From: Candidatus Contendobacter odensis Run_B_J11 | GTDB taxonomy: Bacteria > Pseudomonadota > Gammaproteobacteria > Competibacterales > Competibacteraceae | NCBI RefSeq assembly: GCF_000531125.1 | Contig: NZ_CBTK010000293.1 | Location: 1 to 38,237 of the forward strand | Length of the DNA stretch: 38,237 nt | Reading direction: 5' to 3' | Made by a program: the position numbers and the translations under genes | Shown: positions 1-38,237 of the stretch, in pieces | Position numbering within the stretch: position 1 is the stretch's first letter | How the letters are laid out: every line of letters begins with the position of its first letter | The notes under the pieces: model-generated | The model's input: only the letters and a program-made list of their open reading frames with translations | The model's database searches: none | Told to the model about the DNA's origin: nothing

Positions 1-25
1 TTAATTGGAAGGTGTTCCGTCGTCG

Positions 26-107
26 TACAACTGGCCTTAACTTGGCTCCTTTAATTCAGGAGAAAATGATGAAGAACTCTCTCAAGATAAGCGGTCGCGT
101 CCTGCTG
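26..107 (+). repeat. 82-bp direct repeat, copy A
   Basis: This segment matches 1082-1163 at a constant offset of 1056 bases with two mismatches that I could see. It covers the last codons (Y-N-W-P-stop) of an upstream gene, the short spacer with its ribosome binding site, and the first 14 codons of a small secreted-protein gene. Similarity stops abruptly after base 107. It marks a tandem duplication whose middle has been replaced by the toxin-antitoxin pair. Confidence 0.9.
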
Positions 108-158
108 TTTCCAACGCCGACCGGGGTGAGGCATTATTCATTTGGAGGTATTGGATGA
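66..158 (+). pseudogene. Truncated 5' end of small secreted glycine-rich protein gene
   Basis: An AGGAG site precedes ATG ATG AAG, and the first 14 codons match those of the intact gene at 1122. After codon 14 the frame enters unrelated DNA and ends at a TGA that overlaps the ATG of the antitoxin gene (ATGA at 155-158). Only part of the signal peptide remains, so no functional product is expected. The leftover start signals could still drive coupled translation into the antitoxin gene; that is inference. Confidence 0.8.
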
Positions 159-433
159 ACATTGTTCTTAGCCCCGACGCACAGGCCAAGGCTCAACAAA
201 TTCCTGATTTTTTTGAACGGCTGGAGCGTTTTATCAACGATCAATACCGGATGGAGCAATGGCGGCGGCAACGGTTGACCGTCAACCAGACCCTTATGTC
301 TACCACTGAGACCGGTTTGGCTTGCCAGGAGGGGCACTGGGTGGCGACGGGCGAACTGCCGGCAGATTTTGACTTGGAACGCTTCATTCAAGATCAACGC
401 AAAATGCGCATTGACCAGGTTGCTGGTCTATGA
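155..433 (+). CDS. Putative antitoxin of PIN-type toxin-antitoxin pair
   Basis: A 92-residue, charged, soluble protein with no signal peptide. It has a good Shine-Dalgarno sequence (TTGGAGG) before ATG 155, and its stop codon overlaps the start of the PIN-domain gene (ATGA at 430-433). Small size, position upstream and translational overlap with a PIN toxin are the usual arrangement of VapBC-like modules, where the antitoxin binds the toxin and autoregulates the operon. I do not recognise a named DNA-binding fold; a short helical segment (about residues 12-40) precedes a C-terminal part rich in acidic and basic residues that could wrap the toxin. The antitoxin role rests mainly on context. 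Confidence 0.65.
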   Translation: MNIVLSPDAQAKAQQIPDFFERLERFINDQYRMEQWRRQRLTVNQTLMSTTETGLACQEGHWVATGELPADFDLERFIQDQRKMRIDQVAGL

Positions 434-888
434 ATGCCGTTTTGTTCGACACGTCGGTGCTGGTTCCTTACTGCGTCGCTGCGCATCCGCATCGAGTGCG
501 GGCGCTGGCCGTTGTTGCGGAATCCACGCAGTCCAGCCTCGAATGCTGGATTGCACTGCATTCGCTTGCGGAAACCTTTGCGGTACTTAGCGCCATGCCC
601 CTAAACCCGCGTCTTGCCCCGGATCAAGCCCTGTTGTTGATCGAAATGGAAATCCTGCCGCATTTTTCCATAGTCTCCCCATCGATTGATGCTTATCGGG
701 AAGCGATGGCCGATATGGCGCGGGTCGGACGCAGTGGCGGGGCGGTTTATGACGCCCTCATTTTTCAAGCGGCGCGCACGATCGGCGCATCACGGCTATA
801 CACCTTCAATGAAAAGCATTTTCGCCCACTGTTGCGCGAGGGCGAGTCGCTGGAGATCGTGTGTCCAGCTTTGCCAAATTCGAGATAA
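430..888 (+). CDS. PIN-domain ribonuclease toxin (VapC-like)
   Basis: A 152-residue PIN-domain protein. The acidic active-site pattern is visible: Asp7 in LFDTSVLV, Glu48 in HSLAETF, Asp108 in VYDALIF, and the late T-F-N-E-K-H-F motif near residue 127, where PIN toxins usually carry Asp or Asn. PIN toxins are Mg-dependent RNases that cleave tRNA, rRNA or mRNA when the antitoxin is degraded. Length and motif spacing fit the family. The start is fixed by the 4-base overlap with the antitoxin gene. The pair lies exactly where a duplicated gene cassette is interrupted, which suggests it arrived by insertion or recombination. Target RNA cannot be inferred. Confidence 0.88.
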   Translation: MNAVLFDTSVLVPYCVAAHPHRVRALAVVAESTQSSLECWIALHSLAETFAVLSAMPLNPRLAPDQALLLIEMEILPHFSIVSPSIDAYREAMADMARVGRSGGAVYDALIFQAARTIGASRLYTFNEKHFRPLLREGESLEIVCPALPNSR

Positions 889-910
889 AAAAGCGCCCGC
901 AACGAATTGA

Positions 911-1096
911 GTCACACAAATTAAGGAGCTGTATACTTACGGCCCAGCGGCAGGGCTGCCCAACATCAAGGTCGGTGCCTTCACCAAGGCGCTGTACGAC
1001 AAGGCGAAGAAGGACGGCTGGGTCGTCATCAGCATGAAGAACGACTGGAAGTACATCTTCGCGTATCTGATCAGCCCGCTATACAACTGGCCTTAA
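911..1096 (+). pseudogene. C-terminal fragment of an unidentified gene
   Basis: An open frame without a start codon runs to TAA at 1094-1096 and ends in I-S-P-L-Y-N-W-P. The window also begins with a frame ending S-S-Y-N-W-P-stop (23-40) in the same position relative to copy A, so both appear to be 3' ends of related genes that preceded the small secreted-protein gene. The fragment starts right after the PIN toxin gene. The body (for example GAFTKALYDKAKKDGW and VVISMKNDWKYIFAYL) has coding character, but I do not recognise the family. Confidence 0.55.
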
Positions 1097-1163
1097 CTTG
1101 GCCCCTTTAATTCAGGAGAAAATGATGAAGAACTCTCTCAAGATAAGCGGTCGTGTCCTGCTG
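1082..1163 (+). repeat. 82-bp direct repeat, copy B
   Basis: Partner of 26-107. Here the repeat continues into the intact small secreted-protein gene, so copy B is the complete version of the junction between the upstream gene tail and that gene. Confidence 0.9.
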
Positions 1164-1574
1164 GCTGCGACGTTGTTAATGGGCAATCTGGCGCTGGCGC
1201 TGGACAAGCAGCCCGTCGGCAAGGTCTCGATTGCCGAAAAACAGTTCGGGCTACTGTTGGGCGGCAGCACCGGCGGCGGGACGCTGACGTTCCACGGCAA
1301 GAAATACCCGTTCAAGCTCAAGGGCCTGAGCGCGGGCCTCAACGTCGGCTTCTCGAAGATGAGCGCCGTCGGCGAAGTGTACGACCTAAAGACAGTCTCC
1401 CAATTCCCCGGCACTTTCACCAAGCTGGAGGCAAGCGTCGCCTTGGGCGGTGGCGTGGGCGGCATGCGCTTGCAGAACGAGAACGGGGTGATCATGAACC
1501 TGCGCTCGCGGACCAAGGGCCTGGATCTCAATCTCGGGAACGTGACGGGCCTCACGATCACGATGAGCCGGTGA
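1122..1574 (+). CDS. Small secreted glycine-rich beta protein (paralogue 1)
   Basis: About 150 residues. The N-terminus is a Sec signal peptide (basic MMKNSLKISGR, then a hydrophobic stretch ending near NLALA), so the product is probably periplasmic. I chose ATG 1122 (or 1125) because AGGAG lies just upstream and the paralogue at 3424 has the same ATGATG start; a TTG at 1098 is less likely. The mature part is rich in glycine and short beta strands: LLGGSTGGGTLTFHGKKYPF, VGFSKMSAVGEVYDL, FPGTFTKLEASVALGGGVGG and LQNENGVIMNL. The protein at 3424 aligns throughout and also sits beside DUF1254 genes. I recognise the pattern as a conserved bacterial envelope protein but know no function or dependable family name. 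Confidence 0.85.
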   Translation: MMKNSLKISGRVLLAATLLMGNLALALDKQPVGKVSIAEKQFGLLLGGSTGGGTLTFHGKKYPFKLKGLSAGLNVGFSKMSAVGEVYDLKTVSQFPGTFTKLEASVALGGGVGGMRLQNENGVIMNLRSRTKGLDLNLGNVTGLTITMSR

Positions 1575-1619
1575 TTTGCACCCATTTACTGCCCCACCTA
1601 ATCTAATGAGTTATCGCAA

Positions 1620-3281
1620 ATGCAACTTACGAAACCCTCATTCTTGAAATTGCATTTCACCACGAGGCTTCAAACCGTCTGCTCCGTCTTTGCTCTGACT
1701 GCCTGTCTAGTCGTCGGCAGCGTCCAGGCCGCCGACCAGGGATCTCGCCACCACGCCAAGGGCCAGTACGATACCGTCACCGCCACCTATGTCGTGGTCG
1801 AAGGCGACGATCTAATCGCAATCGGCGAGCGCTTCGAGATCCCGGTGGACACGCTGAAGGCGCAAAACAAGCTGTCCTCCGACGAGATCGAGATCGGTCA
1901 AAAGCTGGTTGTGGCGGTCGGCGGGGCCGGAGCGGCGGCCAGTGCGCCGTCGCTGACGCCGGAGCAGGCCAAAGTGATCGCCGAGGAAGCCTATATCTAT
2001 GGCTACTCGCTTGTGACGATGGAAATGACCCGCCGCGTGATGACCAACGTCGCCGAAACGGAGGCCACCCGAGGACCCATGGGGCATCTGATTCGAGTTC
2101 GTGAGTACCCGACGGCGGCATTCAAGGATGTCACTGCCCCGAACGCTGACACGCTCTACACCACCGCTTGGATCGACGTAACGAAGGAACCGTGGGTCTT
2201 GAGCCTGCCCGACGCACACGACCGCTACTACCTCTTCCCAATGCTCGACGGCTGGACCGACGTCTTTCAGGTGCCCGGCAAGCGCACCACCGGCACCGGC
2301 CCGCAGAAATACGCCATCACGGGTCCTGGCTGGAAGGGCACGCTTCCCGAGGGGGTGAAGGAGTACCAATCGCCGACCGGCCTTGTCTGGGTGCTCGGCC
2401 GTATCTACTGCACCGGCACGCCGGAGGACTACGCCGCCGTCCACAAGATGCAGGACGAGGTGTCGCTCGTTCCGCTCAGTGCCTACGGCCAGCCGTACAC
2501 ACCGCTACCGGGCAACGTGGACCCGAGTATCGACATGAAAACCCCGGTGCGCGACCAAGTAAATGCTTTCGACATTGCCGCCTACTTCAACTTGCTGGCC
2601 GCGCTCATGAAGGACAACCCGCCCGCCGAAGCGGATGCCCCGATAGTAGCGAAGATGGCAAAACTCGGCATTGCTCCAGGCCAACCGTTCGCGTTCGACA
2701 AACTCGATCCCACGGTGCAGGCGGCGCTGAAAGACGTGCCCAAGGCAGGATTCGAGAAGATCATGGCGCACTTCAAAGATGCCGGTGAGGCCATCAACGG
2801 CTGGGTATTCACCACCAAGACCGGACTCTATGGCACTGATTATCTCCAGCGCGCCCTGGTCACGGCGATTGGTCTGGGCGCCAACCGTCCGCAGGATGCG
2901 GTCTATCCCACTTCGGAAAAGGATGTCGAAGGCCAGCCCTACACCGGCGCGAACAAATACGTCATGCATTTCCCGAAAGATCAGTTACCGCCGGTCGATG
3001 GCTTCTGGTCGTTGACCCTGTATAACGCCGAGTATTTCTTTGTGGCCAATCCACTCAATCGTTACACGTTGAGCGCGCGCAATGCCCTCAAGACCAATGC
3101 CGATGGGTCGGTGGATCTGTACCTGCAACACGAAAACCCCGGTCCCGACAAGGAGTCCAACTGGCTGCCCGCCCCGTCGGGTCAATTCATTTTGATGCTC
3201 CGCCTCTACTGGCCGAAGGAAACCCCGCCATCTATCATCGATGGGACATGGAAGATTCCAGCGGTGCAGAAAGTCCAGTGA
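1620..3281 (+). CDS. Exported LysM-DUF1254/DUF1214 protein
   Basis: 553 residues in three parts. Residues 1-38 form a Sec signal peptide ending VGSVQAA. Residues about 57-99 form a LysM domain (EGDDLIAIGERF, TLKAQNKL, IGQKLVV), a fold that binds peptidoglycan or related N-acetylglucosamine polymers. The rest is a DUF1254 domain (from about residue 113, EEAYIYGYSLVTMEM) and a C-terminal DUF1214 domain (NKYVMHFPKDQLPPVDGFW to PDKESNWLPAP). DUF1254/DUF1214 proteins are widespread exported proteins of undefined biochemistry. The signal peptide and LysM module is nearly the same as in the two sulfatases at 25724 and 29111, suggesting a common envelope location. The next gene follows after about 140 bases with a GC hairpin between. 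Confidence 0.9.
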   Translation: MQLTKPSFLKLHFTTRLQTVCSVFALTACLVVGSVQAADQGSRHHAKGQYDTVTATYVVVEGDDLIAIGERFEIPVDTLKAQNKLSSDEIEIGQKLVVAVGGAGAAASAPSLTPEQAKVIAEEAYIYGYSLVTMEMTRRVMTNVAETEATRGPMGHLIRVREYPTAAFKDVTAPNADTLYTTAWIDVTKEPWVLSLPDAHDRYYLFPMLDGWTDVFQVPGKRTTGTGPQKYAITGPGWKGTLPEGVKEYQSPTGLVWVLGRIYCTGTPEDYAAVHKMQDEVSLVPLSAYGQPYTPLPGNVDPSIDMKTPVRDQVNAFDIAAYFNLLAALMKDNPPAEADAPIVAKMAKLGIAPGQPFAFDKLDPTVQAALKDVPKAGFEKIMAHFKDAGEAINGWVFTTKTGLYGTDYLQRALVTAIGLGANRPQDAVYPTSEKDVEGQPYTGANKYVMHFPKDQLPPVDGFWSLTLYNAEYFFVANPLNRYTLSARNALKTNADGSVDLYLQHENPGPDKESNWLPAPSGQFILMLRLYWPKETPPSIIDGTWKIPAVQKVQ

Positions 3282-3306
3282 ACCGACAAGTTCGATGGTG
3301 AAATGC

Positions 3307-3334
3307 GCGGGCTGCCTCTCACGAGGTGGCCCGC
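3307..3334 (+). terminator. GC-rich intergenic hairpin
   Basis: Twelve-base stem arms at 3307-3318 and 3323-3334 (two G-U wobbles) enclose a TCAC loop, 25 bases after the LysM-DUF1254 stop. No T-run follows, so it may protect the mRNA 3' end or attenuate rather than terminate. Confidence 0.5.
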
Positions 3335-3423
3335 TGATTCACCACCGGACAAAAATTCTCTCAATTACAACTAATACAACTAAACTAGTACCTTCAACTG
3401 TTTCTAAATCGAGGAGAAGTCTA

Positions 3424-3876
3424 ATGATGCAAAATGTTCGCAAAATGACGGGTCCCGTTCTGCTGGCCACCACCCTTTTAGTGGGCAGTCTGGCGCTGGC
3501 GGCGGACGCTAAGAAGCCGTCCGGGAGCGTCGTGATCGACGAGACGCAGTTTGCTTTCATTCTGGGCGGCAGCATGGGCGGTGGCCAACTGACGTTTCAT
3601 GGCCAGGAATATCCGTTCAAGGTCGGTGGCTTGACAGCGGGCGCCAACATCGGTGTTTCGAAGATGAGCGCCGCTGGTGAGGTTTACGATTTGGCGGATA
3701 TCTCGAAATTTCCGGGCACCTACACCAAGCTGGAAGCGAGCATCACCCTGGGAGGCGGCGTCGGCGGATTGCGGCTCAAGAACGAGAACGGCGTCATCAT
3801 GCGCCTGGAGTCGCGCACCCAGGGCTTGCAGTTGAATGTGGGATCGGCCAGCGGCATCAAGGTCACGATGGAGTAG
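3424..3876 (+). CDS. Small secreted glycine-rich beta protein (paralogue 2)
   Basis: About 150 residues, closely similar to the product of the gene at 1122 over its whole length. Shared landmarks are FILGGSMGGGQLTFHG, YPFKVGGLTAG, SKMSAAGEVYDL, FPGTYTKLEASITLGGGVGG and LKNENGVIMRL. The signal peptide ends near LALAADA. GAGGAGAAG precedes the ATGATG start, which rules out the longer frame opening upstream within the previous gene. It lies between two DUF1254 genes, so the small protein and DUF1254 proteins recur as neighbours here. The repeated G-G-G and short strand pattern suggests an all-beta fold. Function unknown. Confidence 0.85.
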   Translation: MMQNVRKMTGPVLLATTLLVGSLALAADAKKPSGSVVIDETQFAFILGGSMGGGQLTFHGQEYPFKVGGLTAGANIGVSKMSAAGEVYDLADISKFPGTYTKLEASITLGGGVGGLRLKNENGVIMRLESRTQGLQLNVGSASGIKVTME

Positions 3877-3992
3877 TGATTTACGCCTAAGCTGAAGAAG
3901 GATGCCCAAAGAAGCTGCATTGGACGGTTCATGGAAGGCCCCGAAAGTTGAGACCGCGAAGTAGATCACCACTCTTCTGTTTTGAACCTCTT

Positions 3993-4016
3993 AGACCGCC
4001 TCCCACGAGGCGGTCT
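3993..4016 (+). terminator. GC-rich intergenic hairpin
   Basis: A perfect 10-base stem (AGACCGCCTC, 3993-4002; 4007-4016) with a CCAC loop lies about 115 bases after the small-protein gene. There is no T-run. It resembles the hairpin at 3307 in stem composition and loop. Confidence 0.55.
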
Positions 4017-4083
4017 GCGCATTCAGCAGCAACGCGCAATCCTGCAAACGCAACATCACAAATAACTGAAGAGGAAAACAGCG

Positions 4084-5700
4084 ATGAAAACACATTCACT
4101 GCTGACCGTTGCACTCGCAAGCGCGCTGGTCCTGTCAAGCGCATCTACTCAGGCAAACGACGCGATCCCGCAGTCGATGCTCACCCCGGACGTGGTCGAG
4201 ACCGGCCTCGGCAAGCTCACCTTCAAAGACGGTGCTCCGACACCGGAAACCGCCACGACGGTGGCCGATTTCCTGATCTTCACCAATGGCTTGAACGTCT
4301 ATAACAACAGCTTCCGCGGGGCCTCGGCCTACGCGCTGCAGAAAGGCTTCCAGAGCATCGGCGCGGCGGACAACACGATCATCATCTTCTCCGAGCTGAT
4401 GGATGCGAAGTCGCTCTTTCTGACGGCTAACGCGGACACCGTCTATTACCTTGCGGTCTTTGATCTGACCAAGGGGCCAATGGTGATCGAACAGCCGCCC
4501 AAGAGCGTGGGCACCATCAACGACATGTGGTTCTCGTGGATCATCGACATCGGTTTCCCCGGACCTGATCGCGGCGAAGGCGGCAAATACCTGATCGTGC
4601 CTCCCGATTACGACGGTCCGCTGCCAGACAGCGGCTTCCACGTCGCGCATTCCAGGACCAACCGTGTGCTGTACGGCGCGCGCGCCTATCTGGTGGACAA
4701 CGACCCGAAACCGGCTGTCGAGATGATCAAAAAGACCATGAAGGTCTATCCCTACACGCCGGGTGGCTATGGCACCAGCATCGCCACTGCTCTGGAAGGC
4801 GGTGTGCGGCTTGAAAAGAACCCGCCGATTCCCGAGACCCAGTTCGTTGAAGCGACGGGCAAGGTCTTTAACACGATCCCGCCGAGCGACTACACGTTCT
4901 TCGAGATGATCAACGAGAACGTGCAGCAGGAGCCGGCCACCAGCTACGATGTGGAACTCGCCGGCCAGCTGGCCGCCATCGGTATCGTCAAGGGGAAGCC
5001 CTTCAAGCCGGATGCCAATACGAAGCGGGTGCTCACCGACGCAGCGAAGTTCGGCAATGCCACCGGTCGCGTCCTGAACTGGCGCTTCGGCAAGATGCAT
5101 CCCGATTGGTTCTACTACGAGAATTCGATGTGGGGCAATATGCTGTGGGAAGGCGGATACGATTTTGAGACGCCACCGCCCATGATCACCAAAGAGGGCG
5201 CCTTTAAGCCATTGCCGCCGACCGGCGCGCGCACCCTCGATTCGCGGACAGCGTTCTACTACGCCTACACTCTGGACTCCCCCGGCATGATCATGCGCGT
5301 TCCCAAGGTCGGCTCACAGTATCTGATGGGCTTCCTCGATGCGAACATGAATCCCTTCGACGGCGGCAAGACCTACAAATGCACTTTGCCGAAGGGTATC
5401 CCCGCCGAGGCGTTCTGGTCGTTCACGGTCTATGACAACCAGTCACGCTCGATGCTCGACACACCGCAGCGCTACCCGCGCGCCGGTAGCCAGAGCTATC
5501 CGTCGCCCGCCGCTGTGGCGAGCGCCGATGGTTCCACAACGGTTTACTTCAGCCCCGAGCAACCGAAAGGCGTGGAGCGCGGCAACTGGATCCAAACCAT
5601 GCCCGGCAAAGGCTGGTTCACCATCCTGCGCCTCTACAGCCCGTTGGAAACTTTCTTCACGAAAGAATGGCGGGCGGGTGAGATCGAACTCGTCAAATGA
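4084..5700 (+). CDS. Exported DUF1254/DUF1214 protein without LysM
   Basis: 538 residues. The Sec signal peptide (MKTHSLLTVALASALVLSS, cleavage near TQA) is followed directly by the DUF1254-like region (about residues 60-210, including TANADTVYYLAVFDLTKGP and an NDMWFSWIIDIGFPGPDRGE loop). The DUF1214-like C-terminal region includes IPAEAFWSFTVYDNQSRSML and RGNWIQTMPGKGWFTILRLY. It is divergent from the other two DUF1254 proteins here and contains extra inserts. The predicted site is the periplasm or cell surface. ATG 4084 follows GAGGAAAACAGCG. A strong intrinsic terminator lies 38 bases after the stop, so this gene closes its transcription unit. The molecular activity of this family is not known to me. 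Confidence 0.88.
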   Translation: MKTHSLLTVALASALVLSSASTQANDAIPQSMLTPDVVETGLGKLTFKDGAPTPETATTVADFLIFTNGLNVYNNSFRGASAYALQKGFQSIGAADNTIIIFSELMDAKSLFLTANADTVYYLAVFDLTKGPMVIEQPPKSVGTINDMWFSWIIDIGFPGPDRGEGGKYLIVPPDYDGPLPDSGFHVAHSRTNRVLYGARAYLVDNDPKPAVEMIKKTMKVYPYTPGGYGTSIATALEGGVRLEKNPPIPETQFVEATGKVFNTIPPSDYTFFEMINENVQQEPATSYDVELAGQLAAIGIVKGKPFKPDANTKRVLTDAAKFGNATGRVLNWRFGKMHPDWFYYENSMWGNMLWEGGYDFETPPPMITKEGAFKPLPPTGARTLDSRTAFYYAYTLDSPGMIMRVPKVGSQYLMGFLDANMNPFDGGKTYKCTLPKGIPAEAFWSFTVYDNQSRSMLDTPQRYPRAGSQSYPSPAAVASADGSTTVYFSPEQPKGVERGNWIQTMPGKGWFTILRLYSPLETFFTKEWRAGEIELVK

Positions 5701-5738
5701 GGTGAGAAGGACGTTCCGCAAGACCGCGATAAAAACGT

Positions 5739-5767
5739 GGGCCTCGCAGTGGCGAGGCCCTATTTTT
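5739..5767 (+). terminator. Rho-independent terminator
   Basis: A perfect 9-base stem (GGGCCTCGC, 5739-5747; 5752-5760) with an AGTG loop is followed by TATTTTT. It separates the DUF1254 gene at 4084 from the outer-membrane protein gene at 5779, which begins only 12 bases later. Confidence 0.9.
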
Positions 5768-5778
5768 CGGAGAGAGTG

Positions 5779-6597
5779 ATGCAGACGAAAGTACCCTCCT
5801 GGGCTAGCACGATCTGGTTTATCGCCATGATATGCACGGCAGCGCCCGCGCACGCCGAACTGAGCGCCGAGGAACTGGCGAAGCTGGCGCAGAACCCGGT
5901 CGGCAACCTGATCAGCGTGCCGTTTCAGAACAACACCAATCTCAATTTCGGGCCGGAGAAGGGTACGCAAAACGTGCTCAACATCCAGCCGGTGATTCCG
6001 ATCTCGGTGAACGACGACTGGAACATCATCACCCGCACGATCATCCCGATAATCTCGATGCCGTCGCTCTATCCGGGGGACGACCGCACCAACGGCATCG
6101 GTGATATGCAGTTCACGGCGTTCCTGTCTCCGGCCAACCCCGGTGAGTGGATCTGGGGCGTCGGGGCCATCGCCCAGTTGCCCACCAACAGCAACGCGCA
6201 ACTGGGCAACGACAACTGGGGCCTGGGACCCTCGTTCGTGGTGCTGCACCTCGATAAGGGCGACCCGTGGGTGTACGGGGTGCTGGTCAACAATGTCTGG
6301 TCACTCACCAGCGACCAGCAGGGTGGCTCCTACAACAACGGCCTGATCCAGCCGTTCGTCAACTACAACTTCGAGGGTGGCTTCTACCTCACCAGCGCGC
6401 CGATCCTCACCGTTGACTGGAAGGCCGACAGCGGCCAGCAATGGACCGTGCCCCTCGGCGGCGGCATCGGCAAGATCTTCCACTTCGGCAAGTTGCCAGT
6501 GAATACGCAGTTATCGGCCTACTACAACGTGGCCGCCCCGGATGATGCCGCCAACTGGCAGATTCGGGCGCAGGTGCAGTTGATGTTTCCCAAATAA
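5779..6597 (+). CDS. Outer-membrane beta-barrel protein (phenol-MetA transporter-like)
   Basis: 272 residues with a signal peptide ending near APAHA. The mature protein starts with LAKLAQNPVGNLISVPFQNN and has alternating aromatic and polar strands throughout (NLNFGPEKGTQNVLNIQPV, GVGAIAQLPTNSNAQLG, FVNYNFEGGFYLTSAP), ending with a strand in VQLMFPK. This resembles the outer-membrane family often labelled MetA-pathway of phenol degradation or simply transporter. ATG 5779 is preceded by GGAGAGAG; GTG 5776 is an alternative, and the longer frame from 5737 would lie inside the terminator. It probably forms an outer-membrane channel or binding barrel beside a second barrel gene; the substrate is unknown. 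Confidence 0.8.
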   Translation: MQTKVPSWASTIWFIAMICTAAPAHAELSAEELAKLAQNPVGNLISVPFQNNTNLNFGPEKGTQNVLNIQPVIPISVNDDWNIITRTIIPIISMPSLYPGDDRTNGIGDMQFTAFLSPANPGEWIWGVGAIAQLPTNSNAQLGNDNWGLGPSFVVLHLDKGDPWVYGVLVNNVWSLTSDQQGGSYNNGLIQPFVNYNFEGGFYLTSAPILTVDWKADSGQQWTVPLGGGIGKIFHFGKLPVNTQLSAYYNVAAPDDAANWQIRAQVQLMFPK

Positions 6598-6622
6598 CGA
6601 TTGATCAAACTGGAACAACAGG

Positions 6623-7423
6623 CTGATAAGCAAACCTATTCTTCGGGGCGCGATCCTCGCGGTGACCCTCTCCTGCGGCGTGGCCGCCCAGGCGGCAACC
6701 CCGACCTCGACCGACGACTGGCAATACGCGCTGGCGCTCTACGGCTGGTTTCCCACCATCGGTGGTTCCTTGAAGTATCCGCTGTCTTCGGGGGCGGTTG
6801 CGGACGTGGAGGCCGGTCCCGGCGACTACCTCAAGGATCTCAAGTTCGCCTTCATGGGTTCATTGGTGGCCCGCAACAACGACTGGTCGATTCTGGCCGA
6901 CCTGATCTATCTGGATCTCTCCGGGCAAAAGGGCAAGGCGACCGTGCCACTCCTGCCGGGCGGGACCGGCTTTGATCTCAAGGCCAATAACAGCCTCAAG
7001 GGGACGCTGTTCCAACTCGCCGGCGCGTACACCGTGGTGCGCACCGAGAGCGCCAACCTCGATGTGCTGGCCGGACTGCGCTACGCCGGCTTCGATGCCG
7101 ACACCGATCTAAGCCTCGACGGACCGTTGCCTCCCACCCTGCCGACCGCGCGGCTGTCCCAGTCCGTCAACCTGCTGGACGGCATCATCGGGATAAAGGG
7201 CCAGGTGGAATGGGGCGGCAACTGGTTTTCGCCCTATTACCTCGACATCGGCACCGGCGATACCGACTTCACCTGGCAGGCGCTGGCGGGAGTAGGCTAC
7301 CGCTGGGATTGGGGCGACCTGGTGCTGGCCTACCGCTACCTGAGCTACGACATGGGCAGCGATAAGCTGTTGCAAAACACCGACTTCAGCGGACCCGCGC
7401 TCGGGGTGGTGTTCCGCTTTTAG
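6623..7423 (+). CDS. Outer-membrane beta-barrel protein with non-canonical start
   Basis: About 266 residues if started at CTG 6623. The mature part (DDWQYALALYGWFPTIGG and many amphipathic strands, ending ALGVVFRF) is typical of a small outer-membrane barrel with a C-terminal phenylalanine. GTG 6662 would cut off most of the signal peptide. The in-frame upstream codons encode a convincing one (ISKPILRGAILAVTLSC to VAAQA), but the open frame back to the stop at 6602 contains no ATG, GTG or TTG. CTG 6623, with GGAACAACAGG before it, is the best candidate. Otherwise the original ATG has been lost or the sequence has an error. The stop of the barrel gene at 5779 is 25 bases upstream, so the two are probably co-transcribed. 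Confidence 0.7.
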   Translation: MISKPILRGAILAVTLSCGVAAQAATPTSTDDWQYALALYGWFPTIGGSLKYPLSSGAVADVEAGPGDYLKDLKFAFMGSLVARNNDWSILADLIYLDLSGQKGKATVPLLPGGTGFDLKANNSLKGTLFQLAGAYTVVRTESANLDVLAGLRYAGFDADTDLSLDGPLPPTLPTARLSQSVNLLDGIIGIKGQVEWGGNWFSPYYLDIGTGDTDFTWQALAGVGYRWDWGDLVLAYRYLSYDMGSDKLLQNTDFSGPALGVVFRF

Positions 7424-7486
7424 GCGGTATGCGGGTGGCAGAAGGGCTGAACAACGCCTATTTCCAGCTTCTTCGAGAGGTAACTC

Positions 7487-8716
7487 ATGGAAACACTTGA
7501 ATTTATTCGCACGCACGCGGCGTCTCTGCCCCTGCTGGCGCGATTTGCTATTGGCATGGCGTTCATTTTGGGCATTCCGCCGCTGGCCCGCTGGGCGCGG
7601 TTGCCGGTGGTCGTGGGCCTTTTACTTGGCGGCATCGTGATCGGGCCTTACGGTCTTGGGATTTTTCCTGTACACCCCGCCATTGCGGATTTCTTCGCCG
7701 AATTGGGCAAGCTGATGCTCATGTTTTTCGCCGGCCTGGAGATCGATCTCGCGCTGTTTCGGCGGGCGCGGAATCGGTCGCTCCTGTTCGGTTTCTGCAC
7801 GACCCTGATCCCGCAAGCACTGGGTACGGCCGTGGGCCTCTGGTTCGGTTTGTCCCTCATCCCGGCGGTCGTCCTGGGGTCGCTGCTCGCCTCGCATACC
7901 CTCCTGGGATCTTCCATCGTCGTTCGGCTAGGTCTGACTCGGCTCGAACCCATCACCATTACGTTCGGCGCGACCGTGATGTCCGACACCCTGTCCCTGA
8001 TCGTGTTTGCAGTCTGTCTTTCGACCTATCAGAGCGGCTTTTCAGCATCCGGGATCGCGGTGCAACTTCTTGAGATCGCCGTCTTCATCCCGCTCATTTT
8101 GTTGGGCCTGAGTCGCGTGGGTGCCTATTTCCTGAATAAAGTGGAAGCGGATGAGAACGCCTATTTCGTTCTCCTGCTGGCGATTGTCGCCGTGGCCGGC
8201 TTTCTCGCGCAAAGCATCAACCTGCCGGGCATCGTCGGAGCCTTCCTGGCTGGACTGGCGGTCAACGAGGCGGTTCACGACCAGCCGGCCAAGGAGAAGC
8301 TGGAATTTGTGGGCAATTCCTTTTTCATCCCGATCTTCTTTATCGTGACCGGATTTCTGATCCAACCGCTCGTCTTCCTCCAAAGCATCGTCGATCATTT
8401 TGCCTTGGTGGCGGCGATCATCGGCGCACTGCTGGTCGGCAAGTGGCTGGCGGTGGAAATCGCGGGACGGGCCTTCGCTTACACGCCCGCCGCGCGCAAG
8501 ACAATGTGGTCGCTCACCTTGCCGCAGGTGGCCGCAACGCTGGCGGCCACGCTGGTCGCCTACGATACTTTCGACCCCGCCGGTCAACGCCTGATCGACA
8601 AGGAAGTGCTCAATGCGGTGCTGGTGCTGATGCTGACCACGGCTATTCTGGGACCGGTGCTCACCGAGCGCTTCGCCCCGCGCCTCCGCGACGAGGCCAG
8701 CGAACTGAAACCTTGA
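7487..8716 (+). CDS. CPA2-type cation/proton antiporter, Kef-like
   Basis: 409 residues, almost entirely hydrophobic, with roughly 12 membrane segments. Family signatures include GLLLGGIVIGPYGLG near residue 50, KLMLMFFAGLEIDLALF near residue 80, the ion-site segment ATVMSDTLSLIVFAV and INLPGIVGAFLAGLAVN. These match the Na+/H+ exchanger superfamily (CPA2, KefB/GerN-like). There is no C-terminal RCK/TrkA-N domain, unlike full-length KefB/KefC, so it is probably a plain antiporter in the inner membrane. GAGAGG precedes ATG 7487, and the gene follows the barrel gene by 63 bases. Whether it exchanges Na+ or K+ cannot be told. Confidence 0.9.
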   Translation: METLEFIRTHAASLPLLARFAIGMAFILGIPPLARWARLPVVVGLLLGGIVIGPYGLGIFPVHPAIADFFAELGKLMLMFFAGLEIDLALFRRARNRSLLFGFCTTLIPQALGTAVGLWFGLSLIPAVVLGSLLASHTLLGSSIVVRLGLTRLEPITITFGATVMSDTLSLIVFAVCLSTYQSGFSASGIAVQLLEIAVFIPLILLGLSRVGAYFLNKVEADENAYFVLLLAIVAVAGFLAQSINLPGIVGAFLAGLAVNEAVHDQPAKEKLEFVGNSFFIPIFFIVTGFLIQPLVFLQSIVDHFALVAAIIGALLVGKWLAVEIAGRAFAYTPAARKTMWSLTLPQVAATLAATLVAYDTFDPAGQRLIDKEVLNAVLVLMLTTAILGPVLTERFAPRLRDEASELKP

Positions 8717-8809
8717 AACACCGGGTTGCGGCGAGTGCTGGATACTGTCCCCGTGGGGCGCGGGTACTGATGGTATCGTCAAATTCAATAGCCAATAGGG
8801 AAAGAACCA

Positions 8810-10051
8810 ATGAGACTAATAGCATCAAACGTGCGCATGACGATCACCCTTCTGATCGGACTGGTCATTCTATTGCTCGCACCGGGTTGCGCTACTCCGC
8901 CGCGCCAATCGGCAGTACCCGAAAAGTTGCAGAATCAGGCGCAAATTCCGGGGCTGGAAAAGGTCCGGTACCGCCTCGGCAACCCCGATGATATCGCCGA
9001 GATGGAACGCGAGGGGATAGAGTCCATCAAGCGCGAAGAAGCCTACCTGGCGGCCAGCGGCCATCACGGTCCACTGCCCCCGGCGGTCTTTCTCGCCATT
9101 TCCGGTGGCGGCGACAACGGCGCGTTCGGGGCCGGGCTGCTGAACGGCTGGACGGCCGCTGGCAACCGACCGACTTTCAAACTGGTAACCGGCGTCAGCA
9201 CCGGAGCGCTGACCGCGCCGTTCGCCTTTGCAGGGCCTACCTACGACGCCACGCTGAAGGAGGTTTACACCACCATTTCCGCCAAGGACATTGCAGAGCC
9301 GCGCAGCCTGCTGGCCGCCCTGACCAGCGATGCCATGGCCGACAATCATCCCTTGGGGAAGCTGCTCGCCAAATATGTGAATCAGGCGCTGCTGGATGTG
9401 ATCGCCGCCGAGTATGCCAAGGGGCGCTTGCTTCTGGTGGGAACCACCGACCTCGATGCACGCCGGGGCATCATCTGGAACCTGACCAAGATCGCGGCCA
9501 GCCGCGATCCCAAAGCGCTGGATATGTTCCGAACCCTGATGATTGCCTCCGCCGCGATCCCCGGCGCGTTTCCGCCGACCATGATCGACGTCGCGGTCAA
9601 CGGTCAGCCCTATCAGGAGATGCATGTGGATGGCGGCGCCACGGCGCAGGTTTTCGTCTATCCGCCTTCGCTCCACCTCAAGGACGAGACGCGCCAGCTT
9701 GGACTCAAACCGCGCGAGCGGCGGGCGTATGTGATTCGCAACAGCCGGCTGGATCCCGAATGGTCGCAGGTGGAACGCAGCACCATGACCATTGCCGGGC
9801 GAGCGATCTCCTCGCTGATCCATACCCAGGGCATCGGTGATCTCTATCGGATTTATCTCACCACCCAGCGCGATGGCGTCGATTTTAACCTGGCGTATAT
9901 CCCGGACAGTTTCAACGCGCCGCACCAGGAAGATTTCGACACCGAGTTCATGCGCCAACTCTTTGCCGTGGGTTACGACCTGGCGGCCAAGGGCTATCCG
10001 TGGCAGAAAACGCCGCCGGGTTTTGCTTCTCTAGCCGGAGCGGATCAATGA
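8810..10051 (+). CDS. Patatin-like phospholipase lipoprotein
   Basis: 413 residues. A lipoprotein signal (LLLAPGC, lipid-modified Cys27) places it on a membrane facing the periplasm. The patatin catalytic elements are present: glycine-rich oxyanion loop SGGGDNGAFGAG (98-109), nucleophile elbow G-V-S-T-G with Ser130, and the DGG motif with Asp274. Patatins hydrolyse acyl esters of phospholipids or other lipids through a Ser-Asp dyad. An A-S-A-A-I-P-G-A-F-P-P segment before the DGG is typical of the family. GGGAAAGAACC precedes the ATG. It is the last plus-strand gene before the oppositely oriented defence island and is convergent with it. Confidence 0.88.
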   Translation: MRLIASNVRMTITLLIGLVILLLAPGCATPPRQSAVPEKLQNQAQIPGLEKVRYRLGNPDDIAEMEREGIESIKREEAYLAASGHHGPLPPAVFLAISGGGDNGAFGAGLLNGWTAAGNRPTFKLVTGVSTGALTAPFAFAGPTYDATLKEVYTTISAKDIAEPRSLLAALTSDAMADNHPLGKLLAKYVNQALLDVIAAEYAKGRLLLVGTTDLDARRGIIWNLTKIAASRDPKALDMFRTLMIASAAIPGAFPPTMIDVAVNGQPYQEMHVDGGATAQVFVYPPSLHLKDETRQLGLKPRERRAYVIRNSRLDPEWSQVERSTMTIAGRAISSLIHTQGIGDLYRIYLTTQRDGVDFNLAYIPDSFNAPHQEDFDTEFMRQLFAVGYDLAAKGYPWQKTPPGFASLAGADQ

Positions 10052-10111
10052 GCGAAACTGCGGTGAACCATCTTCCGGTAACGTTCAACTCCGGGTTGGG
10101 TTTCACTTATC

Positions 10112-10129
10112 GGACAGTAAAAACTGTCC
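10112..10129. repeat. Perfect inverted repeat in the island/cluster junction
   Basis: GGACAGT-AAAA-ACTGTCC lies between the patatin gene and the HsdR fossil. Neither side carries a T-run, so an intrinsic terminator is unlikely. It could be a mobile-element end or a regulatory palindrome. The surrounding DNA (10052-10305) shows no convincing gene. Confidence 0.55.
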
Positions 10130-10305
10130 AAACAGGGGCTACCTCTTTCTGCGCCACTCGCTGCGGCGGCACATAGCGCGCGTGGGGCTGAACCGCACCG
10201 TGACGCAGCCGCGACATCGGACTGAATCCGGCCGGCGATGGGTAGATTCTCCCGCAGAAATCGCTCGGCCTTCAGCATGTCCTCGCGCCGGCACCCTGCC
10301 GGCGT

Positions 10306-10429
10306 CACCTCGCTAAACGAATCCCGCTCCGCCGCCGGGCGCGAGATGCGGCCCATGCCCGACCGCATAGCCCAGCTCCCCGAACCATTCGAGGGCGGCG
10401 GCTTCGACGATGGATTCGTTGAGGCTCAT
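10306..10429 (-). pseudogene. hsdR: HsdR (type I restriction) N-terminal fossil
   Basis: Reading the minus strand from ATG 10429, the product begins MSLNESIVEAAALEWFGELG followed by YAVGHGPHLAPGG. This is the typical N-terminus of type I restriction subunit R. The frame then stops at 10313. The continuing family motif P-A-A-E-R-D-S-F-S-E-V appears in another frame down to about 10306, so a frameshift lies near 10340. Beyond this nothing HsdR-like is seen, leaving about 45 of roughly 1000 residues. It starts 12 bases after the PHP-ATPase stop on the same strand, indicating that a type I system once occupied, or was joined to, this island. Confidence 0.75.
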
Positions 10430-10441
10430 GGGTTGTGCCAA

Positions 10442-13400
10442 TCAGGGAAGGTATTTGTCGTCGCGCTTGTCGAAGGCAGGCCGCGTGCCTTCCAAAATAT
10501 CTACGATTCGCCCGTTGATTATTGGGTCTTCAATTGAGCCGCTGATATATGTCACGCCATTCTCGTGATCCTTCTGCATTTCGGCGCAAATGATCTGCTC
10601 GGCATCGCAGACGACGGCTAGGTTCGGATTGTGCGTAACCATTACGATCTGGCGGCGCTTCTTTGCATCTTTTATGCAAGGCACCAGAGTTTTGAAAACT
10701 GTCTGGTTGTCCAAGTTCTCCTCTGGCTGGTCGATGACCAGAGGAATGTCGTCTTGGTCAACAAGGAGGTAGAAGATAAGAAGAAGGTTTCCTCGCTCGC
10801 CCGGTGACAACTGCTCAAGCCCCTTCCCATCCCACTGAAGGTTGTAGATCGGGGACAGGAACCCAAGCGAGAAGACAAAATCATAAATCTCTTGGACGGT
10901 CACTCCTTGCCGCAGTTGATCCTTCACCAGCAGGGTTTTCCCATCCCGCTCAGCCATCTTGGCAAAAAGCGCCTTCGTGAAACGGAGCGTTCCTAGGGCA
11001 GAATCAAAGTTGGTGTTATCGAGGAGTCTCTTCATTTCCGCAGCGCCATCCTCGTCGCCCATGAACGGGCCTACTTTGCGGTGGTTGAGCCGTTTCAGTA
11101 AGGCTTCCGAGAACCCGCTCTCGGCCATCGACACGTTGAAAGTGAGTTGGAACCGCTCGCTTGCCGCGAGCGGGTGATGCTTCAGGAAGTTCTGAACTGC
11201 TCCGTAATATGTTTCGTAGTAGGCCCGCAACTTCTGTTTCTCGCGGAAGATTTCGAGCAGCTTACGATTCCGTTGCTTCCGCAATGTTTTTAAATAAGCG
11301 GGGAGGCCATCCAAATCGCTCAACTGCTTCTGAAGGTATTTGATCGACCCAGGCGAGTTGTCTGTTCCAATGATTTTGGCCTTCCCTGTCTCCCACTCTT
11401 TCAAAACTTGCAGGTATGCCTGATAAGCTCGTTGCGGTGCGCTCAGTTTCGCCTGTAGGTCTTCTATCTCTGTAACCACCGCCTTACGCTTGAACTCGGA
11501 TCCGCTGTTTGTATCGGGCAAGAGCTTCAGTGCGATCGCCGCACGGTCTGCAACTAATGTTTTGAGCAGCGCAGCAATCGTGGCTAGGTCTACCTTGAAA
11601 GCGACTACGTCAGAGGCTGCAATTCCGAGTTCGTCGAATTCCAGCTTTGCCTCAGCAAGGAACGCTTCAACATGACGCTCTAAATTTTTGAGTTTTCCAG
11701 CAAGTTTCTCGGCTGTTGAGTGCTTCTTTGCCGCTGCCAGATCGCTGGCTCGGAGATCTGCGATTTCCAGTTCAAGGGCTTTCAGTTCCGCCTGTTTCTT
11801 TTCAAGCTCTTCAGTCGCTACCTTGGATTGCTGCAACGCAGTCGGGTCAGCATCTGGTTTCGGCACATCTGCCGGACGCGTTGCCGTGTGTGCGTCGAGT
11901 TCCCGATTCTTTTCTGCAAGTTGGGCTTCGATTGCCTTTTTATGCTGGGGCAAAGACCGCTCCTCTTTTGCGACAATGAGCGCGTTACTCTCTTGAAGGT
12001 TTGCCACAAACTGAGCGATTGCCTGATTTGTCTCTTCGCTCCGATGTGTGAGCAGTTCATCGAGAGTACCAAAACCGAGTCGATCCACTTCGGGAACATG
12101 GGAAAAGATGACTTGCTGAAGCTCGTTGTAGAAGCGTCCGTCCTTGCCTGCACCAATTTCATTACAGATGCTCTCAAGATAACTTTGCGGGATATATTTC
12201 ACCTTCTCAACTGCGTCCGCGCTTGGATTTACGTCAAGATTTGGGACGGCATCAGTAGTTCCGTCGGCCCATGTCAATGAGGCCTCGAACTGGCGAGATA
12301 TTTTGTTTTTAGGATGCCGAAATTTTTCAGGTGTTAGAAAACTGAATGCCTCATACCGTGGTGTATTTCCTAACAATCCAAGGATGTCGGAAAGTGCGCT
12401 CTTCCCGCTCCCTTTATTTCCAATGACCGCAACCAGTTCGCTGTTCAGCCGAATCGAAGAGTCGAACCATTTCTCGGTTGTCGTAGCAGTTGCAGTCTTC
12501 TTGATCCCGACAGTCGTTGCTATGCGCGTCGCATGCCGCGCGGCCCTCTTCAGACTTGGCGGAATGTCCCCAACAAAGACTCGATCTTCGGGTTCGTTCA
12601 GAATCTGTCGAAGACCGTGGAATGTCGGGTCGGCCTTAATCCACGTGTGGCGGCCTTTATCTGGGCAAAACATTTCATTGAACGTGTGGGAGTCCGAACT
12701 ATGAATACACGGTTTGAGCGTTTTGAATTCCGTTTTGAACTCTTCCAGCGAGGCGTGTCTCTTTCCAAGGGCGAACGCGCGAGTCCCGTCATTAGAGGAA
12801 ATGAGCACGTGTGACTTTTGAATAAGTTGCTTCCGCGCCCAATGCCCCTGGCCGTCCCAACTGCATTTGGAAAGGTCCTCATCGCATGGTAAACAGAGCA
12901 AATATCGGTCTTTAAAGAAAGATGTCTTGTTCTCAAGTATCTTGCTCACTTCAGAATGATCGATGATCGCGTTCATCATTCCAACAAACAAATCGGTCTG
13001 TCCTTGGAAATTCGCATGATGAGTTTTTAGTCGTTTCCCCAGTTCGGCCAAGTTCTGTGGGTTCAATGCCCAGCGCTCATCTTCGCTGCCGGTGTTGGCA
13101 TCGGCGGTAAATTTTAATTCACGTAGAAAGTGTTCCTCTATGTGGGCTGGTGATACAGCGTCAGAGAAAAGGACATGGAAATTTACTCGGCTATCCGCCC
13201 CTTTAGGATTTCGAATGATCGTCGAAAGACGAAGTTCAATATTTGGAAGAAAGAGAATCCCAGCAGCCCGTTCTGCGAGATATTCCCCCACGAGTGCCTT
13301 CAAAGTGGACTCATCGGCGAGCAGTTTTTTAAGCTCGGTGTAGCCTTGGATTGTAAAGTAGTCAGTGATGCCGACGACCGCGATGTCGTCTTTGCATGCC

Positions 13401-13531
13401 CTCTCGATCAGTTGCTTTGCGTAGGCCGGGAAATCGCTCCCGAAGCCATTGTTTAGGGAAGAGAAAGGTGTGTGGACTTGGAGGTCCCACTTTCTCCATT
13501 CGGAGCCACGAGGATAAATTGGAGTAGGCAT
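10442..13531 (-). CDS. PHP-domain/ABC (SMC-like) ATPase, TrlF-like
   Basis: 1029 residues with no export signal. Residues 1-320 form a PHP-type metal-dependent hydrolase domain: His20 in LQVHTPFS, Asp57 in GITDYF, His119 in NFHVLFS, and the HSSDSH motif at 277-282. An ABC/SMC-type ATPase follows, with Walker A GNKGSGKSA (371-379), a long coiled coil (about 500-800), signature LSPGERG (908-914), Walker B LVIDQPEEN (Asp934, Glu937) and the switch histidine in MVTH (His967). The layout matches what I know as TrlF-family AAA-like ATPases and recalls the ATPase half of RloC/PrrC anticodon nucleases. It is likely an ATP-controlled nuclease or phosphatase effector. Its DNA is A+T-richer than its neighbours (hand count 27/60 G+C at 11641-11700), suggesting separate acquisition. 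Confidence 0.85.
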   Translation of the reverse strand: MPTPIYPRGSEWRKWDLQVHTPFSSLNNGFGSDFPAYAKQLIERACKDDIAVVGITDYFTIQGYTELKKLLADESTLKALVGEYLAERAAGILFLPNIELRLSTIIRNPKGADSRVNFHVLFSDAVSPAHIEEHFLRELKFTADANTGSEDERWALNPQNLAELGKRLKTHHANFQGQTDLFVGMMNAIIDHSEVSKILENKTSFFKDRYLLCLPCDEDLSKCSWDGQGHWARKQLIQKSHVLISSNDGTRAFALGKRHASLEEFKTEFKTLKPCIHSSDSHTFNEMFCPDKGRHTWIKADPTFHGLRQILNEPEDRVFVGDIPPSLKRAARHATRIATTVGIKKTATATTTEKWFDSSIRLNSELVAVIGNKGSGKSALSDILGLLGNTPRYEAFSFLTPEKFRHPKNKISRQFEASLTWADGTTDAVPNLDVNPSADAVEKVKYIPQSYLESICNEIGAGKDGRFYNELQQVIFSHVPEVDRLGFGTLDELLTHRSEETNQAIAQFVANLQESNALIVAKEERSLPQHKKAIEAQLAEKNRELDAHTATRPADVPKPDADPTALQQSKVATEELEKKQAELKALELEIADLRASDLAAAKKHSTAEKLAGKLKNLERHVEAFLAEAKLEFDELGIAASDVVAFKVDLATIAALLKTLVADRAAIALKLLPDTNSGSEFKRKAVVTEIEDLQAKLSAPQRAYQAYLQVLKEWETGKAKIIGTDNSPGSIKYLQKQLSDLDGLPAYLKTLRKQRNRKLLEIFREKQKLRAYYETYYGAVQNFLKHHPLAASERFQLTFNVSMAESGFSEALLKRLNHRKVGPFMGDEDGAAEMKRLLDNTNFDSALGTLRFTKALFAKMAERDGKTLLVKDQLRQGVTVQEIYDFVFSLGFLSPIYNLQWDGKGLEQLSPGERGNLLLIFYLLVDQDDIPLVIDQPEENLDNQTVFKTLVPCIKDAKKRRQIVMVTHNPNLAVVCDAEQIICAEMQKDHENGVTYISGSIEDPIINGRIVDILEGTRPAFDKRDDKYLP

Positions 13532-13650
13532 GGTGGTATCACTTGAAGTTTAGTGGCGCTCAACACCCCGCTCAGCAATTTCGGCGGCAGCGTGTAACGC
13601 CGGGTGGTGCGGGCGCGGGATTCGGTGGAGTTGGCTTTGATCTTTGCCAT
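13453..13650 (-). CDS. Small ORF, possible remnant between YhcG-1 and the PHP-ATPase
   Basis: 65 codons beginning MAKIKANSTESRARTTRRYT and overlapping the PHP-ATPase start by 79 bases in another frame. Roughly the first 35 residues (to LPPKLLSGVLSA) come from DNA outside other genes and have coding-like composition; the rest is a shadow of the ATPase gene. It starts 11 bases after the YhcG-1 stop. I suspect a gene whose 3' part was lost when the ATPase gene was inserted, but I recognise no family and it may be non-coding. Confidence 0.3.
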   Translation of the reverse strand: MAKIKANSTESRARTTRRYTLPPKLLSGVLSATKLQVIPPCLLQFILVAPNGESGTSKSTHLSLP

Positions 13651-13661
13651 CAGCGGCGCGC

Positions 13662-14705
13662 TCAGTTCGGCAAAGTGGTCAGATCCCCGGCCAACTCGGC
13701 CTCGATTTCTTCGATGGTGGGCAGACGGGTATCCAGTGGCTCAGGCAGTGAGCGCACAAGTTGGTATTCGGCCACGCCGATCGGTTTGTTGATGCCGGAC
13801 AGGGCGTATTCGGCGACCAGGCGGTTTTGCTTTTTGCAGAGCAACAGGCCGATGGTGGGCTGATCGTCCGGGGCCTTGATTTGGGCATCCACGGCGGCAA
13901 GATAGAAATTGAGTTGGCCGGTATGCTCGGGTTTGAAATCCACGCCCCTGAGTTCCACCACCACGTAGCATTTGAGACGGGTGTGGTAGAAAAGCAGGTC
14001 GATAAAAAATTCGTCGCCACCGACCTCAAGCCGGAACTGGCGGCCAACAAAGGCGAAGCCCGCGCCCAGTTCCAGCAGAAATCGGGTGATGTGCCGGATG
14101 AGGGCGTTTTCAATATCGCGCTCGTGGGCTTCGTCGCCCAGACCCAAAAAATCAAAGAGGTAAGGGTCTTTCAGCGCCTCAACAGCAAGCTGCGCATGGG
14201 GCGCGGGCAGATGCTGCTCGAAATTGGTCACGGCAGCGGCTTGCCGCAAGTGGAGCCGGTTCTTGATGTGGATGTCGAGCGTGAGCCGCGACCAGCCTTG
14301 CGCTATCGCCTGTGCGGCGTACCACTCGCGCTCCGCTTCCGCAGAAACCTTGGTGAGGAGCGTGACGAGATGGAACCAGGGCAATTGGTCAGCAGGCTGC
14401 TGACCAATTAGACCGCTTGGGCACTGCTTGGCGAAAAACTTCATATATTTCAAGTTACTGGTTGAGAAGCCTTTCATCTCCGGGAAAGCTTCACGCAGGT
14501 CGCTGGCCAGACGGTCGATGACTTTCGCGCCCCAACCCTGACGGGTCTGCCGTTCCAGTATCTCGCTGCCGATATGGTGATAGAGCTGCACCAGTTCCTG
14601 ATTGACGGCAAGCGTGGCGCGCTGCTGCGCACCGGAGATGCGCGTCTTGAGACTGCTGAGCCAGTGTGCGTAGTCTGCCGGGATGATGAATTTGCTGGAG
14701 GTCAT
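13662..14705 (-). CDS. YhcG/DUF1016-family PDDEXK nuclease-like protein (YhcG-1)
   Basis: 347 residues. Residues about 10-150 form the helical DUF1016 N-terminal domain (AVNQELVQLYHHIGSEILER, GFSTSNLKYMKFF). Residues about 175-320 form the PDDEXK-like domain (DPYLFDFLGL, FAFVGRQFRLEVGGDEFFID, GQLNFYL). The presumed catalytic set is Asp236 in FFIDLLFY, then V-V-E-L-R, so Glu251 is present but the expected catalytic lysine is Arg253. Activity may therefore be altered or lost. ATG 14705 overlaps the stop of a 12-codon mini-ORF, giving translational coupling to the methyltransferase gene. It is a distant paralogue of YhcG-2 two genes upstream. YhcG-like proteins are common in defence islands. Confidence 0.88.
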   Translation of the reverse strand: MTSSKFIIPADYAHWLSSLKTRISGAQQRATLAVNQELVQLYHHIGSEILERQTRQGWGAKVIDRLASDLREAFPEMKGFSTSNLKYMKFFAKQCPSGLIGQQPADQLPWFHLVTLLTKVSAEAEREWYAAQAIAQGWSRLTLDIHIKNRLHLRQAAAVTNFEQHLPAPHAQLAVEALKDPYLFDFLGLGDEAHERDIENALIRHITRFLLELGAGFAFVGRQFRLEVGGDEFFIDLLFYHTRLKCYVVVELRGVDFKPEHTGQLNFYLAAVDAQIKAPDDQPTIGLLLCKKQNRLVAEYALSGINKPIGVAEYQLVRSLPEPLDTRLPTIEEIEAELAGDLTTLPN

Positions 14706-14740
14706 AGCCGTTTTTCCAAAGCGTTGAGCAAGGTTTTCAT
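14702..14740 (-). CDS. 12-codon mini-ORF linking methyltransferase and YhcG-1
   Basis: On the minus strand, ATG at 14740 overlaps the methyltransferase stop (ATGA), and the frame MKTLLNALEKRL ends in a TGA that overlaps the YhcG-1 ATG (again ATGA). Its first residues resemble those of the methyltransferase (MKTTLAHF). It could act as a translation relay holding the reinitiating ribosome between two genes, or be a leftover from gene fusion. The peptide itself may have no role. Confidence 0.4.
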   Translation of the reverse strand: MKTLLNALEKRL

Positions 14741-17700
14741 ACCCGGCCTTCCGCTTTGATGACGGCGAGGAGGTCGGGGCTGTCGGCGGTGAGGCGGAGG
14801 AGGCGATTGCGGATGGGGTGGCTGGGGGCGTTAAGGGTCGCGTGGAAGTGGGTGAGGAAGTCGCGCTGCTGGGACTCGCTGGCCGCTGGATCGTAGGCGA
14901 TGAGGTGCGGGGCTACGGTGTCGTGGAAGAGCAGATCGCGCTCCGCCATGTGCTCCCGGAAGTAGCACTCCATCACGCAGGCGTCGATGAGGTCCGAGAG
15001 GAACTGCTGTTGCACCTGAAGCTTCCCTCTTACTGCCGAAATCATCAGGTTGGTAAGGGGCAAGAAGAGGCCGCTTTGGCGAAGTAAGTCGGCACTTACC
15101 GGAATGCGATTGAGGTGGATGATTTTCGTTTCAATATAGGTGTCTCCTAGTCTTGGTGCTGCGAAAGTTCGGATGTAGTAGTTGGCAAGACTCGAAAGAA
15201 TCAGGGGTAGAATGGCTTTAAGATTCTCTTCGCTGTTCTTTGAGTAGTCACGAAGCTGCAAAGAAAAGAAATTGTTGGAGGCATAGGTATCCGAGTCATA
15301 AAATGCCATTATCGGATTCCCTGTTCTGGTAATGTAAATCTTTGGCAGCGTAAAAATCCGTTCATCTCGCAGGGATGCATAAAAACCTTGATCCTTGTCG
15401 ATAATTGACGCCCGGTAATCCACATACCAGTTACTGCGCTCTGAGTAGTAGTTTGAAATTTGATCGCCCGCTCGACCACCGTAAAATAGTGGCTTGCAGA
15501 ACTTGTTAATTGCTCGGTCGTGGAACAACAAATCCCGACTATTGCCAGTGTGGATTCCCTCGTGGCACTGCGTTATGCTTCCGAGGGAAACGTGACCTTC
15601 GAGTTTCTCAAGAATTGATCGCTCTTTCGCGCGAATCAGAAGGTTGAAACAAAAATCATGCTTTTTGAAGATGAAGTTCTTTTTCAGCTCTTCATAGGAT
15701 TCAGTTCGATTTTCTTTCTCAGCTGGGTCGTAAAACTGCTTCCGAATGCGGCAACTAACACTGCTTTTCGCCTGATTCAAAATTAGGACGCAAACATCAT
15801 GCTCTACATAAACAAACTGCCGGCACGACTCCGGAACACCGGTATTCAGATACCATGCAATATCAGTGATTTTCGGCGCTACCAATTCCCTTGTTCGGGC
15901 GTAATCTTTAATCAGAATGCTGTCGGGTAAGACAAAGGCAATGGAGAGATGCGATTGCCGTAGTGCCGCTCCAAGGAAGTATGCAAAAGAGTTAGGTGTT
16001 GATGAGTCGATTTCTGGATAATCAGTCTTCAGCCGTCCTTTCTGCGTCTTTGTAAGTGTTGCGCCCCACGGCGGATTGCCGATCACCACATCAAACCCGT
16101 TTACCAGCGACCGCCCGAACATCCAGTGCGGATCGAAGAAGTCAGCGGAGGATTGTGGATCAAAGGGGTCCCAGTCGGCGACGTGCTGGGCCTTCTTCGG
16201 TGCCATCAAGCTTTCAGCGAGTAGCTTCCCGAGTTCCTGGCGGAGGGTTTTGATTTTGCTCTGAAGGGCGAGCTTCCGGTCACGGCGCTGGATGGAAAAG
16301 TGGCTGTGGTAGAGGGCTTCGATCTCTTTTTCGATGAGGCCGACGCGGGGATCGACGAGCATCATTTGTCCCATCTCCGGTAAACCAATCAGCGTATTCG
16401 CCGCGACGAACTTGGTTTCCAGATTGGGCAGCGGGCGGATGCCGTGGTTGTCATCTTCATTCCGGTGGGTCTGCTGGTCGCAGACGAGTGAGATGAAGAA
16501 ACGGAGCTTGGTGATCTGGATGGCGATGGGCTGAATATCCACGCCGTAAAGGCAATTTTCGATCAGATAGAGCTTGCGGCCGTAGTCGTCGTTGTTATCG
16601 GCGAAAGCGCGTTCCAGTTCCTCGCGCATGGGGGCGGAGTCGAGCTTGGCGAGTTGGGTCTGCTTCCAGCGTTCGTTGTCGGGGTCGAGCTTGCCGAGGA
16701 TCGTGACGAGTTTGTGGAGGATGCCCATGGGGAAAGCGCCGGAACCGCAGGCGGGGTCGAGGATTTTCAGGGCGTCGATGGCGGCGATGAGGCCGGCGAC
16801 TTCGGACCCGGTGAAGGCGTGTTCTTTCTCGGTGTAGGCGAACAGGAGGTCCAGCCCGGCGCGGGCGTCGGCTTCCTTCATCCCGACCTTTTCCACCAGG
16901 GCGCGGGTGAAATGGGCCTTGAGCGACTCGTCCACCATGTAGTCCACGATGGGGCGCGGGGTGTAGAACGAGCCGGTCTGCTTGCGGGCGGTGGTCTTGG
17001 TTTCCTCATTGTAGGAAGCGAGGAGGTTCTCGAAAACCTTGCCGAGCAGTTCCGGGTCGAGCGCGATTTCCTGATCGATGGGGGTGTTCTCGACGATGGT
17101 GAACTTGTAGCGGTTCAGAATGGGGATCAGGCCGGAGACCTTTTCCTTCCTGCGCTTCTTATCGCCATACGCCCCAGACAGATCTTCCTCATGCTCGCCG
17201 CCGAAGAAGAGCCGGTTGGGGACGGCGGGGCGCTTTTTGGGATTGCGGGAGAAGCCGTCGAGGTAGCGCTTCTTGCCGGCGCCGTCCTCGCTGCGGTCGA
17301 GGCACTCGAACAGGCCGCCATTGAGGAACGGGATGTCGGCGAAGTGGGCGAGGGCAGCGTCCGGCGCTTCGCGGAAGAGGGCTTCGTAGCGGTAGAGGTT
17401 GTTGACATCGTAGGTGGCCTTGTTCTTGAGGAAGCCTTCGTCCTTCGCAAAGACGCGGTAGGGCTGGCCTTTGGCGTCCTGGCCCATGCGCTGATTCAGC
17501 GTGGCGAAGAAGAGGTTTTGCAGGATGGCCTGATAGTAGGTGGAGCGGTCGTCATCGAAATCGGTGAGGATTTTTTCCAGGGCGGTAGGGTGAAACAGTT
17601 TCTCGGGGATGAGGCCCTTTTCCTTGAGGAACCAGCAGAAGATCAGGCGGGTGAGCAGGCGAATGAGGCCGGTGGCGCGGCGCTTTTCGTCGTCGGGTTC

Positions 17701-18417
17701 GAGGTCGGCGGGAAATTCGACCTGCGGGAGCGCCCAGAAATACCAGTTGGCCAGTTCGCGGTAGAAGCGTTCGTTGAGCAGTTCGACGTTGAAAATCTGC
17801 TCCCACGCGGCGTGGAGCGTGTCGAAGTCGGTGATGGGCTTCTTTTGCGGGTGGACCAGCTTGGGCAGCCCCAGCGACTCAAGAATATCCAGGTGGCCGC
17901 GATGGGGCTGGGCAAGGTCGATTCCGCTGATCAGGGTGACTTTGCCGAGGACGTCCTTGCTCTCGTCAATTTTGTTCACCCGCCGGTTGATGACGGCGAT
18001 AGTGAGATGGCTCTGGTGCTTGAAGAACACCATGACGGGCATGGGGAAGAGGCGGTTGATCTGCCGGGCGATAGCGGAGAATCTGCCGCGGGCGTAATCA
18101 CGGCCTTTCAACTCGATAGCGATGAAAACGTAGGATTTCAGCAGCCCGGCTTCAACCGAGGTATTGGTGAAAAGGGCGGATTCGCGGCTGAGTTCCTGAT
18201 CAGTGAGCTGGAACAGGAGATCGGCGGTTTTCCACTCGGCGAAGAGAGCCTTGGCCGGTTCAAAAGCGTGGCCGGTGCCGAAGAGGTCAAGGAAGTCCTG
18301 CGGCATGGAACCGGCGCCGGCGATGAATTTGTCGCTCTGGTAGCCCAGCTTGGCGAGAAGCGGGCGAGCGGCGTCCTTGAGCGGGAGGGTCTGGAAATGG
18401 GCGAGGGTGGTTTTCAT
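14737..18417 (-). CDS. Eco57I/PglX-like N6-adenine methyltransferase, possible restriction-modification fusion
   Basis: 1226 residues. Methyltransferase landmarks are GSFYTPRPIVDYMVDESL (482-499), motif I ILDPACGSGAF (552-562) and motif IV NPPW (781-784), typical of gamma-class N6-adenine enzymes of the type IIG/BREX PglX kind. The N-terminal region has SYVFIAIELKG (95-105), an E-x-K core resembling a PDDEXK fold, followed by a conserved INRLFPMPVMVFF. The protein could therefore both methylate and cut, but that is inference. Residues about 790-1226 would be the target-recognition part. That DNA is strikingly A+T-richer (25/60 G+C at 15241-15300 against 41/60 at 17281-17340), as if a recognition module was exchanged. 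The start overlaps the YhcG-2 stop (ATGA, 18414-18417). Confidence 0.88.
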   Translation of the reverse strand: MKTTLAHFQTLPLKDAARPLLAKLGYQSDKFIAGAGSMPQDFLDLFGTGHAFEPAKALFAEWKTADLLFQLTDQELSRESALFTNTSVEAGLLKSYVFIAIELKGRDYARGRFSAIARQINRLFPMPVMVFFKHQSHLTIAVINRRVNKIDESKDVLGKVTLISGIDLAQPHRGHLDILESLGLPKLVHPQKKPITDFDTLHAAWEQIFNVELLNERFYRELANWYFWALPQVEFPADLEPDDEKRRATGLIRLLTRLIFCWFLKEKGLIPEKLFHPTALEKILTDFDDDRSTYYQAILQNLFFATLNQRMGQDAKGQPYRVFAKDEGFLKNKATYDVNNLYRYEALFREAPDAALAHFADIPFLNGGLFECLDRSEDGAGKKRYLDGFSRNPKKRPAVPNRLFFGGEHEEDLSGAYGDKKRRKEKVSGLIPILNRYKFTIVENTPIDQEIALDPELLGKVFENLLASYNEETKTTARKQTGSFYTPRPIVDYMVDESLKAHFTRALVEKVGMKEADARAGLDLLFAYTEKEHAFTGSEVAGLIAAIDALKILDPACGSGAFPMGILHKLVTILGKLDPDNERWKQTQLAKLDSAPMREELERAFADNNDDYGRKLYLIENCLYGVDIQPIAIQITKLRFFISLVCDQQTHRNEDDNHGIRPLPNLETKFVAANTLIGLPEMGQMMLVDPRVGLIEKEIEALYHSHFSIQRRDRKLALQSKIKTLRQELGKLLAESLMAPKKAQHVADWDPFDPQSSADFFDPHWMFGRSLVNGFDVVIGNPPWGATLTKTQKGRLKTDYPEIDSSTPNSFAYFLGAALRQSHLSIAFVLPDSILIKDYARTRELVAPKITDIAWYLNTGVPESCRQFVYVEHDVCVLILNQAKSSVSCRIRKQFYDPAEKENRTESYEELKKNFIFKKHDFCFNLLIRAKERSILEKLEGHVSLGSITQCHEGIHTGNSRDLLFHDRAINKFCKPLFYGGRAGDQISNYYSERSNWYVDYRASIIDKDQGFYASLRDERIFTLPKIYITRTGNPIMAFYDSDTYASNNFFSLQLRDYSKNSEENLKAILPLILSSLANYYIRTFAAPRLGDTYIETKIIHLNRIPVSADLLRQSGLFLPLTNLMISAVRGKLQVQQQFLSDLIDACVMECYFREHMAERDLLFHDTVAPHLIAYDPAASESQQRDFLTHFHATLNAPSHPIRNRLLRLTADSPDLLAVIKAEGRV

Positions 18418-19457
18418 GGGTTTTCGTCGCGGGCGCTGTCGTCGGCGAGTTGCAGGGTGAGTTCCAGTTCGCGGCGAAGCTCTTCGCGGTCGGGCAGGTA
18501 AAGCTGGTATTTCTGGACGAAAAGCGGGCTGTTCATCTGATAAGTGGCGTATTCGACGAGCAGTTCGTCCTTGTTTCGGGTGAGGATGATACCGATGGGC
18601 GGGTTGTCGCCCTCGGTGTTCTCCTCGGTGGCGAAGTAGCCGAGATACATGTTCATCTGGCCGATGTCGTGGTGCTTGAGGTCGTTGATCTTCAAATCGA
18701 TGAGGACAAAGCAGCGCAGGATGCGGTGGTAGAAAACCAGATCGACCCGGTAATGGGTGTTGTTGAGGGTGATGCGGTATTGCCGACCGACGAAGGTGAA
18801 ACCTTTGCCAAGTTCGAGGAGGAAGGGCTGGAGGTGATCGCAGAGGCGGGTTTCCAGATCCGTCTCCGAAACTTGGTGCGGCTCGGGGATTTTCAGGAAC
18901 TCGAAGACGTAGGGATCGCGGAGCAGGTCGGCGGGCTGGGCAATGATCTGGCCTTGGGCGGCAAGCTGAAGGATCGCGTCCTTGTCCTTTCCGGCGGCGA
19001 GACGGAGGAAGAGAGAGGTTTCTTTTTGACGTTTCAGCTCACGAACGGCCCATTTCTCCCGAATGGCCTGCTGCTCATAAAATCCGCGTTCGAGAGGGTT
19101 GTCGATCTTCAACAACTCGACAATGTGCGACCAACTCAAAAGGTGCGACAGCGTCGCACCTTTTGGGTAAGCGAGGTAGAACTGGCGAATGCGCACCACA
19201 TTGCTGCGGCTGAAACCTTTACCGTGGCGCAGAGTGAGATCGCGGCTGAGCTTGGTCAGCAAAGCCTTGCCGTAGTCCGCCCTGACGTTGCCGCCCTGTT
19301 CAAACTCGACGATGTCCCGACCAATCCGCCAGTAGGTCTCAGTGATGTGGACATTGACGGCCTGCGCCGCCCGGGCCTGACCGGTGGCGTAAACCTCGGA
19401 GATTTTCCCCAGCAGGCTCTGGTAGCCGGTGTCGGTAGTGAGTTCGCTGTTGCTCAT
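18414..19457 (-). CDS. YhcG/DUF1016-family PDDEXK nuclease (YhcG-2)
   Basis: 347 residues from ATG 19457, which has a near-perfect AAGGAGG site and overlaps the helicase stop (ATGA); the longer frame upstream is a shadow of the helicase gene. It has a DUF1016 N-terminal helical domain (NVHITETYWRIGRDIVEFEQ, GFSRSNVVRIRQFYL) and a C-terminal PDDEXK domain (DPYVFEFLKI, FTFVGRQYRITL). The catalytic pattern is intact: Asp239 in YRVDLVFYH, Asp254 and Lys256 in VLIDLKINDL. This contrasts with YhcG-1, whose lysine is replaced. The predicted role is DNA cleavage within the defence operon, probably with the helicase and methyltransferase whose genes it overlaps. Confidence 0.9.
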   Translation of the reverse strand: MSNSELTTDTGYQSLLGKISEVYATGQARAAQAVNVHITETYWRIGRDIVEFEQGGNVRADYGKALLTKLSRDLTLRHGKGFSRSNVVRIRQFYLAYPKGATLSHLLSWSHIVELLKIDNPLERGFYEQQAIREKWAVRELKRQKETSLFLRLAAGKDKDAILQLAAQGQIIAQPADLLRDPYVFEFLKIPEPHQVSETDLETRLCDHLQPFLLELGKGFTFVGRQYRITLNNTHYRVDLVFYHRILRCFVLIDLKINDLKHHDIGQMNMYLGYFATEENTEGDNPPIGIILTRNKDELLVEYATYQMNSPLFVQKYQLYLPDREELRRELELTLQLADDSARDENP

Positions 19458-22400
19458 GATTTGTCCTCCTTGATGACCAGCCAGGTCACGAGTTCGAGTT
19501 CGGTCTTTTCCTGAACCTGTTCCTGCACATTGGGCAGAACGAAGCTGCGCCCGGATTGGAGACTGGAGGCCGCGCGTTTGCGGAAGGTGGCAGCAAGCGA
19601 GTCCACGGCTTTTTGCAAGAGCGTGTCGTAAACCTGCATGTCGCTGCCGTGATGGGTTTGCTGGTCGAACAGATTGCAAAGCGGTGCGTGGACTTCCGCT
19701 TTACCCGAACAAAGGATTCGGTAAATGTCGAGAATCTGCTTCGGGTGGGCGAAACCGAAGCGGACATTGCCGTCGTCCAGGACGTAAACAAGGAAATAGG
19801 GATGGAGCGGGTTGATAGACTCGCTCGGCGCGGGCTTCGCATCGGTAGCGCCGCCGCGCTGACCCTCCAGCCGTAAGCAGAAGATGACGCCGGGGCCGAT
19901 AGCTTTGTAGTCGGGGTGCGGCGGAACGCAGGTGTAGAGGCCGAAAGGGGCGGCTTCGAGGGCGGCGCGGTTGGCCTCAAGGTATTTCAGCAGCTCAAGG
20001 CGGAAGTCGTCGAGGGTGAATTCGGTGAGGGAGACGCTGTCGCCGAGGTCTTCGAGGTCGAGGACTTCATCTTTGAGCCGAAGCAGTTGCTTGTCGCGGT
20101 AGCGGAGGTCATCAGCGATGAGGTCTTCGATCTCCTCGTTCTTGAGTACGTTGTCCTCGAAGGTAGCAGAGAGGTCCACCAGGGCCATCCGGGCTTCAAC
20201 GCGGTTCTTGAGGTTGATGTATTTGTTCAGATCCTCGGTGGGCCAGAAATTGATGAGTTGCACGGTGTGGCTCGCGCTGCCGATCCGGTCGATACGCCCA
20301 AAACGCTGGATGATGCGGACGGGATTCCAGTGAATGTCGTAGTTGATCAGGGTGTCGCAGTCCTGAAGGTTCTGGCCTTCGCTAATGCAATCGGTGGCGA
20401 TCAGGAGGTCGATTTCACCCTGCTGCGGCAGAGTGGGAATCTTGGCGCGGTGTTTAGCTCGCGGGGAAAAATTAGTGAGAATCTGGTCGTAAGCGCTCGC
20501 GCCGAAGGTGGTGCGGGTGGCGCCGCCGCCGCAGACCAGGGCCAGGTGGATGCCGAGTTCCTGGCGCGCCCAGTCGAGCAGCGATTCATAGAGATAGGCG
20601 GCAGTGTCTGCAAACGCGGTAAAGACCAGGATTTTCCGGTTCGGCTCGCCCTGTTTGTTGGTCGTGGGTTTGGCGACCTTGGCGGCAATGAGCTTCTTGA
20701 GTTCAGCCAGCTTGGCGTCGGTTTCAGGCGTGACATCCCGTGCGGCGTTGTAGAGGATGCGAAGCTGGTCTTTGTCGCGCTTGAGCGCTTTGATCCAGCC
20801 GTCGTCGCCGTCGAGCCGGAGGTGGTTCAAGCGAAACTTCAGTTTGCCGCCCACCTGCAGTGCGTCCTCCAGCTCTTCGTCGTGGCCGGGGTCGTCGAAT
20901 TCGAGTTCCAGCTCTGCGACTTCGGGGTTCTGCCTGGGCAACGCCTGGAAGTTTTTGATCTTCTGTTCCAACCCCTCGATCTTGGCGATGGTGCGCTCCA
21001 TGGTGATCTCGAACGATTTGACCGAGCTTTCCAGGCGCTTGAGGAAGTTCACCTTCATCATGCCGATGAGGAAAGTTTCGCGCTGGCCCTGGGTGAACGG
21101 GAAGGCGCCCTTCTTCTCATACTCGGCCTTGTACGGCTCCAGGACGTAGCGGGACGGATTGAACAGCGACAATTTGTAAGCAGCGATTTCGTCGTTGAGC
21201 TTGTCGTAGGAGAGGAAGCGCCCGCGCAGGTCGATTTCGGGATAAATCGAGAGGGGCTTTTCGCGCTTCGGAAAGCCGCCGAGTTGGGCGATGGTGGCCG
21301 GGTAGTATTTCTGAATGTGCTTGCGCGAGCGGGCGATGGTCAGTTCATCGAGGAGTTTGAAAAAGGCGGCGTTGAGTTTTTCCAGCAGTTCGCTGGTCTT
21401 GCGCTCGTGGGTCTGCTTCTTCGCCCAGAGGGAGAAGACCTTTTGCGCGGTGGCGAGGGTTTCCCTGAGGCTGCCGACGCCGATGGAGGCCGCGAAGGCG
21501 TCATCGCGATTTTCGGTGAGGCAGTAGAGTTGATTACGGAGGTCTTTGAGGTCGTTGTTGACCGGGGTGGCGGAAAGCAGCAGAACCTTGGTGCGAACGC
21601 CGGATTTGATGATGTCGTCCATGAGCCGCTGGTAGCGGCTTTTGCGGATGAGGCTCCCTTCCCCGTCGCGCTTGCCGGGGGTGTTGTTGCGGAAGTTGTG
21701 CGACTCGTCGATGACGATGAGATCGTAGTTGCCCCAGTTCAGGGCCGCGAGATTGAGATCGCCAGAAGTGCCGGTCTCGCGGCTGAGGTCAGTGTGCGAG
21801 AGAACGTCGTAGCGGAAACGGTCATCGACGAACGGATTGAGGAGGCTGTTGTAGCGATAGACGGTCCAGTTGTCGCGCAGCTTCTTCGGGCAGAGCACGA
21901 GGACGCGCTCGTTTTTCAGCTCGAAGTATTTCATGACCGCGAGCGCCTCGTAGGTTTTCCCCAGGCCGACGCTGTCCGCGATGATGCAGCCGTTGTGACG
22001 GAGAATTTTGTTGATGGCGCCTTTGGCTCCGTCCTTCTGGAACTCGAACAGCGCTTGCCAGATCCCGGTCTCGAACAGGCGGGTTTTGCCCAGATCCGCG
22101 TCGGTCTGGCCGGCGTCGCCGAGGAACTTCTCGAAGAGGTGAAAGAGCGTCTTGTAGTAGATGAACTCCGGGGTATGGTTCTCATAGAGCTGCTTGAGGT
22201 CGTTGAGAACATCCGGCTTGACGTCCTTTACCAGAGTCTCGTTGCCCCACAGCTCATCGAACCATTGCTTGAGTTCCTGACGGTCGCGGTTGCCGTCCAC
22301 GATGAGGTTCAGTTCGATGTTGTTGCCAGTCTTACCGAGGCCGAGACCGCGCACCGTGAAGTTGGAGCTGCCGAGAATGGCGTCCGCCACGCCAGCGGTG

Positions 22401-22789
22401 GCGATGTGATACATCTTGCCGTGCAGGAGGTTGGATTGCTTGATGGTTCTGATCGCCACCTTGCGCTCGATCCAGTCGGCGCACTCCCGGGCGATGCGTT
22501 TCTGTTGGAGCCGGTTGGCGAGTTCCAAACCGTCAGCGTCAATGATGAACGCCTTTTTCTCGGTCTTGCTGGGGTCGAGGTGGTTAACGAAGGACGGCTC
22601 GCCGAAGAGAAAATCGAGATGTCCGATGCGTTCGAGAGCTTCCTTGAGCGCGTCGTAGGCGTAGATGGTGAAATAGGCCGAGACGATGGAGAGCTGGGAG
22701 CCGCTCTGGATTTTCGCCCGCAGGAAATCGGCGACCGTTCCCCTGGCGTGGTTGTCGCGCAGGCCGGAGTGGTTATTTGACGTGGGCAT
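19454..22789 (-). CDS. PLD-family nuclease fused to SNF2-type helicase
   Basis: 1111 residues. Residues 1-190 form a phospholipase D-like nuclease domain with the HKD elements LLHGKMYHI (His123, Lys125) and G-S-S-N-F-T (140-145). The SNF2/superfamily 2 helicase follows: Walker A IADSVGLGKT (270-279), DESH (361-364), LLLSATPVNN (403-412), the second RecA lobe KILVFTAFADTAAYL (719-733), ATDCISEGQNLQ (798-809) and motif VI QRFGRIDRIG (828-837). A 270-residue C-terminal region is unassigned. I chose ATG 22789 (GGAAAACGCC upstream) over the in-frame ATG 22831 because the extra 14 codons lie in a sulfatase fossil read in another frame. It is the first gene of the island operon and the likely motor and sensor. 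Confidence 0.9.
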   Translation of the reverse strand: MPTSNNHSGLRDNHARGTVADFLRAKIQSGSQLSIVSAYFTIYAYDALKEALERIGHLDFLFGEPSFVNHLDPSKTEKKAFIIDADGLELANRLQQKRIARECADWIERKVAIRTIKQSNLLHGKMYHIATAGVADAILGSSNFTVRGLGLGKTGNNIELNLIVDGNRDRQELKQWFDELWGNETLVKDVKPDVLNDLKQLYENHTPEFIYYKTLFHLFEKFLGDAGQTDADLGKTRLFETGIWQALFEFQKDGAKGAINKILRHNGCIIADSVGLGKTYEALAVMKYFELKNERVLVLCPKKLRDNWTVYRYNSLLNPFVDDRFRYDVLSHTDLSRETGTSGDLNLAALNWGNYDLIVIDESHNFRNNTPGKRDGEGSLIRKSRYQRLMDDIIKSGVRTKVLLLSATPVNNDLKDLRNQLYCLTENRDDAFAASIGVGSLRETLATAQKVFSLWAKKQTHERKTSELLEKLNAAFFKLLDELTIARSRKHIQKYYPATIAQLGGFPKREKPLSIYPEIDLRGRFLSYDKLNDEIAAYKLSLFNPSRYVLEPYKAEYEKKGAFPFTQGQRETFLIGMMKVNFLKRLESSVKSFEITMERTIAKIEGLEQKIKNFQALPRQNPEVAELELEFDDPGHDEELEDALQVGGKLKFRLNHLRLDGDDGWIKALKRDKDQLRILYNAARDVTPETDAKLAELKKLIAAKVAKPTTNKQGEPNRKILVFTAFADTAAYLYESLLDWARQELGIHLALVCGGGATRTTFGASAYDQILTNFSPRAKHRAKIPTLPQQGEIDLLIATDCISEGQNLQDCDTLINYDIHWNPVRIIQRFGRIDRIGSASHTVQLINFWPTEDLNKYINLKNRVEARMALVDLSATFEDNVLKNEEIEDLIADDLRYRDKQLLRLKDEVLDLEDLGDSVSLTEFTLDDFRLELLKYLEANRAALEAAPFGLYTCVPPHPDYKAIGPGVIFCLRLEGQRGGATDAKPAPSESINPLHPYFLVYVLDDGNVRFGFAHPKQILDIYRILCSGKAEVHAPLCNLFDQQTHHGSDMQVYDTLLQKAVDSLAATFRKRAASSLQSGRSFVLPNVQEQVQEKTELELVTWLVIKEDKS

Positions 22790-22817
22790 GGCGTTTTCCA
22801 GAAAGGGCTTGGCTACG

Positions 22818-22859
22818 GTAGCCGAGGTCATCGGCGAGGATGGCGACGATGTTGGGCTG
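22818..22859 (-). pseudogene. Arylsulfatase N-terminal fossil at island edge
   Basis: The minus strand encodes Q-P-N-I-V-A-I-L-A-D-D-L-G-Y, the canonical metal-binding N-terminal signature of sulfatases, with a stop directly upstream (22860-22862) and another about 15 codons later. Nothing else of the gene remains. The wording differs from the N-V-L-L-I-M-T-D-D-S-G-F-G version in the sulfatases at 25724 and 29111, so it came from another subfamily member. Confidence 0.6.
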
Positions 22860-22890
22860 CTAAGTCGCGGCGGATACCATGATACAGTAC

Positions 22891-22896
22891 ATTATA
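22891..22896 (-). promoter_or_regulatory. Candidate -10 box for the defence operon
   Basis: The minus strand has a perfect TATAAT about 100 bases before the helicase ATG, inside a short patch of GATAC and GTATC repeats (22881-22902). No good -35 hexamer is visible at 16-18 bases, so activator control or a chance match are both possible. The rest of 22860-23121 contains no gene that I can support. Confidence 0.35.
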
Positions 22897-23121
22897 CGAT
22901 ACACTTGGGTCATCATGGTCCGGGGGGTGATGTCGATCCTCTTGTTCGGCGCTGGCAACAGCATCGTCGCTGGTAGCGCCGCGCCTTCCAGCCGCCCGGC
23001 GATATCAAGCCGGCCTACCTCTCGTCTGCGGCTTTCAAAGTCTCTATGCTTGCGGGCATAAATAGAGAAAAGACCCCAATACGCCACTGAAACTCTACCC
23101 AACCTCTTTATCCAAATCCCT

Positions 23122-25494
23122 ATGATTCATTTCACTCAGCGGTTTTCCAAACGAGCAGCTTGGCTGCTGACGTTTATTTTCCTCGGCGGTTTGACAGTGC
23201 CCACCCGTTGGGCTTGGCCGGCGAGCGAACCGGCGGAACCGCTGCCGGTCGCATTGCCGGCCAGCCATCCACCGGTCGCGCCCACCAGCGGCGGCTACGT
23301 CGGCGCACAGACCTGTGCCCAGTGCCATCAGGCCGAACATCAGCGCTGGCAAGGCTCGCAACACGCCCAAGCGATGCAGCCCGCCACCGAGCAGACCGTA
23401 CTCGGCGATTTCAAGGACGCCGCGTTCACATACGCTGGAGTGACCTCCACCTTGTTCCGCCGCGACGGGAAGTTCATGGCGCGCACCGACGGGCCGGATG
23501 GAAAGTTGCAGGACTATGAAATCGCCTACACCTTCGGCGTATATCCCTTGCAGCAGTACCTCATCGGCTTCCCCGATGGCCGTTATCAGGCATTGGGCAT
23601 TGCTTGGGACAGCCGGCCCAAGGAACAGGGCGGGCAACGCTGGTTTCACCTTTATCCCGACCAGAACCTGACCCATAAAGACCCGTTGCACTGGACCGGT
23701 ATGCAGCAGAACTGGAACTACATGTGCGCCGAGTGCCATTCCACCAATTTGCACAAGAATTACGACGCCCAGCTCAAGCATTTCAATACCACCTGGTCCG
23801 AAATCAATGTGTCCTGCGAAGCCTGCCACGGTCCCGGCGTGAATCACGTCGCCTGGGCGAAGAAGGAAGGCGATTGGCAAAAGCTGGACGGCACCAAAGG
23901 GTTGTCCATCGCCCTCGACGAGCGGCGCGGGATCACCTGGAACCTCGCCCCGGACGCCAGCACCGCCCAGCGTAGCGCGCCGCGTTCCTCCAACCGTGAA
24001 CTGGAACTGTGCGCCCGTTGCCACTCGCGGCGCGGGCAATTCTGGGACGACTATGTTTTTGGCAAACCACTGCTGGACACCCACCGCCTGGCGCTGCTAA
24101 CCCCCGATCTGTATTACCCCGACGGGCAGATGAAGGACGAAGTGTTCAATCACGGTTCCTTTCTGCAAAGCCAGATGCAGGCGAAAGGCGTGAGTTGCAG
24201 CGACTGCCACGACCCACACAGCGGCCAGTTGCGCGCCTCCGGCAGCAAGGTCTGCCTGCAATGCCACCGGCCCGCGAAATACGACACGCCGCAACACCAT
24301 TTCCACCCAGCGGATTCCAAGGGCGCGGATTGCGTGGCCTGCCACGCACCCACCACGAACTATATGGTGGTGGACCCGCGCCACGATCACAGCTTCCGTA
24401 TTCCCCGCCCCGATCTGTCGGTGACGCTGGGCGTGCCTAACGCCTGCACGAAGTGTCATAGCGACCAATCGGCATCGTGGGCCGCCGAGCAGGTGAAGAA
24501 GTGGTACGGCAAGATTCCTGTGGGTCATCAACAGTTCGCCGAGGCGCTGCATGCTGGCTCTCTCGACGCCCCCGGAGCGCACGAGTTGCTGCGGGCGCTG
24601 GTCCAGAATACCGACCAGCCCAACATCGCTCGCGCCAGCGCGGCTTCCCAACTGGGTGAGCGCCTTAATCCGGCAGCGTTCGAGGCCCTCCGCCCGTTGC
24701 TGACCGATCCCGACCCGCTGCTGCGGAGTACGGCGGCGCGGGCGCTGGATGCCTTGCCGCCGGAATTGAAGCTGCGCCATCTACTGCCGTTGCTCAACGA
24801 CCCGGTACGGCTGGTGCGGATCGAAGCGGCGCGAGCGCTGGCTTCCGTGCCGCAGGAATCACTCAATGAAGCACAACGCCTGGCGATTCAGCGCGGCGTG
24901 GCGGAATACACCGCTGCGGAAATGACCAACGCGGACCGCCCCGAATCGTTTCTCAACATCGGGTTGATCGACACCGACCAGCGCCAGTTTGAAAAAGCGG
25001 AAACGGCTTACCGCGCCGCCCTGGATCTGCAACCCACCTTCACTCAGGCGGCGGTCAATCTCGCCGACTTGTACCGGCTGCAAGGACGCGATGCCGACGG
25101 TGAAAAGATGTTGCGTCAGGCGCTGGCCCTGGAGCCGCAAAATGCTGCTGCACACCATGCGTTAGGGCTGTTGCTGATCCGCCAGAAACGGCTGCCCGAA
25201 GCCCTCGCCGCTCTGGCGGAAGCCGCCCGACTGGATCCTGCCAATCCCCGCTATAGCTATGTGTATGCGGTGGCGCTGAACAGTGCCGGTCAAGGGCCGA
25301 AAGCGATTCAGGAGCTGGAAACCCTGCTGCAACGCCATCCCAACGACCGCGATAGCCTATTGGCGCTGGTGGCGTTCCAGCGCGATGCCGGCCACCTGGA
25401 CGCGGCACGCAACTACGCTCGGCGTCTGGCGACACTGGAGCCGGATAATCCCGAGGTGCAGGCGTTATTACAAAAAATGGGCGCAACCCCATAA
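23122..25494 (+). CDS. Octaheme c-type cytochrome with C-terminal TPR repeats
   Basis: 790 residues. A signal peptide is followed by eight CXXCH heme-attachment motifs starting at residues 65, 202, 232, 297, 359, 378, 404 and 442, so eight covalent c hemes are expected in the periplasm. Residues about 480-600 contain HEAT-like helical repeats (PLLTDPDPLLRSTAARAL, LLNDPVRLVRIEAARAL). Residues about 610-790 form TPR repeats (FLNIGLIDTDQRQFEKAETA, YRAALDLQPTFTQAAVNLAD). Such multiheme-TPR proteins carry electrons and bind partner proteins; substrate and partner are unknown. A strong terminator follows, so it is a separate unit from the sulfatase downstream. The plus-strand location immediately outside the defence island suggests it belongs to the envelope cluster. 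Confidence 0.9.
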   Translation: MIHFTQRFSKRAAWLLTFIFLGGLTVPTRWAWPASEPAEPLPVALPASHPPVAPTSGGYVGAQTCAQCHQAEHQRWQGSQHAQAMQPATEQTVLGDFKDAAFTYAGVTSTLFRRDGKFMARTDGPDGKLQDYEIAYTFGVYPLQQYLIGFPDGRYQALGIAWDSRPKEQGGQRWFHLYPDQNLTHKDPLHWTGMQQNWNYMCAECHSTNLHKNYDAQLKHFNTTWSEINVSCEACHGPGVNHVAWAKKEGDWQKLDGTKGLSIALDERRGITWNLAPDASTAQRSAPRSSNRELELCARCHSRRGQFWDDYVFGKPLLDTHRLALLTPDLYYPDGQMKDEVFNHGSFLQSQMQAKGVSCSDCHDPHSGQLRASGSKVCLQCHRPAKYDTPQHHFHPADSKGADCVACHAPTTNYMVVDPRHDHSFRIPRPDLSVTLGVPNACTKCHSDQSASWAAEQVKKWYGKIPVGHQQFAEALHAGSLDAPGAHELLRALVQNTDQPNIARASAASQLGERLNPAAFEALRPLLTDPDPLLRSTAARALDALPPELKLRHLLPLLNDPVRLVRIEAARALASVPQESLNEAQRLAIQRGVAEYTAAEMTNADRPESFLNIGLIDTDQRQFEKAETAYRAALDLQPTFTQAAVNLADLYRLQGRDADGEKMLRQALALEPQNAAAHHALGLLLIRQKRLPEALAALAEAARLDPANPRYSYVYAVALNSAGQGPKAIQELETLLQRHPNDRDSLLALVAFQRDAGHLDAARNYARRLATLEPDNPEVQALLQKMGATP

Positions 25495-25537
25495 TCCCGC
25501 GCGAGTCAGACCCGGATTTCCGAGCGTTGCGTTTTCG

Positions 25538-25561
25538 AAACCCGCCGCATGGCGGGTTTTT
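25538..25561 (+). terminator. Rho-independent terminator
   Basis: AAACCCGCC, a GCAT loop, then GGCGGGTTTTT: a perfect 9-base stem ending in a T-run, 43 bases after the cytochrome stop. Confidence 0.92.
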
Positions 25562-25598
25562 CATGTTGTGCGCAAGGCGTCCATAGACGCCGAGCCGA

Positions 25599-25649
25599 TT
25601 CGCAGCCGCAACTGTGGTGAAACAACAAGAAAAACCGACTACCCTTATC
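25599..25649 (+). promoter_or_regulatory. Conserved 51-nt sulfatase leader element, copy 1
   Basis: Aligns without gaps to 29016-29066, upstream of the second sulfatase: 40 of 51 positions are identical by hand count, including a 16-base identical core CAAGAAAAACCGACTA and shared TTCGCAG and TTATC ends. It lies 75 bases before the sulfatase ATG. It could be a promoter/operator or a 5' UTR element. As the flanking DNA differs, selection on this block is plausible. Confidence 0.65.
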
Positions 25650-25723
25650 GGATTCCCCTGCTGGGAAAGACAGTTCGGCTTCCGGTTCCACCGGGAAAAA
25701 GCACACTTCAAGAGGAGCTGCAC

Positions 25724-28480
25724 ATGCAAATACGTTCATCCAACGCGCCTCGCTGGGAATTTCATCCCAGGATAGGGCGGGGAATTTGCTCGGCCATGGT
25801 GATCGTGGCTTGTCTCGCCGCCGCCGGCGTTCAGGCCGCCGACCAGGGACCACGCCACCACGCCAAGGGCCAGTACGAGACCGTCACCGCCACCTACACG
25901 GCGGTCGAGGGTGACGAGTTGATCGCCATCGGCGAGCGCTTCGAGGTTCCGCTGGAGTCGCTGAAAGCGCAGAACAAGCTGACATCGGACGAGGTCACGG
26001 TGGGCCAAAAGCTGGTCGTGGCCACCGGCGCAGCCGAGACAGGACTAGCCAGCGCCCCGCAAATCACCGGCGTGCCGGGTTCGCCCAGCGCCACTACCAC
26101 CATCAGCGGGAACCAACTCCCGCCGCCCGACCCGAAATTCGGCGGGGTGATCAAGGAAAAGGCCACGGAGTCGAAAGCCTGGTGGCCGCCGCGTATCGTG
26201 CCGCCCAAAAGCGCACCCAATGTCCTGCTCATCATGACCGACGATAGCGGCTTCGGCGCGCCGAGTACCTTCGGCGGCGTCGTCCCGACCCCGGCCCTGG
26301 ATCGCATCGCGAACAATGGGCTGCGCTACACCCAGTTTCACTCCACCTCACTGTGCTCACCGACGCGGGCCGCGCTGATCACCGGTCGCAACCATCACGT
26401 GGCGGGCTTCGGAGTCGTGGGCGAAGCGGCGACGGGGTTCCCCGGCTACGATTCGATCATCAAGAAGGACGCCGGCACCATCGGCACCATCCTCAAGGAA
26501 AACGGCTATGCGACCTCGTGGTTCGGCAAGGACCACAACACGCCCTTTTACCAGGCGAGCCAGGCCGGCCCCTTCGGCCAATGGCCGACCGGGATGGGCT
26601 TCGATTATTTCTACGGCTTCATCGGCGGCGATACCAGCCAGTGGCAACCGAACCTGTTCCGCAACACGACCGCCATCTATCCCTTCCAGGGCAATCCCGG
26701 CTGGAATCTGACCACGGCGATGGCCGATGACGCGATCCAGTACATGAAGCAACTCAAGGAGATCGCGCCCGACAAACCGTTCTTCGTCTATTACGTACCG
26801 GGCGGCACCCACGCCCCGCATCACCCGACGCCGGAATGGATCAAGAAGATCAGCGACCTGCGCCTGTTCGATGGCGGCTGGAACAAGATTCGCGAGACCA
26901 TCTTCGCCAACCAGAAACGGCTGGGCATCATGCCCACCGATGCCAAGCTGACGCCGTGGCCGAAGGAACTGCCGGAGTGGGATTCGCTGAGCTTCGAGGA
27001 GAAGAAGCTCTTCATCAAGCAGGCCGACGTCTTCGGGGCCTACCTCGCCTACACCGATCACGAGATTGGCCGGGTCATCCAGGCGGTCGAAGATCTCGGC
27101 GAACTCAACAACACCCTGATCATTTACATTGCCGGCGACAACGGCGCGAGCGCCGAGGGCATGCTCAACGGCACGCCGAACGAGTTCACCACCTTCAACG
27201 GCATTGCCGTGCCGGTCAAGGATCAGTTCCTCTGGTACGAGTTCTGGGGATCGGATCGGACCTTCCCGCACTTCGCGGCGCCTTGGGCGTGGGCGATGGA
27301 CACACCGTTCAAGTGGACCAAGCAGGTAGCGTCGCACTTCGGCGGGACATCCCAGGGCCTCGCCATGTCCTGGCCCGGCCACATCACGGACATGGGCGGC
27401 ATCCGCCGCCAGTTCCACCACGTCATCGACATCGTGCCGACCCTCCTGGAAGCCACCGGCATCGAAGCGCCCGAGACGATCAATGGCATCCAGCAACGCC
27501 CCATCGAAGGCGTGAGCATGACGTACACCTGGGACAAGGCCAACGCCGACGCGCCGACTAAGCATAAGACGCAATACTTCGAGATGCTCGGTAATCGCGC
27601 CATCTATCACGACGGTTGGGTAGCGGCCACGACTCCGGTGACGCTCCCCTGGGAGCTGAGCCACGCCACGCCGCCGGACGTAATCACCGGCTACAAGTGG
27701 GAGCTCTACGACATCAACAAGGACCCCACCGAGTTCGACGATCTGGCTGGGAAGATGCCGGACAAGCTCAAGGAAATGCAGGAAATTTTCTACGCCCAGG
27801 CGAGGAAGTACGACGTGCTGCCGCTCGACAACTCGACGCTGGCGCGCTTCCTCACGCCGCGTCCGAGCGCGACGGCGGGACGCACGAAGTTCACCTACTC
27901 CGGCACGCTAACCGGCGTACCCGCCAGCGCCGCGCCGAACATCCTCGAAAAGGACTATACGATCACCGCCGAGATCACCGTCCCCGAAGGGGGCGGCGAA
28001 GGCATGATCGTCACCCAGGGCGGGCGCTTCGGCGGCTATGCCCTCATGCTCTCGAAGGGCCTGATGGGCCTCCGCCACGGCAAGCCGGTGTTCATCTACA
28101 ACCTTCTTGACCTCAAGCGCACCCTCTGGGAAGGACCCGAACTCCCGCCCGGCAAGCACACCCTCGTCTTCGACTTCAAGATCGAGGGCGTCGGCTTCGG
28201 CAAAGGCGGCACCGGCCGGCTCATCGTGGACGGGCAGGAGGTGGACAAGAAAGCGATGGAGCACACCACGCCCATTCTATTCCCCGAGAACGAGGACTTT
28301 GATGTCGGAATGGACACCCGCACCGGGGTAGCGCTGGTTGAGTATCGCTACGATGTCCCCTTCGCATTCACTGGCGTGATCGACAAGCTCACCTTCGATC
28401 TGGGTCCCGAGCAATACACCGAGGCGGAGAAAAAGCTTCTTCCAGCCATTCGCGACCAGGTCGCGCGGGCGAAGGACTAG
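25724..28480 (+). CDS. Exported LysM-arylsulfatase (formylglycine type), copy 1
   Basis: 918 residues from ATG 25724 (AGAGGAGCTGCAC upstream); the longer frame from 25283 is a shadow of the cytochrome gene. Residues 1-38 form a signal peptide and residues 58-100 a LysM domain (EGDELIAIGERF, SLKAQNKL, GQKLVV). The sulfatase domain then starts at APNVLLIMTDDSGFG with Asp173-Asp174 as metal ligands. Cys211 in S-L-C-S-P-T-R is the residue converted to formylglycine by FGE. GKDHN, GTHAPHHP and IAGDNGAS supply further active-site residues. The 270-residue C-terminal extension is beta-rich. It cleaves sulfate esters; the substrate is unknown. FGE is not encoded in this window. Confidence 0.93.
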   Translation: MQIRSSNAPRWEFHPRIGRGICSAMVIVACLAAAGVQAADQGPRHHAKGQYETVTATYTAVEGDELIAIGERFEVPLESLKAQNKLTSDEVTVGQKLVVATGAAETGLASAPQITGVPGSPSATTTISGNQLPPPDPKFGGVIKEKATESKAWWPPRIVPPKSAPNVLLIMTDDSGFGAPSTFGGVVPTPALDRIANNGLRYTQFHSTSLCSPTRAALITGRNHHVAGFGVVGEAATGFPGYDSIIKKDAGTIGTILKENGYATSWFGKDHNTPFYQASQAGPFGQWPTGMGFDYFYGFIGGDTSQWQPNLFRNTTAIYPFQGNPGWNLTTAMADDAIQYMKQLKEIAPDKPFFVYYVPGGTHAPHHPTPEWIKKISDLRLFDGGWNKIRETIFANQKRLGIMPTDAKLTPWPKELPEWDSLSFEEKKLFIKQADVFGAYLAYTDHEIGRVIQAVEDLGELNNTLIIYIAGDNGASAEGMLNGTPNEFTTFNGIAVPVKDQFLWYEFWGSDRTFPHFAAPWAWAMDTPFKWTKQVASHFGGTSQGLAMSWPGHITDMGGIRRQFHHVIDIVPTLLEATGIEAPETINGIQQRPIEGVSMTYTWDKANADAPTKHKTQYFEMLGNRAIYHDGWVAATTPVTLPWELSHATPPDVITGYKWELYDINKDPTEFDDLAGKMPDKLKEMQEIFYAQARKYDVLPLDNSTLARFLTPRPSATAGRTKFTYSGTLTGVPASAAPNILEKDYTITAEITVPEGGGEGMIVTQGGRFGGYALMLSKGLMGLRHGKPVFIYNLLDLKRTLWEGPELPPGKHTLVFDFKIEGVGFGKGGTGRLIVDGQEVDKKAMEHTTPILFPENEDFDVGMDTRTGVALVEYRYDVPFAFTGVIDKLTFDLGPEQYTEAEKKLLPAIRDQVARAKD

Positions 28481-28496
28481 CGGCGTGACGGGGGCG

Positions 28497-28862
28497 ATGA
28501 AAAAAGCGCTGATGCTCGCCGCGCTCGGCGAGGTTGCCACCGGCGTGGCGTTACTAATGGTTCCGTCGCTGGTCGGGCGGCTGTTGCTCGGCGCGGAACT
28601 GATCGGCATCGCCCTGCCGGTGGCGCGCGTGGCTGGCATGGCCCTGATCGGGCTGGGGGTCGCCTGCTGGCCGGGCTTGGCGCTGGCCGGCATGTTGACC
28701 TACAGCGCGGGCGTCGCGTTGTACCTCGCTTACCTCGGTATCGGCGGCGAATGGGTCGGGCCTCTGTTGTGGCCGGGCGTAGCGCTGCACGCCGTCATGG
28801 CGCTGTTGCTGGTCTGGACCTGGCGCGACGAGCGACGGACCCAGGCGACCCATAAAGGGTAG
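28497..28862 (+). CDS. Small four-helix membrane protein
   Basis: About 121 residues from ATG 28497 (GTG 28485 is an alternative), starting 16 bases after the sulfatase stop and so probably in its operon. Four hydrophobic segments (ALMLAALGEVATGVALLMVP, a second around VARVAGMALIGLGVACW, a third around LAGMLTYSAGVALYLAYLG, and LHAVMALLLVWTW) predict an inner-membrane protein with a basic C-terminal tail. I recognise no specific family. Confidence 0.75.
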   Translation: MKKALMLAALGEVATGVALLMVPSLVGRLLLGAELIGIALPVARVAGMALIGLGVACWPGLALAGMLTYSAGVALYLAYLGIGGEWVGPLLWPGVALHAVMALLLVWTWRDERRTQATHKG

Positions 28863-29015
28863 CCCGACCCGTAATTTCGCGACCTTGACGGTTGATCGGC
28901 TCGCTACCAGACTTCTTAATTGGTAGCATTTTTACCGACTAAGGTAGTCCTGTAAAAAGTAGTGCCCTGATTGCACTGCATAAGCTGTCAATCTGTTCGA
29001 GCAAATATGCGCTGG

Positions 29016-29066
29016 TTCGCAGGTACGATTGTCGTGAAATAGCAAGAAAAACCGACTATTTTTATC
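29016..29066 (+). promoter_or_regulatory. Conserved 51-nt sulfatase leader element, copy 2
   Basis: Partner of 25599-25649. Here the 3' end can also pair with downstream DNA: CGACTAT at 29053-29059 and ATAGTCG at 29071-29077 form a 7-base stem. It lies 44 bases before the sulfatase ATG. The rest of 28863-29110 is an intergenic leader without a gene. Confidence 0.65.
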
Positions 29067-29110
29067 AACGATAGTCGCCGAAACCAATACCCTCATTTGG
29101 AGGATTACCT

Positions 29111-31921
29111 ATGCAGAACATGTTATCCCACGGGTTTCACTGGAAACCTTTCAGGGGAGCGAGGCTTGGCATCTGCTCAGCTTTGGCTTTAATCGCCGGT
29201 CTCGCCTTCGGCAGCGTCCAAGCGGCCGACCGAGGATCGCTCAAATACGCGGAGGGCCGCTTCGACGCTGCCACCGCTACCTATGAGGTGGTCGCGGGCG
29301 ACGATCTGGCTGCGATCAGCGAGCGCTTCAGCGTCACGGTGCCGGAGCTGAGGGCGCAAAACAAGCTAACCACAGATAAGATCGAGGTTGGTCAGAAGTT
29401 GGTAGTGGCTGCCAGCGGAAACGGGATCACCGGTGTTCTTGGCTCACCCAGCGCTACCACCACGATCAGCGGCACCCAACTCCCAGCGCCACAGCCGAAA
29501 TTCGGCGGCGTGATCAAGGACGACGCACTTCAATCCAAGCCGTGGTGGGCACCACGCATCGTGCCGCCCAAGGGCGCGCCCAATATCCTGCTGATCCTGA
29601 CCGACGACGCCGGCTTTGCCGTTCCGAGTACCTTCGGCGGCGTGATCCCGACGCCAACTATGGACAGCATCGCGGCGAATGGTCTGCGCTACAACCGCAT
29701 CTTCTCCACCTCGCTGTGCTCGCCGACCCGCGCCGCGCTGATCACCGGGCGCAACCACCACTCGGTGGGTTTCGGGGTGATCGCCGAGCAGGCCACCGGG
29801 TTCCCCGGCTACAACAGCGTCATCGGCGCGGACAATGCGACCATCGGCCGCATCCTGCGCGACAACGGCTATGCAACGTCGTGGTTCGGCAAGGACCACA
29901 ACACGCCGACTTACGAAGCCAGCCAGGCCGGGCCATTCACCCAGTGGCCGACCGGCATGGGCTTCGACTACTTCTACGGTTTTGTCGGCGGCGATGCCAA
30001 TCAGTGGGGGCCGAACCTGTTCCGCAACACCACGCAAATCTATCCGTGGATTGGTCACGAGGGCACCCTGAAGATGGATCGATCCGATCCGAAGGCAGCG
30101 ATCTGGCCCGTCACCGGCAAAGAGAGTTCCTGGAACCTGGTCACCGCAATGGCTGACGACGCTATCGCCTGGATGGACCGGATTCACCAGATCGATCCTG
30201 ACCAGCCGATCTTCCTCCACTACGTACCCGGTGCCTCGCACGCGCCGCACCACCCGACCAGGGAATGGGTGGACAAGATCCACGCCATGCACCTGTTCGA
30301 CGATGGCTACGAGAAGCTGCGCGAGCGGATCTTCGCGAACCAGCAGCGGCTGGGCGTGATTCCCAAAGGGCTGAAGCTCACGCCTTGGCCCAATGAAATG
30401 CTGACGCCGTGGGACAAGCTGAGCGCGGACGCTAAGAAGCTCTACATCCGCCAGGTGGAGGTCTTCGCCGCCTATGTCGCTTACAGCGACTACGAGATCG
30501 GCCGTGTGATCCAGCACTTCAAGGATCTCGGCAGGCTCGAGAACACGCTGATCATCTACCAGAACGGCGACAACGGCACCAGCGCCGAAGGCGGGCCGGA
30601 AGGCACCTTCAGCGAGGTGGCGTTCTTCAACGGGGTGAAGCCGCCGGTGGATGTGCAGATGAAGTTCTACGAAGCCTGGGGCACCGAACTGGCCTACAAC
30701 CACATGTCGGCCGGCTGGTCCTGGGCCTTCGACACGCCGTTCGACTGGTTCAAGCAGAACGCCTCCCGGCTCGGCGGCACCAACCAGAACATGGTGATCC
30801 AGTGGCCGGCTCGCATCAAGGACCAAGGCGGCCTGCGCGAGCAGTTTATGCATGTCATCGACCACGTGCCCACGATCCTGGAAGTCACCGGCATCAAGGC
30901 GCCCGAAGTCGTGGACGGCATCAAGCAGAAGCCGATCGAAGGCACCAGCTACGCCTACACCTTCGACGCGGCTAACGCCAAGGCGCCTTCCCGGCATACG
31001 ACCCAGTATTTCGAGATGATGGGCCAGTGGGCCATGTATCACGATGGCTGGCTGATGAGTACCAAGGTGGACCGCGCGCCGTGGGATGCCTTCTCCTCGG
31101 CCAACCCGGATCCGCTGAATAACCAGGTGTTCCAACTCTACGACCTGAGCAAGAGCTGGAACCAATCCGAAGACATCGCCGCGCAGCACCCGGACAAGGT
31201 GAAGGAAATGCGGGCCATGTTCCTGGAGGAAGCGAGGAAGTATCAGGTCCTGCCGCTGGATGCCTCGGTCGGTGCCCGCGTCGCGGCGCAGCGTCCGAGC
31301 CTCACCGCCGGCCGCAATGAGTATGTTTACACGGCGCCCATGATCGGTTTGCCGCAGGGCGATGCGCCCTATCTGCTCAACACCTCCTACACGATCACCG
31401 CAGACATCACCATTCCTGAAGGCGGTGCCGAGGGTATGATCGTGACTTCCGGCGGGCGCTTTGCCGGCTTCGGCATGTACCTGCTCAAGGGCAAGCCGGT
31501 GTTCCTGTGGAACCTGCTCGATCTGGAGCGCATCAAGTGGGAGGGTCCGGACACGCTCACGCCCGGCCAGCACACCATCGAGTTCGACTCCAAGTATGAG
31601 GGCCTCGGCGCGGCCACGATGGCGTTCAACAATTTCTCGGGCATCGGCAAGGGGGCCGACACCACCTTCAAGGTCGATGGCAAGGTGGTCGCGACCAAGA
31701 AGATGGAGAGGACGATTCCCATCATCCTGCAATGGGACGAGAGCTTCGACATCGGCTCCGACACGATCACCGGCGTGAACGACGCGGACTACAAGCCGCC
31801 CTTCCCGTTGACCGCCAAGCTCAACAAGCTGACCATCAAGGTGGACCGGCCGAAGTTATCTCCTGAGGACATCAAGAAACTTGAGGAAGCCCTGAAGAAG
31901 GTCGAATCCGCCCGCGAGTAA
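29111..31921 (+). CDS. Exported LysM-arylsulfatase (formylglycine type), copy 2
   Basis: 936 residues; GGAGG lies 8 bases before the ATG. It has the same layout as the copy at 25724: signal peptide, LysM (about 58-100, VAGDDLAAISERF, ELRAQNKL, VGQKLVV), the linker motif GSPSATTTIS, and the sulfatase domain with LTDDAGF (Asp165-Asp166), Cys203 in S-L-C-S-P-T-R, GKDHN, GASHAPHHP and NGDNG. The N-terminal metal motif reads DDAGFAVPS where copy 1 has DDSGFGAPS. An insert around residue 315 (LKMDRSDPKAAIWPVTGKES) is absent from copy 1, so the substrates may differ. A perfect 12-base-stem terminator follows. Confidence 0.93.
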   Translation: MQNMLSHGFHWKPFRGARLGICSALALIAGLAFGSVQAADRGSLKYAEGRFDAATATYEVVAGDDLAAISERFSVTVPELRAQNKLTTDKIEVGQKLVVAASGNGITGVLGSPSATTTISGTQLPAPQPKFGGVIKDDALQSKPWWAPRIVPPKGAPNILLILTDDAGFAVPSTFGGVIPTPTMDSIAANGLRYNRIFSTSLCSPTRAALITGRNHHSVGFGVIAEQATGFPGYNSVIGADNATIGRILRDNGYATSWFGKDHNTPTYEASQAGPFTQWPTGMGFDYFYGFVGGDANQWGPNLFRNTTQIYPWIGHEGTLKMDRSDPKAAIWPVTGKESSWNLVTAMADDAIAWMDRIHQIDPDQPIFLHYVPGASHAPHHPTREWVDKIHAMHLFDDGYEKLRERIFANQQRLGVIPKGLKLTPWPNEMLTPWDKLSADAKKLYIRQVEVFAAYVAYSDYEIGRVIQHFKDLGRLENTLIIYQNGDNGTSAEGGPEGTFSEVAFFNGVKPPVDVQMKFYEAWGTELAYNHMSAGWSWAFDTPFDWFKQNASRLGGTNQNMVIQWPARIKDQGGLREQFMHVIDHVPTILEVTGIKAPEVVDGIKQKPIEGTSYAYTFDAANAKAPSRHTTQYFEMMGQWAMYHDGWLMSTKVDRAPWDAFSSANPDPLNNQVFQLYDLSKSWNQSEDIAAQHPDKVKEMRAMFLEEARKYQVLPLDASVGARVAAQRPSLTAGRNEYVYTAPMIGLPQGDAPYLLNTSYTITADITIPEGGAEGMIVTSGGRFAGFGMYLLKGKPVFLWNLLDLERIKWEGPDTLTPGQHTIEFDSKYEGLGAATMAFNNFSGIGKGADTTFKVDGKVVATKKMERTIPIILQWDESFDIGSDTITGVNDADYKPPFPLTAKLNKLTIKVDRPKLSPEDIKKLEEALKKVESARE

Positions 31922-31941
31922 TTAGGTTTCAGTCGTGAACC

Positions 31942-31979
31942 ACGCGGGGCGTTTCGTCATTGAACGCCCCGCGTCTTTT
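31942..31979 (+). terminator. Rho-independent terminator
   Basis: A perfect 12-base stem (ACGCGGGGCGTT, 31942-31953; 31963-31974) with a 9-base loop is followed by CTTTT. It ends the sulfatase transcript 20 bases after its stop. Confidence 0.9.
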
Positions 31980-32028
31980 CGGAGCTTCATCTATGAAATG
32001 GCACATGCAACATCAAGGGAAAGCGCAC

Positions 32029-32697
32029 ATGGAGAGGATGTACACCTCCATTGTTCAGCCAGCGCGCCAGGCTACCGCTCGCCTGCTGCTCTGTGCGGGC
32101 TTGGTGCTGACTGTGCAAGCGACGTGCGCCGGCTTCGATGAAGCCGCTGCGGCCTTTGCGGCGGGCGATTACGCCAAGGCGCTGCAAGAGACCCGTCCGC
32201 TCGCCGAACAGGGCGACCCGCGCGGCCAGTACGCCATGGGCGTGCTTTATGAAAACGGTTTCGGCGTGACGAAGGACCAGCATCTAGCGGCAGCCTGGTA
32301 TCTGAAGTCGGCCGAACAAGGCAACACCGATGCCCAGTACAACCTCGGCGCGATGCACGAGCACGGCGTCGGCATGCCGGTGAACTATCCCGAGGCGGCG
32401 CGCTGGTATCGTCCGGCGGCTGAACAGGGCGATATCGACGCGCTGAGCAACCTGGGCGTGCTCTACCAAAATGGCCAGGGGGTACCGCAGGACAAGGTGC
32501 TGGCCATGGCCCTGTACAATGTTTCCGTGGCCTCTGCTGGCGAACGCAAGACCCAGGCGGTGCAGAACCGTCAGGTGCTGGCCAACCAGATGTCACTGGA
32601 CGACGTGAAGAAGGCACTGGCGCTCACGGAGACCCTGCGCAAACCGGGCAACCTGGAACCCGGTCTGCGGGCTTATCTGCAACAGCCGCCGCGCTGA
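32029..32697 (+). CDS. Secreted Sel1-repeat (TPR-like) protein
   Basis: 222 residues from ATG 32029 (AGGGAAAGCGCAC upstream); earlier frames begin inside the terminator loop. A signal peptide ends near QATCA. About three Sel1-like repeats follow (AEQGDPRGQYAMGVLYENGF, AEQGNTDAQYNLGAMHEHGV, AEQGDIDALSNLGVLYQNGQ), then a helical tail (QVLANQMSLDDVKKALALTE). Sel1 repeats form a solenoid used for protein-protein contacts, often in the periplasm. It lies between the second sulfatase and the third DUF1254 gene and could be an assembly or adaptor protein for them; that role is inferred. Confidence 0.88.
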   Translation: MERMYTSIVQPARQATARLLLCAGLVLTVQATCAGFDEAAAAFAAGDYAKALQETRPLAEQGDPRGQYAMGVLYENGFGVTKDQHLAAAWYLKSAEQGNTDAQYNLGAMHEHGVGMPVNYPEAARWYRPAAEQGDIDALSNLGVLYQNGQGVPQDKVLAMALYNVSVASAGERKTQAVQNRQVLANQMSLDDVKKALALTETLRKPGNLEPGLRAYLQQPPR

Positions 32698-32705
32698 TTA
32701 CTAGC

Positions 32706-32793
32706 GGTGACTCCGACACCTTCAACCCGATGAGCGCCGGATGACATCAAGAAGTTTGAGATGGCGCAGCGCAACAACAAGACCAGCGAGTAA
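32706..32793 (+). pseudogene. Arylsulfatase C-terminal fossil
   Basis: The frame P-D-D-I-K-K-F-E-M-A-Q-R-N-N-K-T-S-E-stop (32737-32793) matches the C-terminal style of the neighbouring sulfatase (S-P-E-D-I-K-K-L-E-E-A). Just before it, in another frame, D-S-D-T-F-N-P-M-S-A (32709-32738) resembles the sulfatase segment G-S-D-T-I-T-G. Together they look like the decayed end of a third sulfatase gene, lost just upstream of the DUF1254 gene. Confidence 0.6.
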
Positions 32794-32814
32794 ACTATCT
32801 CGCTTGTGAACCCA

Positions 32815-32853
32815 CGCAGGCCGTCCCAGCGATTCCGGGACGGCCTGCGCATT
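32815..32853 (+). terminator. Intergenic hairpin, probable terminator
   Basis: A perfect 13-base stem (CGCAGGCCGTCCC, 32815-32827; 32837-32849) with a 9-base loop and a short ATTT tail lies 22 bases after the sulfatase fossil stop. It was probably the terminator of the lost sulfatase gene. Confidence 0.7.
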
Positions 32854-32874
32854 TAACCCCAAAGTCGAGTTCAG

Positions 32875-34335
32875 ATGATGAAACACATTTTGTTGAACAC
32901 AGCGCTGGCGTTTGCCGTCGCCACCATACCGCTCATTGGCTACGGGGCGAAGCAAGACGCCATCTCCCAAGCCGAGAAGAGCGAGAAGGACCGGCCCGGC
33001 ATCGTCGAGACCAAGGCCATCGCCGAGGAAGGCTTTATCTACGGCCTGCCCATCGTGATGAACTACGCGGTCATGTATGAATACTGCGTGGACAAGGATT
33101 CGGGCCAATACAAGGCCCCGTTTAACACGATCTTCAACGAACACCGCGTCTTCACCTACAAGGATACGGCGATCATCACCCCGAACAGCGACACGCCGTA
33201 TTCACTCCTGTGGCTGGATCTGCGCGCCGAGCCTTACGTGCTCTCCGTTCCGGCGGTGGAAAAAGAGCGCTATTACTCGGTGATGCTCACCGACGGCAAT
33301 ACCTTCAACTATGGCTATATCGGCAGCCGCGCCACCGGTAGCGATGCGGGTGATTATCTAGTGGTCGGCCCGGACTGGAAGGGCGAGACGCCCGCTGGCA
33401 TCAAGCAGGTGTTCCGCTCCTCCACCCAGTTCTCCATCGCGGCCTACCGCACACAACTCTTCAACGCTGACGACATGTCCAACGTCGAGAAGGTGCAGGC
33501 GGGCTATAAGGTGCAGCCGCTGTCGGCCTATCTGCATCAGCCGGTGCCGCCCGCCGCCCCTGCCATCGACTTTCCTAAGATCGACAAGGAACTGGTCAAA
33601 GAGAATTTCTTTGAATACCTCGACTTCGCCCTCCAATTTGCACCCTCCGGCCCCGAGGAAGAAGCGATCCGCGCCAAGCTCGCCAGCATCGGCATCGGCC
33701 CCGGCAAGACATTCAACTTCAAGGATCTTTCGCTCGAGCACAAAGCCGTCATCCTGCTGGCGATGAAGGAAGGCGACAGCAAGATCGAGAAGTACCTGGA
33801 GGCCGGGCAGAAGGACATTAACGGCTGGAGGGTCGGCTCGCTGTTCGGCGACCGCGCTTTCTACAATGGCGACTGGCTGAAGCGGGCCGCCGCTGCCAAG
33901 GGCGGCATCTACGGCAACGATGCCGTCGAAGCCATGTATCCCCTCACCAAGACGCTGGCCAACGGCGAAGCGCTCGACGGCAGCAAGCACAAGTACACGT
34001 TGACGTTCGCCAAGGACCAGTTCCCGCCGGTCAATGCCTTCTGGTCGGTGACCATGTACGACGGCAAGACCCAGTTCCTGATCAAGAACCCGATCGACCG
34101 CTATCTGATCAACTCGCCCATGCTGCCCGGCATGAAGAAGAACGCCGACGGTTCGCTGACGCTCTACATCCAGAAGGACTCGCCGGGGCCGGATAAGGAA
34201 TCCAATTGGCTGCCCGCGCCCAATGGACCGATCTATCTGGTGATGCGCCTGTACTGGCCAAAGACCACGCCGCCGTCGATTCTGCCCGCCGGCGAGGGCA
34301 CCTGGAGTCCGCCACCGGTGGTGAAAGCAAATTAG
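32875..34335 (+). CDS. Exported DUF1254/DUF1214 protein (third copy)
   Basis: 486 residues. The signal peptide (MMKHILLNTALAFAVATIP, cleavage near YGA) is followed directly by DUF1254 (from about residue 45, AIAEEGFIYGLPIVMNYAVM; TPNSDTPYSLLWLDLRAEPY) and a C-terminal DUF1214 domain (YTLTFAKDQFPPVNAFWSVT; PGPDKESNWLPAP; MRLYWPKTTPPSIL). It is clearly closer to the C-terminal part of the LysM protein at 1620 (shared KDQ-PPV--FWS, PDKESNWLPAP, RLYWPK-TPPSI) than to the protein at 4084, but lacks a LysM domain. ATG 32875 or 32878. It is a periplasmic protein of unknown activity, downstream of sulfatase and Sel1 genes. Confidence 0.9.
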   Translation: MMKHILLNTALAFAVATIPLIGYGAKQDAISQAEKSEKDRPGIVETKAIAEEGFIYGLPIVMNYAVMYEYCVDKDSGQYKAPFNTIFNEHRVFTYKDTAIITPNSDTPYSLLWLDLRAEPYVLSVPAVEKERYYSVMLTDGNTFNYGYIGSRATGSDAGDYLVVGPDWKGETPAGIKQVFRSSTQFSIAAYRTQLFNADDMSNVEKVQAGYKVQPLSAYLHQPVPPAAPAIDFPKIDKELVKENFFEYLDFALQFAPSGPEEEAIRAKLASIGIGPGKTFNFKDLSLEHKAVILLAMKEGDSKIEKYLEAGQKDINGWRVGSLFGDRAFYNGDWLKRAAAAKGGIYGNDAVEAMYPLTKTLANGEALDGSKHKYTLTFAKDQFPPVNAFWSVTMYDGKTQFLIKNPIDRYLINSPMLPGMKKNADGSLTLYIQKDSPGPDKESNWLPAPNGPIYLVMRLYWPKTTPPSILPAGEGTWSPPPVVKAN

Positions 34336-34383
34336 CCCGAGTCCCTGCTCTGCATTTGATCGAAATCATCACGCAATAAACAG

Positions 34384-34406
34384 CCGGCGGACTCAATGAC
34401 CGCCGG
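34384..34406 (+). terminator. GC-rich intergenic hairpin
   Basis: CCGGCGG and CCGCCGG pair around a 9-base loop, 49 bases after the DUF1254 stop. No T-run, so termination is uncertain. Confidence 0.4.
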
Positions 34407-34441
34407 GTCCATGACGCACTTCATGCCAGAGAGATTGACCA

Positions 34442-34987
34442 ATGACGACAAGACGCAATTTTCTGACTGCCGCAGCGCTGATGGCGGTGGTTCCCCTGAC
34501 CTCCAGCCTGTCCTTGGCAGAGACCAAAGAGACCCAGGTGGGGAGGGAAAAAATCCAGCTCATGTTCGTGCAGACGGCGGATGATCTAAAGGCCGACGAC
34601 AAAACCTTGCGCCTGATCAATGTCGGCCAGCAGACGCTGTATTTCTCGGATCGCCCGGTGCGCATTGCCGGGCATCTCTCGATGCCGGCTTACATGGAGG
34701 AATGGACAGCGAGCGCGGGTAAGGACAACTTTAGTAACGACCCGCCCAACGCCACGCTTTCAGTTTATGAGGGTGGCAAGGCTGAAAATACGCTGGCCGT
34801 GGTTGAAATCAGTCATCCGGCAGTTGAGGGAAAAGACCTGGTTTACCACTACAAGCTGATCGAGGGCGCGATGCCCAAGGCCGGTGGAGCCACTGCCCTG
34901 TTCATTGACTGGATCGGTCCGGGCGGGGGTGTCGGTCCTGGTTTTCACGGCGTCGGGGTTGGCGCTCGAGGGGTTGGCTGGCGGTAA
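34442..34987 (+). CDS. Putative Tat-exported protein of unknown function
   Basis: 181 residues. The N-terminus MTTRRNFLTAAALMAVVPLT has the twin-arginine export pattern R-R-x-F-L, usually used for proteins folded or cofactor-loaded before export. The mature domain is mainly beta (REKIQLMFVQTADDLKADD, TLRLINVGQQTLYFSDRPVR, GHLSMPAYMEEW) and contains DKTLRLINVGQQTLYFSDRP, which suggests a compact beta-sandwich. The C-terminus is a glycine-rich tail (GPGGGVGPGFHGVGVGARGV). It follows the DUF1254 gene by 106 bases. I recognise no named family; its repeated presence near DUF1254 genes elsewhere would be worth checking. Confidence 0.75.
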   Translation: MTTRRNFLTAAALMAVVPLTSSLSLAETKETQVGREKIQLMFVQTADDLKADDKTLRLINVGQQTLYFSDRPVRIAGHLSMPAYMEEWTASAGKDNFSNDPPNATLSVYEGGKAENTLAVVEISHPAVEGKDLVYHYKLIEGAMPKAGGATALFIDWIGPGGGVGPGFHGVGVGARGVGWR

Positions 34988-35141
34988 CTCGCTGGGTTTG
35001 CGTTCAGAGTGCGTCGCGCCGTCGAAGACAGTCCGCCGATAAGTCCTTGACAACAGCAGGCCAGAAAACATGCAGCTTCAAGCCATAGCCGAAACCTTGC
35101 CGCGCCCGCCGGCGCGGCGCTCAACGACCACTCGTTTTTTC

Positions 35142-35172
35142 CATTAAGTCGTTACTGGGGAGCGACTTAATG
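35142..35172. promoter_or_regulatory. Perfect 10-bp inverted repeat upstream of cysteine-rich gene
   Basis: CATTAAGTCG (35142-35151) and CGACTTAATG (35163-35172) flank an 11-base loop, 32 bases before ATG 35204. A T-run lies upstream, not downstream, so it looks like an operator or 5' UTR hairpin, not a terminator. Confidence 0.5.
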
Positions 35173-35203
35173 TTCTACCATCATCCCTTGAGGAGGTTCG
35201 CTA

Positions 35204-35443
35204 ATGACCATTCGTAAGATTGCTCTATTCCTTCTGATCTCTGCCGCCATGCCGGCCTTCGCCCAGCAGCCATCGCAACTGGACAAAGAGCTTGCGGCCC
35301 TTCGTACCTATTGCAAGGCCGACATCGAGCGACTCTGCCCAAATGTCGAGCCGGGCGGTGGCAAGATCAAGGAATGCCTGATGGAACGCAAGATGGAAGT
35401 ATCGGTCGGTTGCGCCCAGGCATTGCAGAAGTTGAAGAAATAA
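35204..35443 (+). CDS. Secreted cysteine-rich-repeat protein
   Basis: 79 residues with a signal peptide ending PAFA. The mature part has four cysteines (37, 45, 58, 70) in the pattern YCKADIERLCPNV, GGGKIKECLMERK, VGCAQALQ. This matches the cysteine-rich repeat family (GLG1-like; one repeat is roughly C-x7-C-x12-C-x11-C). Two disulfides are likely in the periplasm. GAGGAGG precedes ATG 35204. Function unknown; it may bind metal or a partner protein. Confidence 0.85.
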   Translation: MTIRKIALFLLISAAMPAFAQQPSQLDKELAALRTYCKADIERLCPNVEPGGGKIKECLMERKMEVSVGCAQALQKLKK

Positions 35444-35468
35444 CCCGATACCTGTTGAGGAGCGTGAC

Positions 35469-35663
35469 ATGAAAACGATGGTGAAAGCGGGATTGATTAC
35501 AGTGTTGGTGGGTGGAACTCTCGTTCTGCCGGTTCAGGAAGCCGGAGCAGCGGCATGCCGTTACACCAATGGACATAAGGTCTGTACCACGACCCCCGTT
35601 CACCACCCTAAGACCGTGTGTACGACGACCCATGGCGTCAAACACTGCCGCAAGGTGTATTAG
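35469..35663 (+). CDS. Small secreted four-cysteine, His-rich protein
   Basis: 64 residues with a signal peptide ending near AGAAA. The mature 36 residues hold four cysteines with symmetric spacing (30, 39, 51, 60; gaps of 8, 11 and 8) and a repeated V-C-T-T-T motif (HKVCTTTPVHHPKTVCTTTH). Six histidines lie among them, so metal binding is possible. TTGAGGAGCGTGAC gives a good ribosome binding site, and it follows the cysteine-rich gene by 25 bases. No family recognised. Confidence 0.7.
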   Translation: MKTMVKAGLITVLVGGTLVLPVQEAGAAACRYTNGHKVCTTTPVHHPKTVCTTTHGVKHCRKVY

Positions 35664-36071
35664 TTAACAACTGGGGCTGGCTTTTACATGAAGATTCAGC
35701 CCCTTAACGCTACCAGGATTCGACATGCATCAAGGAGCGAGCAGAATATGATTAAACCGCCTCAGACATGACCGCCAGCAATCAATTCAGAAACGATGAG
35801 TTGGAAACCTTGGTAACTATGTCTATTTTATTCTGCGATAAAAATTGTCGGCTATCGCCTTTAACCGGTTTTCGGCTACCCTTAACAAAATTTGTTAAAA
35901 ACAGGTCATCGTGGATGGGAGGTAGTTCGCCCCGATTAACCGCCCACCACGCTGCCCAAGCCGTTTCCCCCGTGCGCCGTGCTACAAGCCAGCCTTGCGT
36001 CTTTCTGGCGCGGGCCAGTGGGGAATATTTGACTGTCCACTTTTCTGAATCAACACCATGAGGTGGGAAAC
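35664..36071. other. Intergenic region with palindromes, no convincing gene
   Basis: About 400 bases before the carboxylase operon. It contains a hairpin (GGGGCTG at 35673-35679 pairing with CAGCCCC at 35697-35703) after the small cysteine protein gene, and a perfect A+T-rich palindrome TTAACAAA-A-TTTGTTAA at 35882-35898, likely a regulator-binding site or promoter region for the carboxylase operon. An open frame at 35768-36061 lacks a ribosome site and coding character. Confidence 0.45.
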
Positions 36072-37622
36072 ATGCTTTCCGAGAAACTGCTTGATATTTT
36101 GCAGGAACGCCGCGCCAAGGTTCTGGCCGGCGGTGGTGAAGACAAACTCCAGGAACGCCATGCCAAAGGACTGCTGGGCGCCCGCGAGCGGTTGCTGAAT
36201 CTGTTCCAGGCGGACACCTTTCAGGAAATCGGCACCCACGCCAAACACGCCGCCAAGCATTTCGGCCTGGCCGACAAGGAACTGCCTTCGGATGGGGTGA
36301 TCGTCGGCACCGGCTTTGTGGACGGGCGCCCGGTGGCGGCGTTCAGCCAGGATTTCACGGTGATGGGTGGCACCTTGGGCAAGATGCACGCCAAGAAAAT
36401 CGTGCAAGTGATGCAGATGGCGCTGAAAACCGGGGTGCCGGTGGTGGCGTTCAAGGACTCGGCGGGCGCCCGGATTCAGGAAGGAGTGGACGCGCTGTCC
36501 GGTTATGGCGAAGTGTTCTACAACAACGTGCTGGTGTCGGGCGTGGTGCCGCAGATCGCCATCATCGCCGGGCCTTGCGCGGGTGGCGCGGCCTACTCGC
36601 CGGCGTTGATGGACTACATCATCATGACCCGCAACAACGCCTACATGTTTATCACCGGCCCGGAGGTGATTAAGGCGGTGACCGGACGCACCACCAGTCT
36701 CGATGAAGTCGGCAGCGCCCTGATGCACGCCACGGTCAGCGGCAACGTCCACTTTGTCGCCGAGGATGACGCCCACGCCATCCAGATCGCCAGGACGCTG
36801 CTGAGCTATTTGCCGTCCAACAATACCGAAGACCCGCCGCACCGGCCTTATCCCGATCTCGACCTGTCGCCGGATCATGGCATAGACGCGCTGATTCCCG
36901 ACACCTCCTCGGAACCACTCGATGTCCAGCCGATCATCAAGCGGCTGGTGGATAACGGCCAGTTCCTCGAAGTTCACGCCGGTTGGGCCGGCAACATTGT
37001 GGTGGGTTTCGCCCGGATTCAAGGCATCGTGGTCGGCATTATCGCCAATCAGTCGATGGTCAAAGCGGGCGCCATGGACATTGACTCTTCCGACAAGGGC
37101 GCGCGCTTCATCCGCTTCTGCAACGCCTTCAATGTCCCGCTGGTGACTTTGGTCGATGTGCCCGGCTTTCTGCCCGGCATCGAGCAGGAGCGCGGCGGCA
37201 TCATCCGCCACGGCGCCAAGATGCTCTACACCTACGCTTCCGCCACGGTGCCGAAGATCACCATCATCCTGCGCAAAGCCTATGGCGGTTCCTATCTGGC
37301 GATGTGCGCGCAGGAAATGGGCGCGGATGTGGTCTATGCCTGGCCGACGGCGGAAATTGCGGTGATGGGCGCAGAAGGCGCGGTCAACATCCTCTATCGC
37401 GGCGAACTCAAGGGCGCGGAAGATCGCAAGGCCAAGGCCAAGGAACTGGCGGATGAATACCGGGCCAAGTTCGCCTCGCCGTACATGTCGGCTTCACGCG
37501 GCTACATCACCGACGTGATCGAACCGGCGGATACTCGCGCCACCATCACTCTGGCGTTGCGCAAGCTGCTGACTAAGCGCGAATTGCGTCCGGCCAAGAA
37601 GCACGGCGACATCCCGCTGTGA
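36072..37622 (+). CDS. mmdA: Biotin-dependent acyl-CoA carboxyltransferase (MmdA/PccB-like)
   Basis: 516 residues from ATG 36072 (GAGGTGGG upstream). Carboxyltransferase signatures: LLGARERLLNLF near the N-terminus, the oxyanion segments SAGARIQEGV and GPCAGGAAYSPAL, and in the second half VDVPGFLPGIEQE, GIIRHGAKMLY and KAYGGSYLAM. This is the propionyl-CoA/methylmalonyl-CoA family. The next genes are an OadG-like gamma chain and a biotin-carrier protein, so the complex is more likely a Na+-pumping methylmalonyl-CoA decarboxylase alpha subunit than a plain propionyl-CoA carboxylase. The enzyme moves a carboxyl group between acyl-CoA and protein-bound biotin in the cytoplasm. The exact acyl-CoA is not determined by sequence alone. 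Confidence 0.88.
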   Translation: MLSEKLLDILQERRAKVLAGGGEDKLQERHAKGLLGARERLLNLFQADTFQEIGTHAKHAAKHFGLADKELPSDGVIVGTGFVDGRPVAAFSQDFTVMGGTLGKMHAKKIVQVMQMALKTGVPVVAFKDSAGARIQEGVDALSGYGEVFYNNVLVSGVVPQIAIIAGPCAGGAAYSPALMDYIIMTRNNAYMFITGPEVIKAVTGRTTSLDEVGSALMHATVSGNVHFVAEDDAHAIQIARTLLSYLPSNNTEDPPHRPYPDLDLSPDHGIDALIPDTSSEPLDVQPIIKRLVDNGQFLEVHAGWAGNIVVGFARIQGIVVGIIANQSMVKAGAMDIDSSDKGARFIRFCNAFNVPLVTLVDVPGFLPGIEQERGGIIRHGAKMLYTYASATVPKITIILRKAYGGSYLAMCAQEMGADVVYAWPTAEIAVMGAEGAVNILYRGELKGAEDRKAKAKELADEYRAKFASPYMSASRGYITDVIEPADTRATITLALRKLLTKRELRPAKKHGDIPL

Positions 37623-37662
37623 TCCCTCCTTCCGCCGAACTCAACCCCACGGGAATTCACCG

Positions 37663-38006
37663 ATGAAAACCTACACTACGCTGGACGCTATCGGCGACAT
37701 GTTCGTGATCTACGGCATCGTGATCGTGATCTCGATGCTGGTCGCCGCCGTCATTCGCGGGATCGTGATCGTGCTGTCGCGGCAAGCGGAAAAGGAAGCC
37801 GCTAAAGCCCGCCCGTCGCCCGACCGGCAGCAGTCGCCGTCGGCGGCGTGCCTCAGGAACACCTGGCGGTCATTGCCGCAGCAGTCGCCGCCATGATGGG
37901 CGCGCACCGTATTGTTCGTATTGAAACCCCGGATCGCGGCTTCGGCTGGACCGCCGAAGCGCGCACCGTCCACCACACCTCGCACACGCCGCGTGCATCG
38001 CATTGA
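37663..38006 (+). pseudogene. OadG-like gamma subunit gene with frameshift
   Basis: The first frame (37663-about 37810) encodes MKTYTTLDAIGDMFVIYGIV and a single membrane helix (IVIVISMLVAAVIRGIVIVL), the standard OadG-type gamma chain that anchors decarboxylase pumps. The frame then gives an arginine-rich nonsense tail and stops at 37896. Another frame continues the expected protein: VGGVPQEHLAVIAAAVAAMM then HRIVRIETPDRGFGWTAEAR, to TGA 38004-38006. A -1/+2 shift within the CCCGCCCGTCGCCCG run near 37805-37820 would join them. It is either a real frameshift mutation or an assembly error at a G+C run. Confidence 0.75.
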
Positions 38007-38051
38007 TTTTATTTCCTAACCTTCCTTCAAACTTTTTGTGAGAAATGATCC

Positions 38052-38237
38052 ATGGAGAAGAAATTCCGTATCACCGTCGAAGGCAAGCCCTATGTCGTCA
38101 CGGTCGAAGACATCACCGCTGATGCCCAGAACATCTATCAGGACACCGCCGCCGCAGTCCTGAGCGCCGCGCCCTTCCGGCAGGCGCGTATCTGTTTCAG
38201 GCAATCGGTCTGGAGAAAACGCTGCGGCTGCTGCGGC
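38052..38237 (+). CDS. Biotin-carrier/decarboxylase subunit, N-terminal part (runs off the end)
   Basis: Begins MEKKFRITVEGKPYVVTVED, the usual N-terminus of biotin-carrier subunits of methylmalonyl-CoA or oxaloacetate decarboxylases. After about residue 40 the frame loses the expected alanine/proline linker (FRQARICFRQSVW), so another indel or a different architecture is possible. The window ends before the biotinyl-lysine region. Confidence 0.6.
   Translation, partial: MEKKFRITVEGKPYVVTVEDITADAQNIYQDTAAAVLSAAPFRQARICFRQSVWRKRCGCCG

Follow-up and report, generated by a model that had tools for sequence, protein, structure and literature searches.

Sulfate-starvation promoters of sulfatases are controlled by CysB and Cbl, and sulfatases of the kind considered here are activated by members of the FGE family. 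At the level of the core promoter, the sigma-70 type offers the obvious comparison; to our knowledge, the spacer between the two hexamers is not conserved in ordinary promoters of this type. Candidatus Contendobacter odensis Run_B_J11 is a wastewater-type bacterium of the family Competibacteraceae, and the DNA analysed here, termed the window, comprises 38,237 nucleotides of its contig NZ_CBTK010000293.1. It carries two genes for LysM-sulfatases, sulfatases 1 and 2, each preceded by one copy (A and B, respectively) of a 51-nt block (Table 1). The locus resembles the CysB/Cbl-dependent systems in the kind of target gene; two proteins of the host genome score above the cut-off of NF009327, which we take to be a CysB-like family, and five matches exceed that of the FGE family. 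No link of these proteins to the block was found, and a sulfate-responsive control of the sulfatases through the block is a guess. The comparisons described below indicate that the block is probably a DNA-level transcription control element, namely, a core promoter and/or operator, of the Competibacteraceae LysM-sulfatase unit. The element is of an ordinary kind and patchy in its occurrence.

The two copies align without gaps and with 40 identities over 51 positions, and their mismatches are scattered over the block, whereas a core of 16 consecutive bases, CAAGAAAAACCGACTA, is identical. The original prediction had described this similarity and the differing surroundings correctly, since the 50-nt blocks on either side of the copies match at 11 to 17 positions only. 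A repeat search stretched the similarity to 56 nt at 77% identity, and BLASTN of one sulfatase gene region against the other returned the block with E=1.24e-6. In 2,000 dinucleotide shuffles of both intergenic regions, the best 51-nt match had a mean of 25.1 and a maximum of 31 identities, and none of the shuffles reached the real value of 40. The 16-mer occurs, with at most three mismatches, three times in the window against 0.27 expected occurrences, the third one being at position 15526 with three mismatches. The distance from the end of the block to the ATG is 74 nt for copy A and 44 nt for copy B. A whole-genome search with the block, which had been proposed as a check, was conducted by BLASTN against the 4.6 Mb in 319 contigs; it returned copies A and B, the next matches having E=0.28 or worse, so that no third copy was found in these contigs. 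Searches of plasmids with the copy A region and of phages with the copy B region gave no match. A coding relic was also considered and rejected: the sulfatase frame is open through copy A, yet there is a stop just after copy B, and the mismatches between both copies have no third-position bias in a manual count.

Table 1. Positions of the sulfatase genes and of the elements preceding them, numbered from the first nucleotide of the window
Feature	Position	Strand	Remarks
Terminator-like hairpin	25538..25561	+	After upstream cytochrome/TPR gene; inverted repeat, named by eye
Element copy A	25599..25649	+	5' of sulfatase 1; 40/51 with copy B; model match 25613-25651
Candidate -35/-10 pair GTGAAA-17-TACCCT	25617..25645	+	Weak, putative; below promoter-scan threshold
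16-nt identical core, copy A	25626..25641	+	CAAGAAAAACCGACTA; its CCGA at 25635-25638
Sulfatase 1	25724..28480	+	LysM + Sulfatase (PF00884); CSPTR motif at residue 211; ATG 25724
Small hydrophobic ORF	28485..28862	+	Between both sulfatases
Extra ACCGACTA	28934..28941	+	117 nt upstream of ACCGACTA in copy B; may be chance
Element copy B	29016..29066	+	5' of sulfatase 2; 40/51 with copy A; model match 29030-29067
Candidate -35/-10 pair GTGAAA-17-TATTTT	29034..29062	+	Weak, putative; no plus-strand site in scan
16-nt identical core, copy B	29043..29058	+	CAAGAAAAACCGACTA; its CCGA at 29052-29055
Sulfatase 2	29111..31921	+	LysM + Sulfatase (PF00884); CSPTR motif at residue 203; ATG 29111

The age of the two genes bears on how this similarity is to be read. 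Of 900 aligned residues, sulfatases 1 and 2 share 526 (58%), and 149 of their 285 four-fold sites match (52%), compared to 40% expected from composition alone; over the first 100 codons, which adjoin the block, 43% of the four-fold sites match. Both genes are thus old paralogues with four-fold sites near saturation, and the block is therefore not what remains of an upstream region that was duplicated recently. Such a duplication had been named as the finding that would speak against the original prediction; the divergent flanks and the 43% match at the adjoining four-fold sites are the opposite of what it would leave behind. Given that four-fold sites match at only 52%, with 40% expected, the 78% identity of this non-coding DNA does not reflect passive inheritance. 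To account for its retention while both sides of the block have become unrecognisable, either the block must have been under selection or a conversion must have occurred very locally. The latter would be a small recombination event, by gene conversion or promoter capture, through which one gene acquired the block of the other, the block having no role beyond that of the existing promoter. The presence of just two copies in the genome would agree with this explanation, as would two features of the family detailed below, namely, a patchy occurrence in two separate clades of the gene tree and leader types that differ much. We consider it unlikely, since the mismatches are spread over the block and spare the 16-nt core, the adjoining coding DNA has diverged nearly to saturation, and diverged versions exist in other genera.

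These diverged versions were identified by scoring the upstream regions of 20 sulfatase loci from relatives (the fragment L025 was left out) with a matrix derived from copies A and B alone. The upstream site was the top match of its locus in three of the 20 cases (L011 of genome G011, L013 of G025, and L027 of G028), compared to about 0.4 expected by chance (p ~0.02 each), and it ranked second in two others (L010 of G026 and L020 of G004), of which L020 was left out of the carrier count. In 3,000 shuffles of the upstream regions, P was 0.0000 for L011, 0.0000 for L027, 0.0007 for L013, and 0.023 for L010, these four loci having been selected for the test post hoc. An alignment of the six sequences has C...A....CCGA........A.C in common, in which the CCGA of the 16-nt core is invariant in all six; L010 contributes the weakest sequence to the model built from them. 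Among 39 genomes of the family, with up to 150 candidates scored per genome, this six-sequence model returned only its own six sites at E<0.01, these being the same sites on which it was trained, and in four regions of 16 to 20 kb around the carriers, matches with E<0.1 were confined to the training sites. In L011, the insertion of a REP-like repeat of about 80 nt (about 1340-1416), which begins some 10 nt behind the element, separates the latter from the sulfatase start, and the last bases of the L011 core may consequently not be homologous. REP-like repeats of Competibacteraceae thus share the intergenic region of the element in G011, but they differ from it in having a separate sequence and many copies (in G011, G021, and G028), whereas the element is not repeated.

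When only copies A and B were used to build the model, genome-wide searches missed the sites of the relatives, and the support for these sites is therefore local. This failure would be expected if the sites in relatives were chance matches and the block a local peculiarity such as the relic of a mobile or repeated sequence, and the absence of the block from the near orthologues in G029, G018, and G019 points in the same direction. Three relatives are significant against shuffles, though, the host genome holds no further copy, and neither plasmids (copy A region) nor phages (copy B region) match, so that we regard this explanation as very unlikely.

The distribution of the element was followed on a tree of 20 sulfatase bodies, composed of 18 from relatives and the two of the window, with L024, L025, and L031 left out. 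Six of the 20 are carriers, as judged from the matrix scores and the shuffles: sulfatase 1 groups with the G028 relative in one clade and sulfatase 2 with those of G011, G025, and G026 in another. The original prediction depended on the block being present in related genomes with the same sulfatase genes, which holds for four of the 18 relatives' rows and fails for the other 14. Near orthologues that have no element are those of G029, G018, and G019 and copy 1 of G011, although the body of the latter is 94% identical to sulfatase 1. When 80 named loci were searched with the six-sequence model, only L040 and L044 matched, which correspond to the L013 site (G025) and the L010 site (G026), respectively. 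Upstream DNA was read for 25 of the 80, picked mainly for matches that reach the N-terminus and consisting of seven Competibacteraceae and 18 other loci, with uncertain start codons for several. Of the 18 loci that do not belong to the family (purple sulfur bacteria, Accumulibacter, and others), none has the element at the expected place as judged by a pattern that would miss versions like those of L010 or L027.

In G011, G025, G026, and G028, the element lies behind a common upstream gene whose product ends in KVGNE, and a hairpin identified by eye precedes the element behind this gene. In the window, copy A is located behind a cytochrome/TPR gene and that gene's own hairpin, which has perfect 9-nt arms, 4 nt between them, and a run of T at its end, and which is absent from the list of the terminator scan. 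Because the upstream gene differs between the window and the relatives, the element seems to go with the sulfatase and not with the neighbour; in G018, the KVGNE-ending gene is present and the element is absent. The order sulfatase 1, small ORF (a putative membrane gene), and sulfatase 2 is common to the window and G028, where a similar-looking small ORF was seen by eye at the same place; the one of the window has no Pfam family over the cut-off. A single element, the only model match of the locus with E<0.1, heads the whole set in G028, as compared to one per sulfatase in the window. Four loci devoid of the element (L012, L017, L018, and L019) share by eye another type of leader, consisting of CAAGC, a less conserved stretch, and TTA, followed by a GGAG-rich stretch, and leader types therefore seem to turn over within the family.

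The original prediction had left open whether the block is a shared promoter/operator or an untranslated RNA element. The first of these is best supported, by the likeness of the block in unrelated flanks and by its diverged versions 5' of the relatives' sulfatases, whereas the RNA half is unsupported. According to the latter, the block would act in an untranslated leader with which both mRNAs begin, such as a riboswitch, a thermometer, or a protein-binding RNA. Some folding signal was obtained for copy B, where the segment 29016-29085 had z=-2.44, with three of 200 shuffles folding as well, and the segment 29034-29110 had z=-1.69, but copy A and three relatives folded like shuffles (z from -1.28 to 1.20). 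An Rfam scan produced no match in either copy, its two matches, far below the curated thresholds, lying outside both. No consensus structure and no pairs were predicted from the six sequences, and a possible CCGA/TCGG stem shows no compensatory change and has one pair broken in four of the six. The covariation analysis that had been suggested for homologous loci turned out negative in this sample of six sequences, with none of the four stem pairs changed on both sides. An RNA leader is thus highly improbable.

A stem followed by TTTTTCTTG could also be read as an intrinsic terminator on the opposite strand. In copy A, the terminator scan places a terminator-like site on the minus strand, at 25651-25635, and copy B can form a stem of eight pairs at the same place on the plus strand. 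The scan lists no such site in copy B, though, the minus-strand fold of which does not choose the stem; the T-run is broken by eye in L010 and L027, and the stem is not kept among the six sequences. There is also no apparent minus-strand gene that ends there, mechanical minus-strand ORFs notwithstanding. A terminator function is accordingly extremely improbable.

A promoter/operator with a start near the 3' end of the block fits its position, the loss of similarity after it, and the lack of support for an RNA structure. RNA polymerase would start near this end, which would leave the downstream 5' leaders to diverge, and a sigma factor or regulator may read the conserved CAAGAAAAACCGACTA segment, through which both sulfatases would be switched together. 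In resemblance to a sigma-70 core promoter, the block has a plausible place and distance to the genes, and GTGAAA-17-TAnnnT is readable in both copies. It differs in falling below the consensus threshold, as no site with at least nine of 12 matches and a spacer of 16 to 18 nt was detected on the plus strand around copy A or B, and in that its conservation is highest in the would-be spacer. L010, L013, and L027 do not retain the weak -10 reading. The position of the best-conserved part in the would-be spacer suggests recognition by a regulator or by an alternative sigma factor. Promoters of the ECF or FliA type, as judged by eye against their consensus sequences, offer a likeness in that a CCGAC-type core is situated about 17 nt after an upstream motif. 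Judged in the same way, copy B reads TGTCGT-17-CGAC like an ECF42-type motif, but copy A has TGTGGT, and the relatives do not keep the motif. No sigma or anti-sigma domain was detected among the window proteins scanned. We tentatively consider it possible that CAAGAAAAACCGACTA is an asymmetric site of a family-specific regulator or alternative sigma factor that serves only LysM-anchored sulfatases, that a single copy drives the genes in some genomes, and that the duplication of the promoter in the window keeps both enzymes in step. If the promoter/operator reading is correct, the element provides a handle on the control of envelope or extracellular sulfatases in uncultured Competibacteraceae, as well as a site that is easy to test when looking for the regulator.

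Searches for an operator dyad and for further regulon members yielded candidates that were mostly rejected. The dyad CCGAnTAnnnTnATCGG was found in 18 rows (17 places) in the 39 family genomes, compared to 12 for the reversed control, and 13 of 16 checked sites are wholly inside a mechanical ORF of at least 120 aa; the 16 include window copy A, counted as inside because the frame of sulfatase 1 is open upstream. The right half of the dyad in L011 may come from the repeat inserted there. A 24-nt pattern with at most three mismatches gave two matches beyond copies A and B in 59 genomes, compared to six control matches, and these two are inside ORFs of 334 and 104 aa. The next family match of the six-sequence model, in G032 (E=0.039), lies inside an ORF of 335 aa; a further weak match was obtained in G037 (E=0.043), and 22 of 24 other weak matches are inside ORFs of at least 120 aa. 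The ORF overlap is a weak test, since three of the six element sites are also inside such mechanical ORFs.

The surroundings of the element provide several further observations. A LysM module is present at 1701-1929, 25808-26036, and 29195-29423 of the window, the second and third being 81% and 73% identical in DNA to the first, and it is joined in these places to a DUF1254/DUF1214 protein, sulfatase 1, and sulfatase 2, respectively. Further LysM-DUF1254/1214 proteins are encoded in the relatives' islands, and the module looks like a shuffled one. In the literature listings searched, nothing was found that joins Contendobacter with sulfatase or that pairs any two among sulfatase, DUF1254, and DUF1214. 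Copy 1 of G011 (L175 13372-15900) begins without a LysM domain. A LysM-like sequence is encoded by an ORF about 1 kb upstream (L175 12079-12366), which gives the impression of a module that has become detached. Elsewhere in the window, a 91-nt repeat (26-116 and 1082-1172, 93% identical) spans the leader and the start of a weakly EipA-like ORF, below the Pfam cut-off, and its first copy is followed by a different sequence, located upstream of a PIN-domain gene. The minus strand carries a defence-like island at 10442-22831, which contains an AAA/SMC-type ATPase, two DUF1016/YhcG nucleases (PADLOC candidate PDC-S02), a type IIG-like restriction-methylase, and a PLD-SNF2 helicase.
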